Part shown: positions 1 to 60,452 of the stretch, in pieces
How positions within the stretch are numbered: the first letter of the stretch is position 1
Layout: every line of letters begins with the position of its first letter
From: Nitrospirota bacterium
Lineage (GTDB): Bacteria; Nitrospirota; Thermodesulfovibrionia; Thermodesulfovibrionales; SM23-35
Assembly: GCA_013388455.1 (NCBI GenBank)
Contig: JACAFF010000022.1
Location: forward strand, 105,866-166,317
Length of the DNA: 60,452 nucleotides
Direction: 5' to 3'
The notes under the pieces: model-generated
What the model was told of the DNA's origin: nothing
The model's input: the letters and a program-made list of their open reading frames with translations, nothing else
The model's database searches: none
Program-made: the position numbers and the translations under genes

Positions 1-775
<775 letters not shown>

Positions 776-819
776 TTATACCCCCTTTATCAATAAAAGC
801 TTCATACTTTAGACCCGTT

Positions 820-1701
820 TTATCCCTTCAGTGCTTCAACACCACCAACAACATCCATTAATTCTTTGGTTATTGAAGCTTGCCTGACCTTATTTGCTAA
901 GAGTGTTACTTTATCAATCATTTCGGAACAGTTCTTCGTAGCATTTTCCATAGCTGTCATTCTTGCTGCTTCTTCTGATGCAGATGATTCAAGTAATGCC
1001 CTGTAAATCTGGATCTCAATGTGTTTTGGCAATAATGTTTCAAAAATCCTCTGACGTGAAGGCTCATACATATAATCACCAAAAACGGAAGACTCTTTTG
1101 CTGCTTCACCTTCTGGCTCAAGTGTACCAATAGGAAGAAGCTTCAATGTAGTAACCTTCTGTGATATCAAAGATTTAAATTCATTATATATAACGACTAC
1201 TTCATCCATCGTTTCGTTGACATAATTCTCAATTAAATCTTTTGCAATATTTTGTGCGTCCGAATAGGTTATTTTCCCCGAAAGCCCAAGCCATGTCTTC
1301 CGCATCTGGACATTTCTTCTACGGAAGTAATCACGCGCTTTTCTTCCAACTATATTCATGCTTAATTCAACACCTTCATGTCTGAGACTGTCGAGGTATT
1401 TTGCAGTATACCTGAGAAGATTTGCATTAAAAGCACCACATAGACCTTTATCTGATGTAATAACCAGTACCTCAACTTTCTTCCTTGGTCTCAAAGCAAG
1501 AAGTGGATGAATCTCCCTTTCTGCAACTTTTGCAAGGTCTGATAGAACAGTCTCCATACGGGTAGCATACGGCCTGAAATTCAACATTCTGTCCTGGACC
1601 TTCCTCAATTTTGCAGCAGCAACCATTTTCATAGCTGCTGTTATCTTTTTTGTATTCTGTATCGCTCTTAATCTTTTTCTGATATCCCTTAACGTTGGCA
1701 T
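820..1701 (-). CDS. atpG: ATP synthase F1 subunit gamma
   Basis: Central rotor shaft of F1, linking proton flow in Fo to catalysis. The 293-residue product is of normal family length. The N-terminal coiled coil (MPTLRDIRKRLRAIQNTKKITAAMKMVAAAK pattern) and the C-terminal helix (ENATKNCSEMIDKVTLLANKVRQASITKEL pattern) that form the shaft are both typical. The central Rossmann-like part contains VITSDKGLCGAFN. It lies 26 bases after atpA and before atpD, the standard F1 order. Nothing is unusual. Confidence 0.97.
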   Translation of the reverse strand: MPTLRDIRKRLRAIQNTKKITAAMKMVAAAKLRKVQDRMLNFRPYATRMETVLSDLAKVAEREIHPLLALRPRKKVEVLVITSDKGLCGAFNANLLRYTAKYLDSLRHEGVELSMNIVGRKARDYFRRRNVQMRKTWLGLSGKITYSDAQNIAKDLIENYVNETMDEVVVIYNEFKSLISQKVTTLKLLPIGTLEPEGEAAKESSVFGDYMYEPSRQRIFETLLPKHIEIQIYRALLESSASEEAARMTAMENATKNCSEMIDKVTLLANKVRQASITKELMDVVGGVEALKG

Positions 1702-1727
1702 CTATATTCTCTCCTACTTAAAGGTAA

Positions 1728-3245
1728 TTATGCCTGAAAAGTCTTCTTAAATGCTGTTATAGCATCAGTAATTTTTGCCCTCAGGTCGTCATCAAGTGCC
1801 TGCTTTGTTATAATTTCCTTTCTAAGATCCTGCTTCTCTGCCCTTACATATCTAAGCAATCCTTCTTCAAATGGCCTAACAGCTTCCACAGGAAGATCAT
1901 CGAGAAATCCCTGAGTTCCTGCAAAGATAACTATAATCTGATCCTCAACTGGCATAGGCACATATTGATCCTGTTTAAGAAGTTCGATCATTCGTTTCCC
2001 TCTTTCAATCTGTGCAAGTGTTGCCTTATCAAGATCTGATGCAAACTGTGCAAATGCAGCAAGCTCTCTATACTGTGCAAGATCAAGTCTGAGCATTCCA
2101 GCTATTTGTTTCATTGCTTTTATCTGAGCCGCACCACCAACTCGGCTAACTGACAGACCAGCGTTAACCGCTGGTCTGATACCACCATAGAAAAGTTCTG
2201 GCTCAAGGTATATCTGCCCGTCAGTAATGGAAATAACGTTTGTCGGTATATATCCTGAAACGTCTCCAGCCTGAGTCTCAATAACAGGGATAGCTGTAAG
2301 TGAACCACCACCCATAGCATCGCTCATTTTTGCAGCCCGCTCTAACAACCTTGAATGCAAATAAAAGACATCACCAGGGTATGCTTCACGTGCAGGTGGT
2401 CTTCTAAGAATAAGAGAAAGTTGTCTATATGCGTGTGCCTGTTTTGTGAGGTCATCATATCCAACAAAAGCATGTCTGCCGGAATCTCTGAAATATTCAC
2501 CCATAGTACATGCAACATATGGTGCTATATATTGCATTGGTGCAGGTTCACTTGCTGTTGCAACAACGACGATAGTATGCTCCATTGCACCCATATCTTC
2601 AAGTTTCTTTACGGTATTAACAACTGCTGGTCTTCTCTGACCAACAGCACAGTAAATACAAATAACATCTCCACCCTTTTGATTAATAATAGTGTCAATT
2701 AGAATAGCGGTTTTCCCGATCTGGCGGTCACCAATACAGAGTTCTCTCTGTCCTCTTCCGATAGGGATCATTGAATCGATTGCCTTAAGACCTGTCTGCA
2801 ATGGCTGGTTAACAGGCTGTCTTCTAATAATACCTGGTGCTACTATTTCAACGAGCCTGGTTTCTTTTGTTTGTATTGGTCCTTTTCCGTCAATTGGTTG
2901 CCCAATTGCATTAACAACCCTTCCTATAAGACCTTCGCCAACAGGGACTTCCATAACCTTGCCTGTTCGCTTGACTATGTCACCCTCCTTAACGAGTTTG
3001 TCTTCACCGAAGAGAACAGCACCAACAGCATCTTCTTCAAGGTTAAGTGCCATTCCAAAAACACCATTCGGGAACTCGAGCATCTCCAGGTTCATACAAT
3101 TGTCGAGTCCATAAATCCTTGCAACACCATCACCAACGTAAGTAACAGTACCGATCTCACTTACATCAACCTTTTTCTCAAAATCAGTAATTTGTTTCTT
3201 TAACAGCTCACTTATTTCTTCTGTTTTGATTCCTTCAATTGCCAT
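1728..3245 (-). CDS. atpA: ATP synthase F1 subunit alpha
   Basis: Non-catalytic nucleotide-binding subunit of the F1 hexamer, 505 residues, full length. The N-terminal beta-barrel is followed by the Walker A motif GDRQIGKT near residue 170, with Ile where many homologs have Thr, and by the alpha signature [17 protein letters not shown] near residue 365. The helical C-terminal domain runs to the end. It lies four bases after atpH and 26 bases before atpG, so translation is probably coupled with atpH. Confidence 0.98.
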
Positions 3246-3249
3246 AATT

Positions 3250-3789
3250 TCACCCCTTTATTAGCTCATCTTTTAAAAGCCTTAACTGGCTTCTTATGCT
3301 GGTATCATACATTGTACTGCCTATTTTTACGAGAATTCCACCAAGCAGGGAAGGGTCAACAACATAATCTATGTCTACATCCCTGTCCATTAATTTCTTA
3401 AGCGAAGATTTAATAGTGCTTTCGCGCTCTTTACCTATCTCTACAGGAGTCATTACAACTGCCTTTGCCTTTTTCTTCCTTTCAAGATAAATATTTGTGG
3501 CTATTCTTATAATATCCGAAAGGGTCAGGATTAGTCCTACTTCAGACAGATGTAGTATTAATTTTACAGTATATTCAGAAATACTCATTTTTTGCGCTAT
3601 CAACTGTATTACCTTTGTTCTTTCATCCGCTGTGAATTGTGGACTGACAAGGAAATTTCTTAGCTCCTTGCTCTTCATTATTAAATCATTCATAACAGCA
3701 AGTTCTCTTAATGTTTTTTCTACTTCGTCAAGGCCTACATTTACCAATAATGCTTTTGCATATTTATGTGCTTCCTTTGTCTTTTTCAC
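3250..3789 (-). CDS. atpH: ATP synthase subunit delta
   Basis: Delta (OSCP-type) subunit joining the peripheral stalk to the top of F1. It has 179 residues, the usual size. The N-terminal helical domain begins [13 protein letters not shown], and the C-terminal part carries the family pattern [21 protein letters not shown]. The start overlaps the end of atpF by four bases (ATGA), which indicates translational coupling. Its position between the b subunits and alpha is canonical. Confidence 0.95.
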
Positions 3790-4400
3790 CCTCTTCCTCC
3801 TATTTTCATGAGGGATTCATCAAGGAGTTTCTCCTGATCTTCTTTAGTTATCTTATCTTTGATTTTCTTTTCAGCAAGCTCTATAGCCAGATTAACAGCC
3901 TCAGCTTTTATCTGTTCTTTTGCGTGTTTTAATTCGAATTGAATATTTGTTTTAGCCTGTTCTAATATCTTTTCTTTCAGTTTCTCTGTCTCTGCTATTA
4001 TTTTGTCACGTTCTTGCTCCCCAGCACGTCTTGATGCAGAAATAACGGATTCAATCTCTGCATCCTTTGTTTTAAGCCTCTCCTCAACTTCCTGTAATGC
4101 TTTCATCGCAGCCTCTTTTGCAGCCTTGGCTTCATTAAGTGTTTTTTCGATTAACTCGGTTCTATTTTTCAAGAAATTCTGGAAAGGTTTTTTTGCAAAT
4201 TTCCAGAGGATAATTATCAGGACTGCAAAATTGATAATCTTCCACATATAATCTTTCCAAAGTGGCGTATGAGCAGCCTCCTCACCTCCGCTACTTCCAA
4301 AAGCATAAGATGTAAAAACGATACCGGAGATAAATAATGGTAAGATAAGTGTTCTTAACTTTTTGTTTTTAACTTTTAATTCTTTATCTGTTCTTATCAT
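3786..4400 (-). CDS. atpF: ATP synthase Fo subunit b
   Basis: Peripheral-stalk b subunit, anchored in the membrane and dimerising with b'. The 204-residue product has a hydrophobic N-terminal stretch resembling a signal sequence (about 18-36, ending SYAFG), a second hydrophobic segment (about 52-66) and a long charged coiled coil. This two-segment N-terminus is known in b subunits of deltaproteobacteria and Nitrospirota. The first 18 residues (KELKVKNKKLR) come from a simple AAGTTAAAA-type repeat, like other repeat-derived peptides in this window. Both ends overlap neighbours by four bases. Confidence 0.92.
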   Translation of the reverse strand: MIRTDKELKVKNKKLRTLILPLFISGIVFTSYAFGSSGGEEAAHTPLWKDYMWKIINFAVLIIILWKFAKKPFQNFLKNRTELIEKTLNEAKAAKEAAMKALQEVEERLKTKDAEIESVISASRRAGEQERDKIIAETEKLKEKILEQAKTNIQFELKHAKEQIKAEAVNLAIELAEKKIKDKITKEDQEKLLDESLMKIGGRG

Positions 4401-4816
4401 ACCTTCACCAACTTTCTAACTATTTCATCTGAAAATTTATCAACCTCTGCCCTCAATGAACTCCGTGCCTTTTCAGCTTCAGCTCTGATCTCAGCCTTTG
4501 CCTTTTCGAGCATTGCAGTTGCTTCAACGGTAGTAGCAGATATAACCTCTTTTTGCCTGTTTAATCCTTCTGCTTTCAAAGCATCGAAGACTTCCTTTGC
4601 CTTAGTTCTTGCTTCGAGCAACTCACGGTTTAACCTTGCAATCTCTTCTTCTCTTTTATTGCTCATTTCCTTTGCAGCATCGAGAGCACCCTTTACCGTA
4701 TCTTCTCTTTCTTTGAAGATTCTCATGATGGGTTTGAAAAGTATGGCATTTAAAATGAAGAGCAAAATGAAAAAATTAATGGCAAGTACAAGTATCCATT
4801 TATTAATTTCAAGCAT
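4397..4816 (-). CDS. atpF': ATP synthase Fo subunit b' (second b-type subunit)
   Basis: Second peripheral-stalk subunit, expected to heterodimerise with the following b subunit. The start is placed at the ATG at 4814-4816 because GGAAGG lies just upstream and the product then begins directly with the membrane helix (MLEINKWILVLAINFFILLF), giving 139 residues. An upstream in-frame ATG at 4870 would add 18 atypical residues. The rest is a charged coiled coil. It is the first gene of the visible atp operon. atpB and atpE are not present here, so the proton-channel genes must lie elsewhere. Confidence 0.9.
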   Translation of the reverse strand: MLEINKWILVLAINFFILLFILNAILFKPIMRIFKEREDTVKGALDAAKEMSNKREEEIARLNRELLEARTKAKEVFDALKAEGLNRQKEVISATTVEATAMLEKAKAEIRAEAEKARSSLRAEVDKFSDEIVRKLVKV

Positions 4817-4976
4817 TTTACACCTTCCCTTAAGTAGATTGAAAAACAGGGGAAGATTACCACAGTGCAAAAAAAATTGTCAAGCTATTTTTGAGGTCCT
4901 TTAAATTTTTAATTTTAACTTTAAATCAAGCCTTACTTAATTTTAATTGAAAATGTTGTGTTACAATTAAATAGTT

Positions 4977-6113
4977 ATGTTTTACGAAAAACTAAGAATT
5001 TTAAAGGAAAAAAGTCTCTTCAGGACAATAAAAGACAGGGAATCAACTCAGGGACCGAGAATCAAATTCAATAACGTTGAATATATAAATTTCTCCTCTA
5101 ATGATTATCTTGGACTAACGAATCACCCTATAATAATTGAAGCTGTAAGACATTTCTTATATATATATGGGTATGGAGCTGGCGCATCCAGACTCCTTAG
5201 CGGGGGGAGCATCCTTCATAAAGAACTTGAAAAGAATATTGCATTATTTAAAGAGACTGAATCAGCACTTCTATTCAATTCCGGCTATGCTGCAAATATT
5301 GGTATCATACCGGCCATTACTGATGAAAATACTGTAATTTTAAGCGACCAATTAAATCATGCGAGCATTATAGATGGCTGTAGACTCAGCAAATCGAACA
5401 CTTTAATTTACAAACATAAAGATATATCTCATGCTGAAGAATTATTAAGAACAGCAGGCAAAAAAAAGAAGATTATCGCAACTGATAGTGTATTTAGTAT
5501 GGATGGAGATATTGCCCCAATAAAGGAGCTATGCACTCTATGTCAAAAATATGAGGCATTTCTGTATATAGATGATGCCCATGCAACCGGAGTTCTTGGA
5601 AAAGGCAAGGGAAGCCTTGCTCATTTTAATATCAAACCTGACCCGTGGATTATTCAAATGGGGACATTTTCAAAAGCATTTGGCTCATATGGTGCTTTTC
5701 TCGTCGGGAGCGAAAACATAATACAATGGGTTACAAATAATGCAAGAAGTTTTATTTATTCAACAGCCTTGCCCTCTTGTGTTATTGCTGCATCTATAGC
5801 TGCTCTAAAATTTATTGAGAACAATCCTGCCATAATTGAAAAATTATGGATTAACAGGAATAAGGTAGCTAACAGGCTTCAACAAATGGGATATGATATT
5901 ATGGGAAGCGAAACACCTATAATTCCTTTAAAAACAGGGAGTATAGAAAATACCATTAGAATATCATCACATCTTTTTAATCTCGGAATTTATGCTCCTG
6001 CTATCAGACCTCCAACTGTGCAAGAACCTCGTATAAGGATAACAATTACTGCAGCACATACAGACGAAGACATTGAAAGATTTATCGAGGCATTGGTAAA
6101 GATAAGGGTTTAA
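4977..6113 (+). CDS. bioF: 8-amino-7-oxononanoate synthase
   Basis: PLP enzyme condensing pimeloyl thioester with L-alanine to start the biotin rings. The 378 residues are full length. The segment NFSSNDYLGL (about 39-48), the HATGVLGKG motif (about 201-209) that positions the cofactor, and TFSKAFGSYGAF (about 229-240), whose Lys forms the Schiff base, are all present. bioD follows after 17 bases in the same direction. No clear ribosome-binding site precedes the ATG. A TACAAT hexamer (4962-4967) lies only 10 bases upstream, so the message may be nearly leaderless. The related glycine C-acetyltransferase is a less likely alternative given the bioD neighbour. Confidence 0.92.
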   Translation: MFYEKLRILKEKSLFRTIKDRESTQGPRIKFNNVEYINFSSNDYLGLTNHPIIIEAVRHFLYIYGYGAGASRLLSGGSILHKELEKNIALFKETESALLFNSGYAANIGIIPAITDENTVILSDQLNHASIIDGCRLSKSNTLIYKHKDISHAEELLRTAGKKKKIIATDSVFSMDGDIAPIKELCTLCQKYEAFLYIDDAHATGVLGKGKGSLAHFNIKPDPWIIQMGTFSKAFGSYGAFLVGSENIIQWVTNNARSFIYSTALPSCVIAASIAALKFIENNPAIIEKLWINRNKVANRLQQMGYDIMGSETPIIPLKTGSIENTIRISSHLFNLGIYAPAIRPPTVQEPRIRITITAAHTDEDIERFIEALVKIRV

Positions 6114-6130
6114 AATTATAATATGAGATT

Positions 6131-6841
6131 ATGTCGAAAGGTTTTTTCATAACTGGAACTGATACTGGGGTTGGTAAAACTATCATCACAGTAGCTCTTA
6201 TTAAAGCAGTAAATCTACTCGGTAAAAAAGCAGGGGGCATGAAGCCGATTGAAACAGGGTGTTTAAAGGAAGGTGACGTTTTTATACCTTCTGATGGAAT
6301 GTTGATAAAAACAATGGCACATATGGAGGAGAATATCAGACATATTTCACCATGCTGCTTTCAAAGTCCACTCGCACCCTTTCCGGCTTCTGAAATAGAA
6401 GGAATAACTGTCGATCTCGAAAATATAAAAAAAGCTTATATAAATCTCACAAAAAAATATTATGCTGTTATAGTTGAAGGAATTGGCGGATTGCTTGTCC
6501 CCATAAAAAAAGACTATTTTGTGCTTAACCTTGCTAAGGAATTCGGTCTTCCATTAATTATTGTTGCAAAACCTGGACTCGGAACAATCAACCATACCCT
6601 TCTCACACTCAATTACGCCTTAAAAGAAGGATTGCAAGTAGCAGGAATTATCTTAAATAATCACCACCCACCTGAATATACTCTTGCCGAAGAAACAAAT
6701 CCTGACATTATAAGCAAAATCAGTCCTGTCCCCTTATTAGGCATATTTCCATATCTAAAAGATTTTGAAAGCAGCACATTCGAAAAAATGGCAGTAAAAT
6801 ATCTCAACCTCGATATTATTGAAAGATATCTTCAGCCTTAA
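6131..6841 (+). CDS. bioD: Dethiobiotin synthetase
   Basis: ATP-dependent carboxylase closing the ureido ring of dethiobiotin. It has 236 residues, the normal length. The P-loop GTDTGVGKT is at residues 8-16, KPIETG at about 38-43, and VEGIGGLLVPI at about 115-125 matches the family's second conserved stretch. It forms a two-gene biotin operon with bioF. The ATG at 6131 has only a weak GAGAT-like site upstream. It converges on dapA, whose stop is nine bases away. bioA and bioB are not in this window. Confidence 0.94.
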   Translation: MSKGFFITGTDTGVGKTIITVALIKAVNLLGKKAGGMKPIETGCLKEGDVFIPSDGMLIKTMAHMEENIRHISPCCFQSPLAPFPASEIEGITVDLENIKKAYINLTKKYYAVIVEGIGGLLVPIKKDYFVLNLAKEFGLPLIIVAKPGLGTINHTLLTLNYALKEGLQVAGIILNNHHPPEYTLAEETNPDIISKISPVPLLGIFPYLKDFESSTFEKMAVKYLNLDIIERYLQP

Positions 6842-6849
6842 ATTTTCAT

Positions 6850-7722
6850 CTATATAAGTTTTAAATCCGTCAGAACTTTTCTTAGTTTATCTTTATTGCC
6901 CTGTGACATCTCACAGAGAGGAAGCCTGAATTCTTCCTGAATTTTTCCCATCATTGCAAGAGCTGTTTTAACTGGAATCGGATTGGTTTCTATAAACATT
7001 GCTGCATTCAGAGGTTCAAGTCTGTAATGTATCTCTCTTGCCTTTTCATATTGACCCTTAAGCCATAATGAACACATCTGCGAGACCATCTTGGGGGTTA
7101 CATTCGCAGAAACAGATATTACACCCTTCCCCCCAAGTGCAAGCAAAGGCAGAGTTGTAAAGTCATCCCCGGATATAACTGTTATCTTATCTCCACATAG
7201 TCTAATAAGCTCACTAACCTGCTTCATATCGCCTGAAGCTTCTTTAATTGCGACTATGTTACTGATCTCTGCGAGACGTGCTACAGTCGCAGGAAGTATA
7301 TTAACAGCAGTCCTTCCAGGCACATTATACAACACGATAGGAATATCAACTTTTTCAGCAACTGTTTTATAGTGCCTGTAAATACCTTCCTGTGTAGGTT
7401 TATTATAGTAAGGTGCAACAAGCAGTACAGCGTCAGCTCCTGATTTTTTAGCATGCTTTGTAATCTCTATCGTCTCGTCAGTAGAATTTGCTCCTGTTCC
7501 AGCTATAACAGGAATCTTTTTGTTAACAGTTTTTACAGTAAAATCTATGACCCTATAATGCTCTTTATAATCAAGTGTTGCTGATTCGCCCGTTGTCCCG
7601 CATGGCACAATAGCATTGGTTCCCTGAGATATATGCCACTCTATAAGGTCTCCAAGCGCTTTTTCGTCAACCTTGCCTCTTTTAAAAGGTGTTACGATTG
7701 CAACGATTGATCCTCTAAACAT
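6850..7722 (-). CDS. dapA: 4-hydroxy-tetrahydrodipicolinate synthase
   Basis: Aldol condensation of pyruvate with aspartate semialdehyde, the first committed step toward diaminopimelate and lysine. The start is set at the ATG at 7720-7722 because GGAGGG lies seven bases upstream; an in-frame ATG at 7734 would put that site inside the coding sequence. The product then has 290 residues, beginning MFRGSIVAIVTPF. The Thr-Thr pair (GTTGES), the catalytic Tyr (YNVPGR) and the Schiff-base Lys (VAIKEASGD) are visible. It is the last gene of the lysA-dapF-dapA operon, 23 bases after dapF. Confidence 0.96.
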   Translation of the reverse strand: MFRGSIVAIVTPFKRGKVDEKALGDLIEWHISQGTNAIVPCGTTGESATLDYKEHYRVIDFTVKTVNKKIPVIAGTGANSTDETIEITKHAKKSGADAVLLVAPYYNKPTQEGIYRHYKTVAEKVDIPIVLYNVPGRTAVNILPATVARLAEISNIVAIKEASGDMKQVSELIRLCGDKITVISGDDFTTLPLLALGGKGVISVSANVTPKMVSQMCSLWLKGQYEKAREIHYRLEPLNAAMFIETNPIPVKTALAMMGKIQEEFRLPLCEMSQGNKDKLRKVLTDLKLI

Positions 7723-7745
7723 ATCGCCCTCCATTTTTACATCGG

Positions 7746-8660
7746 TTAAATTTCTATAATTCCCTTATAAACTTCAACAGCAGGACCGGTCATGTAAACA
7801 TGGTTATCACCTGCCCATTCTATGAAAAGATCTCCACCTTGCAGGTGGACAGTTAAAATTCTTTCTGTAAGACCTTTCAGATGTGATGCTACAGCTGCAG
7901 CACAGGCACCAGTTCCACACGCCATAGTTTCACCTGCTCCCCTTTCCCACACACGCATTTTAATTTCATGGGGATTTATTATCTGAATAAATTCTACATT
8001 CGTTCTATTAGGGAAAATTTGATGAGTCTCTATTTGAGGACCATAATAGGCTACAGGGAAATCAGATACATTTTCAAGAACAATAACTGCATGAGGATTT
8101 CCCATGGAAACACAGGTAATTTTGAATTCCCTGTCAGAGACCTGTAAAGGATAATCGGTGACCATCTTTGCTTCTTCTGACTTCTGATTTCCGACTTCTG
8201 ATTTCTTTATTTTTACCGGTATTTTTTCAGGTTCAAAGAACGGCTCTCCCATATCAACCTTCACCATGTCTCCTGCTTTCTCTGGTTTGATTATGCCTGC
8301 AAGTGTTTCAATTTTAAGCATATTAGTATTATTTGAAAGATTTCTATCCCAGATGTATTTAGCGAGGCAACGTATTCCATTCCCACACATCTCGACTTCA
8401 CTACCATCAGCATTAAAAATCCTCATTAGAAAATCTGCAATAGCTGACTTCTCAAGTAAAAGTATCTGATCAGCTCCAATGCCAAACCGTCTATCACATA
8501 AGTTTTTTGCTAATTCAGCAAAAGATAACCCCTCTTCTCCTCTCCCCCCCTTTTGGTAATGGTAATCATTGAAAAGTTGTATTTCGCATTTCTGGGTAAT
8601 ACAATCCACAAGTATGAAATCATTACCAAGACCATGCATCTTTGTGAAGTGTATTTTCAT
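7746..8660 (-). CDS. dapF: Diaminopimelate epimerase, with two repeat-derived insertions
   Basis: Cofactor-free epimerase converting LL- to meso-diaminopimelate. Both catalytic Cys motifs are present (MCGNGIRC and ACGTGACAA). At 304 residues it is about 30 longer than typical bacterial DapF. The excess maps to two low-complexity stretches: a GGRGEEG segment (bases about 8529-8554) before the conserved LCDRRFGIGAD, and KKSEVGNQKSEE (bases about 8171-8205), encoded by tandem TTCTGACTTCTGATTT-type repeats. Both keep the frame, so the enzyme is probably functional. It lies between lysA and dapA in the lysine operon. Confidence 0.94.
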   Translation of the reverse strand: MKIHFTKMHGLGNDFILVDCITQKCEIQLFNDYHYQKGGRGEEGLSFAELAKNLCDRRFGIGADQILLLEKSAIADFLMRIFNADGSEVEMCGNGIRCLAKYIWDRNLSNNTNMLKIETLAGIIKPEKAGDMVKVDMGEPFFEPEKIPVKIKKSEVGNQKSEEAKMVTDYPLQVSDREFKITCVSMGNPHAVIVLENVSDFPVAYYGPQIETHQIFPNRTNVEFIQIINPHEIKMRVWERGAGETMACGTGACAAAVASHLKGLTERILTVHLQGGDLFIEWAGDNHVYMTGPAVEVYKGIIEI

Positions 8661-8782
8661 CTTATTTTATAATAGCCAACTGAATTATTCGAGATACCTC
8701 TTAAATCTTCATTTCATATTCATAAATCGAGATATTCTGCACATGCTAAGATAGCGATACAGTCTAAATTTTTAAATTGATA

Positions 8783-10039
8783 TCATTTTAAAAATACCGG
8801 GATTTTATTTTTTAAGATAATATCACTATAAGTTTCGCGTTCCCTTATCATAAAACAGTCTCTACCTTTAACCATTACTTCTGCAGCCCTTGGTCGGCTA
8901 TTATAGTTTGAACTCATTGAAAATCCATAAGCTCCTGCGCTCATAACAGCAAGGTATTCTCCCTTTTTGACTGCCTTCATTTTTCTGTCTTTTGCAAGAA
9001 AATCACTCGATTCACATATTGGGCCAACAACATCACAGACAATAGTATCCCTCTTCTTTTTCTCCACAGGAAGAATAGCATGATATGCACCATAGTAGGA
9101 AGGTCTTATAAGATCATTCATACCTGCATCAACGATTACAAACTCTTTCTCTGCACCTTTTTTTAGATATAAAACTTTTGTAATAAGCACTCCAGCATTT
9201 CCGACTATAGACCTACCCGGTTCTATAAGAAGAGTCAGCTTTCTTCCATTAAGCAAAGGTATAAGATTTTTTGCAAGGTCTTTAGGGACTGGTGGCTCTT
9301 CATCTTTGTAAGTAATTCCGAGTCCACCACCTGCATCGAGGTACTGTATCTTTGCGCCCTGAAGGTTAAGCTCGTCTATAAGAATAAGCACTCTCTTTAA
9401 TGCATCAACAAATGGCGAAATCTTAGTAATCTGCGAACCTATATGCTTATGTATTCCAATGACATTGATATTCTTCAATCTCAAGGCAAGCTTATAATAT
9501 TCCAGGGCATTTTCTATTGGTATACCGAATTTGTGTTTCTTCAGTCCTGTTGTTATATAAGGATGTGTCTCAGGATCAATATCAGGATTTATTCTCAATG
9601 CTATTGGAGCCTTCTTATTCATCTTACCTGCTACCCTGTCAATCTCTCTTAATTCATCTTCAGATTCTACATTGAACATTAGTATCTTTGATTTAATCGC
9701 AAAGCGTATCTCCTCTTCTGTCTTTCCTACGCCTGCATAAACTATTTTTGAAGCGGGGATCCCTGCTTTAAGAGCAACAAAGAGTTCCCCACCAGAAACA
9801 ATATCTGCACCTGAACCGTTTTTTGCAAATAGTCTCAGTATAGCAACATTAGAATTTGCCTTGACTGCAAAACAAATAACGTGTGGAAAATCATTGAATG
9901 CTTCATCATAAGCCTTAAAATGTCTCAAAAGTGTTTTGTAACTGTAAACATAAAGAGGTGTACCGTATTTTTCAGCAAGTGTTTTTAAAGGAATTTCTTC
10001 TACAAACAACTTATCAGAGCGGTATTGAAAAAAATTCAT
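8783..10039 (-). CDS. lysA: Diaminopimelate decarboxylase
   Basis: PLP enzyme removing CO2 from meso-diaminopimelate to give lysine. The start is placed at the ATG at 10037-10039, preceded by GGAGA; an in-frame ATG four codons upstream lacks such a site. The product has 418 residues. The cofactor Lys is in ICFAVKANSN. DAGGGLGI and IEPGRSIVG are the phosphate-binding segments, and CDVVGPICESSDFL carries the active-site Cys contributed across the dimer. It is first in the lysA-dapF-dapA operon, separated from dapF by 122 bases in which I see no feature. Confidence 0.95.
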   Translation of the reverse strand: MNFFQYRSDKLFVEEIPLKTLAEKYGTPLYVYSYKTLLRHFKAYDEAFNDFPHVICFAVKANSNVAILRLFAKNGSGADIVSGGELFVALKAGIPASKIVYAGVGKTEEEIRFAIKSKILMFNVESEDELREIDRVAGKMNKKAPIALRINPDIDPETHPYITTGLKKHKFGIPIENALEYYKLALRLKNINVIGIHKHIGSQITKISPFVDALKRVLILIDELNLQGAKIQYLDAGGGLGITYKDEEPPVPKDLAKNLIPLLNGRKLTLLIEPGRSIVGNAGVLITKVLYLKKGAEKEFVIVDAGMNDLIRPSYYGAYHAILPVEKKKRDTIVCDVVGPICESSDFLAKDRKMKAVKKGEYLAVMSAGAYGFSMSSNYNSRPRAAEVMVKGRDCFMIRERETYSDIILKNKIPVFLK

Positions 10040-10220
10040 TTGGGTCTCCATCTGTAGATTTTTGCTATATTTTATATCTATTTTTATTTAATCTCAAGAG
10101 TCATGGCCTCTTTAAATCAAATAATGCCATTTTGGATTTTATTAAACCTTATATGGTAAATTTTAATCATTAATTGAAATATTACATTAAAATAAAAACC
10201 TTAATATCTGGAGGTTGATT

Positions 10221-12161
10221 TTGGGAAAAAATATTGTTGAAAAGATTTTTGAGACACACAAGATATACGGAGATCTGAAAACCGGCAACACTGTTGGATT
10301 AAAAGTTGACCATGTATATACACAGGATGCAACAGGTACTATGGCATGGCTTCAGTTCGAGGCTATTGGTATAGACAGGGTAAAAGTTCCTTTAGCTGTT
10401 TCTTATGTAGATCACAACATGATTCAATCAAATTACATGAATCCAGATGATCACCTTTTTCTCGAAACTGTAGCAGGACGCTATGGGGCTTTCTTTTCAA
10501 GACCGGGCAATGGGATAAGCCATCAGATTCACTTAGAACGTTTTGCTTCTCCTGGGAAAATTGCATTAGGAACTGACAGCCACACTCCAACAGGAGGAGG
10601 CATAGGCATGATTGCAATCGGCGTTGGGGGACTTGATGCAGCTACAGTTATGGCTGGGTTACCCTTTGAGATAAATATGCCCCAAATTGCTCTTGTTCGA
10701 TTAAAGGGAAAACTTAACAGGCCATGGGTTACTGCTATGGATGTAATTCTGGAAATATTGAGGCAACTTACAGTAAAAGGTGGCGTTGGGAAGATAATTG
10801 AATATGGAGGCCCTGGTATAAAAGACCTTAGCGTCCCTGAAAGAGCGACTATAACTAACATGGGGGCAGAGCTGGGAGCTACAACATCCATTTTCCCGAG
10901 TGATCAAAGGACGAGATATTTCCTTAAGGCACAGGGAAGAGAATCTGAATGGATTGAACTGCAGGCTGATAAGGATGCTCAATATTCTGAGATTATCAAT
11001 ATTGATTTAAGCTCGATTGAACCGATGATAGCTATGCCTCACAGTCCTGACAATGTAGTCCCGATTAGAACAATTGCAGGGACAAAAATTGATCAGGTAT
11101 GCATCGGCAGTTGCACAAATTCCTCATTACAGATTATGAAAACTGTTGCATCTATCCTCAGGAGTAATACAGTTGCAAAAGGGGTGAACCTGCTTATAAA
11201 CCCCGGTTCAAAACAGGTTTACGAGATGCTTGCACGGAAAGGATTCCTCCAGCACATGATAGCTGCTGGTGCTCGCATACTCGAATGTTCTTGCGGCCCA
11301 TGCATTGGTATGGGAGGGGCTCCTGGCACAGGTCAGATATCCATCCGTTCATATAACAGAAATTTTAAAGGAAGAAGCGGCAATAAAGATGCTTTTGTCT
11401 ATCTTGCAAGTGCAATCTCTTGTGCTGTCTTTTCATTGAAAGGAGAAATTGTTGATCCGCGTTATTCTGGTATCAGCATTGAAAAATCCAGTGAACCTTC
11501 ACATTATTTTATTAATGACAATATGATTATAAAGCCGCGGCAAGATACACATGATATTCAAGTCATAAAGGGGCCAAATATCAAGGAGGCTCCTATAAAA
11601 GATTCTATAGGCAATACAATAGAATCAGAAGTTTTACTGAAGCTCGGGGACAATATTACTACAGACGATATCATGCCTGCTGGTTCAATGATACTTCCAT
11701 TACGTTCTAACATTCCTGCAATATCAGAATATGTTTTCCATACTATCGATAATACCTTCAGTGCAAGGGCAAAAGAGGCAAAGGAAAAGGGTGGAGGGAT
11801 TATTGTTGGTGGTGAAAATTATGGGCAGGGCTCTTCAAGAGAACATGCTGCAATCGCACCCATGTTTCTAGGGATTCAGGCTGTAATAGCAAAATCCTTT
11901 GCCAGGATTCATCGCTCAAATTTGATAAACTTTGGTATAATTCCTCTGCTTTTCAAGAATGCTGGTGATTATGAGAAGATTGAACAAGGTGATATACTGA
12001 TTATACAAAATATTAAACAGTCAATAACAGGTAATCAACAATATGCTGTGCAAGATCTTACTAAAATTTTTTATTTCGAATTAGAATCTAATCTAAATGA
12101 AAGGGAAAAACAGATTATTCTTTCAGGTGGATTACTGCCGTATACAAAGAAGCATGTTTAA
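10221..12161 (+). CDS. Aconitate hydratase (single-chain, Aquifex-like type)
   Basis: Fe-S hydro-lyase interconverting citrate and isocitrate in the TCA cycle. The TTG at 10221 is chosen because GGAGG (10210-10214) lies six bases upstream; an in-frame TTG at 10215 would abut that site. The product has 646 residues. The cluster Cys ligands are in CIGSCTNSS and in CSCGPCIGMGG, and the C-terminal swivel domain has GQGSSREHAA. The length suits the shorter single-polypeptide bacterial aconitases rather than the 890-residue AcnA. LeuC/LeuD and homoaconitase are related but usually split or differently organised. It stands alone, transcribed away from lysA. Confidence 0.9.
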   Translation: MGKNIVEKIFETHKIYGDLKTGNTVGLKVDHVYTQDATGTMAWLQFEAIGIDRVKVPLAVSYVDHNMIQSNYMNPDDHLFLETVAGRYGAFFSRPGNGISHQIHLERFASPGKIALGTDSHTPTGGGIGMIAIGVGGLDAATVMAGLPFEINMPQIALVRLKGKLNRPWVTAMDVILEILRQLTVKGGVGKIIEYGGPGIKDLSVPERATITNMGAELGATTSIFPSDQRTRYFLKAQGRESEWIELQADKDAQYSEIINIDLSSIEPMIAMPHSPDNVVPIRTIAGTKIDQVCIGSCTNSSLQIMKTVASILRSNTVAKGVNLLINPGSKQVYEMLARKGFLQHMIAAGARILECSCGPCIGMGGAPGTGQISIRSYNRNFKGRSGNKDAFVYLASAISCAVFSLKGEIVDPRYSGISIEKSSEPSHYFINDNMIIKPRQDTHDIQVIKGPNIKEAPIKDSIGNTIESEVLLKLGDNITTDDIMPAGSMILPLRSNIPAISEYVFHTIDNTFSARAKEAKEKGGGIIVGGENYGQGSSREHAAIAPMFLGIQAVIAKSFARIHRSNLINFGIIPLLFKNAGDYEKIEQGDILIIQNIKQSITGNQQYAVQDLTKIFYFELESNLNEREKQIILSGGLLPYTKKHV

Positions 12162-12185
12162 TGACTTAGCAGAATTTTCGAAAAT

Positions 12186-12215
12186 TTGACAATCAACCTT
12201 TAAACAGGGTAAATT
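12186..12215 (+). promoter_or_regulatory. Probable sigma-70-type promoter of the tRNA-Lys/tRNA-Glu pair
   Basis: A perfect TTGACA hexamer (12186-12191) is followed after 18 bases by TAAATT (12210-12215). Transcription would start near 12222, just upstream of tRNA-Lys at 12230. It lies in the short gap after the aconitase stop. Confidence 0.5.
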
Positions 12216-12229
12216 AAAAATCTAATTTC

Positions 12230-12305
12230 GGGCCGCTAGCTCAGCAGGTAGAGCAACGCCCTTTTAAGGCGTGGGTCGTTGGTTCGAATCCAACGCGGCT
12301 CACCA
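12230..12305 (+). tRNA. tRNA-Lys (anticodon TTT)
   Basis: A full cloverleaf can be drawn. The acceptor pairs GGGCCGC with GCGGCTC (one G-T pair), the D arm is GCTC/GAGC, and the anticodon stem ACGCC/GGCGT encloses CTTTTAA with anticodon TTT. The T arm is GTTGG/CCAAC with TTCGAAT. Discriminator A and an encoded CCA end at 12305. tRNA-Glu follows five bases later, probably on the same transcript. Confidence 0.97.
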
Positions 12306-12310
12306 CATGC

Positions 12311-12388
12311 GTCCCCATCGTCTAGCTCGGCCGAGGACATCGCCCTTTCAAGGCGGTAACACGGGTTCAAATCCCGTTGGGGACGCCA
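12311..12388 (+). tRNA. tRNA-Glu (anticodon TTC)
   Basis: The acceptor GTCCCCA pairs with TGGGGAC, followed by discriminator G and an encoded CCA. The anticodon loop CTTTCAA gives TTC. The T arm CGGG/CCCG encloses TTCAAAT. It is co-oriented with and adjacent to tRNA-Lys and converges on the diguanylate cyclase gene, which ends five bases beyond. Confidence 0.96.
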
Positions 12389-12392
12389 ATTT

Positions 12393-14324
12393 TCATATGC
12401 TCACCTCAACACGATTCCTGCCTGCTTCCTTTGCCTTATATAATGCATCATCTGCTCTCTTCACAAAAGTATCTTCAATGTCGTATTGTCTGAATTCTGT
12501 TACACCGAAACTTACTGTTACCTTTTGATTTTTCTCAAAACTGTATTCCTCAACTGCCTTACGAATCCTCTCTGACAACACCTTTGCATTATTTAGATCC
12601 GTATTAGGAGAGAGAATTATAAATTCTTCTCCACCCCACCTTATGAGATAATCGGTTTCCCTCATGTTTTCTTTTACTATGTTCGTCAGTGTCTTTAATA
12701 CATAATCACCGTATATATGCCCATGTGTGTCATTAATTCTTTTAAAGTGGTCGACATCAAACATTATCAGGGAGAGGGGATGGGAGTATCTTTTCACTCT
12801 GCTGATTTCTTTTTTTATCACTTCATCAAATTTTGTCCTGTTATAAGTATTTGTGAGAGTATCTGTCACTGCAAGATGCTCTAATCTTTTCTCCATCTGT
12901 TTACGAATGGTTATATCTCTCATAATTCCCCTGCAAATAGAAAATTTATTTCCTTTGAACGAAGGATTTATACTGCCCTCCACATATATTTCCCTACCGT
13001 CTTTCGAAATATAAACGGTCTCCATATGCTCAATACTTTCCCCATTTACAACTCTTTTAAAGGTTTCGATGCAATGAGGTATCTGATCTTTTCTTACTAT
13101 ATCAGTAAAGCGCATTTGCATTGCTTCTTCTTTTGTGTAACCTAATGTCTCGCACCATTTCCTGTTCACATCTAAAAATCTTCCTTCTGCGTCTACAATC
13201 TGTATCATATCGTTTGCATTTTTAAAGATATCCCTGAACTTCTCTTCACTTTCACGAAGTAACATATCTGCCCTGTTCAATTCCTCGAGCATTCTGTTCA
13301 TCTCCTCGGAGAAGGTTGATAATTCGTCTCCACCCTCAACAGGGATACGCATTGTAAGGTCTCTTTTTATGGCTATATTTCTTACGTTCTTGCTAAGAGC
13401 TAATATTCTATTCAAAACCAGCTTATTTAAGAACAAAATTATTATTAGTCCTAAAAACAATCCTATTAAAATCAGCAAAAATATGAAAGAAAATATTGTC
13501 TTTGTTCCGTGTTGAAAAATATCTCTTTCAAGGTCTGCTCTCAGCATGAGTGCAGGATTACCGTAAATATCCTTCAGTATAGTGTAACCTGATATTTTTT
13601 TGTCATTTATCGGTATTGTAACTACTGGCTTTTCTTCTGATAGTAAAGATTTTGCTGACTTAAAATCTGTTGGCATATCAACAGAATCAAAACGTATAAA
13701 GGCAATTGGGAATTGTATATCTTTAATTATTCTTTGTATTTCTTCATCATCAAGAAAGCGTCCGAATATTAGTGCCCCCCTTACAGGTCCTTTGCCTTCA
13801 CTGGTTAGAATAGGCCTCGAGGCAATCAACATCGGCCCTTCTGTGAGGAGTATTATACCTGTGTGTTTGCTTTGAATATTATCATGCATTAAAAGCAGCC
13901 TGTTTTCTGAAAGATGAGCAAGAAGGCTTTGTGGCATAGAAATTTCTTTTCCATTCAACAAATCAAAGGCTTTGCTGTAAACAATATTGCCTGATGAATT
14001 GATAAATAGCATGACATTAATTTCAAGCTCTGAAAATGTCTTATCTGATGGATTTGTTTTGATATATTCAGGATTTCTGTTTTGAATAAAAGCATATGTG
14101 TCATCCCAGTTAGCCCAGTCACCTGTTTTGCTGTCTATAACTTCAAGACTGTGGGCAATTGAACGAAGAGCAATCTGAATGTGCTTTTTAGTATCCTTAT
14201 CCTCAAGTTTCTTAAAACTTCCAAGGAGAAAAATTCTTGCTGAGATATAAAAAATGGAAATGGCACAAATAAGTGAAATCAGTATTATTATTAATGTCTT
14301 TTTCCGAAGGGTCATCTTACTCAC
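12393..14324 (-). CDS. Membrane diguanylate cyclase (CHASE4-HAMP-PAS-GGDEF)
   Basis: Makes cyclic di-GMP from two GTP in response to an external and an internal cue. In order in 643 residues: a membrane helix (about 8-30); a periplasmic CHASE4-like sensor with the typical WANWDDTY motif (about 69-76) to about residue 280; a second helix (about 283-303); HAMP (about 305-357); PAS (about 360-480); and GGDEF (about 485-640). The active site reads GGEEF and is intact. An inhibitory I-site RETD lies exactly five residues before it, so product feedback is expected. No EAL domain is present. It could control the pilus genes elsewhere in the window, but that is inference. Confidence 0.92.
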   Translation of the reverse strand: MSKMTLRKKTLIIILISLICAISIFYISARIFLLGSFKKLEDKDTKKHIQIALRSIAHSLEVIDSKTGDWANWDDTYAFIQNRNPEYIKTNPSDKTFSELEINVMLFINSSGNIVYSKAFDLLNGKEISMPQSLLAHLSENRLLLMHDNIQSKHTGIILLTEGPMLIASRPILTSEGKGPVRGALIFGRFLDDEEIQRIIKDIQFPIAFIRFDSVDMPTDFKSAKSLLSEEKPVVTIPINDKKISGYTILKDIYGNPALMLRADLERDIFQHGTKTIFSFIFLLILIGLFLGLIIILFLNKLVLNRILALSKNVRNIAIKRDLTMRIPVEGGDELSTFSEEMNRMLEELNRADMLLRESEEKFRDIFKNANDMIQIVDAEGRFLDVNRKWCETLGYTKEEAMQMRFTDIVRKDQIPHCIETFKRVVNGESIEHMETVYISKDGREIYVEGSINPSFKGNKFSICRGIMRDITIRKQMEKRLEHLAVTDTLTNTYNRTKFDEVIKKEISRVKRYSHPLSLIMFDVDHFKRINDTHGHIYGDYVLKTLTNIVKENMRETDYLIRWGGEEFIILSPNTDLNNAKVLSERIRKAVEEYSFEKNQKVTVSFGVTEFRQYDIEDTFVKRADDALYKAKEAGRNRVEVSI

Positions 14325-14386
14325 TAAACTACGCTTCCTTCTTCATGTTTCCTGTGCTTTTCAAGTTGTTTGTTCAATTAAATTTT

Positions 14387-15136
14387 TTATATGTCCCCTT
14401 TTAAAAAATATCCTCCATAGGCTATCAATTCATAAAAAAACCTGTCTGTTTTTATTAACCCATCAATGGTCGGGACAAAAGACTCCCAGTCAAATTCGCT
14501 CTCCTTAGTTACTGAAAAAACATCGGGGTGCAGGCTCTGTTTTTTGAACATTGCAAAAGCTCGGCGCATGTGCATTTCAGAAGTAACAATCAAGATTTCT
14601 TTTAATTTCTTTTCTTCAACATATTTCTTAATACTTTTTACTTCATCAAGCGTTCTTTTAATCTGACCATAAATATGCACTTGTTCACCCCTTAGTCCCA
14701 AATCAGCCAAAAGCTTGCTTACATATTTACCCTCACTGTATGTCTCGTAGACCCAATCGCCAATAAGGAGAAGCTTCGCATGACCTGTTTTAACAAAGTA
14801 TGCTCCTGCAAGCAGCCTGTCAGAATTTTCATTGGCAGCGAAAAAGTCATTTGTTATATATGGCAAATCTTTCCTGTCTAAATACCATTCTGCATTACTT
14901 ACTCCAGAAAGAACTATTACCGCGTCATACACTTTTTTATTATTGTAAGTATCTTCTATCTTCCATAATTTAGAAAAGGCATATCCGGTAAAAGTTATGC
15001 TTATGAGATAAAAATATACCAGTATCACGATAGTAATTTTAACCCTGTGTTTTTTTATGAATAGCTGAGTAAACATTCCGATTATGACATATAGGAGAGG
15101 ATTCTTTAGAAATTTACCTATGTCCTGTATTTCCAC
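14387..15136 (-). CDS. DUF218 (ElyC/SanA/YdcF-type) membrane protein
   Basis: The 249-residue protein has two hydrophobic N-terminal segments (about 13-26 and 33-55) and then a DUF218 domain. Recognisable segments are YDAVIVLSG at the start of the domain, DRLLAGAYFVKTGHAKLLLIGD, and ILIVTSEMHMRRAFAMFKK, which carries the conserved His/Arg cluster. E. coli relatives affect envelope integrity, but no enzymatic reaction is settled for the family. It begins at GTG. It precedes the diguanylate cyclase by 62 bases on the same strand, so the two may be co-transcribed. Confidence 0.8.
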   Translation of the reverse strand: MEIQDIGKFLKNPLLYVIIGMFTQLFIKKHRVKITIVILVYFYLISITFTGYAFSKLWKIEDTYNNKKVYDAVIVLSGVSNAEWYLDRKDLPYITNDFFAANENSDRLLAGAYFVKTGHAKLLLIGDWVYETYSEGKYVSKLLADLGLRGEQVHIYGQIKRTLDEVKSIKKYVEEKKLKEILIVTSEMHMRRAFAMFKKQSLHPDVFSVTKESEFDWESFVPTIDGLIKTDRFFYELIAYGGYFLKGDI

Positions 15137-15192
15137 GATATATCAATAATAATCTGAAATTTAGTTATACTCAAATCCAGTGATAAAGCGGT

Positions 15193-15216
15193 GTCATTCC
15201 GAGCGGAGCAATGTAT
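15193..15216. repeat. Partial copy of the dispersed GTCATTGCGAG palindromic repeat
   Basis: The stretch begins GTCATTCCGAGCGGAG, resembling the arms of the fuller copies at 21134-21199, 28301-28385 and 40137-40211. The matching second arm is not clear here. It sits in the gap between the DUF218 gene and dCMP deaminase. Confidence 0.45.
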
Positions 15217-15248
15217 TAAGCGATTATGCTGCTTATCGCTGAATTTAG

Positions 15249-15375
15249 TTATAATCTATTTGTCATAGTATAGAGCATGATGAAGAGCAAAGCAACGCCA
15301 TGCATTATCATAATAATCTTGCTAAAATTACCTCCTTGTAAGCCAATAAGTATGTGAGCTATTATAATGGCAATG
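15249..15375 (-). pseudogene. Possible remnant of a small membrane protein
   Basis: The minus-strand reading ends with a hydrophobic stretch containing GGNFSKIIMIMHGVALLFIM and a stop at 15249. From memory this pattern resembles the C-terminus of small two-helix proteins common in deltaproteobacteria (an R-K-x-x-M-I-x-H-G-x-x-L-L-L-I segment). The upstream part of the frame runs antisense into dCMP deaminase and makes no sense as protein, so only the C-terminal part seems to survive. It could be chance. Confidence 0.3.
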
Positions 15376-15846
15376 AAAAAACATAAGAAGCTCAGACCCG
15401 ATTGGGATGAATACTTTATTAATATAGCTAAGGTTGTTTCAACAAGAGCCACCTGTCTGAGAAGAAGATATGGGGCTGTTATCACAAAAGATAATATAAT
15501 CGTAAGTACTGGTTATAATGGGGCTCCAGCAGGAATGAAAGATTGTCTCGAAGTAGGCAGATGCACAAGAAAAGAACTCCAGATCCCGCATGGTGAACGA
15601 TATGAACTCTGTCACAGTGTTCATGCAGAGGCAAACGCAATCATCCGTGCTTCTGTAGATGAGTTAAATGGAGCAACAATGTATATCGCTGGCACTGATA
15701 AGGAGAGTGGTCAATGCAATTCCGAACCTTGCATGATGTGCAAGAGGATGATATTGAATGCAAGGATTTCAAAGGTTGTTTATTCAGACGGGAAGAATGG
15801 ATTTGTTGTAGTTAATCCAATTGAATGGATTAAAAAAAGGGTATAG
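15367..15846 (+). CDS. dCMP deaminase (ComE-type cytidine/deoxycytidylate deaminase)
   Basis: Zinc-dependent deamination of dCMP to dUMP, feeding dTMP synthesis. The 159 residues carry the zinc and catalytic motifs HAEANAI (about 92-98) and PCMMCKRM (about 117-124), plus GYNGAPAGMKDC, typical of the deoxycytidylate deaminase family. A second ATG two codons downstream (15373) is equally possible. No strong ribosome-binding site is seen for either. It reads toward the epimerase gene, 58 bases away. Confidence 0.92.
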   Translation: MAMKKHKKLRPDWDEYFINIAKVVSTRATCLRRRYGAVITKDNIIVSTGYNGAPAGMKDCLEVGRCTRKELQIPHGERYELCHSVHAEANAIIRASVDELNGATMYIAGTDKESGQCNSEPCMMCKRMILNARISKVVYSDGKNGFVVVNPIEWIKKRV

Positions 15847-15904
15847 TCTATTATCAAGATTCTTACAGAATGTTTAGACTATTAATTAATTTAGGAGTGA
15901 ATTC

Positions 15905-16903
15905 ATGCAAACTATTATTGTAACAGGCTGTGGAGGTTTCATCGGGTGGAAGGTATCTGAAAAACTTCTTGATAATAACATCAATGTTATCGGGATAGAC
16001 AATATCAACGACTATTATGATCCACGCTTGAAGGAATGGAGACTCCAACAGTTAAAAGTCAAAAGCAAAAAATTGAAAGTTAAAAAGGGCGCAGAATTTA
16101 TTTTTAAAAAATGTGATATCGGAAATTTTAATACAGTTAAAAAAATTTTCTCCTCTCACAAAATTGATGCGGTTATCAATCTTGCTGCAAGAGCCGGGGT
16201 GAGGGCTTCTGTTGAAGATCCATGGGTATATCTCGAAACTAACACAAAAGGCACTTTGAACCTCCTTGAATGCTGCAAAGACAACGGAGTAAAAAAATTC
16301 GTTCTTGCATCCACTTCGAGCCTTTATGGACTTAACGAGATGCCGTTCAGGGAGTCAGATAAAACGGATTCCCCACTTGCGCCTTATTCCGCAACAAAGA
16401 AGGGTGCTGAAGTTCTTTGTTATAGCTATCATTATTTGTATAAACTTGATATCAGCATTCCAAGATACTTCACTGTTTACGGGCCTGCGGGCAGGCCTGA
16501 TATGAGCATATTCATATTCATCAAAAATATAGACAATGGCATTCCCATTAAAGTCTTTGGAGATGGAAAACAAAAAAGAGATTTTTCATATGTTGATGAT
16601 ATAGCTGATGGGACTTTACATTGTCTTGAACCTTTCGGTTACGAGATTTTCAATCTTGGCAATGACAACCCTATTGAACTTCTCCACGTGATACATCTTA
16701 TTGAAGAGGCTTTAGGTAAAAAGGCGGTATTGAATTTTTTGCCGAGACATCCTGCTGATGTTGTTGCAACATGGGCAGATATAGAAAAATCCAGAAAGAT
16801 CCTGAACTGGTATCCGAAAACCACTATTGAGGAAGGTATTAAAAAAACTGTTGATTGGTATTTTGAAAACAGGGACTTTATAAATAGTCTGAAAAACCCT
16901 TAA
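15905..16903 (+). CDS. NAD-dependent sugar-nucleotide epimerase (UDP-glucuronate 4-epimerase-like)
   Basis: Extended short-chain dehydrogenase acting on a nucleotide sugar, probably for surface polysaccharide. The 332 residues start with the NAD-binding GCGGFIG motif. DNINDYYDPRLKEWRLQQL is the signature of UDP-glucuronate 4-epimerases (CapI/LspL type). The catalytic Tyr and Lys are in YSATKKGAE, with the Ser/Thr cluster STSSLYG before them. A short basic stretch LKVKSKKLKVKKG (bases about 16050-16087) is encoded by an AAGTTAAAAGTCAAAA-type repeat and looks like an in-frame insertion in a surface loop. The start is preceded by TAGGAGTGA. Confidence 0.88.
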   Translation: MQTIIVTGCGGFIGWKVSEKLLDNNINVIGIDNINDYYDPRLKEWRLQQLKVKSKKLKVKKGAEFIFKKCDIGNFNTVKKIFSSHKIDAVINLAARAGVRASVEDPWVYLETNTKGTLNLLECCKDNGVKKFVLASTSSLYGLNEMPFRESDKTDSPLAPYSATKKGAEVLCYSYHYLYKLDISIPRYFTVYGPAGRPDMSIFIFIKNIDNGIPIKVFGDGKQKRDFSYVDDIADGTLHCLEPFGYEIFNLGNDNPIELLHVIHLIEEALGKKAVLNFLPRHPADVVATWADIEKSRKILNWYPKTTIEEGIKKTVDWYFENRDFINSLKNP

Positions 16904-17322
16904 TCCTAAAATCTATCTGCTTTTCTAACATATACATTTCTAACCCACTTAATTCATAAATTCCCCCTTAGTCCCCCTTTACCCAAAAATGTAATTGAAT
17001 AATGCAGATGTTGCGAGAAAATTTATTTTTCGATACCTTAGTGTTCCTTTAACTAATGGTTTTGCGAATATTTTTATCCATAAAACAATTAAAATAAATC
17101 CGATAATTCATCGAGTTAAAGAAATTTTTGAGCAATGTCTGCATTATTCGGGTTTAGCAAGGGGGGAATTAAAGTGGGGAGTGAGGCGAAATACCTCGGA
17201 AGTCAAAGACCGAAAATGAGCAAAAATTCTATGCTTGTTAGCCATAGTTTATGAATGATAATTTGGTCTAAATATTCTGGCCAATAATTATCTATATTGT
17301 TTTTATGTTATCATTTATTCTT
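16904..17322. repeat. Intergenic stretch made of nested inverted repeats (element A)
   Basis: No credible gene is present here. Inverted arms at 16997-17024 and 17122-17149 match at about 22 of 28 positions, enclosing a 97-base AT-rich spacer. They are flanked by C-rich (16964-16980) and G-rich (17159-17180) tracts resembling the two arms of a CCCCCTTAGTCCCCC-type palindrome. Next come two small hairpins, GAGG/CCTC (17183-17197) and GTC/GAC (17202-17210), then CGAAAATGAGC (17211-17221). The hairpin-hairpin-ATGAGC core recurs at 21916-21956 with different stem bases but the same pairing. Confidence 0.6.
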
Positions 17323-18045
17323 ATGGAAAAAAGACTTCAAAAGATAATATCAGAGATGGGTATTGCATCCAGAAGAAAAGCTGAGGAGTTGATTCTTGAA
17401 GGCAGGGTTACGGTGAATGGACATATTGCACATATCGGGATGAAAGCAGACACGAATAAAGACCACATTAAGGTTGACGGGAAACTTCTTATCAAACCTG
17501 AACAAAAAGTTTATTTGATATTTAACAAACCCAGGAATGTTGTAACAACACTACATGATCCTGAAGGAAGGCCAGCAGTAAAAGATTTCTTAAAAGGTAT
17601 AAAATATAAAGTCTTTCCTGTAGGGAGACTTGATTACGATTCAGAAGGCCTGCTTCTACTTACTAACGACGGCGATTTTGCTCATGCGATTCTTCATCCT
17701 TCTAAAAAAATACCAAAGACATATCTTGTTAAGGTAAAAGACCTCCCTGAAAATGATAAATTAGATAAAATACGAAAGGGCATAAAACTTGATGATTGGA
17801 TAACATCACCTGCTAAGGTAAAAATAATAAGAAAATCAGAGAATAATTCCTGGCTCGAACTTACAATATATGAAGGAAAAAAAAGACAGATTAAAAGAAT
17901 GTTAGAAAAGATCGGGCATCCTGTTTTAAAGCTTAAGAGGATTAAGATTGATGGCATAGAATTAGGAGACCTTCCATCGGGTAAATATAGATTTTTAAGA
18001 CCTGAAGAGATAAAAAAAATTAGGGGGATTATTTATGGTTCGTGA
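17323..18045 (+). CDS. rRNA pseudouridine synthase of the RsuA/RluB/RluE/RluF family
   Basis: Converts uridine to pseudouridine in ribosomal RNA. The ATG at 17323 is preferred because the product then starts [18 protein letters not shown], the usual S4 RNA-binding domain opening; an ATG six codons upstream adds an untypical hydrophobic lead. The 240 residues comprise S4 (about 2-62) and the catalytic domain. The catalytic Asp is in [17 protein letters not shown] (about 110-126), and KPRNVVTT and [15 protein letters not shown] are family signatures. RluB (23S U2605) is the most likely role by length. Its end overlaps aspS by 11 bases. Confidence 0.88.
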
Positions 18046-19816
18046 TAAAGGATGTGGAGAGATTCGCGAGTCTGACATCGGTAAAAATTTAACTCTTTGT
18101 GGTTGGGTTTTCAGACGCAGAGACCACGGAGGACTCATCTTTATAGATCTTCGTGACAGAAGCGGGATATTACAGGTTGTTTTTAGCACTGATGTCTCTG
18201 GTGCTGTCCATGAGCAGGCACATAACCTTAGAAGTGAATATGTCATCTCTGTTTCAGGCGAAATCAGGAAAAGGCCAGAAGGCACTGAAAATCCCTACAT
18301 GCAAACAGGAACAGTTGAGATGTATGTAAATAAGCTCGATATTCTGAATGAATCAACCACTTTACCTTTCAGTATAGAAGATGCAGCAGAGGCCTCTGAG
18401 GCACTGAGATTGAAACACCGTTATCTTGACCTCAGAAGGCCTGAAATGCAGCAGAATCTAATAATTCGTCATAAAGTCGCAAAAGTGATAAGAGATTACC
18501 TCGATGAAAAAGGGTTCATCGAGATAGAAACCCCGATGCTCACCAAGTCTACACCAGAAGGTGCACGCGATTATCTTGTGCCAAGTCGGCTGAATCCTGG
18601 ACATTTCTATGCACTTCCTCAATCTCCTCAACTCTTCAAACAGATATTGATGATTTCTGGTCTTGAAAAATATTTTCAGATAGTCAAGTGCTTCAGGGAT
18701 GAAGACTTGCGTGCAGACAGACAGCCCGAATTCACCCAGGTTGATCTTGAGATGTCTTTTGTAAAAGAAAATAATATTATAGAAATCATTGAAGGCATGA
18801 TGAACCGCATCTTCAGAGATGTCCTTAATATTGCTCTTGATATTCCATTTAAGAGGTTGAGCTTTCATGAATCAATAGAGAGATTCGGGAATGACAAGCC
18901 TGATCTGCGTTTCAGCCTTGAGCTTAAAGAGATGGCTGATTTAGTAGTAAACGGTAAATTCAAGGTATTTCTCGATGCCATTAATTCCGGTGGAAGGGTA
19001 AAGGCAATTTGTGGCAAAGGAATGGCAAGTCTTTCAAGAAAAGAAATAGATATGTTGACAGAAGAAGCTATCTCGTACGGAGCAAAAGGTCTTGCATGGA
19101 TAAAGGTCAAAAATGGATTTGAATCCCCGATAATAAAATTCTTCTCTGATCAAATACTTAAACAGATGGCACAACGGTTAGAGGCTGAAGAAGGGGATCT
19201 GATGCTCTTTGTTGCTGATAATGAAAAGGTTGTCCACGATGTATTGAGCAGGATAAGACTCGAACTTGGCAGGAGGCTAAATCTCATACAAGCGGGATAT
19301 CAATTTGTCTGGATCACAGATTTCCCCCTGCTTGAATGGAATTATGAAGAAAACCGTTTTGAGGCAATGCACCATCCTTTTACATCACCGACAGATGATG
19401 ATGTTGAAAAAATGCTTTCAGGTGATATAAGTAATAAAGATTTGCTCCTTTCATTTAAAGCAAAGGCATACGATATAGTGCTCAATGGATATGAGATAGG
19501 AGGCGGCAGTATACGTATTCACAGGAGTGATATTCAGAAGAAGATGTTCGAAATACTTGGTATATCAGAAGAAGAGGCACGGTCGAAATTCGGTTTCCTT
19601 CTGGATGCACTTGAATTTGGTACTCCGCCACATGGAGGTATAGCTCTGGGATTTGATCGTCTGGTGATGATTATGGTTGGTGCTTCATCTATCAGAGACG
19701 TAATCGCATTCCCGAAAACACAAAAGGCATTCTGCCTCATGAGCGGCAGCCCTTCACCTGTTGATCCAAAGCAGCTCAGAGAGCTTTATATCAAACTAAA
19801 CGTGCCTGAAGTATAG
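18035..19816 (+). CDS. aspS: Aspartyl-tRNA synthetase
   Basis: Class II synthetase charging tRNA-Asp. It has 593 residues, the bacterial length. An N-terminal OB-fold anticodon-binding domain (about 1-105) is followed by the catalytic core with motif 2 ([18 protein letters not shown], about 222-239), the bacterial GAD insertion (about 290-420), and motif 3 ([13 protein letters not shown], about 533-545). GGGGG precedes the ATG by six bases. It overlaps the pseudouridine synthase gene and is probably co-transcribed with it. Whether it also charges tRNA-Asn cannot be decided from the sequence. Confidence 0.97.
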
Positions 19817-19820
19817 CAGG

Positions 19821-21062
19821 CTAATAATTTTTTATATATTTAAGATATGATTTGTAATTGCGTTTTGTTTCGGTCATACTGTCGCCGCCGAATTTTTCGA
19901 GAAAGGCATCTGCAAGAGTGAGAGCAACCATTGATTCCCCTATTACACCTGCAGCAGGGACTGCGCAAATGTCGGAACGTTCATAAACAGCTTTAACCTG
20001 TTTTTTTGTTTTTATATCAACAGAGTGGAGAGGCTTTCTCTGGGTTGGGATTGGTTTCATTGCAGCACGCAGGACAACCGGCATACCATTTGTCATTCCA
20101 CCTTCAATCCCACCTGCAAAGTTTGTATTTCTGTAAAAACCAGCTATATTCTGTTCAGAGGTACTACCCCCCCCACCCCCCTCCTTGATAAGGTGGGGCT
20201 TAAGAGGTTCATAAAATATCTCATCCATAACCTCTGAACCAAATCTTCTGCTCATCTCAAATCCAAAACCTATCTCCACCCCTTTAATGGCCTGAATGCT
20301 CATCAATGCATACGCAAGCCTTGCATCAAGGCGTCTGTCCCATTGGATATGACTGCCAAGGCCAACAGGCATACCAATTGCAAAGACCTCAAATATCCCT
20401 CCAAGAGAATTGCCATCTTTAATAGCTTCATCTATAAGCTTTATCATCTTTTTAGAAACAGATTGATCAGGACATCTAACAGGAGACTTCTCGGCTTTTT
20501 TAAAGATGTTCTGAAATTCTTCTCCACTGAAATTCTGACTTCTGACTTCCAACTTCTGACTTCCGATTTGTATAACATAGCTGCCTATCTTTATATTAAA
20601 AGTTGAAAGAAACTTCTTTGCTATTGCGCCAATAGCCACTCTCATAGCTGTCTCACGAGCACTTGACCTCTCAAGTATATTTCTTATGTCATCATGGCCG
20701 TATTTCATTACACCAGCAAGGTCAGCATGACCGGGTCGAGGATGCGTTATCTTCCCTAACTCTATGCTCTGCGCTCTATGCTCTGCGCTCATAACATCCT
20801 GCCAGTTTTTATAATCTTTATTCTCAATAAGAATGGCTATAGGAGAACCAAGGGTTCTGCCTGATCTAACACCAGAAAGGATTTCTGCATGGTCTGATTC
20901 TATCTTCATCCTCCCGCCACGGCCATATCCTCCCTGTCTTCTCTTGAGCTCGATGTCAATCTCCTCTGAAGAGATTGGAAGCCCTGCAGGGATTCCTTCA
21001 AAGATTCCTGTTAAAGCTTTACCATGAGATTCACCGGCGGTTATATGTCTAAGCCTAAACAT
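19821..21062 (-). CDS. aroC: Chorismate synthase with three extra peptides
   Basis: FMN-dependent elimination of phosphate from EPSP to give chorismate. I start at the ATG at 21060-21062, giving MFRLRHITAGESHGKAL as in homologs. The family signatures GKITHPRPGHADLAG, RSSARETAMRVAIGA and GGIEGGMTNG are all present. At 413 residues it is about 50 longer than usual. The excess lies in three low-complexity stretches: AEHRAQSIE (bases about 20761-20790), GSQKLEVRSQN (about 20531-20569) and a Gly-rich EGGGGGSTSE stretch (about 20165-20203). Each coincides with a tandem or palindromic DNA repeat kept in frame. A TATACT hexamer (21083-21088) upstream may be the -10 box. Confidence 0.95.
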   Translation of the reverse strand: MFRLRHITAGESHGKALTGIFEGIPAGLPISSEEIDIELKRRQGGYGRGGRMKIESDHAEILSGVRSGRTLGSPIAILIENKDYKNWQDVMSAEHRAQSIELGKITHPRPGHADLAGVMKYGHDDIRNILERSSARETAMRVAIGAIAKKFLSTFNIKIGSYVIQIGSQKLEVRSQNFSGEEFQNIFKKAEKSPVRCPDQSVSKKMIKLIDEAIKDGNSLGGIFEVFAIGMPVGLGSHIQWDRRLDARLAYALMSIQAIKGVEIGFGFEMSRRFGSEVMDEIFYEPLKPHLIKEGGGGGSTSEQNIAGFYRNTNFAGGIEGGMTNGMPVVLRAAMKPIPTQRKPLHSVDIKTKKQVKAVYERSDICAVPAAGVIGESMVALTLADAFLEKFGGDSMTETKRNYKSYLKYIKNY

Positions 21063-21133
21063 ATTTACAAATAATTTTTGACAGTATACCACAATTGCAG
21101 CATAATTTTTAGTTAACAGAAGGACTTGAAAAT

Positions 21134-21199
21134 GTCATTGCGAGGGCTTTAGCACGAAGCAATCTCAAAGACAAGATTCCTCACTTCGCTCGGAATGAC
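21134..21199. repeat. Dispersed palindromic repeat, GTCATTGCGAG family
   Basis: Begins GTCATTGCGAGGG and ends CGGAATGAC, with GAAGCAATCTC and AGATTCCTC inside, so the ends are inverted copies of each other. Other copies are at 28301-28385 and 40137-40211. It lies between the divergent aroC and CPBP protease genes, where it would form a hairpin in either transcript. Confidence 0.75.
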
Positions 21200-21248
21200 A
21201 TTCTCAGAGTAAAAATAAATATTTTAAACTATTATAAACTAATTGACT

Positions 21249-21791
21249 ATGAACATTAAAAGCATATCAGGTTATATTTTACTGCTGATAATTTCTATTA
21301 TCGTATATTCATTAAGACCTGCAAATTTTCACTACTTAAATATATTGCCTCTGTTCATGATTCTCTACCCGGTATTTGTCAGGCATAGGATTAAAATTGC
21401 ATTTTCATTAAAGGCTCTTTCCATCGGTCTTTGTGTTTCAGCTCTTATTTTAATCCCCTACTATTTTCTCTTTGGAGAAAGTGAAGGGAAGATTACTCTG
21501 TATGCAATCCTGTTTCAACTTATAGGGATTGCTTTACCTGAAGAATTCTTTTTCAGGGGATTTCTACAGGATTCAATGGGTAAGACCATTAAAGCGGTTA
21601 TTTTCGTAAGTCTACTTTTTTCAATTGCACATCTTCCTAAAGCGATATTCTCTCATGAGTGGATATCACTCCTTAGCTTTTTCCCTTCGCTCGTTATGGG
21701 CTGGCTTTATATGAAAACAAATAATATCCTTCCAGGAACTATTTTCCACTTTCTGGCTAATGTGGTACAAAGCATAGTAACAATTCAGTGA
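21249..21791 (+). CDS. CPBP-family glutamic intramembrane protease (possible CTERM-processing enzyme)
   Basis: Membrane protease of the CPBP/Abi (Rce1-like) superfamily. From the ATG at 21249 it has 180 residues and about six hydrophobic helices. The catalytic motifs are E98-E99-F-F-F-R103, H128 in SIAHLPK, and H167-F-L-A-N171, all intact. It is small for the superfamily. Small solitary members include the enzymes known or proposed to process MYXO-, JDVT- and Synerg-CTERM tails. It converges on a subtilase gene with exactly such a tail, 290 bases away. The link is inference; immunity or prenyl-protein processing are alternative roles of the superfamily. An in-frame TTG at 21243 is a less likely start. 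Confidence 0.85.
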   Translation: MNIKSISGYILLLIISIIVYSLRPANFHYLNILPLFMILYPVFVRHRIKIAFSLKALSIGLCVSALILIPYYFLFGESEGKITLYAILFQLIGIALPEEFFFRGFLQDSMGKTIKAVIFVSLLFSIAHLPKAIFSHEWISLLSFFPSLVMGWLYMKTNNILPGTIFHFLANVVQSIVTIQ

Positions 21792-21843
21792 AGCCGATAA
21801 AAAATTGACACTTTTCACTATTATGACACAGCCTCCAAACCAA

Positions 21844-21982
21844 ATAATAACAGGGGATAGAGTATTTGAGCGGATTTTTTTGCCGATAGTCATACAGTAT
21901 GTATATTAAAGAATCAAGAGGCAAAAACCTCGCAGGGCGATAGCCCGAGAATGAGCGCACATACTCTATCCCCTGTTATTAT
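21844..21982. repeat. 139-base element with perfect 22-base terminal inverted repeats (element B)
   Basis: Bases 21844-21865 and 21961-21982 are exact reverse complements (22 of 22), around a 95-base interior with no gene. The interior holds two hairpins, GAGG/CCTC (21918-21931) and GGGC/GCCC (21935-21946), then CGAGAATGAGC (21946-21956). The same order occurs at 17183-17221 in element A. It resembles a small non-autonomous mobile element or a structured RNA. It sits between the convergent CPBP protease and subtilase genes, so a terminator role is also possible. Confidence 0.65.
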
Positions 21983-22064
21983 GCATCAACTTTGTGAATA
22001 ATCCAGTCAGAACTGAGTTCGCTATGAATAATCAGGTATAATTGCAGCTACAGGGTTAAGCCTG

Positions 22065-22097
22065 AGTATATTCTTCGCAAGCTAAAGTTTGCGGCTA
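22065..22097. repeat. 33-base dispersed repeat overlapping the subtilase stop codon
   Basis: The reverse complement matches bases 35752-35784 at 29 of 33 positions. The core CGCAAGCTAAAGTTTGCG is itself a near palindrome. This copy supplies the last five codons (Cys-Ser-Arg-Lys-Leu) and the TAG stop of the subtilase gene ending at 22082. Confidence 0.75.
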
Positions 22098-24439
22098 CAT
22101 TTCCGTCTATCTCTTCTGAACCTTATGATTATCCATACAGCTACCAATGGCATGAAGAGGAACAATGTATCTGCAATGGCGGTCTGATAGTTTTGAACCA
22201 TGCCGACAGAACAACCACCGCCTCTGCCTCCATCGTCATTATCTGTAGTTGATTGAAAAGTTGTAGCGATTGCTTCTTCAGAGGGTAAAGATTCTCCTCC
22301 ATTATTGTATGCTTTTATACGATAGAAATAAGTTGTTCCTGATGAAAGCCCACTGTCTGAATATGCAGTAATATTTGCTCCCACTGTTGCGATTACGTTA
22401 TATGTTCCGCCTGAGCCTTTTTTACGCTCTATCCTGAAGCCTGATTCATTCAAAGAATTATCTGTCCATGCAAGGTCTATCTGACTGCCTGAAAATGGCG
22501 TTGCTATGAGGCCTGATGGAGCTGGCGGTATAATATAACCCATTGCATTGGAAGCATTCAGTCTACCGCCGGTCAATGTTATTCCGGCAAGACTTGAGAC
22601 AGGGTCAACGCTTTTCAAAATGATATCTTTTATCTCTTTAAAGGATAACGATGGATTCACCGAGAGTATTAGCCCTGCAACACCTGAAACATATGGGGCT
22701 GCCATTGATGTGCCATCCCATCCGTGCGATTCATATGTATAATTACTTATGGATATTGATTCTCTTTCAATGAGAACTTCATCAATAAAAACCCCATTGG
22801 CACTGCCTAATGGACTGGATTCTAATCCAAATCCAAAATAAAAGCTATCGAGAATATCCACAATAGATGTAATAGCATCTGTAGAATATAGAATAAATTT
22901 CCCAAATGTATATCCATTTATACTGTCAAACCACTCCCAGTCTGTTCCGTCCAGCGAAAAATTGACATTGAGATAATCAAAAGTCAGGGGATTCACAAAA
23001 CCCTTCCATTTGAATGACAGGGTATATAGATTATTCTTAACGGATGGGATTGCTGTCATATAGCCTGCCCAGGAGTTCGTATTCGGAAGATAAAACCCGC
23101 CAGGACTATCTTCAAGACTATTAGTTCCATTCACTCCAGTCTGTTCAGTAACTGCCCAGCTAGAATTTATTCCACCGCGTGCCCAACCCAGCAAAGGCAG
23201 TTCTCCTGAATCACTATCAAAATTCTCACTGTAAACTGCAACAGGCAGACCATAAACAAATTGGGGGATGGTGCTGTATATGCTTACTCCCGGAGCCCCC
23301 AGATCAACCGATTTTGCGCCATAGTTAGAAAAAGAGGCGATATTATCCCTGTCATCTGTTGCAGCAACTGAAATGATATTCGGGAGATTATAGCTTGCAG
23401 GATAGGTTGGTTCAATGTCATTATTATTTGCCTCATTCCCGGCTGCCGCTACAAATAGCACCCCTTTTCCCCTGGCATAATCTATAGCATCATAAAGCGC
23501 ATTTGAATATTCATAACCTGCCCAGCTTGCATTTATGATGCGTGCTCCGTTGTCAGTAGCATAAACAATTGCATCTGCTGCATCCAAAGTATCACCGGTG
23601 CCACTCACTCCCAGGAAACGGATCGGCATAATCTTTACTGTCCATATTACTCCTGTGCTTCCAAGGCCATTATCCCCAGATGCCCCTATAATTCCAGCAA
23701 CATGTGTCCCGTGTGAGTCTAAGTCAAGTGGATAACCGTCATTATCAATAAAATCCCATCCATAAATGTCATCAACATATCCATTACTGTCATCATCAAC
23801 ACCTGTTTTCCCACTATGCTCTGCTGTATTTGTCCAAATATTTCCTGTAAGATCAGGATGATTATAAGCAACACCTGAATCAATAACGGCTATAATAATA
23901 TCTCTCGAACCATTTGTTACGTTCCATGCCTCTACAGCATCGATATCAGCATCTAACACTCCGCCGGTCTGCCCTGTATTGTTTAATCCCCAGATAAGTG
24001 GAAAACCTGGATCATTCGGTAAGGCAGTCGTTTTTATGATATAATTCGGCTCTGCATATTCAACATCAGTATCAACTCGATATTGGCTTATAAGAGCTTC
24101 AACAGTCATATTATCAGGGACCTTTAATTTATGAACACCTATTTTTTTTATCTCTCTTAATCGTGTAACTCCCGATGACTTAAGAAGTGTAGATATTTTT
24201 GCTGCACCTGCTGATTCCCTGAATTTCACGATTATTTCGCCCGGAACATAACCGGTCTTTATTTCAGGGTTGACTGTATAGCCCTGTCGATTAACCTTTT
24301 TAACTTCTGCCCCACCATCTGAGTTAACCGCTATGTTCAATTGCTCTTCTCCACTACATGAAATAAGATTCAGTGTTAAAACTAAAAATATTATGTACCT
24401 GACCATCTTTCCCACAATATATTCAGCAATAGAAATCAT
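22082..24439 (-). CDS. Subtilisin-like serine protease with lipobox, propeptide, inserted domain, Fn3 and CTERM-like tail
   Basis: S8 family endopeptidase, 785 residues. In order: signal peptide with lipobox LIS-C28; propeptide-like domain (about 62-135) containing PGEIIVKF and VEYAEPNYI; catalytic domain with Asp187 (AVIDSG), His243 (SHGTHVAG) and Ser578 (GTSMAAP). An extra domain of about 160 residues (403-566), resembling a beta-sandwich carbohydrate- or protein-binding module, interrupts the catalytic fold just before Ser. A fibronectin type III domain follows (about 639-728), then an acidic Gly-rich linker, GGGC743SVG, a membrane helix (about 756-773) and an Arg-rich end. The ATG overlaps the gspN stop (ATGA), making it the last gene of the type II secretion operon. 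An internal ATG at 24406 is an alternative start. The last five residues come from a dispersed repeat. Confidence 0.93.
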   Translation of the reverse strand: MISIAEYIVGKMVRYIIFLVLTLNLISCSGEEQLNIAVNSDGGAEVKKVNRQGYTVNPEIKTGYVPGEIIVKFRESAGAAKISTLLKSSGVTRLREIKKIGVHKLKVPDNMTVEALISQYRVDTDVEYAEPNYIIKTTALPNDPGFPLIWGLNNTGQTGGVLDADIDAVEAWNVTNGSRDIIIAVIDSGVAYNHPDLTGNIWTNTAEHSGKTGVDDDSNGYVDDIYGWDFIDNDGYPLDLDSHGTHVAGIIGASGDNGLGSTGVIWTVKIMPIRFLGVSGTGDTLDAADAIVYATDNGARIINASWAGYEYSNALYDAIDYARGKGVLFVAAAGNEANNNDIEPTYPASYNLPNIISVAATDDRDNIASFSNYGAKSVDLGAPGVSIYSTIPQFVYGLPVAVYSENFDSDSGELPLLGWARGGINSSWAVTEQTGVNGTNSLEDSPGGFYLPNTNSWAGYMTAIPSVKNNLYTLSFKWKGFVNPLTFDYLNVNFSLDGTDWEWFDSINGYTFGKFILYSTDAITSIVDILDSFYFGFGLESSPLGSANGVFIDEVLIERESISISNYTYESHGWDGTSMAAPYVSGVAGLILSVNPSLSFKEIKDIILKSVDPVSSLAGITLTGGRLNASNAMGYIIPPAPSGLIATPFSGSQIDLAWTDNSLNESGFRIERKKGSGGTYNVIATVGANITAYSDSGLSSGTTYFYRIKAYNNGGESLPSEEAIATTFQSTTDNDDGGRGGGCSVGMVQNYQTAIADTLFLFMPLVAVWIIIRFRRDRRKCSRKL

Positions 24440-25212
24440 AATTTCCCTCTTAATGGAACAACATAATATCCGGGTGAAACTTCATATCTTTTTAATACCT
24501 CTGAGAATAAAGGGTTATCTATAAAAGACTTTCCGGGCATCAATTCAATATTGATATTATAAAAAGTATCTTTGATATCGCCTTTTATCCTTGCATAAAT
24601 ATCAATCCCCTCAAGTGTAACAGAATTAATGAAAATTTCTTTCCCTCTTATATTAAGCGAACCTATAACTTTTTGAAAGTAATTCAGCGGAACAGATATC
24701 CCTGAAAAAATAGCGCTCTCAAGAGCAATATCCTTCGAAAAAAATTCAATAAAACCTGTATTGTCATTCATTACAAATCTACCTGAAATTGATCCATCCC
24801 CTTTTATTCCTGCAATACTAAAAAAGGGTATATTTTTTATTCTTGCATCTCTAAAATCCAGAGATATATGCTTTTTATTTCTGGCAATATCCATTTTTCC
24901 ATTCATATTGCCTCCGCTTACTTGCCCATTAAATGATAGCCTTAAATTCATAAACACAAGTACCCATGGTTGAAGTGAACAGGATATATCATTTAAGTAG
25001 ACCAATTCCTCTTTACGACCGAGCAGTGTCAGTCTATTTATGGTGAAACTATAAAATAATCCCTTTTTTAGACTTTCGACCTCTACTGATAGCTCATTAG
25101 TTGAAATAGATTTCTCTACAAAAGACTTCAGTATATGTTCTGGGAAAGCAAACCAGACACCCCAGACAAAAGAAGGTATAGCGACGAGAAAAATAATTAA
25201 GACTTTTTTCAC
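24436..25212 (-). CDS. gspN: Type II secretion system protein GspN
   Basis: Accessory inner-membrane and periplasmic component of the type II secretion system. It has 258 residues with one N-terminal membrane anchor (about 4-22, VLIIFLVAIPSFVWGVWFAF). The rest is a beta-rich periplasmic domain with repeated short hydrophobic strands, resembling GspN and the AsmA-like fold. Individual motifs are weak; the call rests on the fold pattern and on position after gspM, with four-base overlaps on both sides. GspN is present in only some type II systems. Confidence 0.75.
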   Translation of the reverse strand: MKKVLIIFLVAIPSFVWGVWFAFPEHILKSFVEKSISTNELSVEVESLKKGLFYSFTINRLTLLGRKEELVYLNDISCSLQPWVLVFMNLRLSFNGQVSGGNMNGKMDIARNKKHISLDFRDARIKNIPFFSIAGIKGDGSISGRFVMNDNTGFIEFFSKDIALESAIFSGISVPLNYFQKVIGSLNIRGKEIFINSVTLEGIDIYARIKGDIKDTFYNINIELMPGKSFIDNPLFSEVLKRYEVSPGYYVVPLRGKL

Positions 25213-25715
25213 TGCGATTTGAGAAAAGAAAGAGAAAGGTTGATATTCAGGAGTTCTGGATTTTCAAAAGCTTTTTTTATAGAAACTTTCTTTATCGTTA
25301 GACGCATTGGAACATTTTTGATTTTATAAAATATGTTTACCATTTCATTCATGGTAACTTTTTCTATAGAAACTTCAGCATCTTCGATTATCCCTTCTTT
25401 TGTTTCAATCTTCCCTGTAGATTTAATTGAACCAACTCTGTCCTTGAGCCCAAGCGATAGAAACACATCATCTACTGCCTGAATAATACCTTGAACCTGT
25501 GACAGATTTTTTTTATCTTCAACATAGTCCATTTTCTTCTTAAGTGATAGAAATTCTTCTCTAAGCATTATCATATCTTTTTGTTGACTTTTCAGGGTGT
25601 TTAACTCTTTTTTTGCAGATGAAAGAATGGAAAGTTCATACGCACATAAAAAAATAAACACTAAAATCACTATTATAACTATAAGAAATCTTCTGTTTTT
25701 TAATAAACCCTTCAT
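25209..25715 (-). CDS. gspM: Type II secretion system protein GspM
   Basis: Inner-membrane platform subunit that binds GspL. The 168 residues contain one membrane helix near the N-terminus (about 10-28, FLIVIIVILVFIFLCAYEL), a coiled coil (about 30-65) and a small ferredoxin-like periplasmic domain ending LNLSLSFLKSQ. Sequence conservation in this family is low, so the call depends on topology and on position between gspL and gspN, with four-base overlaps at both ends. Confidence 0.8.
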   Translation of the reverse strand: MKGLLKNRRFLIVIIVILVFIFLCAYELSILSSAKKELNTLKSQQKDMIMLREEFLSLKKKMDYVEDKKNLSQVQGIIQAVDDVFLSLGLKDRVGSIKSTGKIETKEGIIEDAEVSIEKVTMNEMVNIFYKIKNVPMRLTIKKVSIKKAFENPELLNINLSLSFLKSQ

Positions 25716-26773
25716 ACCTTTTCTTTTACAGTTATGGTGAACAACATATTACCGCTGGCTGATGTCCTTGAATCTGAAATGGAGACTTCATCAAAGAACT
25801 CTTCAAGCCTTACCTGCATCTCCTGTATTGCACTTAATGAAGGCGCTTCCCCCTTCAAGATCAGATTCTGCTTATCAATTATAATTTCATTAAATACAAC
25901 ACCCCTTTTTTCAATCTGAGATATCCTGAGAAGAGAATCGAGGGGATCAACCCCGAGAAAGAGTGCTTCTTTGTTTTTTAGTTCTTTCAGATGAGCTTTC
26001 AGCTGATGAGGTGCATTTACGATATTCTTTTCTTCAGGAAATATATCCGTATATGTTTTACGCATAGTATTTTGCAAAAAAGCAACCTCTCTCTTTGTTG
26101 AGATTATTCTGAACAAAAGATCAAAAACTAAAATCAATGCAATAAGCAGGATAAGCACTACACTTATCTTCATAGATTTCTTAATTTTTTCACTATCACG
26201 TGTATATGAGAATTCATCCTTTCTTAAATTTATAGATGGATTAAACATCTCTTCTATAGCCAGAGCTATTCTGCCTTGGTTGTCTGTTATATCCGGTGAA
26301 AAAAGTTTATCCAGACTGAAATCTTTGAGTATTTTTCTTAACTCAAGAGAGGTTATAAAAACAGGGTCTATATTATGTGACTTTAATTGTGCAAGCATCC
26401 CTTCTATCATTTTTTTTTCAGCATAGACAGCAAGCACCTGATATTTACCGCTTGATGAATCAACAACAATATCATCAAATATTACACTATCTATGCCTCC
26501 CAGAATCATTCCATCAAGTTCAAAAGGAAGCACTTCTCTTATCCTTTCTTTATCAGAAAATGGCAGATCAACGATTCTGAAGTTCAGATAGCTAACTGGC
26601 AAACTCAGATAAGCATCTTCAAAATCTATTATTAGATCACTAAAAGAAAAAAGACCTTTTTCAGTAATAGGGTATTTTTTACTTTCCAGTAATTCATACC
26701 TATTGCCTTTCAGCTCGAATACAAGAAATGTAATTTCCTTTTCCCGAACATCAATAAAAAGAGATTTTCCCAT
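25712..26773 (-). CDS. gspL: Type II secretion system protein GspL
   Basis: Inner-membrane subunit that docks the GspE ATPase. It has 353 residues. The cytoplasmic actin-like domain (about 1-195) begins MGKSLFIDVREKEITFLVFE. A membrane helix follows at about 201-222, then a periplasmic coiled coil and a ferredoxin-like domain to the end. The domain order matches GspL and, more distantly, a PilM-PilN fusion. It overlaps gspM by four bases and touches gspK by one. Confidence 0.85.
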   Translation of the reverse strand: MGKSLFIDVREKEITFLVFELKGNRYELLESKKYPITEKGLFSFSDLIIDFEDAYLSLPVSYLNFRIVDLPFSDKERIREVLPFELDGMILGGIDSVIFDDIVVDSSSGKYQVLAVYAEKKMIEGMLAQLKSHNIDPVFITSLELRKILKDFSLDKLFSPDITDNQGRIALAIEEMFNPSINLRKDEFSYTRDSEKIKKSMKISVVLILLIALILVFDLLFRIISTKREVAFLQNTMRKTYTDIFPEEKNIVNAPHQLKAHLKELKNKEALFLGVDPLDSLLRISQIEKRGVVFNEIIIDKQNLILKGEAPSLSAIQEMQVRLEEFFDEVSISDSRTSASGNMLFTITVKEKV

Positions 26774-27660
26774 TAATATTCCTTCCAGAATTTCAGTATA
26801 GTAGAGGAAAGAGGCGATTTATAAACAACTGCTTCTATAATTGTTCTGACCCCATTGGAGAATGCCTGAGCATATATCTTAAAATGGTCTCCCTTTACAC
26901 TGATCTGATTTGCCCCAAAAGTGGTTCCGGCAAAATTGTTGAACTCATTTATATCCCGGAAAGGCATACCTATTCTATACTTGATAATCTTCCCTGCAAG
27001 CTCCTCTGTTATCGAGTCAGAAATACACATCAAAACTGGTTTTTCAGCGCCGTTTACATTAATTATCAAGTTATCCCTGTTTCCATAAACAGTAACATAT
27101 GGCATTAATTTATCATAATCGTCTCTGGTGATTCCATTTATAAGCAGTAATTCGTCTATACTAATAAGATCAGCATTTTTTGCGTTTATTTCTGAATCAC
27201 TTAGTTCAGCAGCACTATCACGGTCTATCCAGTCAACTATTCTGTCTGCAATATTCTCTTTCAAAGACAGAGTTTTTAATAGTCTTTTAAAAGCATCATA
27301 AGCAATCGGATTTTTCATATCTCCTCTGGGATAAACTATAGTATTAATATTAAACTTTGAGTTTTCGTCTTGAATTCTTACTGCGATTACGCCCTGAAAA
27401 TCCTCAAAAGGATTTTCAACAGGCAATTCAATAGCTCCTGGAGTGAAAGATTGTGTATCAACCCATTCTGACAGATATTTTGCCGATACATTTATTCCTG
27501 ATTTTGCCATTAGTGAGAGCCTCTGTGCATCACGCCAATTATAGATATTGCTTGTCGCTATATAGACTCCATAGGAAAACTCCACTACCATAGCGGTGAT
27601 TAGGGCAACCGCAAGGAGTGTTACCACCAATGCAATACCCTGTTGATTTTTAATAAGCAT
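26773..27660 (-). CDS. gspK: Type II secretion minor pseudopilin GspK
   Basis: Tip subunit of the pseudopilus, 295 residues. A short basic leader (MLIKNQQG) is followed by IALVVTLLAVALITAMVVEF. The residue at +5 is hydrophobic rather than Glu, as is characteristic for GspK. The large soluble domain has helix-hairpin-helix-like segments such as DELLLINGITRDDYDKLMPYVTV and INEFNNFAG, typical of the family. It lies between gspJ and gspL. Confidence 0.92.
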   Translation of the reverse strand: MLIKNQQGIALVVTLLAVALITAMVVEFSYGVYIATSNIYNWRDAQRLSLMAKSGINVSAKYLSEWVDTQSFTPGAIELPVENPFEDFQGVIAVRIQDENSKFNINTIVYPRGDMKNPIAYDAFKRLLKTLSLKENIADRIVDWIDRDSAAELSDSEINAKNADLISIDELLLINGITRDDYDKLMPYVTVYGNRDNLIINVNGAEKPVLMCISDSITEELAGKIIKYRIGMPFRDINEFNNFAGTTFGANQISVKGDHFKIYAQAFSNGVRTIIEAVVYKSPLSSTILKFWKEY

Positions 27661-27661
27661 A

Positions 27662-28438
27662 TCAGAGGGTTCTTCCTATTTTTGGTTTTGAAATTTCAAA
27701 GATATCCAGTGTATTGTCTCTAATCTTTGAAGAAAGTCTAATCCTGATTTCCTCAGGAATATTTCGTGCGATCTCTGTGTCCCATGTCTTAACCCATTGC
27801 CCCTTATATCTAACTTCTACGCTGAAGGATTCAAGATTTTCGATGATATCAACTGCTTCTACCTTCTCATCATGGTATGGTGATTCGATTTTCTTCATAA
27901 GATTAAGTTTATTGTCTTTCTCTTCCACAAAGTATGAAATCCTTGATAAACCTGATTTTAGTGGTGTAAATGTTGTAAATGTAATCTCTGTTGTTTGCTT
28001 CCCATACAGGTCTCGATCCTGAATTTTCAGAAGTGTTTTTTCATCAGCTTCTGACCAGAATACTGAATCCAGTTCACGCCTGAAGATATCAATCGCCCTC
28101 CGCATTTCCTGCATCTTCACCATTGATTCATCAAGTCCATTAAGTGCTTTTTCTGTTAGAAAAAAAGTGCTGTAAACCGCTACAAGAACAATGGACAGGA
28201 TTGCTGAAGCGATAAGGATTTCAATAAGGGTAAAACCACAATTTTTTCTTCTCCTTCGTACCCCATCTTTAATTAAATTCCAAAGGCAGCTATAAAAATT
28301 GTCACTGCGAGTGTAAAGAAGCAATCTCGTCTTTTCATGGGAGATTACCACGCACCTCAAAAGTATTCGTGGTGCTCGCAATGACATGAGTTTCAAACGT
28401 TCAGGATACTTATGGCTGGAGTTGGGATATAAATTCAT
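27662..28438 (-). CDS. gspJ: Type II secretion minor pseudopilin GspJ with abnormal N-terminal extension
   Basis: Minor pseudopilin. The prepilin cleavage motif is KNCG/FTLIEILIASAILS, with Glu at +5, followed by the membrane helix and a beta-rich head; that part has about 190 residues, as in homologs. The ATG at 28438 puts about 68 residues before the cleavage site instead of 5-30. No ATG, GTG or TTG lies in frame between the dispersed repeat (28301-28385) and the motif, although AAGGAGA occurs just before it. Either the long leader is used, a start inside the repeat is used, or the native start was lost on repeat insertion. The reading begins within the end of gspI. Confidence 0.82.
   Translation of the reverse strand: MNLYPNSSHKYPERLKLMSLRAPRILLRCVVISHEKTRLLLYTRSDNFYSCLWNLIKDGVRRRRKNCGFTLIEILIASAILSIVLVAVYSTFFLTEKALNGLDESMVKMQEMRRAIDIFRRELDSVFWSEADEKTLLKIQDRDLYGKQTTEITFTTFTPLKSGLSRISYFVEEKDNKLNLMKKIESPYHDEKVEAVDIIENLESFSVEVRYKGQWVKTWDTEIARNIPEEIRIRLSSKIRDNTLDIFEISKPKIGRTL
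28301..28385. repeat. Dispersed palindromic repeat (GTCATTGCGAG family) inside the gspJ reading frame
   Basis: Starts GTCACTGCGAGTGT and ends GCTCGCAATGAC, with AGCAATCTCGTCTTTTCATG inside. Bases 28311-28350 are nearly identical to the 40137-40211 copy. It lies in the 5' part of gspJ and is read through in frame. Confidence 0.8.
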
Positions 28439-28820
28439 TCAATTTCACCTCTTCATCTCCTGCTTTAACTGAAACAATAACCTCTGATATGCCTGCATAA
28501 GGTGATTCTTTAACTTTAGTTTCGTAAGAGTAAGAACTAAAGGGGTCTTCAAAATTACCACTTGTATCAGCAGGATTTTTCTCAATCTCAAGCATCTTGT
28601 TCTTTGCAAGCAACGTTGAAATAGTTATTTTTTCATGCCTTTCTAAAATACTAAGCTGATAATTTAATGTATATATAAGGGTAACAAGTAAACCACCAAC
28701 AACAGCAAGTGCGATCAGAACCTCAAGGAGTGTAAAGCCACCTGTTCTAAAAAGGCGGGAATTAAAAATTAACAATTTAAAATTTAAAATTCTCAAATTC
28801 CCGAACCCTGGAGGTTTCAT
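28410..28820 (-). CDS. gspI: Type II secretion minor pseudopilin GspI
   Basis: Minor pseudopilin, 136 residues. The cleavage site RTGG/FTLLEVLIALAVVGG has Glu at +5. The small soluble domain ends with VSVKAGDEEVKLNEF. The leader is about 27 residues, longer than usual, and contains NLRILNFKLLIFNSRL, encoded by an AATTTAAAATTT-type repeat (about 28759-28799). The ATG overlaps the gspH stop (ATGA). Confidence 0.9.
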   Translation of the reverse strand: MKPPGFGNLRILNFKLLIFNSRLFRTGGFTLLEVLIALAVVGGLLVTLIYTLNYQLSILERHEKITISTLLAKNKMLEIEKNPADTSGNFEDPFSSYSYETKVKESPYAGISEVIVSVKAGDEEVKLNEFISQLQP

Positions 28821-29281
28821 TTTGAATTTTGAATTATCTTTACTCTTCCACTCATATGATTAAGCGTTACATCCATAAATTCATTTTCTTTATTCAGGTG
28901 TACGTTCAGGTTTTCATTGATTCCAAGAGGTTCAAAGAAGAATATCAACTCTCCAGTAGAAACCAGTCCTCTTGACTGAGTGGTTACTCCGATAACATTG
29001 TTAAATTTCTTGCGCTTCTCGCCCTCGGGACTGCTGAAAGACACAGTATTTTCATTAAAATTGAATTTAATCAAAAAAGTCTCTTTTCTCGAGACCGCAC
29101 TATCATATAAATACCTGAGTAATGAGGCGATTTCTCTTGCTTCTGATTTAAGTTTATTATCTCCAATACCTATAAAAGAAGGCATTATTACAGCCATTAC
29201 AATAGAAAGGATAAAAATAACAACAATAAGCTCAAGGAAAGTAAAACCTTTACTACATATCCCAACTCTTAATATCCTCAT
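28817..29281 (-). CDS. gspH: Type II secretion minor pseudopilin GspH
   Basis: Minor pseudopilin, 154 residues from the ATG at 29279-29281, which is preceded by GGGGAAGG at a good distance; an in-frame ATG 12 codons upstream lies deeper in gspG. The cleavage motif is CSKG/FTFLELIVVIFILSIVMA, with Glu at +5. The head is beta-rich and reads EARE near its start as in GspH. It overlaps the end of gspG by 29 bases in another frame. Confidence 0.88.
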   Translation of the reverse strand: MRILRVGICSKGFTFLELIVVIFILSIVMAVIMPSFIGIGDNKLKSEAREIASLLRYLYDSAVSRKETFLIKFNFNENTVSFSSPEGEKRKKFNNVIGVTTQSRGLVSTGELIFFFEPLGINENLNVHLNKENEFMDVTLNHMSGRVKIIQNSK

Positions 29282-29681
29282 TCTTACCTTCCCCACCTTC
29301 CTTTCCGTCTGCTCCATAACTCATGATATCAAAATCGCCATAGATACCGGGAGATATGTAAACATAAGGGTTACCCCACGGATCAAGAGGTATCTTCTTC
29401 TGCTCAAGATAACCACCTTCCCTGTATTTAGGTGGTATTTGTCCTGATAATGGTTTCTCAACAAGTGCTTGTAGTCCTTGTTCTGTTGAAGGATAGAATC
29501 CATTGTCAAGCTTAAACAGCTTCAATGCTGTTTCGAAATTTTTTATCTGGACTTTTGCCTCAGCAATACGTGCATCATCAGTCCTTCCAATAATCCTTGG
29601 AGCCACAATCGCTGCAAGGATGCTAAGAATAAAAACAACGACAATGACTTCAAGCAAAGTAAACCCTCTATTATTACTCAT
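29253..29681 (-). CDS. gspG: Type II secretion major pseudopilin GspG
   Basis: Main subunit of the pseudopilus piston. It has 142 residues with a very short leader, MSNNRG/FTLLEVIVVVFILSILAA, and Glu at +5. The signature region GFYPSTEQGLQALVEKP and the calcium-loop end DPWGNPYVY followed by DIMSYGADG identify GspG clearly. GGAGGAAG precedes the ATG. It lies 35 bases after gspF and overlaps gspH. Confidence 0.97.
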   Translation of the reverse strand: MSNNRGFTLLEVIVVVFILSILAAIVAPRIIGRTDDARIAEAKVQIKNFETALKLFKLDNGFYPSTEQGLQALVEKPLSGQIPPKYREGGYLEQKKIPLDPWGNPYVYISPGIYGDFDIMSYGADGKEGGEGKNEDIKSWDM

Positions 29682-29716
29682 CCCTTCCTCCTAAGATAAT
29701 CACAAATTTAACTTTT

Positions 29717-30892
29717 TTACTTTACCAGTTGATTCAACTGGAATATTGGCAATAACACAGCCAGCACAATAAAACCGACAATCAGCCCCATCAGGAGAAT
29801 CATCCCCGGCTCAAGCAAAGATAGTGCTTTTTGCACCCTCCTTGAAAATTCTTCCTCGTATGAATCTGCTGCCTTTCCAAGAACATCAATGAGTTTTCCA
29901 CTCCTTTCACCTGTTGAAATAAGTTGCAAAAGAACTGGGGGGAAACCTTCAAGAGAGGTAGAAAGTTTTGCACCCTCTGCAACTTTTTCACCTGCCCTGA
30001 TAACTTTAATCTCGAGATCTTTGTTACCAATCGAACGTGCTGATAATTCAAGAGCTCTCAGCACAGGAAGGCCACCTTCAAGTAAAAAACCAAGTGTCCT
30101 TGTGAAACGTCCGAAATATAGACTTTGAAGTATACCTCCAGGTAATTTAAAAAGAAATCTGTCAATAAGAAGTCTGTTCTTCTCTTTTAACTTTTTGATG
30201 CTATATATAATTCCTATAAGAATCCCGATTAAAAACCACCAGTAATTCTGAAAAATTTCACTCACTGCAATAAGAATAACAGTTATAAACGGAAGGGCAT
30301 TCTGTGTATCATTAAAAATTCTTGTTATTTTTGGTATAACAAACGTGAATAGAAAAGAGAGCACTATAAAACCGATACAGATCATGAATAGTGGATAGAT
30401 CATTGATGTTCGCACCTTTGATTTGAGGCTACTCTGGGATTCCAGAAAATCTGAAAGACGACTGAGAACAGAATCAAGATTTCCACTCGATTCACCGGCG
30501 GAGACCATATTAATATAGAATGCAGGAAAAATTTTTGGATATTCCTCAAGAGCCTTTGAAAAAGCTGAACCTGCTGAAACCCTTTCTTTTATATCAACGA
30601 TCATATTCTTCCAGAAACCTTTATATTCCTCTGATAGTGAATGTAATGCTTCCATTAATGTTACTCCGGCAGCAAGGAGGATGGATAATTGCCTGGTAAA
30701 TGATGGAAGAACAGCTGCAGTTGAAGGACTGAATATCCTGAATCTTTTTTTATAGAGTGCTGTTTGAACATCCTTTGGATAAAGGCCCCCTTCCTTAAGT
30801 CTCAGGACAGCATCTTTCTGACTGTTTGCCTCTATTGTTCCTTCAACTTCAGAGCCATCGGGTTTATATCCTCTATATTGAAATATCGGCAT
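29717..30892 (-). CDS. gspF: Type II secretion inner-membrane platform protein GspF
   Basis: Polytopic platform protein around which the pseudopilus assembles. The 391 residues start MPIFQYRGYKPDGSEVEGTIEA and contain the two repeated cytoplasmic helical domains (signature LARQLxxLLxAG-like FTRQLSILLAAGVTLMEAL at about 65-83 and FTRTLGFLLEGGLPVLRAL further on) and three membrane segments. It overlaps the end of gspE by 20 bases. Confidence 0.95.
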   Translation of the reverse strand: MPIFQYRGYKPDGSEVEGTIEANSQKDAVLRLKEGGLYPKDVQTALYKKRFRIFSPSTAAVLPSFTRQLSILLAAGVTLMEALHSLSEEYKGFWKNMIVDIKERVSAGSAFSKALEEYPKIFPAFYINMVSAGESSGNLDSVLSRLSDFLESQSSLKSKVRTSMIYPLFMICIGFIVLSFLFTFVIPKITRIFNDTQNALPFITVILIAVSEIFQNYWWFLIGILIGIIYSIKKLKEKNRLLIDRFLFKLPGGILQSLYFGRFTRTLGFLLEGGLPVLRALELSARSIGNKDLEIKVIRAGEKVAEGAKLSTSLEGFPPVLLQLISTGERSGKLIDVLGKAADSYEEEFSRRVQKALSLLEPGMILLMGLIVGFIVLAVLLPIFQLNQLVK

Positions 30893-32447
30893 GGTCTTTC
30901 TGGGTTACTCTCAAAACCTCTTCAATGGTTGTAATGCCCTGAAGAACCTTTTCAAGCCCATCCTGTCTGAGTGTTTTCATCCCTCTGGATATTGCATGAT
31001 TTTTTATCCTCTGTGAATCAACTCGCTCTGTAATCATAGAGCGAATATCGTTGTCTATAACAAGAAGCTCGAAGATACCTGTTCTGCCGAGATATCCTTT
31101 ACCTTTACATTTTTCACATCCTGCACCTCGATAAAGAAACAACGGAGCACGCTCCACCTTCTCCTCTTGCAACAAGGGGGAAGGAAAAGTAGAGGGTAGC
31201 ATATTGATAAAATATGACTTCTCTGTATCAGATGCTTCATATGTTATTTTACAGTTATGACATATTGTTCTTGCAAGCCGTTGTGCAAGAACAACTGTAA
31301 GTGATGATGCAACAAGAAAAGGTTCTATGCCCATGTCAATAAGCCTCACAATGGCGCTGGGTGCATCGTTGGTATGCAGGGTGCTTAAAACAAGATGCCC
31401 TGTTAGAGATGCTTGCATTGCTATCTCAGCAGTCTCAAGGTCTCTTATTTCACCTACCATGATTATATCAGGATCCTGTCTAAGAATTGATCTCAATCCA
31501 GATGCAAATGTTAATCCTATCTTCGGATTTACCTGAATCTGTCCGATACCTTTCAATTGATATTCTATTGGGTCTTCCACTGTAATGATGTTCTTCTCTT
31601 CAGTGTGAATCCTGTTGAGTGCAGCATACAAAGTGGTTGTTTTTCCACTACCTGTTGGGCCAGTTACCAGAATAATCCCATCAGGCCTCCTTAAATGCTC
31701 TTCAAGTGTCCTTTCATCATCTTTACTAAAACCGACCTCCCATAACCCAAGAATACCCTGTTTTCGATCAAGTAGTCTCAGAACTGCCCGTTCCCCATGA
31801 GAAGTAGGGATTACTGATACTCTTATATCAATATCTTTTCCGCCAAGGAGTAATCTTATTCTGCCATCCTGTGGAAGTCTTTTTTCAGCAATATCAAGAT
31901 TGGACATAATCTTGATCCTGCTTATTAATGCATCCTGAATAATTTTTGGTGGACTTAAAACTCTATTTAAAACACCGTCTATTCGAAATCTGACATCAAG
32001 TTCTCTTTCATATGGTTCGATATGAATGTCACTTGCCCGCTCTTTTACTGCCTGAAGAAGCAAAGCATTCAGAAGTCTTATAATTGGTGCTTCTTCAGTA
32101 AGCTCAATCAGGTCTCTCGGAGCTTCAAACTCAGTTGCTACAGATTGAAGATCTTCTCCAGAAATGGTTCCCATAACTTCTTGTGCAGACCCCAACTGTC
32201 CGTAAAATCTATTAATTGCATCTATAATTACATCTGCTTTAACTCTCACGGGTCTCGGTAAGATACCAAGTGCCTTTGACACCTCTTTTAACGCAAGCAA
32301 CCCCCTATCATCAGCAACAGCCCCGATAAGTTCAGAGTCTTCTATTCTCATTGGAAACATCTGATTGGTCTTTACAAAATTAAGGGGTATATTTCTTAAG
32401 ATGCTGATGTCTACATCTTCATCTTTAATGGTCTCAATTGTTTCCAC
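30873..32447 (-). CDS. gspE: Type II secretion ATPase GspE
   Basis: Hexameric traffic ATPase powering pseudopilus assembly, 524 residues. The N-terminal domain (about 1-130) precedes the catalytic part with Walker A GPTGSGKTT, the Asp box (VEDPIEYQLKGIGQIQVN), Walker B (DPDIIMVGEIRDLET) and the His box (TGHLVLSTLHTND). The zinc knuckle is present as CHNC and CEKC, but the loop between them carries about 20 extra residues (LPSTFPSPLLQEEKVERAP), encoded by a repeat at about 31150-31198. It is followed by gspF with overlap. Confidence 0.96.
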   Translation of the reverse strand: METIETIKDEDVDISILRNIPLNFVKTNQMFPMRIEDSELIGAVADDRGLLALKEVSKALGILPRPVRVKADVIIDAINRFYGQLGSAQEVMGTISGEDLQSVATEFEAPRDLIELTEEAPIIRLLNALLLQAVKERASDIHIEPYERELDVRFRIDGVLNRVLSPPKIIQDALISRIKIMSNLDIAEKRLPQDGRIRLLLGGKDIDIRVSVIPTSHGERAVLRLLDRKQGILGLWEVGFSKDDERTLEEHLRRPDGIILVTGPTGSGKTTTLYAALNRIHTEEKNIITVEDPIEYQLKGIGQIQVNPKIGLTFASGLRSILRQDPDIIMVGEIRDLETAEIAMQASLTGHLVLSTLHTNDAPSAIVRLIDMGIEPFLVASSLTVVLAQRLARTICHNCKITYEASDTEKSYFINMLPSTFPSPLLQEEKVERAPLFLYRGAGCEKCKGKGYLGRTGIFELLVIDNDIRSMITERVDSQRIKNHAISRGMKTLRQDGLEKVLQGITTIEEVLRVTQKDHADISI

Positions 32448-32531
32448 GCTTTATAATTTAAACTTGCATTCCCTTTTTTAACTTTCTATTATTCTGCTTC
32501 CACAGAAATGACATATGTGAAAGAGTTCTTT

Positions 32532-34769
32532 TTATTTACCACTTTGAATTTTCCTTATATAATTAGGTTCTGAGTATTCAACTTCATCGTAATGCATAAA
32601 TTTTTCTATTGCATCTCTAACATCCTGCCCCTTTTTCAAACGAATTAGATATAGTCCCTTTAATTTTGATATGGTTATAACAGAAGCTTTTTCTAATGTA
32701 AGTATCTCTTGTATTCTATGCTCTGCGACATCCTCTTTAAATTTTACCAGTAATTCTCCTGGCTTGTATTTATTTTCAGCTCTTGCGAATTCCATATTTT
32801 TTTGCTCTGTTAGATTAGAAAGTTGCTCAGATTCTCTTACAATATGAGGAGTCAGGAATACAAGCAGATTAGTTTTACTTTTTTCTACAGTTTTATTTTT
32901 AAAAAGCCATCCAAGCAAAGGGATATCCCCTAATATAGGAATCTTATTGAGGCTTTCCTCTTCTCGCTCTTCCATAAGACCACCAATAACAACGGTCTGG
33001 TTATCTTTTACTACAACCGTTGTCTTTGTTGAGCGTTTTGTTGTAGTAGGTCCTATATTGATCAGAATCGTCTCTGATTCAGGCTTAACTGCTGATATCT
33101 CCTGATATATGTCCATCTTTACATAATCGCCTTCTGTTATCTGGGGTGTAATCCTGAGCGTAATACCAACATCTTTTCTCTCGATAGAACTCAGAACTAT
33201 ATTGGCTGTTGTTGTGATATCTCGCTCTCTCTCTGAAATGAATGGAATGTTTTCGCCAACAACAATTTCCGCTTCTTTATTATCCGAAGTAAGTATCTGA
33301 GGTGTAGAAAGGACATTGACTGCACCTTTAAATTCATTCAGGCTGAATAAAGCAGCAAAGCCTGGAATCGTGAAAGTGGTTGTGCTTACTGTGCCATCTT
33401 CATTAATAGTTGTCAAAGGAACCTCAAGAAAATTACCCATACCACCTGCTGTTAGTCCTGTAAGTCCAAACAGAATATCCTGCATAGATGTCGCATCAAT
33501 CGTCCCAAAACCGGCAACTGCCACAGGCTCTCCATCTTTCTCAGCAATAATCCGCCATTTTGCACCAAGTTCCTGCAACTTTTCGATCGAGGCCTCTACT
33601 ATCATCGCTTCTACATAGACCTGTTTCCTTTTTCTGTCAAGCTGTTTTATAACCTGCACAAGATTCTGATAATCACCGGGCGAAGCAACTATAACAATAG
33701 AATTTGTTGCTTTGTCTGGTGATAGTATAATTTTGCTTCCTGATTCGAAAGGTGTTTTCACAGTCTGCGCACCAGTTTGAATTGACTTAACCTGTTGAGA
33801 TATTCCAACAAGCATACCTTCAAGCACCTTGCTGAGTTCTGTTGCATCTGCATGTTCGAGGAAATAAACATTAATCTTGCTGGTTGCCTCAGGCAAAGGA
33901 ATGTCAAGCAGAGCGATCATTTTCTTCATAGACTGTTTTTCCTGTTTATCTGCAACAAGCACGACAGCGTTTAATCTTGTATCTGCAAAAACATAGTTTT
34001 TCATCTCATCAACAGAAACTGTGCTTGCAGTTTCACCTGGGCGTGGTGTGCGTAAAGACTGAGGCTGTATCTTGCTGCTTATAGAAAAAGCCTCAGTAAT
34101 AATCTTAACTACATCTTCAGCATTTGCATATTTGAGCAATATCAATTCAGGCTCTTCAACTCCTGGCCTGTCAATTGAGTCAAGTATCTTCAATATTTTT
34201 TCGATATTCGAGACTGAATCAACAATCATAATCATATTACCTGGTCCGAAAGAGGAGATATGTCCATTCTGTGAAATTATGGGCTGTAAAAAACTTACTG
34301 CTTTTGAAGATGATATTGATTGCAATTGTATTAGCCTCGTAATATAAGCATCACTGCCTGGCATGACGTCTTCTTTTACTATTTCAGTGCCTGACTGTTT
34401 TGCCTGTTGGAGTGGCACTATCTTATATACTTTTCCAGATGGCACAACCGTAAATCCTTTTATTTCAAGCACAGACGTGAAAAGATTATATGCATCATCT
34501 ACAGAAAGTTTTGAAGGTGCTATTATCGTCACGCTACCTTTCACATTGTCATCAAACACGAAATTCTTACCAGTAATATCACTGATGAACTTCACAACAA
34601 CAGGTATCTCTACATCAACAAAGTTTACTGTGACCTTTTTGTCTTTTGACTGTTGCTGGGTTTTCGTCTCGGCAAAAGATGAAGGATGAAGTATGAATAA
34701 TGAAAAGAGAATAAAAAGAATTATGAAGAATGAAGAATGAAGGATGAAAACACCTCTCTTTCTATGCAT
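32532..34769 (-). CDS. gspD: Type II secretion outer-membrane secretin GspD with a subtilase-propeptide-like C-terminal domain
   Basis: Outer-membrane channel of the type II system, 745 residues. A signal peptide (about 1-33, ending SSFAE) is followed by N0 (about 43-115), N1-N3 (about 140-400) and the secretin barrel (about 440-640, with VPLLG-like IPILGDIPLLGWLF and VVIGGLMEE). Unusually, about 87 residues follow the barrel (659-745, bases 32535-32795). They read YKPGELLVKFKED near the start and VEYSEPNYIRK at the end, closely matching the propeptide domains of both subtilases in this window. Usual secretins carry an S-domain or stop here. The signal peptide itself is encoded by CATTCTTCATTCTTCAT-type repeats. 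Confidence 0.94.
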   Translation of the reverse strand: MHRKRGVFILHSSFFIILFILFSLFILHPSSFAETKTQQQSKDKKVTVNFVDVEIPVVVKFISDITGKNFVFDDNVKGSVTIIAPSKLSVDDAYNLFTSVLEIKGFTVVPSGKVYKIVPLQQAKQSGTEIVKEDVMPGSDAYITRLIQLQSISSSKAVSFLQPIISQNGHISSFGPGNMIMIVDSVSNIEKILKILDSIDRPGVEEPELILLKYANAEDVVKIITEAFSISSKIQPQSLRTPRPGETASTVSVDEMKNYVFADTRLNAVVLVADKQEKQSMKKMIALLDIPLPEATSKINVYFLEHADATELSKVLEGMLVGISQQVKSIQTGAQTVKTPFESGSKIILSPDKATNSIVIVASPGDYQNLVQVIKQLDRKRKQVYVEAMIVEASIEKLQELGAKWRIIAEKDGEPVAVAGFGTIDATSMQDILFGLTGLTAGGMGNFLEVPLTTINEDGTVSTTTFTIPGFAALFSLNEFKGAVNVLSTPQILTSDNKEAEIVVGENIPFISERERDITTTANIVLSSIERKDVGITLRITPQITEGDYVKMDIYQEISAVKPESETILINIGPTTTKRSTKTTVVVKDNQTVVIGGLMEEREEESLNKIPILGDIPLLGWLFKNKTVEKSKTNLLVFLTPHIVRESEQLSNLTEQKNMEFARAENKYKPGELLVKFKEDVAEHRIQEILTLEKASVITISKLKGLYLIRLKKGQDVRDAIEKFMHYDEVEYSEPNYIRKIQSGK

Positions 34770-34839
34770 TTTGTTTAATCCTCATTTTCTTAATAATTAA
34801 AGTAAAAATAGCAATTTATTCATCCGTATTTTATTAATT

Positions 34840-35703
34840 CTACTGTATCTGATATGTCATTGTCATCTTTGCCCCAGACCTGATTAAATCTACCTGCACT
34901 CTATCCAGCCCTTTCAGAGCTGAAAATGCCTGTAATGCCCTTTCAGGGTTTGATATATCGTATTCATTAATACGTAGTAAAACATCCCCATTCTGAAGTC
35001 CAAGGCTGTGGTAAATACCTCCTGGCTTTACTTCACTCAGGATAAAACCCTCCTCTTTTCCATTAACAACATTTGGTTTTAATCTTGCATCAGTCATCAT
35101 CTTAGAAGGATTTGCAATCATCTGTTGAAGATTTCTCTGGTCTACAATATAGGTTCCTTTTCCTACCTGTTTTGCAAAAAGAGAATTTGGAGGAATTTGT
35201 TTACGCACTTCTCTTATTTTTAAATCTTCAAAATTAACTTCTGTTATTTTTCCATCTTGCCGTATAAGCACCCTGTCGGTTTTTACCATATATAACTCGC
35301 CAAGTCCTGATACATTCTCTCCAGCCTTAAACATCTCCTGTATTCCAGAACTTCTCCTGAAAATTGCATAGCTCAATTTTTTTGGCCCAACAACAGTTCC
35401 GATTAAAACAACATCGCCTTGCTGTATGTTCGCACTCCCAGAAGAAGCAAGAGACCTGATTTCTCCTCCTAAGAAACCAAAAGGATTATTTTTCAGTATC
35501 TTTGAATAATCTGTTAGCTGTAGTTCAGACTGTGAATCTGTCTTATCTGATGATTCCTGTGTATTTATCACTGCCTTATCTCCCCTTGTAAACGAATGGG
35601 AGATGATATCACGTGCAAAAAGAAGTATTACAACAAAGAGCAGGATACTTAAAATAATGTTTATGTAAAAAATGGTTCTATTTGTTAGCACTGCTGATTT
35701 CAA
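34840..35703 (-). CDS. gspC: Type II secretion protein GspC with PDZ-like domain
   Basis: Inner-membrane clamp that links the platform to the secretin and may select substrates. In 287 residues: one membrane helix (about 10-30), the homology region (about 65-160, with the short strands LIGTVVGP and YAIFRRSSG) and a C-terminal PDZ domain (about 215-287, EGFILSEVKPGGIYHSLGLQNGD). The order matches PDZ-type GspC. It is the first gene of the gsp cluster, 281 bases after the other subtilase gene. No strong promoter is evident to me in the gap. Confidence 0.92.
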   Translation of the reverse strand: MKSAVLTNRTIFYINIILSILLFVVILLFARDIISHSFTRGDKAVINTQESSDKTDSQSELQLTDYSKILKNNPFGFLGGEIRSLASSGSANIQQGDVVLIGTVVGPKKLSYAIFRRSSGIQEMFKAGENVSGLGELYMVKTDRVLIRQDGKITEVNFEDLKIREVRKQIPPNSLFAKQVGKGTYIVDQRNLQQMIANPSKMMTDARLKPNVVNGKEEGFILSEVKPGGIYHSLGLQNGDVLLRINEYDISNPERALQAFSALKGLDRVQVDLIRSGAKMTMTYQIQ

Positions 35704-35751
35704 TATTCATTTTCTCCGTATACTCGCAATAAATTGCTGTCTCGATCTTTC

Positions 35752-35784
35752 GTAGCCGCACACTTTAGTTTGCGCAAAATATAC
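35752..35784. repeat. 33-base dispersed repeat, second copy
   Basis: Matches the reverse complement of 22065-22097 at 29 of 33 positions, with the near-palindromic core GCACACTTTAGTTTGCGC. It lies upstream of gspC, in the gap following the second subtilase. Confidence 0.75.
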
Positions 35785-35829
35785 GCCGTCTCGAAAACTT
35801 TCGGGACTGCTGCTACCATTGTGACTAAT

Positions 35830-35857
35830 TTATCTCCCCTTACTTGAGGGGAGATAA
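35830..35857. repeat. Perfect 10-base inverted repeat
   Basis: TTATCTCCCC (35830-35839) and GGGGAGATAA (35848-35857) are exact reverse complements around an 8-base loop. There is no T-run after it in either direction, so it is not a standard terminator. It lies in the gap between gspC and the upstream subtilase. Confidence 0.6.
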
Positions 35858-35923
35858 CACCGGCATGCTCCCTTCATGCAAGTATGTTATTAAAAATAAG
35901 AATGAATGTAAAGTTTTCAAATA

Positions 35924-35965
35924 AAAACAGCATTGCAGACTTTATAAGCCGCAATGCTGTTTTTC
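35924..35965 (-). terminator. Rho-independent terminator after the second subtilase
   Basis: AAAAACAGCATTGC (35924-35937) and GCAATGCTGTTTTT (35952-35965) are perfect inverted arms around a 14-base loop. On the minus strand the stem ends in a T-run 20 bases past the subtilase stop at 35985. It therefore separates that gene from the gsp operon. The A-run on the other side lets it work in both directions. Confidence 0.8.
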
Positions 35966-35984
35966 TCATGCTATCTAATTAAGG

Positions 35985-37808
35985 TTACTTCCTTCTTCTT
36001 AACAAGAATATGTAAACAACTGGTAGAAGCATTACAGCAAGATTAGCAAGAGCAGTTGGTGTATTTTGACTTCCACCTATAGAGCATCCTCCATTGTCAT
36101 CGTCGTCATCTACAGAACTGGAAGGGGTAGCAACCAGAAACTCATTAGAATAATTGGATTGTGCAGTTAAAGGTGCTGGAGTTCCTGCAGGATTTGGGAG
36201 CAAGCTATATGCGCTTATTCTGTATGCATATGTTGTGCCTGGAGAAACTGTATTATCATTAAAGGATTCGACATTGGCTCCAACCGTCGCTACAGTTGTA
36301 AAAGGTTCAGTGCCTGTGCGTCTCTCTATTGTATATCCATCCTCACCTGTAGCATTATCTTCCCATGAAATTGAAATCTGCCTTGGAGAAGTAGCGTATA
36401 TAGACAAATTTGAAGGAGTAAGCAGTGAGGATATTGCACTGTATGCATTTATTCTACCACCTGTAAAAATCCAGTCAATTAGTGTTGGTTTTACATCAAC
36501 ATATCTGAGGATCATTCCTCGTATCTGGGAGTAGCTTGCGTTCGTATAATAGCTCATGAGAAGGCCTGCAAGTCCTGATACATGCGGAGCAGCCATAGAT
36601 GTTCCTTCCAGAAATTCTTTATCAGACATATCACTATAAAGATTCTGAGGGATGGTGCTCAGTATATATACACCAGGGGCAGCGACATGGACCGTGTTTG
36701 TCCCGTAATTGCTGAAAGGAACCCTTACGTCGTCCTGGTCTGTTGCAGCAACAGATATGATGTTGGGAAGGTAACGACTGTAACTGGCAGGATAGAATGG
36801 AGTGAGGTCATTGTTGTCTCCAATTCCATCTCCGCCGAGCTGACCATTTCCTGCTGCAGCCACAAAGAGCACACCTCTTGTATTTGCTGATGATATTGCT
36901 TCATAAAGACTCCATGAAAAAGCACCATAACCTCCCCAACTGGCATTAATAACCTGTGCACCATTATCTAAAGCGTATTCAATGCCGTCTATTATATCCA
37001 TATCGTTTCCAACACCCATAGAATCAAGAATTTTTACAGGCATCAACCGGACGTTCCACATCACTCCTGCAATCCCTGTTCCATTATTTCCGAGAGCACC
37101 AATAATACCGGCAACATGGGTGCCGTGTTCGTTGTCATCCATAGGATCATTATCACTGTTCACAAAGTCCCATCCCAGACAGTCATCTCTGTATCCATTG
37201 CCATCATTGTCAACATTATTTGTGCAGTTTGGTTCGCCTGGATTTTTCCAGATGTTCAGGATAAGGTCAGAATGGTGGTAATCTATTCCTGTATCAAGCA
37301 CAGCGATTACAACATTATCACTTCCTGTTGATATATCCCATGCCTCTGGAGCATCTATATCGGCATCAGGAGTACCATTGGCATATAAGCCAAGATTAAT
37401 GAGTCCCCACTGGTCTTTAAAATAAGTGTCATTCGGTGATGTCAAAGCAGCGCGTCTGATATAGTTTGGTTCTGCATATTCAACATCTGGATTGGACATA
37501 TATTGCATTATTGCATCCTGAACAGAGACTCCATCCGGCAGTTTTACCTGCTCGAGGTTCGGGACAATATTCACGCTTTTCATTACAGTTGCACCGATAC
37601 TCTTATGGGCTGCACGTGATGAAGATTTGAATTTTACAAGCAATTCGCCCTCTACATATTCAGCATTACTCATCTGTGCAATAATGGAATTAGCAGTGGC
37701 TTTTACACTGCTTGTTGAGCTTGAAGAATCCGAAGAGATGTTCGTAGTTTGATCACTTCCGCATGATATCAGAAAAATTGATAGGAAAAGATATAATAAT
37801 TTTTTCAT
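35985..37808 (-). CDS. Subtilisin-like serine protease with lipobox, propeptide, Fn3 and CTERM-like tail
   Basis: S8 family endopeptidase, 607 residues, paralogous to the gene at 22082. A lipobox signal (LIS-C16) is followed by the propeptide-like domain (about 50-120, with EGELLVKF and VEYAEPNYIRR). The catalytic triad is Asp172 (AVLDTG), His228 (EHGTHVAG) and Ser404 (GTSMAAP), without the extra domain seen in its paralog. A fibronectin type III domain spans about 464-563. The end is an acidic run (DDDDDNGG), GGC575SIGG, a membrane helix (about 587-602) and RRRK. AAAGGAG precedes the ATG. A terminator follows, so it is transcribed separately from gspC. Confidence 0.94.
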   Translation of the reverse strand: MKKLLYLFLSIFLISCGSDQTTNISSDSSSSTSSVKATANSIIAQMSNAEYVEGELLVKFKSSSRAAHKSIGATVMKSVNIVPNLEQVKLPDGVSVQDAIMQYMSNPDVEYAEPNYIRRAALTSPNDTYFKDQWGLINLGLYANGTPDADIDAPEAWDISTGSDNVVIAVLDTGIDYHHSDLILNIWKNPGEPNCTNNVDNDGNGYRDDCLGWDFVNSDNDPMDDNEHGTHVAGIIGALGNNGTGIAGVMWNVRLMPVKILDSMGVGNDMDIIDGIEYALDNGAQVINASWGGYGAFSWSLYEAISSANTRGVLFVAAAGNGQLGGDGIGDNNDLTPFYPASYSRYLPNIISVAATDQDDVRVPFSNYGTNTVHVAAPGVYILSTIPQNLYSDMSDKEFLEGTSMAAPHVSGLAGLLMSYYTNASYSQIRGMILRYVDVKPTLIDWIFTGGRINAYSAISSLLTPSNLSIYATSPRQISISWEDNATGEDGYTIERRTGTEPFTTVATVGANVESFNDNTVSPGTTYAYRISAYSLLPNPAGTPAPLTAQSNYSNEFLVATPSSSVDDDDDNGGCSIGGSQNTPTALANLAVMLLPVVYIFLLRRRK

Positions 37809-37909
37809 TGTATCACTCCTTTATTTATCCTTTTGCACCTTCATTCAGAATTCTTCAACTTTCCACATATATAGGGGCGGGCTTCTTGCCCACCCTTATG
37901 TTTATTTAA

Positions 37910-39394
37910 TTAATCTACTACAGTAATTGTGAATATATATGCAACTGCAGGATTTCCTGCCAGATCTTCAACACCTGTTCCAACATTTATTATATATTGA
38001 TGACTTGGATCTGGTGCTACTGGTCCAAATGTTCCTCTTAATGTCACATTTGCTCCTGAACAGCTGGTGACTGTCCAATCTGCTATAACTGGACTTCCCC
38101 CAACTGGATTTATTGATATTGTTGCTGGTGTAACCGTAGAACAGTCAATGTTTTCACTAAATGTTATTGTAACAGGTGCAGGATCTCCACCAGCATCAGA
38201 AATGTCAAGTTGATAATTAGGAGGACCGGGTGTTGTAGCTGTCACCGTCGGTGATGTTGTATCTGGTTCAGGTGCCGGTGGCTCTTCAGGCTCTTCTTCA
38301 GGCCCTATTATTGTCACAGTCACATTACCTGATTGTCCACCTGCAGAAGCAGTAATTCTTGCAGTAGCAGTTGTTCCTGCAGGTATATCAGGAGCAGAGT
38401 ATGTTGTCTCTGCTATACCGTCTGTTGTCGTAGCAAACGGGTCAATTCCTCCGTTGGTCGTTATGAAATTCACGCTTGTGCCGTCAGGTGCCGGTGTCCC
38501 GGCTGTTGTCATCACAGAAGCTGTAATGGTGGATGTGCCTCCTGAATCAACCGATATCGGATTTGCAGATACACTTACACTCGCAATTTCTACAGGCTCA
38601 ACTGTTAGTGCAACAATATTATATGCACCGTTTTCTGCAATCGCCCATACATTAAAAGCTGTTTGAGATGGCATAAGGGCTGCTGGCACAATCATTAACG
38701 GCACAGATGCCTGTCCAAGGTTATTGGTAATAGCCGTATCTCCTGCCGGGAAAACTATGTCGCATGTCTCACTACCGTCACTGCATTCAGCATTAGGGTC
38801 TGTCCCAACTTTGTAAGGCCTGTCCGAACCAAATTGAACAGTCATTCCACTGAAAAGTACTGCTGAATTATAAACAGTTGCTGTTAAAGTAACTGTATTG
38901 TCATCTGATGTTTCCAGTAATGTAAAAGGATTACCGCTACCAGAAACCGAAAGGTCAAGAGAAGGCGTGAGTGCACTGTCGCTATATCTTGAAAAGAATA
39001 CTGTCCTCTGGTCCCTGTGGACTCCCATTGCTGTATCAACTTCTGCCTGGATTGTTGAAAAGCCTTCTGTTGTAGATTTGAGGACAACCGTTGCTATCCC
39101 GAGATTATCTGTCTTCACATTTGTATCGCTAAGTCTGCCAACTGCTGAGAGATTTGTAAATATTACCCTCTCATTTTTAACAGGAACGCCGTTTCCATCA
39201 AGAACCCTTGCATGTATAGTTATCTCGGTATTGGTCTGAGCAATATTATGGGAAGGCAACACCTTAACGACCGAAGCCACCTTAGGATTTTCGCCTTCTG
39301 GAGTGCTTGAATCTCCTGCTCCTCCTCCGCCACATCCACTGATAGCACAAAGGTATAAAGCCATCAGTGTAAATGCTATGATGATTTTTTTCAT
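37910..39394 (-). CDS. Lipoprotein with bacterial Ig-like domains
   Basis: Surface-type protein of unknown function, 494 residues. The start is the ATG at 39392-39394, with GGAGG five bases upstream. Signal peptide and lipobox (AISG-C) are followed by a Gly-rich linker. Two invasin-type Big_1-like domains follow (about 38-140, with VLDGNGVPVKNERVIFTN, and about 265-360, with SVDSGGTSTITASV). A Pro/Glu-rich spacer precedes a final Big_5/SbsA-like domain (about 385-492, with VTITFSENIDCSTVT). Such arrays serve as adhesins or spacers. It lies between the pilus genes and a subtilase, so a secreted partner or substrate of these systems is possible but not shown. Confidence 0.8.
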   Translation of the reverse strand: MKKIIIAFTLMALYLCAISGCGGGGAGDSSTPEGENPKVASVVKVLPSHNIAQTNTEITIHARVLDGNGVPVKNERVIFTNLSAVGRLSDTNVKTDNLGIATVVLKSTTEGFSTIQAEVDTAMGVHRDQRTVFFSRYSDSALTPSLDLSVSGSGNPFTLLETSDDNTVTLTATVYNSAVLFSGMTVQFGSDRPYKVGTDPNAECSDGSETCDIVFPAGDTAITNNLGQASVPLMIVPAALMPSQTAFNVWAIAENGAYNIVALTVEPVEIASVSVSANPISVDSGGTSTITASVMTTAGTPAPDGTSVNFITTNGGIDPFATTTDGIAETTYSAPDIPAGTTATARITASAGGQSGNVTVTIIGPEEEPEEPPAPEPDTTSPTVTATTPGPPNYQLDISDAGGDPAPVTITFSENIDCSTVTPATISINPVGGSPVIADWTVTSCSGANVTLRGTFGPVAPDPSHQYIINVGTGVEDLAGNPAVAYIFTITVVD

Positions 39395-39424
39395 CGTATC
39401 CTCCAAATCTATTATTGCTTATCT

Positions 39425-40051
39425 TTAATCACAATTATCAAAATTACCTATCTGGAACTCTGCATTTGCCTTGATTTTAAATTTCTGACCAAGTTCATTT
39501 TTACCCTCTAAAATGTATGTAGCTGTATAATTATTAATATAAGATAATCCATAACTGTATTGTCCTGACATAACATCCTGTGCATATTTTTCTTTTCTTA
39601 GAAGGTCGAGAAACACCAATGTATAAGTTACTTCCATAGAACCCTGGGCGCTTGGTTGTGGTATAACAATAGTTTGATAACCAACATATGTTTCTATAGG
39701 AGGTGCTCCAATTGAATCAGCCGACCTCCTGTATTGAACTGTGTATTTTTCTATATACAAATTTCCAGGCGCATATATAGCACCTGGGTTAATAAATCTT
39801 GCGGTTATTGTCACATCTGCAACATGGTTTTGAAAAACTTCATATTCATCACCGCAAAAATCCTGAAATGCATCAACAGAATTTGTATTTTGGTCTAAAT
39901 ATTTCGGGACGACATACGCCTCAACTATAAGCCCAATATCCTCTGTGCCTTCACTTCCAGGAGAACCCGGACCTTCACTACCACATCCAAGAAGTATTAA
40001 AAGAATTAATATGCTTAAAAATTTAAAAAGCAATATATGATTTCTTTTCAT
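39425..40051 (-). CDS. Hypothetical lipoprotein
   Basis: I do not recognise the family. The 208-residue product has a clear signal peptide with lipobox LILLG-C, then a Gly/Ser/Pro-rich linker (SEGPGSPGSEG). A beta-rich domain includes VADVTITARFINPGA, YTVQYRRS and TYILEGKNELGQKFKIKANAEF. Two Cys residues besides the lipidated one may form a disulfide. It lies 30 bases before the Ig-like lipoprotein gene on the same strand, so the two are probably co-transcribed. Envelope localisation is the only solid inference. Confidence 0.75.
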   Translation of the reverse strand: MKRNHILLFKFLSILILLILLGCGSEGPGSPGSEGTEDIGLIVEAYVVPKYLDQNTNSVDAFQDFCGDEYEVFQNHVADVTITARFINPGAIYAPGNLYIEKYTVQYRRSADSIGAPPIETYVGYQTIVIPQPSAQGSMEVTYTLVFLDLLRKEKYAQDVMSGQYSYGLSYINNYTATYILEGKNELGQKFKIKANAEFQIGNFDNCD

Positions 40052-40136
40052 CTCTCCTCCTACCAGTATTTAAAAATCCAAAAACCTGTTGGCATTGTTC
40101 AGAGTTTAATATTCCCCAGATCCAGCAACAAGAATC

Positions 40137-40211
40137 GTCATTGCGAGTGTAACAAAGCAATCTCGTCTTTTCATGGGAGATTGCCACACACGGTTCAGGT
40201 GCTCGCAATGA
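40137..40211. repeat. Dispersed palindromic repeat, GTCATTGCGAG family
   Basis: Starts GTCATTGCGAGTGTAAC and ends GGTGCTCGCAATGA. The interior AAGCAATCTCGTCTTTTCATG is shared with the copy at 28301-28385. It fills much of the 228-base gap between pilQ and the hypothetical lipoprotein, where it may act as a transcript-stabilising or attenuating hairpin. Confidence 0.8.
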
Positions 40212-40279
40212 AAAGAATGTCAGAAGCTTGGGATGCTTATCATTGGATTTGGGTATCCCGTATCTGGGTTTTCTTACCA

Positions 40280-42481
40280 TCAGGGCTTCTCCACAATTCT
40301 CGGCGTAATAAATATGAGAAGCTCACTCGTATTTGATTGATTTAATCTGTTTTTGAAAAGCCAGCCTAATATTGGTATATTCATTAAACCAGGAACTCCT
40401 GAATCCTGTTCGCTTGTCTGTATTTTATACATACCACCTATTACGACGGTTTCACCGTCCTTAATAATAACGTTTGTATTTGCTTCTTTCTTGTCAGTCC
40501 CCGGCACACCTTCAACAGATGGGACAGAGGGATCAAGTTCCTCTTTCTTTAAATTGAGCTCCATGCTGATTGAACCATCAGGCGTAATATGAGGAGTTAC
40601 AACAAGTTCGAGGGTAACGTCTTTAAATTCAGTAGATACTGTTCCCTCTGTAGTAAGCCTTCTTACAGGTATACTCTTACCCTGTAGGATTTTTGCTTTT
40701 CCATTGTCAATCGTTAATATTTTTGGATTTGAGATGACCTTACCTTTTCCTACTGTCTCAATTGCAGAGAGCTGAAAATCAAGTCCTATTGTTCTTGATG
40801 GGTCTAATATACCAAAAGTAAATCCTGAACCAGATAATGCACCAACATTTTTTGCAGGGAAATCAACAAGATAATTACCTCCGGTAAATGGCCCTTCAGA
40901 AAGAAGTGGCACCCCGGATAGACCTCCTGCTGAAAGAAGGGTATTACTTGATTGATAATTTATGCCCCACTGTATTCCAAGATCTTTTGTAGTAGCAGTA
41001 TTGACTTCAACAATTCGAGCCTCTACCAGAACCTGAGGCGTTGGTTTATCAAGGGTCTTAAGTATTTCCTCTATTCCAGGGAATACAGAAGCTATATCTT
41101 TTACAATCATGGTACTTGTTCTCTTATCAACATTTATGCTACCCCTCTGAGATATAAGCTTTGCATTCCTTATAGCATTTTCAACAATAGCAACATCAGC
41201 ATAGCTGATTTCGAAAACTCTTGTTTCAAGTGCCTCTGCTTTCATTCCTGCTTCTTCTGCTTTTACTTTCTCTTCGCTTTCTTTTGCAAAAATAGTATGA
41301 GGAGCAATTCGTATTACATTGCCTTCAACAGATTTACCAAGACTGAACGTCTTGAGTATTGTGTCGAATGCCTGATTCCATGGCACATCTCTGAACTTCA
41401 TAGTGGCTTTACCCTTAACATCAGGATGGATAAATAGATTACATCCGCTTATATCGGCAAATAATCTGAATATCGGAACAATATCCTGATCCTGGAAATC
41501 AAAATTGACAACTTCCTTGCCTTCGAGATATGAATAACATTTACTGCCAACCATTGCAGCCTCTTCTTTAAGCGGTCTGGATAAAGTTTTTTCTTTCTCC
41601 GCTTCGATAGAGACTAAAGGACTTGCTTCCATTACAGTCCCCAACAATGTTAAGACAATAGAGTCACCAATTGATGAAACATCAAAATTTGTGTCCTCTT
41701 TAAGGTCAAGAACAAGGCGAATCTTGTCTTCATGCTTACCTGCTCTTACACCTTTAACAGGGGATACAACTTCTGAAGGTATCTGCGCATTCATTTCCAC
41801 ATTATATATATCTATTACAATTCTGTTATCCAGAGGAAATACATTTGGTATCATCGAGCCATTACCCTTGATAATAAATTTGATTGCATCCTCCGTACTC
41901 TCAAATGATAACTCTGTTATTGCTGTTGCTTCAGGTAAAGGCTGGATTAATGGCATATCCTCTTTTTCTTCTTTTATCTCAGTTTTTATCTCAGAAACTT
42001 TAGGTGCGGGGAGTTCTTTTTTAATCCCCTCTTCTTTAACTGTGACTGTTAGCACGCTATTTTTATAAATATGGTCAATTGTTGCTGGCGTATCAAGAAG
42101 CAGTTCGAGTCTTGCCATTAAAGATGGCGTCTCTATCTGTGATGGCGTTAACTCTGAAATACCCTTCTTACTAGAAATTATTTTCTGCTTGAAATTCCCG
42201 ATTGATACATCTGGAAGGTCTATAACAATTTTATATGGATCATCAGGTTTATAAATGGTATATATGAAAGGTTTATTGCCTGTTATTGTTACCTGATTAT
42301 CCTGTATATTAATTGCTACAATTTTAACAGGTTCAGGAGCTTTTAAGGTTTCCTTTCCTGCTTGCGTTGTTGCACAGCCATAAAATATAAGAAGCATAGA
42401 ACATAAAAAAATAATATATGCCACTCTGCTCAATCTTATATTCTTTAACATTTCATTCTTAATATATAATTTTTGATTCAT
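40280..42481 (-). CDS. pilQ: Type IV pilus secretin PilQ
   Basis: Outer-membrane pore for type IV pili, 733 residues. A lipobox-like signal (FYG-C) near residue 37 suggests lipidation. Two AMIN peptidoglycan-binding domains (about 48-150 and 188-290), an STN/N0 domain (about 325-400, FDFQDQDIVPIFRLFADISG), N1 and the secretin barrel (about 540-733, ending VPGLMNIPILGWLFKNR and LLIFITPRIVEKP) follow. It ends right after the barrel, unlike GspD in this window. The ATG overlaps pilP by four bases; it is last in pilM-N-O-P-Q. Confidence 0.95.
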   Translation of the reverse strand: MNQKLYIKNEMLKNIRLSRVAYIIFLCSMLLIFYGCATTQAGKETLKAPEPVKIVAINIQDNQVTITGNKPFIYTIYKPDDPYKIVIDLPDVSIGNFKQKIISSKKGISELTPSQIETPSLMARLELLLDTPATIDHIYKNSVLTVTVKEEGIKKELPAPKVSEIKTEIKEEKEDMPLIQPLPEATAITELSFESTEDAIKFIIKGNGSMIPNVFPLDNRIVIDIYNVEMNAQIPSEVVSPVKGVRAGKHEDKIRLVLDLKEDTNFDVSSIGDSIVLTLLGTVMEASPLVSIEAEKEKTLSRPLKEEAAMVGSKCYSYLEGKEVVNFDFQDQDIVPIFRLFADISGCNLFIHPDVKGKATMKFRDVPWNQAFDTILKTFSLGKSVEGNVIRIAPHTIFAKESEEKVKAEEAGMKAEALETRVFEISYADVAIVENAIRNAKLISQRGSINVDKRTSTMIVKDIASVFPGIEEILKTLDKPTPQVLVEARIVEVNTATTKDLGIQWGINYQSSNTLLSAGGLSGVPLLSEGPFTGGNYLVDFPAKNVGALSGSGFTFGILDPSRTIGLDFQLSAIETVGKGKVISNPKILTIDNGKAKILQGKSIPVRRLTTEGTVSTEFKDVTLELVVTPHITPDGSISMELNLKKEELDPSVPSVEGVPGTDKKEANTNVIIKDGETVVIGGMYKIQTSEQDSGVPGLMNIPILGWLFKNRLNQSNTSELLIFITPRIVEKP

Positions 42482-42996
42482 TCTTCTTCCCCCTTATGGA
42501 GTTTCAATATTGAATCTCTTGGCTTTATATCACCTCTGTAATCTTTCACATACTCCCTGATTAATACGGTATCTTTGGTTATTTTCTCAACCTTTCCACC
42601 CATTAGCCCTAATGTCATTCCTTCTGTTATTGTATAGGCTTTTTTATCAGGTAATTGTATGAGTGCATAAAATTTATCTTTTTCCCATGCGATTGCAAGT
42701 AACCGGATTTCATCGACGTCATAACTTTCTATTGGACTCGCTCCCTTCTTTTTAAGGGGTTTTTGTTTTGTAGTAACAATTAGCGAAATAAATGGATCTC
42801 TTTTACCTTTTGAGTCATAGGCATATCCTTCTGGGATAATCTGCTTTGCCTCTTCCGAAACCCTTGATTCAGGCTGGGTTACCGTCTCTTTTGGCTGTTC
42901 GGCTACAGGTTTCTTCATTGGTTGCTCTTTCTTACATCCAATAAAAGTTATGAATAAAACTGCTATCAATAAAAAGATAACTTTTTTCATTATCAT
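42478..42996 (-). CDS. pilP: Type IV pilus lipoprotein PilP
   Basis: Inner-membrane lipoprotein bridging PilNO and PilQ. The 172 residues have a lipobox (TFIG-C), a Lys/Pro/Glu-rich unstructured stretch (about 22-60), then the beta-sandwich with YAYDSKGKRDPFISL, the family signature, and VEKITKDTVLIREYVKDYRG. The start overlaps pilO by four bases (ATGA) and the end overlaps pilQ likewise. Confidence 0.93.
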   Translation of the reverse strand: MIMKKVIFLLIAVLFITFIGCKKEQPMKKPVAEQPKETVTQPESRVSEEAKQIIPEGYAYDSKGKRDPFISLIVTTKQKPLKKKGASPIESYDVDEIRLLAIAWEKDKFYALIQLPDKKAYTITEGMTLGLMGGKVEKITKDTVLIREYVKDYRGDIKPRDSILKLHKGEEE

Positions 42997-43604
42997 TTGC
43001 CTGCCTCTTGTCCCTTTGCCAGTTCTTCTTCAGGGACTGAGGAAAATGTTGTTGCAGTAAAAGTTACTTTTATTTCCGCAATCCCCCTTTCTGTTTTCGG
43101 GTTACCAAGCTTTATATCAGAAATATTTACAATTCTGGCAAGCTTTGTTAAACTGCTGAAAAAATATCCAAGGCTATGATAATTGCCAATAAGTTCAACA
43201 TTGACAGGAATCTCATACACAATTCCGCTTGGATGATTTCTTTTCTGCTGAGGCCTCCAAAGAGCTATTTTCATTCCTGCCTGAATACATAAGTCTGAAA
43301 CCTGTTTCAACAACGTTGAAACCTCTTTTTCCTCAGGCAATTGCAGTTTCAATTCACTCAGTCTCTTTTTGAGATTTTCATTCTCCCTCATAAGTTCCGG
43401 AAGTTTTGCTGCCTTAGCCTGGTTTTTTGCTATCTCATTTTCCTGTGCAGATATTTTTACGTCAAGTGCCTTAATCTCTTTGTTCTTTGGCAAAATAAAA
43501 ATGAAAAGAGCAAGAATAATGATTAATATTGCAGGAGCAAAGGTTATTATAAACTTTACATAAGGAGGAATATTCTTAAGATTAATATTTAATTTTAATG
43601 CCAT
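42993..43604 (-). CDS. pilO: Type IV pilus alignment protein PilO
   Basis: Inner-membrane alignment subunit paired with PilN, 203 residues. It has one membrane helix (about 18-40, FIITFAPAILIIILALFIFIL), a coiled coil (about 45-90) and a ferredoxin-like domain. LPEEKEVSTLLKQVSDLCIQAG and NVELIGNYHSLGYFFSSLTKLARIVNISD are strongly typical of PilO. It lies two bases from pilN and overlaps pilP. Confidence 0.95.
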   Translation of the reverse strand: MALKLNINLKNIPPYVKFIITFAPAILIIILALFIFILPKNKEIKALDVKISAQENEIAKNQAKAAKLPELMRENENLKKRLSELKLQLPEEKEVSTLLKQVSDLCIQAGMKIALWRPQQKRNHPSGIVYEIPVNVELIGNYHSLGYFFSSLTKLARIVNISDIKLGNPKTERGIAEIKVTFTATTFSSVPEEELAKGQEAGK

Positions 43605-43606
43605 GT

Positions 43607-44149
43607 TTAAACCTTCATTTTTAATGTAAGTTTAAATTGATAAACAGGTATCTTTTCAAATTCTGCACTCTTGGATTCCTGCAAATAAATATCAGTGAAT
43701 GTCTGTGAATTTTTTAAGTTGTCCACAAAAGCAACTATATCTGTATTGGTGAAGCCATACCCATCAATACTCACATCACTAACACCTTTTACATTCATCG
43801 CTGTAAACCAGATTCCATTTGGAAGAAGCATATTTATTTCATCAAGAAGCTTCACGGGGATGCTCTTGTTTTTGCTGAGTTGTTCGATTATTTTATTGCG
43901 CTCCTCAAACATCTTGTTTTTCTTCTCAAAATCCTCTACTGCTTTAATCTGTTCTTTGAGCTCTGCTATCTTTTGTTCATTAGCAGCAAATTTAGATTTT
44001 CTGTCTGATAAGCGTGAACTGTAAAAGAATACAAGATAAGCCATTACTATAAATATGACTAATGTAACTAATACAGTGCTGATAACAAATGTAGGTACTG
44101 GCTTCGGTTTCTTTTTCCTTTTAACTGGTAAAAGATTAACTTTTATCAT
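43607..44149 (-). CDS. pilN: Type IV pilus alignment protein PilN
   Basis: Inner-membrane partner of PilO that also binds cytoplasmic PilM. In 180 residues, the PilM-binding N-terminal motif is MIKVNLLPVK, followed by a membrane helix (about 20-45), a coiled coil and a small domain with INMLLPNGIWFTAMNVKG. It overlaps the end of pilM by four bases. Confidence 0.95.
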   Translation of the reverse strand: MIKVNLLPVKRKKKPKPVPTFVISTVLVTLVIFIVMAYLVFFYSSRLSDRKSKFAANEQKIAELKEQIKAVEDFEKKNKMFEERNKIIEQLSKNKSIPVKLLDEINMLLPNGIWFTAMNVKGVSDVSIDGYGFTNTDIVAFVDNLKNSQTFTDIYLQESKSAEFEKIPVYQFKLTLKMKV

Positions 44150-45183
44150 CTATCACCCTGCCTCCTGAGTGCTAAGCCTGCTGCGACTGCTGCTATTGGT
44201 GCTGTTTCTTCGATATATGATAGATCAAATTTTTTTGGTATCTTAATGTTTTTAAACGGTTGCATGATTTTAGTTTCAACACCAATCTTTTCGGCAAGAA
44301 GCCTGGGGAAGTCTTTTATAAGCGCACAACCGCCACTCAATATAATTTCATTAATCTCTTCATGGAAATATTCCAGTGAACGATTTACTTCACCAATTAT
44401 TTCCTCTGATGCCAATTCCATTACGGAATATGCGTCCTGCGGGCTTACATTTTCAACAGGCTCACCTTTTTTAAGCCTCTCTGCAACTTCATATGTAAGA
44501 TTAAATTCCCGCTGGAGCACCTCAGTATGCAGATTGCTCCCAAAAGCACTATCTCTGGTAAATACTGAGACTCCACCTTTTAAAATGTTCATATTGATTG
44601 TGCTTGCCCCGATATTTACAAGAGCAATATTTTTCCCTGGTTCAATTTCATAATTAACTTCATATATGTTTTCGAGAGCAAATGAATTGACATCAACGAT
44701 TATAGGATTAAAACCACTTTCCTTTACAACTGAAATATATTCATTAATGATGTCCTTTTTGACAGCAACCAGTATAACATCCATTTGACCTGGCTCTTCC
44801 TTAGGACCAAGAATCTGAAAATCAAGATTGACATCATCAATGTCAAAAGGTATATATTGTTCTGCTTCGAATTTTATTGACTCTGAGAGTTCTTCTTCAG
44901 ACATTTCAGGGAGTGAAACTCGCTTGATAATTACAGATGAATGGCCTGCCATACTGATTATGACATCTTTTGTTTTTATCTTAGCCTTTCTTGACAACTC
45001 TTTTATAGAATCGACAAGTCTGATAGAATCTATAACTGAACCATCAACAATGAGTTCTGGCGGGAGAGGTAACATATCAAATAGTTCAAGTTCATAGCCA
45101 CTTTTTGTATCTTTTAGTTGGACAATTTTTAAATATCCTGAGCCGATATCTAATCCAATCGAACTCTTTCCACTAATAAACAT
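44146..45183 (-). CDS. pilM: Type IV pilus assembly ATPase-fold protein PilM
   Basis: Cytoplasmic actin-like protein at the base of the alignment complex, 345 residues, full length. SSIGLDIGSGYLKIVQL at the N-terminus is the first phosphate loop. FEAEQYIPFDIDDVNLDFQ, NIGASTINMNILKGG and ILSGGCALIKDFPRLLAEK are the other family motifs. It is the first gene of the pil operon. A good promoter ends only about seven bases before the ATG and there is no ribosome-binding site, so the transcript may be leaderless. Confidence 0.95.
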   Translation of the reverse strand: MFISGKSSIGLDIGSGYLKIVQLKDTKSGYELELFDMLPLPPELIVDGSVIDSIRLVDSIKELSRKAKIKTKDVIISMAGHSSVIIKRVSLPEMSEEELSESIKFEAEQYIPFDIDDVNLDFQILGPKEEPGQMDVILVAVKKDIINEYISVVKESGFNPIIVDVNSFALENIYEVNYEIEPGKNIALVNIGASTINMNILKGGVSVFTRDSAFGSNLHTEVLQREFNLTYEVAERLKKGEPVENVSPQDAYSVMELASEEIIGEVNRSLEYFHEEINEIILSGGCALIKDFPRLLAEKIGVETKIMQPFKNIKIPKKFDLSYIEETAPIAAVAAGLALRRQGDR

Positions 45184-45189
45184 AGCTTA

Positions 45190-45218
45190 TGAATACCAAA
45201 AAAATTAATTCTTGTCAA
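45190..45218 (-). promoter_or_regulatory. Promoter of the pilMNOPQ operon
   Basis: On the minus strand a perfect TTGACA (45213-45218) is separated by exactly 17 bases from TATTCA (45190-45195). The start of transcription would fall at about 45183, which is the first base of the pilM ATG. I see no other promoter-like pair in the 82-base gap between truB and pilM. Confidence 0.6.
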
Positions 45219-45265
45219 GTGTTTTTTTCATTAATATTAAAAGATTTGCCCTAAATCCTTAGAAT

Positions 45266-46156
45266 TTAGTTTAAGAATCTCTCTATTTTTATTTCTTTAT
45301 CTTGAATTTTCCCTATCCCAAAAAGTCTTTTATCAGGACTTTTAAGTCTAACATAACGTTCTGAAAAGAACTTTTCAGATATATCTTTTTCCAGAGTTTT
45401 AAAAAGAGAAATATTTACAGGCAGACCATTCTTTGCTTTATTATAGGCATTTTCATCAAAAACAACCTCTTGAAGATGCGATAATGCTAAATCTATTGAA
45501 TATTGAGCACAGGCTTTTACTTGTATTTCTTCTTCTGAAGCTGAATCATTAATTTTGAAATTACCTATACGCGTTCTTACAAGTGAATGCATATGTGCTC
45601 CCACACCTAATTCGTTACCTATGTCGTGGCACAATGTCCGTATATATGTTCCTTTTGAACACACTACTTTTATGTCAATATATGGTAAATCAATCCCTAA
45701 TATATCAATAGAATAAATATTGATTTTTCTGGGACGTCTCTCTATTGCCACACCCTGTCTTGCAAGTTTATATAATGGCTTACCTGATACCTTTATTGCT
45801 GAATACATAGGTGGCACCTGTTCAATCTGACCTGTGAATCTGGATAAGACTTTCTCTATGGAAGAATACAAATTTAATGAAGAAAGTTCACCTCTGGCTG
45901 TTATTTTACCTGAAGAATCGTATGTATCTGTACTCTCCCCGAGCTTTAACTTTACAATATATTCCTTATCGAGGTCCGATAAAAATCGAGCTATCTTTGT
46001 AGCTTTGTTCAAGCATATGAGAAGGACGCCTGTTGCTATCGGGTCAAGAGTTCCTGCGTGACCTGCCTTTTTTGCAGTAAAAAGACGTTTAACTCTTGTT
46101 ACAGCCTGCTGGGAAGAAATATCCTTTGTTTTGTTGAGGTTAATGACAATATTCAT
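45266..46156 (-). CDS. truB: tRNA pseudouridine(55) synthase
   Basis: Forms pseudouridine 55 in the T loop of tRNAs. It has 296 residues. The catalytic Asp is in AGHAGTLDPIATGVL (about 32-46). VPPMYSAIKVSGKPLYKLARQG and CSKGTYIRTLCHDIG are further family motifs, and a PUA-like C-terminal part is present. An in-frame Lys-rich start MNIVINLNKTKDISS is normal. It lies just downstream of tRNA-Arg on the same strand, five bases away. In many bacteria it is near rbfA and infB, which are not seen here. Confidence 0.95.
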   Translation of the reverse strand: MNIVINLNKTKDISSQQAVTRVKRLFTAKKAGHAGTLDPIATGVLLICLNKATKIARFLSDLDKEYIVKLKLGESTDTYDSSGKITARGELSSLNLYSSIEKVLSRFTGQIEQVPPMYSAIKVSGKPLYKLARQGVAIERRPRKINIYSIDILGIDLPYIDIKVVCSKGTYIRTLCHDIGNELGVGAHMHSLVRTRIGNFKINDSASEEEIQVKACAQYSIDLALSHLQEVVFDENAYNKAKNGLPVNISLFKTLEKDISEKFFSERYVRLKSPDKRLFGIGKIQDKEIKIERFLN

Positions 46157-46160
46157 TTAG

Positions 46161-46237
46161 TGGCGCGCCCAGGAGGATTCGAACCCCCGACCTGCGGATT
46201 CGTAGTCCGACGCTCTATCCAGCTGAGCTATGGGCGC
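46161..46237 (-). tRNA. tRNA-Arg (anticodon ACG)
   Basis: On the minus strand the acceptor GCGCCCA pairs with TGGGCGC, with discriminator G and encoded CCA. The D arm is GCTC/GAGC, the anticodon loop CTACGAA gives ACG (A34 expected to become inosine), and the T arm is GGGGG/CCTCC-like around TTCGAAT. It sits between the DUF2155 gene and truB. Confidence 0.96.
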
Positions 46238-46245
46238 ATTCCATT

Positions 46246-46836
46246 TTATTTTTTTACACCCTCTTTAAGAAATATGCTGTATTTTGGATGCTCAAATGGG
46301 TGTATTGCAGGAACCTTTGCGAACAACCAGCCCCACTGTTTTCCGGAAGCTGGAAAAATCTTTTTGTTATTTTCAAAAACCTGCACACTTAGTGCAGGGT
46401 TTTTTGGCTGATTTGTTGATGATGTTAGGGTCATTCCATCCATTTTGAAATCAGGGAGAAAATCACCTACATGAAGATTTAGATTTGTATTAGGAATTTT
46501 GAATTCACTATTGAGTTTAACTAAATATTCCTGTTTTGTCTTAGCAACTTTATCTTCAAAAATAATCCTCGCTCCACTCCATTTACCTTTGACTGATTCA
46601 GGCACAACAATCTTTGTTTTTACCCTCTGCATCATCATCCCTTGCCCTTCAGGCTGTTGTCCCTGCTGTGTCATTGAAGGGGGCATCTGCCCGGGAGGGA
46701 CAGGTTCTGATAATATTGGCCCTGTTCCCATAGGCGCAGGCGCCTGCTGGACAGGTTGCTGTGGTTCTTTCTTCTCACATGCTGACAATGATAAAATCAA
46801 TAGAAGAAATACTATCAATATAAAAACTTTTTGCAT
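46246..46836 (-). CDS. DUF2155 domain lipoprotein
   Basis: Family of unknown function. The 196-residue protein has a signal peptide with lipobox LSA-C, followed by a Pro/Gln/Met-rich linker (about 24-75). The DUF2155 domain (about 78-190) contains VPESVKGKWSGARI, LHVGDFLPDFKMDG, FENNKKIFPASGKQWGWLF and HPFEHPKYSIFLKEGV, which are the conserved segments I recall for this family. It is flanked by tRNA-Ser and tRNA-Arg on the same strand. Confidence 0.85.
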   Translation of the reverse strand: MQKVFILIVFLLLILSLSACEKKEPQQPVQQAPAPMGTGPILSEPVPPGQMPPSMTQQGQQPEGQGMMMQRVKTKIVVPESVKGKWSGARIIFEDKVAKTKQEYLVKLNSEFKIPNTNLNLHVGDFLPDFKMDGMTLTSSTNQPKNPALSVQVFENNKKIFPASGKQWGWLFAKVPAIHPFEHPKYSIFLKEGVKK

Positions 46837-46905
46837 CTAATCCTCCTTATATGTTGAAAATTTTCTTATATCACTGTTCAATTTTAACTATTTACTGCCG
46901 TTAAC

Positions 46906-46998
46906 TGGCGGAGAGGCAGGGATTCGAACCCTGGGTGAAGTTTTACCTCCACAACCGCTTAGCAGGCGGCTGCCTTCGACCAGCTCGGCCACCTCTCC
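46906..46998 (-). tRNA. tRNA-Ser (anticodon GCT)
   Basis: Minus-strand class II tRNA of 93 bases with a long variable arm. The acceptor GGAGAGG pairs with CCTCTCC, followed by discriminator G and CCA. The anticodon stem CCGCC/GGCGG-like encloses CTGCTAA, giving GCT. The T arm is CAGGG/CCCTG around TTCGAAT. It lies between rapZ and the DUF2155 gene. Confidence 0.96.
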
Positions 46999-47179
46999 TT
47001 AAAAAACCAACCAACAATCAGTAGTCAATAATCTGTGTATATACAGAAAACAGCAGTTTATACACAGACACTGAAAATTTATTTTACCGCAAACTTGTTA
47101 AAAAAAAGAATATTAATTACGGCAACAATTATACTAACACAGCTCAAATAAAACTTTGTTAAGAAAATGGAGTGCAAAA

Positions 47180-48028
47180 TTATCTGATATCACGATGAAT
47201 AATATCAATATCAATTGGATGTTTTTTAAGATAATCACGCAATTTTTCTACTATAGCCGGAGAACGGTGATTACCTCCTGTACAACCTATACCAACTGTA
47301 ACATATAATCTACCTTCTTTAAGATATTGTTCGATAAGAAAATCCAGAAATTCCTTTATTTTTTTTATAAAAGTTTTGGAATTATGATGCCTGAATACAT
47401 AATCAGAAACTCTTTTATCTGTGCCTTTAAGTTGTTTTAATTCTGGTATGAAGTTTGGATTTGGAAGGAATCTTGCATCAAAAAGCAGATCGAGGTTCTG
47501 AGGAAGGCCGTATTTAAAACCGAAAGATATCAGGATTAGCCTCATAGCTTTAGTACCTTTTTTTATTCCATAGATACAGGTAATAAGTTGTCTCAGTTGA
47601 TGTGGGGAAAATGGAGACGTATCAATAACTCTATCAGAATCATCTTTCAGAAAAGAAAGCCTTTCTTTCTCTTTTCTGATAGCTTCTTCAATCTTTCCTC
47701 CAAGGGGATGTGGCCTTCGAGTCTCTTTAAATCGCCTGACCAGCACTTCCTTTTCTGCTTCAAGGAAGATAATATCAGTTTTATATTTATTTTTCAAAAT
47801 CTTAAGTGCATTTTTAATACCTGATAAAAATCCCTTCTCCCTAATATCAATCCCGATTGCAATCTTCCTGATATTTTTATTTCTGGATACAATCGAAACA
47901 AGGGAATCAATCAGGGCAACTGGAAGATTATCCACACAAAAGTAACTGGAATCTTCAAGTGCCCTTAAAGCAACGGTTTTGCCGGAACCGGAAAGACCCG
48001 TGATTATAACAATAATTGGTTCCTTCAT
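47180..48028 (-). CDS. rapZ: RNase adapter / nucleotide-binding protein RapZ
   Basis: P-loop protein; in E. coli it guides RNase E to a small RNA that controls glucosamine-6-phosphate synthase, while in other phyla the role is less clear. It has 282 residues, full length. The Walker A is GLSGSGKT (about 12-19). DNLPVAL, IDIRE and FLEAEKEVLVRRFKETRRPHPL follow, and the C-terminal domain has VGIGCTGGNHRSPAIVEKL. It ends the lptC-lptA-lptB-rpoN-hpf-rapZ string, as in many proteobacteria, but without a ptsN gene before it. Confidence 0.94.
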   Translation of the reverse strand: MKEPIIVIITGLSGSGKTVALRALEDSSYFCVDNLPVALIDSLVSIVSRNKNIRKIAIGIDIREKGFLSGIKNALKILKNKYKTDIIFLEAEKEVLVRRFKETRRPHPLGGKIEEAIRKEKERLSFLKDDSDRVIDTSPFSPHQLRQLITCIYGIKKGTKAMRLILISFGFKYGLPQNLDLLFDARFLPNPNFIPELKQLKGTDKRVSDYVFRHHNSKTFIKKIKEFLDFLIEQYLKEGRLYVTVGIGCTGGNHRSPAIVEKLRDYLKKHPIDIDIIHRDIR

Positions 48029-48049
48029 AATTCATATTTCATACTTTCT

Positions 48050-48574
48050 TTATTTCACTGGTTCAATCAATCCAAAATTGCCATCTCTTCTCCGGTATAT
48101 GACATTGATATCCCCACTATTGTCATTGGTAAAAACAAAGAAATCCTTATCGAGTAGTTCCATCTGCATTACTGCCTCATCAGGGCTCATTGGTTTCAGT
48201 TCAAAACGTTTGTTTTTTATAATTTTCCCAACTTCAGCAGGAATTTCTACTTTAGCTGAAACAGTGCTGGTTTTTCCTTCATTCTTTCTGTGAGAAACAA
48301 GTTTTTCCTTATATTTCTTTATCTGACGTTCGAGTTTCTCTGATACCTCATCAATAGACGAATATACCTCACCAGTAACACTCTCAGCCTGAATAAGGAC
48401 CCCATTAGCCTTAAGCAATACTTCTACCTTATGCCTATACTTTTCAACTGTTATAGTAACAATAGCTTCAGTTATACTTGAAAGATATTTGTTTATTCTC
48501 TTAATCTTTTTCTCTGCATAACTTTTTAAAGACTGTGTAATCTCAAGGTGTCTTCCTGTCACAATAATATTCAT
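48050..48574 (-). CDS. hpf: Ribosome hibernation promoting factor, long form
   Basis: Binds the 30S subunit in slow growth and joins ribosomes into 100S dimers. The 174 residues place it in the long class. The N-terminal domain (about 1-100, MNIIVTGRHLEITQSLKSYAEKK) is followed by a linker and the dimerising C-terminal domain (about 118-172, RFELKPMSPDEAVMQMELLDKDFFVF). It lies between rpoN and rapZ with short gaps. Confidence 0.95.
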   Translation of the reverse strand: MNIIVTGRHLEITQSLKSYAEKKIKRINKYLSSITEAIVTITVEKYRHKVEVLLKANGVLIQAESVTGEVYSSIDEVSEKLERQIKKYKEKLVSHRKNEGKTSTVSAKVEIPAEVGKIIKNKRFELKPMSPDEAVMQMELLDKDFFVFTNDNSGDINVIYRRRDGNFGLIEPVK

Positions 48575-48583
48575 AAATCCTCC

Positions 48584-50041
48584 TTATAGTGAAGTCTGTT
48601 TTTTCCGTTTCGATTGTGAGGCAATACCGAGCTCTTCTCTATATTTTGCTACTGTTCTTCTTGCAATTGTAATATTTTTTTTCTTGAGTATCTCTGCAAT
48701 ATGATTATCACTTAGCGGTTTTTGTGCATCTTCTTCAGTCACGATTTTCTTTATAAGATTTTTGACAGATTTTGATGAAATACTTCGCATCCCGCTATTA
48801 AGAGCACTGCTGAATAGATACCTAAAACAGAAAATTCCACGATCACATGATATGAATTTGTTCGAGGTAACTCTGCTTATAGTGCTTTCGTGTAAATTGA
48901 TTGCTGAAGCAACATCTTTCAATGTTAAAGGTTTAAGATATTCAATTCCTTTATCAAAAAACTCCCTCTGAAGAGATAAGAGTGTCTCTGTAACCCTATA
49001 AATAGTCCTGCTTCTTTGATCAAGACTTTTTAATAGTCCAACTGCTGAACGGAACTTTTCAATAAAAAATTGCTTATCCTCTTTTGAAAAAGCATTATCA
49101 TGCTGGAGTAAATTTTTATAAAAATTGCTGATTCTCAGCTTTGGGATACCCTCATCATTTAAAATAATCTGATATTCATCATGCGTCCTGATAAGAAACA
49201 CATCCGGAATAATATAATTTACATTAAAACTTGCAAAATTCCTGCCTGGCTTAGGTTCAAGCCCTTCAATAATTTTTAAGGCAGCCATTACTTCACTAAT
49301 GGAAATACCATACTGCTGAGCAATCTGGGTATATCTTTTCTTTTCAAGGTCATCCAGATTGTTCCTAATTATATTTTCAACAACAGTGTTCTGGAGGTTA
49401 AATGTCCTGATTTGCAGAAGTAAACATTCACATAAATTTTTTGCACCAACCCCTGGAGGATCAAATCTCTGTATCAAATCGAGTGCCTTCTCGACTGTCT
49501 CTTTTTGCACTTTCGCTGCCTCTACAATTTCGTCGATACTTGCAACCAAATATCCATTTTCATCAATATTTCCTATAATTATCTCTCCAACTTTTTTAAT
49601 ATCCTCGGACTCATTTGAAAGTCTCAACTGCCATAAGAGATGGTCATAAAGATCTGGTTCTTTAGAAATAAATTGTTCAAATGAAGGTGGAGTTACTGTT
49701 CCGGGATTAAAGTATCCCAGATCCCTTCCATCATATCCCCTCTCTTCAAAGTATTCATCTACAGTAAAATTCATGAGCTTCTCGAGGGGGGCTTCTGCAT
49801 CTTCTAATATCATATCTTCAGGTTCAATATTGTCTCTCTCTTCATAGACGGTTTCTTCTGATGAGACCTCTTCCATTTCATCTACTATTTCTTCAAGGAG
49901 TGGATTTTCCATTAGCTCCTGATTTAAGAATTGTGTGAGCTCGAGATGAGGAAGTTGCAAAAGCTTTATCGCCTGCTGGAGTTGCGGGGTTAATATTAGT
50001 TTCTGTGATAATCTGAGTTCAAGTCTGCTCTCGAGTGCCAT
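48584..50041 (-). CDS. rpoN: RNA polymerase sigma-54 factor
   Basis: Alternative sigma factor that needs an ATP-dependent activator. It has 485 residues. The Gln-rich region I is LELRLSQKLILTPQLQQAIKLL (about 6-27), an acidic region follows (about 50-75), then the core-binding part and the helix-turn-helix. The RpoN box ARRTVAKYRE (about 462-471) recognises the -24 element. Its start overlaps lptB by one base. The activator at 58563 in this window is a natural partner. Confidence 0.97.
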   Translation of the reverse strand: MALESRLELRLSQKLILTPQLQQAIKLLQLPHLELTQFLNQELMENPLLEEIVDEMEEVSSEETVYEERDNIEPEDMILEDAEAPLEKLMNFTVDEYFEERGYDGRDLGYFNPGTVTPPSFEQFISKEPDLYDHLLWQLRLSNESEDIKKVGEIIIGNIDENGYLVASIDEIVEAAKVQKETVEKALDLIQRFDPPGVGAKNLCECLLLQIRTFNLQNTVVENIIRNNLDDLEKKRYTQIAQQYGISISEVMAALKIIEGLEPKPGRNFASFNVNYIIPDVFLIRTHDEYQIILNDEGIPKLRISNFYKNLLQHDNAFSKEDKQFFIEKFRSAVGLLKSLDQRSRTIYRVTETLLSLQREFFDKGIEYLKPLTLKDVASAINLHESTISRVTSNKFISCDRGIFCFRYLFSSALNSGMRSISSKSVKNLIKKIVTEEDAQKPLSDNHIAEILKKKNITIARRTVAKYREELGIASQSKRKKQTSL

Positions 50042-50763
50042 TAGAGTCTGAACTCCTCTCCAAGGAAGGTCTCTTTAACCATTTTATTTGATATGATTCT
50101 ATCAGGACTTCCTTCCTCGAGAATTTCTCCATTATTAATTATATAAGCCCTATCTGTTATAGAAAGTGTATCTCTTACATTATGATCTGTTATAAGAATG
50201 CCGAGCCCTATATTTTTCAGGTGATTCAGCATCTTTTTTAACTCAATGATAGCAATAGGGTCTATTCCTGCAAAAGGTTCATCGAATAAAAGAAAAAGCG
50301 GTTTTATAGCGATAGCCCTTGCTATCTCAGTCTTGCGCCTCTCTCCTCCTGAAAGTTTATATCCCTCTTTTTCTTGGAGACCTGTAAGATTAAATTCTTT
50401 CAATAAACGTGCCAGCTCCAATTCAATCTCTTCGCGATTAAGGCCCTTTATTTCAAGTACTGCCCTTATATTATCTCCAACAGTCAGTTTTCTGAATATC
50501 GAAGGCTCCTGAGGCAGATAACTTATTCCCATCCGTGACCTTCTATACATGGGCAACCTTGTTATATCCTGATTATCAAGAAAAATCTTCCCCGCATCAG
50601 GTTTTATCAGACCCACAGTCATATAAAAACTGGTCGTCTTCCCTGCACCATTCGGCCCGAGTAGGCCTACTATCTCTCCTGAACTGACGTAAAGGTGCAG
50701 ATTTTTTACAACCTGTCTCTTACCATAATATTTTGAAAGACCTTTAGTCTCAAGGAGGTGCAT
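50041..50763 (-). CDS. lptB: Lipopolysaccharide export ATPase LptB
   Basis: ABC ATPase that drives LptFG extraction of lipopolysaccharide. The 240 residues contain Walker A GPNGAGKTT, the Q-loop segment YLPQEPSIFRKL, the signature LSGGERRKTEIARA, Walker B LFLLFDEPFAGIDPIA and the switch His in ITDHNVRDTL. The pattern is that of LptB rather than a LivG-type importer, and the lptA/lptC/rpoN neighbours confirm it. Confidence 0.96.
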   Translation of the reverse strand: MHLLETKGLSKYYGKRQVVKNLHLYVSSGEIVGLLGPNGAGKTTSFYMTVGLIKPDAGKIFLDNQDITRLPMYRRSRMGISYLPQEPSIFRKLTVGDNIRAVLEIKGLNREEIELELARLLKEFNLTGLQEKEGYKLSGGERRKTEIARAIAIKPLFLLFDEPFAGIDPIAIIELKKMLNHLKNIGLGILITDHNVRDTLSITDRAYIINNGEILEEGSPDRIISNKMVKETFLGEEFRL

Positions 50764-50781
50764 TATTAATTCTTTACTTTA

Positions 50782-51270
50782 TTATTTCTTTTTTCTAAGG
50801 AAAACCTTACTTTCTTCTACAAGAAATCTGTCTTCTTTCATAAAATAAGTCATCTTTTTACCTGTAACAACATTTTCACCCTCTGTTGCTCTCGGCTCAC
50901 CGGTAAATATAATTTTTTCTCCATCCGCAAGATATGTAGCTTTTTCCGAAACAACAACCCTGTCTCCTTTTATAAATTTCACATTCCCTTCTGCATCAAT
51001 CCTTGTCACATTTCCTGTATCCTTATCGCTCAGAACAACCATCTTGTCTGAATATATAGTTGTATCTGTTGTTTTTGCAACAACTGAACGTTCAAAAATA
51101 GCCGTATTTGTTTTGTTATCAGCAGTAAGCATCTGAGAAGTGATGACTATCGGTCCTTTAATTTCTCCTGATCCCTGTTCGGCAAGGCCTTCTGAAATGA
51201 ACAGGGGAAGAATCGAGAAAAAAAGGATGAGACTGACTAAACTACTTATAAAAGATTGCCTTGACATCAT
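50782..51270 (-). CDS. lptA: Lipopolysaccharide transport periplasmic protein LptA
   Basis: Periplasmic bridge carrying lipopolysaccharide between LptC and LptD. The ATG at 51270 (or 51267, adjacent) is chosen; a TTG ten codons upstream adds residues before the signal peptide. The product has 162 residues with signal peptide LVSLILFFSILPLFISEGLAE and the beta-jellyroll OstA repeats (ITSQMLTADNKTNTAIFERSVVAK and ADGEKIIFTGEPRATEGENVVTGKKM). It overlaps lptC and precedes lptB by 18 bases. Confidence 0.88.
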   Translation of the reverse strand: MMSRQSFISSLVSLILFFSILPLFISEGLAEQGSGEIKGPIVITSQMLTADNKTNTAIFERSVVAKTTDTTIYSDKMVVLSDKDTGNVTRIDAEGNVKFIKGDRVVVSEKATYLADGEKIIFTGEPRATEGENVVTGKKMTYFMKEDRFLVEESKVFLRKKK

Positions 51271-51751
51271 TGTATATCCGGACTTTTTGTTCTTTATCAA
51301 CTTTCATTCCTCTGCCTTCAATTTTGAAACCTTTGCCCTCAACCTCTATTTTCCCGGCTGCCTCAATAGTTCCTGAAGAAATCTCATAATCAATCATTTC
51401 TGCTTTTATAGTGTAATCCTTTGCCTTCGCCTTAATAGCTCCACCAGTTGTAAAGCTCTGCTCGGAAAGATTATATATGCCTTTATCAGCGAACAAGGTA
51501 ACGTCATTTTCAGGTATAAACAACTGAATTTTTTCCAATTCAGCTTTCTCATCACTTTCAGTAAAAACTGCCTTTTCTGCATTAAGTATCCATGCGGTCA
51601 TCCCGGTCTTTTTATGGATAATCTTCAGGTCTTCAAGAAAAGAGCCTTCTTTTATGTTCAACTTTATATCTATTTCCCTCGTGGGTATCAACATTATTAA
51701 AAGAAGAGTAAAAGATATAATAGAAATCCCTATTAATAAACCTCTCTTCAT
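51242..51751 (-). CDS. lptC: LPS export protein LptC
   Basis: Membrane-anchored jellyroll protein that receives lipopolysaccharide from LptB2FG. From the ATG at 51751 it has 169 residues: basic MKRG, one membrane helix (LLIGISIISFTLLLIMLIP) and a periplasmic domain with WILNAEKAVFTESDEKAELEKI and FKIEGRGMKVDKEQKVRIYNDVKA. ATG at 51766 and TTG at 51799 are alternative starts; none has a clear ribosome-binding site. It is first in the lptCAB-rpoN-hpf-rapZ string. A kdsC gene, often upstream, is absent. Confidence 0.85.
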   Translation of the reverse strand: MKRGLLIGISIISFTLLLIMLIPTREIDIKLNIKEGSFLEDLKIIHKKTGMTAWILNAEKAVFTESDEKAELEKIQLFIPENDVTLFADKGIYNLSEQSFTTGGAIKAKAKDYTIKAEMIDYEISSGTIEAAGKIEVEGKGFKIEGRGMKVDKEQKVRIYNDVKAIFYK

Positions 51752-51885
51752 TAAAAATTCTATCATATAGAAAGAACTATGTAAACCTTTAAGTTTCAAA
51801 GGCTGAGCAAGATTTTATTGCCAAAAGATGCATAATTGTAATAGTATTAAAAATTTAAAGAAAACCATCACAAGAGGTATAAGCT

Positions 51886-52206
51886 ATGATTACTTACACG
51901 GATTTTAATAAACTTGATATAAGAATCGGGAAAATCGTATCAGCAGAAAAAGTTAAAGACACTGATAAATTACTCAAATTAGAAGTTGATTTAGGTTTCG
52001 AAAAAAGAAATATCGTTGCAGGGATTGCTGAACTATATGAACCAGAGCAAGTCATTGCCAAAGAAATTCCTATACTCTTAAATTTAGAACCAAAAAATAT
52101 CAGGGGAATCATAAGCCATGGGATGATTCTCGCAGTTGATGTTGAAGGGAAACCTGTTTTAATGCATCCGGAAAAAGAAGTTCCGCCGGGCAGCAAAATC
52201 AGATAA
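51886..52206 (+). CDS. tRNA-binding domain protein (CsaA / MetG C-terminal-like)
   Basis: Stand-alone OB-fold tRNA-binding domain, 106 residues. The pattern FNKLDIRIGKIVSAEKV, KLLKLEVDLG, RNIVAGIAELYEPEQVIAKE and NLEPKNIRGIISHGMILA matches the C-terminal dimerisation domain of methionyl-tRNA synthetase and free Trbp111/CsaA proteins. AAGAGGT precedes the ATG. A free C-terminal MetRS domain is more likely than the CsaA chaperone by sequence pattern, but either is possible. Confidence 0.88.
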   Translation: MITYTDFNKLDIRIGKIVSAEKVKDTDKLLKLEVDLGFEKRNIVAGIAELYEPEQVIAKEIPILLNLEPKNIRGIISHGMILAVDVEGKPVLMHPEKEVPPGSKIR

Positions 52207-52228
52207 TTAAGAGTAATAAAGTAAGAAC

Positions 52229-53236
52229 ATGATTCCTCATAGAGATCAATTCAGTGGATGTCTTATAGGACAATGCCTTGGTGATGCTACTGGTTTTGTT
52301 GTGGAGGGATTTTCAGCAGAAGCATGTCAAAGATATATTGAAGATTTTCTGCTAACTGAAAAAGTTGTTTCTTTCGGAAGATTCCCCTTCCCTTTCGGAC
52401 AATACTCTGACGATTCACAACTTGCCCGTGAATTGCTCCTGAGCTATGTAGACTGTAAGAAATTTGATCCAGAAAATTATGCAAAGCGTCTTATGCGTAT
52501 CTTTATAGAAAGGAGGGTTGTAGGGTTTGGTTATTCTACCAGACAGGCAGCTTTAAAACTCGCGGAAGGCATTTCATGGGAAGAATCAGGCACACCTTCT
52601 CCATCAGCAGGAAATGGTAGCGCCATGCGTGCTGCACCTATAGGATTAATCTTTTTTGATAACCCAAAGGCGTTAATTCAGGCAGCACATGACCAGGGAA
52701 GGATTACCCATAAAGATCTAAGATGTTCGGCAGGAGCAGTAGCAGTCAGCGGAGCAGTTGCGATTGTGCTGAAAAATAAGCAAATAGATGGAGAAAGCTT
52801 TATTAATTCTCTTTGTGATTTGACCGGAGAAATTGATACAGACTTTACATCAGAGTTGCAGAAATTAAAACAATGGAGCTTGTTACCTCCAAGGGAAGCT
52901 GTATTATTTATCTCCAGAGCAGGGATTGATCCTGAATATATTGAAGAAGATGGATGGCGCGGCATAACTCCTTTTGTAATCAGCAGTGTTCTATGGAGTC
53001 TCTATTGTTTCATCAGAACGCCAGATGATTACTGGCAAACAATCTGCACAGCAATTTCAGCAGGCGGAGATGTTGATACTACAGCATCAATGGCAGGTGC
53101 TATAAGCGGTGCATATCTCGGACTTGGAGCAATCCCATCTGAGCCGGCACATCAACTTACCGATCGCGGAAACTGGAAGTTTGATGAACTTGTTGAATTA
53201 GCACATAAGTGCTATGAAATAAAAATGCGGACATAA
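52229..53236 (+). CDS. ADP-ribosylglycohydrolase family protein (DraG/ARH type)
   Basis: Binuclear-metal hydrolase that removes ADP-ribose from proteins or small molecules. The 335 residues have metal-ligand motifs in place: GQCLGDATG near the N-terminus, SDDSQLARELL (the usual TDDT position, here SDDS) and GGDVDTTASMAGAISGAYLG near the C-terminus. DraG of nitrogen fixers is the best-known member, but no nif or draT gene is seen here. It follows the tRNA-binding gene by 22 bases, so they may be co-transcribed. Confidence 0.88.
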   Translation: MIPHRDQFSGCLIGQCLGDATGFVVEGFSAEACQRYIEDFLLTEKVVSFGRFPFPFGQYSDDSQLARELLLSYVDCKKFDPENYAKRLMRIFIERRVVGFGYSTRQAALKLAEGISWEESGTPSPSAGNGSAMRAAPIGLIFFDNPKALIQAAHDQGRITHKDLRCSAGAVAVSGAVAIVLKNKQIDGESFINSLCDLTGEIDTDFTSELQKLKQWSLLPPREAVLFISRAGIDPEYIEEDGWRGITPFVISSVLWSLYCFIRTPDDYWQTICTAISAGGDVDTTASMAGAISGAYLGLGAIPSEPAHQLTDRGNWKFDELVELAHKCYEIKMRT

Positions 53237-53260
53237 AATAAAACCCTTCACATTTCCAAA

Positions 53261-53339
53261 ATTTGCCGATGGAGATTCTTAATCTATTTCAGCATCTCTT
53301 TAAATAAATATCAAAGGCTTTAAGATTCTATCGGCAAAT
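53261..53339. repeat. Inverted repeat between the ADP-ribosylglycohydrolase gene and lexA
   Basis: ATTTGCCGAT at 53261-53270 begins the left arm, which pairs with bases 53320-53339 over about 20 positions with one 2-base bulge. The loop is about 37 bases. It lies 24 bases after the upstream stop and just before the lexA promoter. There is no T-run, so a terminator role is uncertain. Confidence 0.55.
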
Positions 53340-53357
53340 CCGGGCATTTTTATCTGC

Positions 53358-53398
53358 TTGACAAAATTTTATTTTTAGTATACATTTGTATATATAAT
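53358..53398 (+). promoter_or_regulatory. Candidate lexA promoter with overlapping palindromic operator
   Basis: TTGACA (53358-53363) is followed after 17 bases by TACATT (53381-53386). The perfect palindrome TATACA-TT-TGTATA (53379-53392) covers that -10 region, which is where an autoregulating LexA would bind. It is neither the enterobacterial CTGT-N8-ACAG box nor the Gram-positive GAAC-N4-GTTC box. A second -10-like TATAAT lies at 53393-53398. Confidence 0.5.
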
Positions 53399-53401
53399 TT
53401 A

Positions 53402-53496
53402 CCCCCCACTTTCTGAAGAAAGACTGGGCAGGGGATTGGGGAACAGACCCCTTCCCGCATCCGCCCCTGCCCAGCCACTTCCAATTAAGGTGGGGA
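53402..53496. repeat. GC-rich nested palindrome in the lexA leader
   Basis: CTGGGCAGGGG (53424-53434) and CCCCTGCCCAG (53464-53474) are exact inverted arms. An outer pair (CCCCACTTT near 53404 and AAGGTGGGG near 53488) and an inner GGGG/CCCC pair extend the structure. It is strikingly GC-rich for this AT-rich region and would fold in the 5' leader of the lexA transcript. Confidence 0.65.
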
Positions 53497-53514
53497 TATA
53501 AAAGAGAATTTCCT

Positions 53515-54114
53515 ATGAAAGAGCTTACTGATAAGCAGAAACGCATACTTGAGTTCCTGAAAGAATACACGAAGACCCACGGTTACCCGCCGACTGTAAG
53601 GGAGATCGGTGCTCACTTTAAAATCCTGTGGGCTGCTGCAAGAAAACATCTTCAGGCAATTGAAAGAAAAGGCTTTTTAAAATTAAACCCTTTAAAATCA
53701 AGGGGCATAGAGATTCTTAGTTTTAAACCATCGAGTGGATTAATGCTCCCCGTTGCAGGAAATATAAGGGCCGGCAAACCAATCCTCGCACAGGAGGATA
53801 TTGATACGCATATACTGATTGATAAATCCTTGTTTCCCCATCAGGATGCTTTCGTCCTGCGAGTAACAGGTAATAGTATGATTGAGGCCGGCATATTCGA
53901 TGGAGATTATGTTATCGTGAGTCCCCAGAAGACGATCGAAAACAGTGAGATTGGAGTTGTGTTGATAGAGGATGAAGCAACTGTGAAAAGGATATATAAA
54001 GAGAAAATGAAAATAATTCTCAAGCCTGAAAACAAAACCATGAAATCGGTAACTCATAATGCTGATGAAATAACAATTATAGGCAAGGTTGTGGGAGTAA
54101 TCAGAAAACTGTAA
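53515..54114 (+). CDS. lexA: LexA-type SOS repressor with divergent DNA-recognition helix
   Basis: Transcriptional repressor that cleaves itself when RecA is activated. In 199 residues the winged helix domain (about 1-70) opens MKELTDKQKRILEFLKEYTKTHGYPPTVREIG as in LexA. The recognition helix region KILWAAARKHLQAIERKGF lacks the usual SSPSAVHxHL pattern. The cleavage site is Ala-Gly in NIRAGKPIL (about 86-94), the catalytic Ser is in GNSM (about 123-126), and the Lys is in EATVKRIYK. It heads a small SOS group with the 79-residue gene and dinB. Confidence 0.9.
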   Translation: MKELTDKQKRILEFLKEYTKTHGYPPTVREIGAHFKILWAAARKHLQAIERKGFLKLNPLKSRGIEILSFKPSSGLMLPVAGNIRAGKPILAQEDIDTHILIDKSLFPHQDAFVLRVTGNSMIEAGIFDGDYVIVSPQKTIENSEIGVVLIEDEATVKRIYKEKMKIILKPENKTMKSVTHNADEITIIGKVVGVIRKL

Positions 54115-54133
54115 GAAAAACGACTTATCAAAA

Positions 54134-54213
54134 TACCCCTAACCCTTCCCTCTCTCCCACAAGTGGAGATGGGAAATATTCCCTCCCATGAGGGTAGGGG
54201 ATTAAAGGGAGAG
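54134..54213. repeat. C/G-rich palindromic repeat after lexA
   Basis: CCCCTAACCCT near 54136 pairs with GAGGGTAGGGG near 54190-54200, and TCTCCCAC/GTGGAGA pair inside. It has the look of the common CCCTCTCCC-type interspersed palindrome. It may serve as a terminator between lexA and the next gene. Confidence 0.5.
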
Positions 54214-54239
54214 TATAACGTCGTCTTTATTTATTCTTA

Positions 54240-54479
54240 ATGGACATCGGAGAAGCCATAAGCGTTATTGCATCATTCGGCCTGCCGTATAAAATCCGGC
54301 CGCTGAAATTCAAATGGAACAGGAGACTCTTTGAAGTAAAAGAGATTACCTATACATGGGAAACCAGAGAAGGACAGACAAGGTCTTATCACTTCTCTGT
54401 ATCAGATGGAAAAACATTGTATGAATTGAGTTTCGATACCACATCACTTCTCTGGAGGCTTGAGAAGCTTGAGGCATAA
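54240..54479 (+). CDS. Small DUF6504-like protein of SOS gene groups
   Basis: The 79-residue product, with PYKIRPLKFKWNRRLFEVKEI, TRSYHFSVSDGKTLYELSFDT and LLWRLEKLE, resembles the short beta-rich domain (DUF6504) found at the end of ImuB-type Y-family polymerases and as a free gene beside lexA and dinB. Function is unknown. It lies 125 bases after lexA on the same strand. The ATG at 54240 has no clear ribosome-binding site. Confidence 0.6.
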   Translation: MDIGEAISVIASFGLPYKIRPLKFKWNRRLFEVKEITYTWETREGQTRSYHFSVSDGKTLYELSFDTTSLLWRLEKLEA

Positions 54480-54540
54480 GCGTTGACAGTGATAAAGGGG
54501 ATTGATAGAATACGTTCAACACAGGCGGAACTAATGGGGT

Positions 54541-54838
54541 AAATATTAGTAAAGACATATCAGACAGGACAATAGTTTCCTTCAAATATAATCCTCATCT
54601 TGTCGCAAAGGTCAGAACTATCGAAAGCAGAAAATGGTATATGGAATGATGCGCAAGAGGAAGTTTTTGTATGAGATTAAGAGACCGAGAAAGGATAAGA
54701 AACTGCCTGTCGTTCTGAGCAAAAAAGATGTTGCTAAAATCCTATCATCTGTTGATAATATCAAACACCTGTAAAACTCAAGGCCGAAGATATAGATAGC
54801 AAAAGAATGCTGATTCATATCAAAGGGGCTGAGAAATG
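54541..54838 (+). pseudogene. Decayed tyrosine recombinase (phage/integron-type integrase) fragment
   Basis: Three consecutive pieces in shifted frames read as one integrase. The first (to 54649) gives TIVSFKYNPHLVAKVRTIES and RKWYME. The second (54650-54775) gives KRPRKDKKLPVVLSKKDVAK and ILSSVDNIKH. The third (to 54838) gives LKAEDIDSKRMLIHIKGAEK. These match the N-terminal and early catalytic parts of XerC/D-like recombinases. Frameshifts, stops and a deletion between pieces two and three remove the first catalytic Arg, and the C-terminal catalytic part is gone. It is a dead remnant. Confidence 0.75.
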
Positions 54839-54901
54839 AGATTTATTGGCAAAGGAATTGATTTTCTGGCAATTCTGCCAGAGCTAAAATATCCGCACCA
54901 G

Positions 54902-54993
54902 GTGCTGATACATTGCCAAATTAGAATTATATCAGCACTTAATACTGATGTGAACAAAATGAGCAAAAGTTGCTAACGCTCCATTTTGCTCAT
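54902..54993. repeat. Two successive hairpins upstream of the hypothetical gene pair
   Basis: GTGCTGATA (54902-54910) pairs with TATCAGCAC (54930-54938), and ATGAGCAAAA (54959-54968) pairs exactly with TTTTGCTCAT (54984-54993). AAAATGAGCAAAA also occurs at 17214-17226 at the end of the element A core. The stretch lies between the integrase remnant and the gene at 55013 and may be part of the same accessory insertion. Confidence 0.5.
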
Positions 54994-55012
54994 CGGTACG
55001 GCGGGTAAGCAA

Positions 55013-55915
55013 ATGCCAGATTTTCGTGAAATCGTCTTTTCTCTTGGAATTGATCAGGAGACAGCATCAAAGATTACCTCATTGTTGGAGGAGGCGAATG
55101 GTGTAAAACCAGACCTTTCAGACATCCCCCAAATAGCTACTTTATTCAGTGAGAAATTTGGAATAAACCACGACGAGTCACTAAGACTTGCATCTTCTAC
55201 ACTACTGGAAGATGGAAAGGCTGAAGTTTATCGCAAGATGAAACCAAAACTTAAAGAAGCTGCTATATTGCTTGCAAGAGCAAAACCATCGTTGAATATA
55301 TTTACTGCCTTCAGACAGATTTACCAAACATTATTGAAAGCGAAAGAAGGTGATAGAGAATTCAGACTTGAATATTATATTAAAAAGGCTATGGAGTATC
55401 CGAGGGACATAGATCTTGAGATTTTTGAACCGGACAAGTATAAGGGAACTGAGAATTATTTTACCTGCTCGTTTGTGCCATGGTATTTAGAAGAACCTTT
55501 GAGACATTTTACACATGTTCTTAGTTTTGCGGACACGAACGCATTATCTGCGTTAACCAAGGCACAAAATAGTGGTGGAAGGCTCTATAGCCTTCTGCTG
55601 CAAAAACTGGTAGTTTCAGATAAACCCTGGCCAGAAGAGGAACCTTCGCCAGTGGAGTCATGCGTACTCCGTCCTGGCAATTGCGTAATTATCGTCCCTT
55701 GTGTTGATGTTCAAGGAAAAGTCCCTGCCGTAGAACCAACTCTTCTGGTTTTCATCCACAGTGTATACGATACTTTTGAGATGGCATCTTGGTCGATTGA
55801 GAAAATCGTTCCTTATCGGGCCATGTTGGCAAAGATTTTTGCTGTTATTTGGGGAGATGGAGGAGGAGAGGCAAAAGGAGTAAAAATGGTTGGAGGCAAG
55901 TTTGAGTATTTATGA
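55013..55915 (+). CDS. Hypothetical protein, accessory region
   Basis: I do not recognise the family. From the ATG at 55013 the product has 300 residues; a TTG at 54986 would add nine. It is soluble with no signal peptide or membrane segment. The N-terminal half is helical and charged (FREIVFSLGIDQETASKITS), the middle has YYIKKAMEYPRDIDLEIFEP and CSFVPWYLEEPLRHFTHVLSFA, and the C-terminal third is hydrophobic beta (GNCVIIVPCVDVQGKVPAVEPT). It overlaps the next gene, so the two form a unit. It sits between an integrase remnant and a broken exporter gene, suggesting horizontal acquisition. Confidence 0.65.
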   Translation: MPDFREIVFSLGIDQETASKITSLLEEANGVKPDLSDIPQIATLFSEKFGINHDESLRLASSTLLEDGKAEVYRKMKPKLKEAAILLARAKPSLNIFTAFRQIYQTLLKAKEGDREFRLEYYIKKAMEYPRDIDLEIFEPDKYKGTENYFTCSFVPWYLEEPLRHFTHVLSFADTNALSALTKAQNSGGRLYSLLLQKLVVSDKPWPEEEPSPVESCVLRPGNCVIIVPCVDVQGKVPAVEPTLLVFIHSVYDTFEMASWSIEKIVPYRAMLAKIFAVIWGDGGGEAKGVKMVGGKFEYL

Positions 55916-56477
55916 TGTTTTTCAAAAAAACCTGTTATTGCATAATATAAAAAACAAAAGACAGGAGCCGACAATTTCTCTTAAAAAAGACGTCTGTCCT
56001 GGATGCGGTGGTATAGCGGGCGAGAAAACAGTCCGTATTGAGATATGGAAGTTCTGGTGGCTGAGATTTATTTTGAGGGATGAACCTGGGAATTGGTGGA
56101 GATGTGATCAAGTAATACTGTCCCCTTCCTACTGCGAAAATTGCGCCTCAAGTCTTGGTAAAAAGCAAACCTTTGCTTCTGTATTAGCTATACTTCCTTT
56201 TCTCATCGTTCTCGGCATTGCCCCACCTCTACAGAAAAATTTTTTCCCCTTTTTCTTTTTATTCGCTTATAGCTTTTACCTTGCGTTGTGGGGTAATTAT
56301 ACATGGGCGGATCGTCTTCTTTATGGTTGGGAACTCAATATACAACTTAAAGAATGGATCCCTGATACAAAAGGAAAGGTTGTTTTTCCTGTGCCAGCTT
56401 CACAATGCATTTTTCGTATTACGTTATTCTTCTTGGGAGGTTTCTTGATGTTGGTAGTGAAGGAAATAATTTCATAA
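55902..56477 (+). CDS. Hypothetical zinc-ribbon membrane protein, accessory region
   Basis: I do not recognise the family. The TTG at 55902 is chosen because GGAGG lies five bases upstream; it overlaps the end of the previous gene. In 191 residues a possible zinc site is formed by CPGCGG (about 32-37) and CENC (about 78-81). Three hydrophobic segments follow (about 93-108, 113-130 and 170-188). A zinc-ribbon followed by membrane helices is common in poorly characterised accessory proteins. It is translationally coupled to the gene before it. Confidence 0.6.
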   Translation: MSIYDVFQKNLLLHNIKNKRQEPTISLKKDVCPGCGGIAGEKTVRIEIWKFWWLRFILRDEPGNWWRCDQVILSPSYCENCASSLGKKQTFASVLAILPFLIVLGIAPPLQKNFFPFFFLFAYSFYLALWGNYTWADRLLYGWELNIQLKEWIPDTKGKVVFPVPASQCIFRITLFFLGGFLMLVVKEIIS

Positions 56478-56510
56478 TATACTATTCCAAAATTCAAAAT
56501 ATAATGGTAG

Positions 56511-56893
56511 ATGATTACACCTTTACAAGAGCAGATAACATTATTCGCAGTTTCATTTCTCGCAGCGACAATTTCGGGAGCAGCAGGATTTGGCGGAGCA
56601 TTAGTTTTGCTCCCCGTTTTGACAGAAATGGTTGGAATAAAAGCAGCCGTTCCAATCTTGACTATTGGACAGATTTTCGGAAATGCTTCACGAGTTTGGT
56701 TCGGCAGACTGACAGGTTTTTATCAGGAATTGCAGGAAGTGGAGGTCCGCTTGGAGCAGCCTTTTTTCTTGGACTTAATTTGACTGCGACAGCATATATT
56801 GCAAGCGAAGCATTTACCGCTTTGACAATGCACCTGATTAAAACAAACGTTTACAAGAAATATCCGCTTATCGGACAGACTGAACTTTATTAA
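56511..56893 (+). pseudogene. Broken TauE/SafE-family (sulfite exporter-like) permease
   Basis: The first frame (from ATG 56511) gives ISGAAGFGGALVLLPVLTEM and VGIKAAVPILTIGQIFGNAS, the N-terminal half-repeat of TauE permeases. After about residue 65 homology continues in a different frame as IAGSGGPLGAAFFLGLNLTA followed by ASEAFTALTMHLIKTNVYKK, the start of the second half-repeat, and then stops at 56893. The part between the half-repeats and the C-terminal helices are missing. An internal deletion with frameshift and a lost 3' end make this non-functional. Confidence 0.75.
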
Positions 56894-57196
56894 AGAGATG
56901 GTTTTAAAAAAATAAATATTAGCAGTATAATTAATAAAATCCGCCAAGAACTGAAAAAAAACAGTAAAGAAAAGACCGAAAAAACCGGACAAAATTTTTT
57001 TTTTGAGATTAAAGAAAAAGTTGAATCGCTCATAAATAAAACAGGATTCAAAAATGTTGAAAGCAAGGTTCAAATAGGGTTTTACATCGATTATCCTCAA
57101 CTGGATAAATTCACTTTACTCAAAAGATTTTTGAAATCTTTAATTGGGGAAAAACAGTTGGATGGGAATACAGGTGTCTCAAAATATGATAAATGA
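56894..57196 (+). pseudogene. Open frame of 100 codons without a start, probable gene remnant
   Basis: The frame directly after the TauE stop stays open to TGA at 57196. It reads as charged helix (IINKIRQELKKNSKEKTEK) followed by KVQIGFYIDYPQLDKFTLLK, with no ATG or GTG near its beginning. Codon content looks coding. I do not recognise it; it may be the C-terminal part of a gene whose start was lost in the same rearrangement that broke the permease. Confidence 0.35.
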
Positions 57197-57264
57197 AAGA
57201 ATATAAAAATCCGACGTGTTCCGGACAATCATATAGCGGCTCTTCTGGAGGAACATTTAAATTA

Positions 57265-58482
57265 ATGTCCAACATCATCCTATGCATAGATATGGATGCA
57301 TTTTTTGCATCCGTTGAGCAACAGACAAATCCAAAGCTAAGGGGGAAACCGATTGCTGTAGTCGGTTCCGGCGCACGGACTGTTATTACAACCCGTTCGT
57401 ATGAAGCAAGAAAATATGGGGTTAAAACAGGGATGAATATATACGAGGCAAAGAAAATATGCCCTCACCTTATCCTCGTTGCTGGCAATAACGAAAAATA
57501 CACATATACCTGTAGGGAGTTACAAAAAATTTATCTGCGGTTTACACCTGATGTTGAGATTTATTCAATTGACGAGGCTTTTCTCGATATAACAACAACA
57601 CACCATCTCTTTGGCGGGCCTGAAATTATCGGCTATACCATAAAAGATGAAATTCAAGACCGCTTCGGTATTACCTGCACGGTCGGGATTGCTCCAAATA
57701 TTCTCCTTGCAAAACTTGCCAGTGATATTGCAAAACCTGATGGACTGAGATGGATCAAACCTGAAGAAGTAAACTCTGTTCTTGAAACTCTACCGATAAA
57801 AGAACTCTGGGGGATAGGGTCAAGGCTTCAAGATAAGCTCGAATCTATAGGGATAAGAACCTGTGGTGAACTCGGCAGGGCACCAGCAAGTCTTCTGAGG
57901 AACAAGTTTGGTATCATGGGAGAACATCTCAGAGCAATGGGTATGGGTATCTGTAACAGACCTCTATATGTTAAGGAGAAGGATCCGAAATCTATTGGCC
58001 ATAGTATGACATTCCCGAAAGATCTATATCAAAGAAAAGATATAGACGCAGAAATTCTCAAAATGAGTGAGATGGTTGGTAGAAGGGCAAGGAAGTATGG
58101 ATTTATCGGTAAAAAAGTGTCTCTGACTGTGAGATACCCTGATTTTGAAACTTTTTCGAAACAGATGACACTTTATGATTATACAAACCATACTCATGAA
58201 ATTTATAAGAGTGCTATTTCTTTACTAAATACTTTTAAATTGAAAAACCGTGTACGACTGCTCGGCGTATCTCTATCGAGCCTCATCAGGGACAATAATC
58301 AGATGACCCTTTTTGAAGACAGGAAAAAAGAAAAGGCACTTCTTAAGGCAATGGATACTGTTAATGACAAATTTGGTGATTTCAAGCTTATATGGGCATC
58401 GTATCTAAAAAAGATGGAACCACCCCGCGTAATACCCCCTGCATGGAGACCATCAGGCATAAAAAATATTCAGATCAAATAA
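57265..58482 (+). CDS. dinB: DNA polymerase IV (Y-family translesion polymerase)
   Basis: Error-prone lesion-bypass polymerase. The ATG at 57265 gives MSNIILCIDMDAFFASVEQ, the family opening; an ATG 24 codons upstream adds non-conserved residues. In 405 residues the catalytic acids are in CIDMDAFFA and YSIDEAFLDIT. The thumb has GIAPNILLAKLASDIAKPDG and ELWGIGSRLQDKLESIG, followed by the little-finger domain (about 240-355). The C-terminus reads NQMTLFEDRKKEKALLKAMD, related to clamp-binding motifs. GGAGGA lies 12 bases upstream. It belongs with lexA functionally, though the decayed patch lies between them. Confidence 0.95.
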   Translation: MSNIILCIDMDAFFASVEQQTNPKLRGKPIAVVGSGARTVITTRSYEARKYGVKTGMNIYEAKKICPHLILVAGNNEKYTYTCRELQKIYLRFTPDVEIYSIDEAFLDITTTHHLFGGPEIIGYTIKDEIQDRFGITCTVGIAPNILLAKLASDIAKPDGLRWIKPEEVNSVLETLPIKELWGIGSRLQDKLESIGIRTCGELGRAPASLLRNKFGIMGEHLRAMGMGICNRPLYVKEKDPKSIGHSMTFPKDLYQRKDIDAEILKMSEMVGRRARKYGFIGKKVSLTVRYPDFETFSKQMTLYDYTNHTHEIYKSAISLLNTFKLKNRVRLLGVSLSSLIRDNNQMTLFEDRKKEKALLKAMDTVNDKFGDFKLIWASYLKKMEPPRVIPPAWRPSGIKNIQIK

Positions 58483-58562
58483 TAAAATTTAATTTATTTG
58501 TATCTTATTTGAAAAATTGATAAAATCATAATGATTTAATAGGTAAGGAGCCAATTGATTAG

Positions 58563-59891
58563 ATGTTGAAAATCTTGTGCGCTCTTAAAAAACCTCAAAA
58601 AGAAGTTATTTCATTACTTGAAGATCATGCTGTGGATATAATTTCCGAATATGAATCAATCGAGGAAATCATTGTAAGAAAAAACTATGACATTATATTA
58701 CTTCAAGATGATATTGATATCCTCTCGCATATTAAAAATATTGATCCAAGAATCGAAATAATATTCTTCGGAGATAACGATCTGGATGCTATTGATGCAA
58801 TTAAAAAGGGAGCATCTGCTTTTTTCTCTCTTTCCTCTGATAAATTAGAAAGGCTTAAGACAACTATAGATAGCATTTCAAACTTCATTGAGATGAATAG
58901 GGATACTGCTGAGTTAGAAAAAATACTCAGAACTCGATATACATTTGCAGGAGTGGTGGGTAAAAATCCAAGGATGCTTGACATATTTGCTCTTATGAGA
59001 TGTATAGCACCATATTTTAAGGTTGTTACAATAATAGGTGAAACAGGGACAGGTAAAGAGGTTATAGCTAAAGCCCTTCATTCCCTGAGTCCAGCTTCAA
59101 AAAACCAATTTATCATTTGTGACTGTGGAGCAATAGCAGACAATCTTATAGAATCAGAACTCTTTGGCCATAGGAAAGGTTCTTTTACTGGCGCGATAAA
59201 AGATAAAATTGGTTTATTTGAAGCTGCTGGTGAAGGAACTATTTTTCTGGATGAGATAGGAGATCTTCCATTATCTTCGCAGGCAAGTCTACTAAGAGTG
59301 TTACAAAGCAACGAGTTCAGAAAAATTGGAGATAATCAATTGTTGAAAGCAAAATGTAAAGTTATAGCTGCAACAAACAAAAATCTGCAAGAAGAGTGCA
59401 AAAAGGGGAATTTTAGAGAGGACCTATATTATAGACTTACTCCTCTTAGTATTAATGTCCCTCCTCTTCGTGAAAGAAAAGATGACATCCCACTCCTATA
59501 TAAATTTTTCCTCGAAAAATTTAGCAGCAGAACGGGGAAAAAAGTTCATGGCTTATCGAGACCTGCACAAAATATTTTAATGTCCTATGATTGGCCTGGT
59601 AACGTGAGAGAGCTCGAAAATACCATTGAACAGGCAGCAATCTTAACTACTGAAACATTCATCAGGCTGGATGATCTCCCAGCACATTTAAAAACATTTG
59701 GTTATAAAAAAGAGCAAAAAACCAGAGTATCCTCAATCGATGATGTTATAAAAAGACATATTGAAGAAACTCTTGTTAAATGTGAGGGTAACCGAACCAA
59801 GGCTGCCAAACTTCTGCAAATAAGCAGGAGAGCTCTTATAAGAAAAATAGAGAAATACTCTGTTTCTCTTGATATTCATAAATATCACTAA
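58563..59891 (+). CDS. Sigma-54-dependent transcriptional activator with degenerate receiver domain
   Basis: NtrC-family enhancer-binding protein, 442 residues. A receiver-like domain (about 1-118) is followed by the AAA+ domain with Walker A GETGTGKE, the sigma-54 loop GSFTGA (consensus GAFTGA), Walker [13 protein letters not shown] and the Arg finger region REDLYYRL. A Fis-type helix-turn-helix ends the protein ([20 protein letters not shown]). In the receiver the phosphate acceptor position appears to be Gln (DIILLQDD) and the acidic pair after the first strand is absent (KILCALKK). It may therefore not be phosphorylated. It is upstream of a cytochrome gene with a sigma-54-like promoter. 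Confidence 0.93.
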
Positions 59892-59903
59892 AGCACACCA
59901 ATA

Positions 59904-60033
59904 CCAAAAACGCACATATTTCTAAATACCTGAAAAATCCTGTCTTAATCTACAATTTTCACAAAAAAATCAGTCACTTACCTTTTTATTTACTTATTTT
60001 ATTCTGTCATCTAAATATGTCAAAACCGCACAT
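59904..60033. repeat. Two direct repeats, candidate activator-binding sites
   Basis: CCAAAAACGCACAT (59904-59917) and TCAAAACCGCACAT (60020-60033) match at 12 of 14 positions and lie about 115 bases apart. They stand about 100 and 215 bases before the predicted transcription start of the cytochrome gene, suitable positions for enhancer sites. Confidence 0.4.
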
Positions 60034-60104
60034 TAATTTTTATATCGTTAATTTCTGATTATTAATTTTTCTTATTTATCAATATGTTAGCTTTTCTTTC
60101 TAAA

Positions 60105-60120
60105 AGGCATATTTTTCGCT
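60105..60120 (+). promoter_or_regulatory. Candidate sigma-54 (-24/-12) promoter of the cytochrome gene
   Basis: AGGCATATTTTTCGCT has GG at 60106-60107 and GC at 60118-60119, separated by exactly 10 bases as sigma-54 requires, in a TGGCAC-N5-TTGCT-like context. Transcription would begin near 60131, ten bases before the ATG at 60141. The adjacent upstream gene encodes a sigma-54 activator. Confidence 0.45.
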
Positions 60121-60140
60121 TTTATCAATATAACGGAAAA

Positions 60141-60452
60141 ATGAATGAATATGTAAAAAATATTTTGATTAAAATCCTGATAATAATATTATTATTATCT
60201 TCGGGAATATCTGACATTCTTTGGGCATCTATTAAAGGCTCACCGCATGATATCAGACATGATATGAGAATAAATAAAGAGGAAGAAAGTTATGAGCCAT
60301 GTGCAATGTGCCACACACCACACTCTGGTTCAAGCGATTATCCGCTCTGGAACAGGATGGCACCTGGTGTAGTTTATGAGATGTATCAGAGTGCATCTTT
60401 TGACATGTATGAAGGCAATCAGCCTCAGGCACCATCTTCACTTTGCCTTGTA
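60141..60452 (+). CDS. Multiheme c-type cytochrome (partial, runs off the window)
   Basis: The 104 visible codons encode a signal peptide (hydrophobic core ILIIILLLSSG, probable cleavage after LWA) and then a heme-attachment motif CAMCHTPHSG at about 54-63. The last residues, SSLCLV, look like the first half of another CxxCH. His residues in SPHDIRHDM may be distal heme ligands. The CxxCHTPHxG pattern is typical of periplasmic multiheme cytochromes in anaerobic metal, sulfur or nitrogen respiration. An ATG at 60084 in the same frame is possible, but GGA just before 60141 favours the latter. Confidence 0.85.
   Translation, partial: MNEYVKNILIKILIIILLLSSGISDILWASIKGSPHDIRHDMRINKEEESYEPCAMCHTPHSGSSDYPLWNRMAPGVVYEMYQSASFDMYEGNQPQAPSSLCLV

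Follow-up and report, generated by a model that had tools for sequence, protein, structure and literature searches.

A dispersed intergenic repeat with a covarying three-way-junction fold in Nitrospirota genomes

Results

The locus

The stretch of DNA analysed here (the window) comprises 60,452 nucleotides of a Nitrospirota bacterium. Positions 21844-21982 lie between convergent protease-like genes, one an ORF for an Rce1-like protease with its end at 21791, the other an ORF for an S8 subtilase with its stop end at 22082. The original prediction of perfect 22-base inverted ends was confirmed on the window sequence, where 21844-21865 and 21961-21982 are exact reverse complements, and it proved understated: perfect inverted 16-mer pairs spaced by at most 250 nt came solely from these arms in the 60-kb window, and from none of 20 base-shuffled windows. 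The RNA fold of 21844-21982 reaches -58.1 kcal/mol (z = -8.8 against dinucleotide shuffles). The window copy looks intact and belongs to the repeat family described below, whose members can adopt one three-armed shape on a single strand although their arms differ in sequence; this argues for a mobile or functional folded single strand and against a chance palindrome. The features are as follows.

21844..21982, + strand: whole element, a folded three-way-junction repeat; match of covariance model R1 at G000:C22:127708-127853, 128.7 bits, E 4.6e-27 (this copy is among the 37 sequences that built R1)
21844..21865, + strand: outer stem P1, 5' arm; exact inverted repeat; P1 covaries at 17/20 pairs (37-sequence set) and 19/20 (52 G138 copies)
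21868..21873, + strand: conserved junction GAGCGG; all six positions invariant or at least 90% conserved (n = 37 sequences)
21877..21884, + strand: arm P2, 5' strand, TTTTTGCC; pairs by covariation in both alignments
21920..21927, + strand: arm P2, 3' strand, GGCAAAAA; pairs by covariation in both alignments
21928..21934, + strand: conserved junction, here CCTCGCA against CCTCGGA in the family consensus; CTC within it pairs with GAG at 21947-21949
21935..21946, + strand: hairpin P3, GGGC-GATA-GCCC, with a GNNA loop; from sequence, fold and covariation
21947..21958, + strand: conserved junction GAGAATGAGCGC (family consensus GAGAATGAGCGA)
21961..21982, + strand: outer stem P1, 3' arm; exact inverted repeat; P1 covariation as for the 5' arm
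21983..22010, + strand: TTTGTGAATAATC, perhaps the right half of an outer inverted repeat in decayed form; weak, by eye
17147..17253, + strand: second, truncated family copy that holds 17183-17221; R1 match of 29.9 bits, E 0.0018; adjoins a copy of a 177-bp MITE

The core that was said to recur at 17183-17221 is present there, within the weak copy at 17147-17253. This copy scores low and is broken because the 177-bp MITE (C22:122847-123019, window about 16982-17154) occupies the place of its left part. The MITE itself has TTAACCCGAATAATGCA-like ends, with TTAA at each printed end in 11 copies. A search of the own genome for it gave 57 matches at E <= 0.01, of which some are fragments of the same copy, and it was also found in L031-L060. 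At the starts of contigs C22 and C8, MITE copies are inserted into copies of the element.

The repeat family

A similarity search retrieved further copies in the window's own genome (2.1 Mb, 44 contigs), and a fixed core pattern run over a species collection returned 65 stretches. Their titles read Nitrospirae, Nitrospirota, Nitrospira, Nitrospiraceae or Thermodesulfovibrionales, and one was labelled Nitrospinota. The aligned loci share a plan of about 140 bp: P1, TTTGAGCGG, P2, CCTCGGA, P3, GAGAATGAGCGA and P1'. The shared fold is a three-way junction, in which the outer stem P1 leads through GAGCGG to arm P2, then through CCTCGGA to hairpin P3, and back through GAGAATGAGCGA. We built the covariance model R1 from 37 sequences, namely 36 pattern-found loci and the window copy. 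GAGAATGAGC is invariant among them, which is partly built in since the search pattern that yielded the 36 loci demanded most of it; it is also mostly retained in 52 model matches of genome G138. TTTATGAATAATC, whose possible decayed counterpart in the window is TTTGTGAATAATC, stands exactly beside 4 of 12 own-genome copies, and further outer arms were spotted by eye in the aligned loci.

In the own genome, R1 gave 14 matches at E <= 1, including a single place that was matched on both strands and so counts twice. Among 230 genomes of the class, 114 carried the element at E <= 0.001, up to 13 candidates being scored in each. When 150 candidates were scored, the copies numbered 113 in G138, 112 in G134, 77 in G155, 39 in G133, 35 in G108, 13 in G104, 12 in G145 and 10 in G135. 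In a sample of 395 genomes of the phylum, run with strict filters and eight candidates per genome, and for which the share of other-class genomes is not shown, all 71 genomes with a match at E <= 1e-8 were marked as the same class or nearer. Spread by viruses was considered and set aside: the gapped core pattern hit three viral contigs, none confirmed by the model at E 0.01.

Rfam 15 returned no family at gathering scores. Permissive scans gave four chance-level matches for the window stretch (E 4.8 to 9.4) and none for L203 7000-8000. We found no description of the family in Rfam or in the literature searched.

Other repeats were also seen. A C-rich repeat (CCCCCTTAGTCCCCCTTTG..AAGGGGG) sits inside the P2 arm in L068, L079, L080, L108, L115, L119 and L217. 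A second structured-looking repeat, larger at about 240 nt (CGGCATCAGAGATTTTTCGGTAACAGTTCTTAG..) and opening with a similar TTGAGCGG, occurs in L302 at about 3360-3780 (G134) and in L298 at about 4200-4540 (G139), where no Rfam match overlaps it at gathering scores. Solo hairpins of the form P1-GAGCG-P1' were tried as a parent form and rejected: 8 of 1996 GAGCG sites passed the hairpin score, against 1 to 10 for each of four control 5-mers, and only L193 was a family member; a stricter ungapped scan passed none. In L193 1501-1560 (G021), P1 and a single GAGCG are left, and the core may have been lost between two flanking GAGCG copies.

Covariation and fold

In the 37-sequence alignment, 94.9% of the cells pair and 24 of the 36 pairs have changed on both sides (P1 17/20, P2 6/9), compared with 13.0 in shuffles and none of 500 shuffles as high. 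Because the first pattern search fixed P3, we repeated the count on 52 model matches, and P3 was judged on model matches. The 52 copies all come from one genome, G138 (the search covered 42 stretches, 39 from G138 and 3 viral), and are called G138 copies throughout. They pair in 97.0% of the cells, in an alignment that was fitted to the model and leans towards it; slid controls drop to 32-53%. Both sides have changed in 29 of their 36 pairs (shuffles 16.9; 0/500), distributed as P1 19/20, P2 8/9, P3 hairpin 2/4 and the nearly invariant CTC-GAG 0/3. A single genome, G138, holds many copies that differ in P1, P2 and P3. In low-copy genomes, judged by eye, P2 and P3 are swapped for quite different hairpins with the pairing kept.

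P2 was first named by eye and tested for covariation afterwards. It is missing from the RNAalifold consensus of the 37 sequences, which gives P1 and P3, and from the minimum-energy fold of the window copy; P2 rests on covariation.

These alignments also bear on the paired-hairpin core proposed earlier. Its second stem, GGGC/GCCC in one copy and GTC/GAC in the other, is real and corresponds to P3, a position at which many other hairpins substitute in other copies. The GAGG-loop-CCTC stem does occur in the minimum-energy fold of the window copy taken alone, but the family does not support it: the strand preceding CCTC (GGCAAAA) pairs family-wide with an upstream TTTTGCC, forming P2, and L207 and L220 read GCGG instead of GAGG with CCTC unchanged. 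The covariation in both alignments strongly supports the earlier idea that selection acts on a structure, as opposed to simple copying, and the search for further covarying copies, set beforehand as its test, yielded hundreds.

Strand preference

Wobble pairing was skewed towards one strand. In P1 of the 52 G138 copies (inner 18 positions, both types scored alike), the + strand showed 88 G-T against 9 A-C. Counted per copy, 44/52 were richer in G-T and 1/52 in A-C; per column of the model alignment, G-T prevailed in 14 of 18 in P1 (A-C in one), by 8 to 2 in P2 and by 7 to 0 in P3. The same direction was found in P1 of the 37-sequence set (63 to 9) and of low-copy-genome copies (38 to 12; 25 of 29 copies parsed).

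By gene context, with a looser end rule (total 87 against 15 over 52 copies), the G-T:A-C counts were 14:2 for ++, 46:8 for --, 12:2 for +- and 13:3 for -+. The excess runs in the same direction in all four contexts and is thus independent of the direction of transcription. As a test of replication strand, GC skew carries no information here, for it tracks the direction of the genes (r 0.87). As a control, the arms of the 177-bp MITE gave 77 G-T against 23 A-C, from 11 near-identical copies (about 7 to 2 per copy) with few independent positions, which is not 1:1. We read the excess in the family as selection for folding of the + strand, with the reservation that this control imposes.

DNA or RNA

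The loops of P3 were examined in 50 of the 52 G138 copies. GNA was found in 25/32 triloops and GNNA in 8/12 tetraloops, with GNRA in 0/12; six loops were larger or unparsed. Published work counts GNA and GNNA loops, when closed by two or more G-C pairs, among the extraordinarily stable mini-hairpins of DNA, such as d(GCGAAGC) (PMC4686876). P3 is often exactly GCGAAGC, GCGCAGC, GCGTAGC or GCGGAGC. Such a mini-hairpin is a motif, and the family is an element. In the low-copy set (21 entries, 25 copies), GNA/GNNA made up 7 of 15 tri- and tetraloops, two of these being GNRA (GAAA and GGGA), and this weaker preference slightly lowers the probability of the DNA reading. Hairpin-loop energies do not separate DNA from RNA here, as the parameter sets used give GNA triloops no bonus.

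Beside P1, the 52 G138 copies showed no conspicuous promoter- or terminator-like signal. TATAAT-like hexamers upstream were as frequent on the sense strand (34/52) as on the antisense strand (35/52), and four T at the 3' end of the stem, the T-run of an intrinsic terminator, occurred in 13/52. Loops, signals and the antisense placement described next lean towards single-stranded DNA over an independently transcribed RNA, and do not settle it.

Placement and orthologous sites

The copies are intergenic and often adjoin a stop codon. With gene context taken from ORFs called by a simple script, the element was antisense to co-directional neighbours (--) in 27 of the 52 G138 copies and sense (++) in 8; another 15 lay in divergent or convergent gaps and 2 had one neighbour missing. 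In 23 of the 35 co-directional copies (18/27 antisense, 5/8 sense), at most 16 nt separated the stem end from the stop codon of the upstream gene. No target duplication was seen around the 52 copies: no exact repeat longer than 4 nt abutted them, and the longest common substring of the flanks averaged 4.40, compared with 4.20 +/- 0.15 when shuffled.

We compared orthologous sites in two regions with six related genomes. At site e3, the element keeps its orientation in 6/7 genomes and P1 shows compensated changes (GACAGGACA/TGTCCTGTC, GGCAGGGCA/TGCCCTGCC, GGCAAGGCA/TGCCTTGCC and GGCAGGATA/TATCCTGCC); in G139 its interior is swapped for another repeat. A copy fixed in this way may be subject to selection or correction independently of mobility. 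The other sites differed between genomes as follows.

Site e1: G138, G137 and G134 carry it on minus and G139 on plus; G136 and G133 have other sequence
Site e2: element in G138 (P2 replaced wholesale), G137 and G139; no model match in G136, G134 and G133
Site e4: copies with different flanks in G138, G139 and G136; G140 and G134 lack it, and G133 has other sequence
Site A: element in G138, G139 and G136; a remnant is left in G137, and G133 and G134 lack it
Site B: element in G138, G139 and G133; degraded in G136; half deleted in G137; missing from G140, where the imprecise loss also took part of a gene end; other sequence in G134
Site C: G138 carries it on minus, G139 and G137 on plus, behind an additional 5' arm of P1; G140 and G134 gave no model match

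Loci L077 and L125, from two named MAGs, likewise carry the element in opposite orientations between what appear to be the same two genes. Among the sites compared, no clean empty site fixed the insertion point, given the imprecise loss at B and the differing flanks of the filled copies at e4.

Candidate enzymes

Surveys of Y1/HUH transposases and reverse transcriptases found no mobilising gene. Y1/HUH genes (PF01797) were present in 158/230 genomes, 90 of the 114 with the element and 68 of the 116 without it. This is a weak co-occurrence (odds ratio 2.6, p 0.001, with no phylogenetic correction), and 24 element genomes had no Y1/HUH gene at E 1e-5, among them G135, which is 100% complete and holds 10 copies. 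Twenty stretches with a Y1 gene, from eleven genomes and several of them stopping at a contig end, included two with the element, at 3.2 and 2.2 kb from the gene. Because the element does not flank the Y1 genes that were inspected, RAYT/IS200 was dropped as the obvious partner and remains only a candidate class. Reverse transcriptase showed no link (5/16 tested genomes with the element, 5/14 tested without it) and was not detected in the copy-rich G134 or G155.

A repeat scan covered three of the Y1 stretches. The Y1 gene of L256 and of L258 is bracketed by a different inverted repeat, TAGGGACACATCCCATT, perhaps its own REP-like ends; in L249, it is bracketed by yet another.

Discussion

The explanation that fits best, which we hold tentatively and at somewhat less than an even chance, is a non-autonomous interspersed repeat that is moved and kept as a folded single strand, probably of DNA, and that is REP-like without being a member of REP. 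The + strand would be the active form. As a single strand, most likely DNA, it would fold into stem P1 and arms P2 and P3, with GAGCGG, CCTCGGA and GAGAATGAGCGA at the junction. A putative enzyme acting in trans would read this folded junction and not the sequences of the arms, leaving the arms free to change as long as pairing is kept. The same enzyme may move or copy the element, by a single-strand route, into intergenic gaps, often beside a stop codon.

The original prediction had offered three options: a non-autonomous element, a structured RNA or a single-strand recombination site. The first, taken as a plain double-stranded DNA element, is disfavoured because stem sequences vary among the copies of one genome and no target duplication is seen; a folded single strand is favoured, leaning to DNA, with RNA the less likely form. 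The element may be the last of the three. It is a bolder and rather unlikely step to see here a new kind of bacterial mobile element, one that would be recognised through a conserved three-way junction of folded single-stranded DNA, with all three arms variable and a putative recombinase acting in trans.

The main rival, which we consider unlikely but serious, is a family of structured RNAs: the + strand would be transcribed and the three-way junction would work as RNA (regulator, ribozyme-like or protein-binding) from many dispersed copies. Covariation with tolerance of G-U on one strand is as expected of RNA, P1 changes are compensated at the fixed site e3, and the loops of low-copy genomes are mixed, GNRA included. 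However, the G138 copies are mostly antisense to their co-directional neighbours, the TATAAT-like hexamers show no sense-strand excess, T-runs are infrequent, GNRA is lacking among the G138 tetraloops and no Rfam family matches at gathering scores. Moreover, an RNA-borne spread needs the reverse transcriptase that went undetected in G134 and G155.

An ordinary MITE, whose terminal inverted repeats are read by a transposase on double-stranded DNA and whose fold is a by-product, is improbable. Some own-genome copies do have outer inverted arms past P1, as with TTTATGAATAATC, and a TTAA-flanked MITE is abundant in the same genome, so that part of the family may have spread inside a MITE. Nevertheless, the terminal P1 sequences differ among G138 copies, the interior hairpins covary, none of the 52 copies shows a target duplication, and by eye outer arms do not stand out around most of them.

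We see only a slim chance for a transcription terminator, possibly bidirectional, or a stabiliser of mRNA 3' ends. The stem is long and stable and frequently ends next to the upstream stop codon, but the conserved junctions, P2 and P3 would be superfluous for this role, T-runs are found at the stem end of a quarter of the copies, and both orientations occur inside co-directional gene pairs. Plain terminator activity, the alternative raised at the outset for the inverted ends, is thus not a general explanation. Template switching during replication corrects imperfect palindromes and could produce covariation without selection. It would perfect the P1 arms locus by locus and fits the opposite orientations at sites C and e1, but it predicts neither the excess of G-T over A-C nor the conserved junctions, and we rate it as poorly as the terminator.

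Some genomes hold more than 100 copies, and the family combines three covarying arms with a strand bias. This makes it a natural data set for working out the strand and the type of nucleic acid that are recognised, and for tracing the enzyme through co-occurrence. It is also a warning that covariation in intergenic repeats need not mean RNA.

Few repeats are recognised by shape more than by sequence; REP, the ends of IS200/IS605 and attC are among them. The family shares with REP and REPIN a high copy number, intergenic location and palindromic make-up, and here too one strand appears to matter. For REP, the literature gives single-stranded DNA of one strand as the substrate of RAYT (TnpA-REP, a Y1 HUH enzyme) (PMC8266576) and a length of 20-40 bp (PMC3733652). 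The excess of G-T over A-C and the GNA/GNNA loops may hint at such a folded substrate, read with the MITE control that is not 1:1. The family departs from REP in tag, size and gene association: no conserved GTAG or CGTC lies beside it, its junctions being GAGCGG, CCTCGGA and GAGAATGAGCGA; a REP is a single hairpin, whereas the family has three arms over about 140 bp; and RAYT genes are flanked by their own repeats, unlike the Y1 genes examined here and the element.

ERIC is of similar size and folds back as a whole. Like other bacterial MITEs, ERIC is described as intergenic, with tens to hundreds of copies per genome (PMC10969869). From these elements the family is set apart by having no terminal repeat common to all copies, no target duplication that could be seen, and interior hairpins that covary. 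Finally, the attC site of integrons is a folded single DNA strand with variable stems, present as a hairpin in cassette arrays. The family resembles attC in its variable stems and in its probable role as a folded single strand, and differs from it by its three-way junction and its dispersed copies.

Follow-up and report, generated by a model that had tools for sequence, protein, structure and literature searches.

The N-terminal prodomains of subtilases (S8 proteases) are represented by the Pfam profile PF22148, by fervidolysin (1r6v) and subtilisin BPN′ (1spb) and by the MEROPS I9-type. In complexes with subtilisin, residues Glu69 and Asp71 of the propeptide act as helix caps, and Glu146 and Asn148 are found at the equivalent places in the stand-alone inhibitor SUB1-ProM (PMC6993865). 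The same fold acts, or was proposed to act, in trans in several stand-alone inhibitors and chaperones, such as POIA1, the yeast proteinase B inhibitor, SUB1-ProM and Aeromonas ORF2, the last being a separate chaperone with a C-terminal Lys that reaches the active site of the protease (PMC5638518). The genes encoding SUB1-ProM and ORF2 are located near an S8 gene.

GspD, the secretin of type II secretion systems (T2SS), has an N0-to-secretin architecture that in PulD, EpsD and the GspD of E. coli is extended at the C-terminus by an S-domain. In solved secretins the S-domain follows the secretin domain and lies on the periplasmic outside; it consists of about 60 residues. S-domains are sites of pilotin binding and influence secretin assembly (PMC6532946, PMC3542185). 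In the VesB/rhombosortase and MYXO-CTERM/myxosortase systems, T2SS cargo is anchored on the cell surface (PMC6219818, PMC11980579). Here we describe a GspD in which the secretin domain is followed by a domain of the subtilase prodomain type. As the initial annotation of this DNA had assumed, no published secretin with a subtilase propeptide was found in the literature searched.

The window analysed here is a stretch of 60,452 nt from a Nitrospirota genome of 2.1 Mb that is 99.4% complete. The genes gspC to gspL follow each other in order on the minus strand: gspC (T2SSC plus PDZ, 34840..35703), gspD (32532..34769), gspE (T2SSE ATPase, 30873..32447), gspF (29717..30892), the pseudopilin genes gspG, H, I, J and K (26773..29681) and gspL (GspL_C, slightly below the Pfam cutoff, 25712..26773). 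A gspM-like and a gspN-like gene (24436..25715, minus) were assigned by position alone and have no Pfam match. A subtilase of 607 aa is encoded directly upstream of gspC (35985..37808, minus) and another one of 785 aa directly downstream of the gspN-like gene (22082..24439, minus). Each begins with a likely lipobox (LISC), followed by a PF22148 prodomain (residues 39–115 and 56–132, respectively), the catalytic domain and an fn3-like (607 aa) or fn3 (785 aa) region. Both end in a tail consisting of GGCS, a transmembrane segment and basic residues that resembles CTERM sorting signals; lipoboxes and sorting tails were recognised by inspection. Adjoining the downstream subtilase is a gene for a CPBP (Rce1-like) intramembrane protease (21243..21791, plus) whose scores with the myxosortase and MrtS models approach the cutoffs without reaching them.

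The flanking subtilases thus resemble the cargo of the VesB and MYXO-CTERM systems in that they look exported, surface-anchored and sorting-tailed, with an intramembrane protease nearby, whereas the CPBP protease is below the family cutoffs, the tails were assigned by inspection and no secretin prodomain has been described in those systems. By this analogy it is plausible that both subtilases are surface-anchored T2SS cargo, and the CPBP protease is a candidate processor of their C-terminal tails. Together with the GGCS-type tails and lipoboxes, it constitutes a candidate undescribed CTERM sorting pair. In the related genome G012 a CPBP-like gene is present at the same place (L013 1823-2422, plus), while the adjacent subtilase gene is absent. 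Other secretin genes were also seen. A PilQ-type secretin with AMIN domains is encoded near gsp (window 40280-42481, minus), with pil-like genes upstream, and a second GspD-like secretin of the genome lies outside the window (G000:C22:21567-22667, minus); both are without the prodomain-like tail. Several Nitrospirota records (L092, L094, L096, L106, L111) have yet another large secretin gene, approximately 3–4 kb upstream of a subtilase gene.

GspD is encoded in a single open frame of 745 aa comprising a signal peptide, N0, three secretin-N domains, the secretin domain and the C-terminal tail, with no interruption between the secretin part and the tail. Residues 48–654 match the GspD equivalog TIGR02517 over model positions 1–600 (E = 7.6e-163, 543 bits, cutoff 351). 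They are followed by a match to PF22148 (Fervidolysin_NPro-like) in residues 660–736 (32562..32792, minus; E = 1.1e-12, 48.5 bits, Pfam cutoff 21). Genome-wide there are exactly three PF22148 matches, one in the GspD tail and one in the prodomain of each flanking subtilase, all within the gsp locus. A frame error near residue 658 or an assembly artefact was ruled out, as the open frame is intact and the same in-frame fusion recurs in many genomes, including all 16 genomes of the source family that have this GspD. Some details of the initial annotation needed correction. The segment that opens with YKPGELL is present, but it comprises the last 78 residues (668–745, window 32768-32535) and not 87. 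EPNYIRK occurs as described, but the protein ends in EPNYIRKIQSGK. The equal spacing proposed for the three prodomains, counted between the first Y and the EPNY tyrosine, holds for GspD and the downstream subtilase (70 residues each), whereas the upstream one is close but differs (66).

A model of the tail was built with AlphaFold2 from a 74-row alignment. The domain reached a pLDDT >90 over most of its length and adopted the beta-alpha-beta-beta-alpha-beta fold of prodomains. Its best fold matches in the PDB were S8 prodomains, namely those of PC1/3, subtilisin BPN′ and E and Aspergillus alkaline protease as well as POIA1, with fervidolysin further down the list; these S8 prodomain matches had Z values of 8.6–9.3 and an rmsd of 1.9–2.7 over 68–76 residues. 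Unrelated ferredoxin-like folds such as RRM also scored approximately 7–8, and the best of the Foldseek E-values, which were modest throughout, was 5e-3. Such values are to be expected for a small and widespread fold, so that we rely more on the sequence profile than on the fold score. Comparison of the tail sequence with PDB chains yielded nothing meaningful, unlike the fold search. The most diverged tails were still predicted in the same fold. A chance likeness of a short stretch was ruled out by the Pfam match, the fold and the alignment. The view that GspD ends in a domain of the subtilase propeptide type was thus borne out, and according to profile and predicted structure we consider it a genuine S8-prodomain-type domain.

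The residues with which propeptides contact subtilases can be located in this domain. In the match to the BPN′ prosegment, model residue 105 pairs with Tyr77 (P1), and by counting back E97 and N99 of the model fall on Glu69 and Asp71. In GspD the helix-capping pair corresponds to E734 and N736 of the EPNY motif (residues 734–737; 32559..32570, minus), and the P1 position to Q742 within the C-terminal peptide IRKIQSGK (32535..32558, minus). The motif was found in all 16 tails of the family, with E, P and Y invariant and the third position being N or D. In an alignment of 96 tails, 31 positions have a polar majority residue, and by conservation the cap positions come first (tied) and fourth among them. 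The cap Glu is present in 73 of the 82 tails scored. In 32 of the 82 the last residue is the fifth one behind the EPNY tyrosine and thus the P1 equivalent; no other length is as common. The surface and the C-terminal end that propeptides use for binding subtilases are largely conserved in the tails. The conserved residues and the P1-like end favour a retained surface that would bind a subtilase in trans.

The GspD tail hence shares with subtilase prodomains the profile, the predicted fold, the E-P-N-Y caps and an end at or near the P1 equivalent, while it differs from them in being located C-terminally of a secretin, not N-terminally of the S8 catalytic domain of the same chain, in not arising from self-cleavage and in forming a clade of its own. 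With the stand-alone inhibitors it shares the cap residues (E and N/D, as in SUB1-ProM) and, in the gsp locus as for SUB1-ProM and ORF2, the vicinity of an S8 gene; it would also share the action in trans and a C-terminus of its own that can enter the active site. Those inhibitors are separate small proteins, whereas the GspD tail is fused in one frame and tethered to an outer-membrane secretin.

Stand-alone proteins of the PF22148 type are also encoded in relatives, in Nitrospira-class genomes and elsewhere, directly upstream of subtilase genes and often overlapping them. The tails and these proteins share Glu47, Tyr70 and Glu92 (model numbering), which S8 prodomains lack. The proteins consist of a leader and a single PF22148-type domain, the adjoining subtilase has its own prodomain, and many of them end about six residues after EPNY. 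Instances are L204 3626-4018 (minus), L205 4401-4817 (minus), L206 4575-5051 (plus), L207 4748-5158 (plus), L208 4620-5063 and 8582-9004 (both plus) and L220 3029-3460 (plus), and further ones occur in L083, L084, L088, L089, L091 and L093. They are possibly a family of bacterial stand-alone subtilase chaperones or inhibitors. Their location beside S8 genes and the residues shared with them likewise favour binding of a subtilase in trans by the GspD tail.

The fusion is not restricted to the source family. Within the order, 84 tails were read from loci, and in other orders of the same class 13 more were read by translation. Named records with the fusion are mostly Nitrospirota MAGs, plus two Syntrophaceae, one record labelled Proteobacteria and one unplaced bacterium. 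Four genomes of the order (G042, G127, G165, G167) have this GspD without the tail, corresponding to three losses on the secretin tree. In the tree of prodomains the tails cluster in one clade separate from S8 prodomains, with moderate support; of its 97 rows, 94 are tails, two are broken tails and one is an S8 sequence. A recent move of the prodomain of a neighbouring subtilase onto GspD is disfavoured by this separation. A single tail clade fits a single old fusion that was mostly vertically inherited. We conclude that the secretin-prodomain fusion is real and ancient; a single early event in the class Thermodesulfovibrionia would have joined the S8-prodomain-type module to the T2SS secretin, where it has persisted.

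By homology, the GspD tail would occupy the place of the S-domain, on the periplasmic outside of the channel. This stands against the location at the exit pore proposed in the initial annotation. In some relatives, the GspD tail is followed by a long linker and a SPOR domain (L212 6726-9185, plus; L215 7437-10343, minus; L216 6973-9630, plus; and, by inspection, L081). SPOR domains bind peptidoglycan, and the matches were over the Pfam cutoff in two instances and under it in one. A SPOR domain behind the tail fits a periplasmic C-terminus near the peptidoglycan. A tail in this place probably does not block the exit pore, but it could meet cargo in the periplasm.

This position raises the main rival to a protease-binding function, in which the prodomain fold was co-opted as a stand-in for the S-domain, packing on neighbouring secretin subunits or binding to a pilotin or to a protein of the envelope; in most species no protease would take part. 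Besides the position itself and the role of S-domains in pilotin binding and assembly (PMC6532946, PMC3542185), the SPOR domain behind the prodomain in L212 and L215 speaks for it. Moreover, a search for pilotins in 20 family genomes gave no PulS/OutS match (PF09691) and no AspS-type match (PF16549) over the cutoff; a pilotin of another kind may be present, and the tail may replace the S-domain structurally. The architecture is that of PulD, EpsD and E. coli GspD with the extra region in the same place, yet instead of a pilotin-binding or assembly element of about 60 residues there is a domain predicted to fold like a protease prodomain, sometimes with SPOR after it. A structural role explains neither the conservation of the cap residues, which is among the highest of all polar sites, nor the many tails that stop at P1, and it does not account for the stand-alone copies adjoining S8 genes. 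The four genomes that manage without the tail after three losses indicate that it is not essential for the secretin. We consider a structural or assembly role possible, though doubtful.

The initial annotation expected the tail to co-occur with subtilases, and this holds in part. S8 genes adjoin gspD in at least three lineages, with differing layouts, so the linkage of S8 and gsp is recurrent, but outside the source family the S8 gene is away from gspD in most lineages. Moreover, in 11 near-complete tail-bearing genomes (G008, G012, G017, G023, G047, G053, G056, G080, G084, G097, G169) no S8 gene was detected at E ≤ 0.01; the subtilase gene is cleanly absent on both gsp flanks in G008 and on the downstream flank in G012. 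A strict dependence of the tail on subtilases is therefore ruled out. In pairs of S8-less genomes the dN/dS of the tail is approximately 0.1–0.3, similar to S8-bearing pairs and indicative of purifying selection. Tails maintained in this way without an S8 gene count against a dedicated subtilase partner, and they agree with the structural role.

We considered whether the integrity of EPNY tracks the presence of S8 genes. The cap Glu is retained in 58 of 60 S8-bearing and 15 of 22 S8-less genomes, a count that omits two genomes in which a fragment of an S8 gene or prodomain at the end of a contig is the sole trace. Simple counts, uncorrected for phylogeny, were significant, with Fisher values of 0.001 and 0.008. 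When mapped on the secretin tree, however, the presence of S8 switches 13 times but the cap Glu only twice, with all Glu losses within family f8, and in 13 independent pairs neither the cap nor the motif was significantly linked to S8. The association was consequently dropped as proof. In f8, all three genomes with an S8 gene approximately 3 kb from gspD retain the cap Glu, and all nine without a nearby S8 gene have another residue there, a pattern that is suggestive but relies on few events.

That some f8 tails have lost the cap Glu and that the motif has decayed in family f9 could also be read as signs of a relic, a decaying fusion that is tolerated and no longer does anything. In most pairs the tail changes at about 1.5 to 3.5 times the rate of the secretin part, and it was lost three times. 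Nevertheless, its dN/dS is mostly 0.06–0.3 across pairs, the predicted fold is kept in the most diverged tails and the tail is retained across a class, which makes a relic highly improbable.

A further alternative is that the tail serves as a substrate adaptor that docks several exported proteins, mainly subtilases where present, and contributes to cargo selection and not to inhibition. Cargo-specific domains of T2SS components exist, since the PDZ domain of GspC is needed for VesB only (PMC12369372). The lipobox, the C-terminal GGCS tail and the nearby CPBP protease let the subtilases look like surface-anchored T2SS cargo, and a tail kept without S8 genes would follow if other cargo were bound too. 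The analysis identified no further cargo whose surface would match, however, and the P1-like end and the cap residues point to an S8-type partner. An adaptor role therefore appears unlikely.

Binding of a subtilase in trans is the best-supported single function of the tail, with the structural or assembly role as its main rival. Given the motif conservation and the predicted fold, we see about an even chance that the tail binds the folded catalytic domain of a subtilase and holds exported subtilases inactive or aids their folding. By homology, the secretin ring would carry approximately 15 tails, which would lie in the periplasm directly below the outer membrane. The beta-sheet of a tail would pack on two surface helices of the protease, the Glu and Asn/Asp of EPNY would cap these helices, and the free C-terminus would sit product-like in the active site, for which the C-terminal Lys of Aeromonas ORF2 is a precedent (PMC5638518). 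Subtilases waiting at the secretin would be kept inactive or helped to finish folding, and export would release them from the tail. Stoichiometry, location, binding, inhibition and hand-over are inferred here. A more far-reaching version, which we regard as rather unlikely, is that the T2SS secretin acts as a trans-acting foldase and inhibitor, with the subtilases swapping or shedding their own prodomain for the tethered ones, and with this exchange serving as the recognition and safe-hold step.

How the T2SS recognises folded cargo is an open question on which the tail could bear, and components of the secretion machine have rarely been invoked to explain how a cell exports active proteases through its periplasm unharmed. 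A prodomain-bearing secretin conserved through a bacterial class provides a defined piece of 78 residues with predicted contact residues. If the partner is not a subtilase, a protease prodomain fold would have been taken over for the assembly of an outer-membrane complex.
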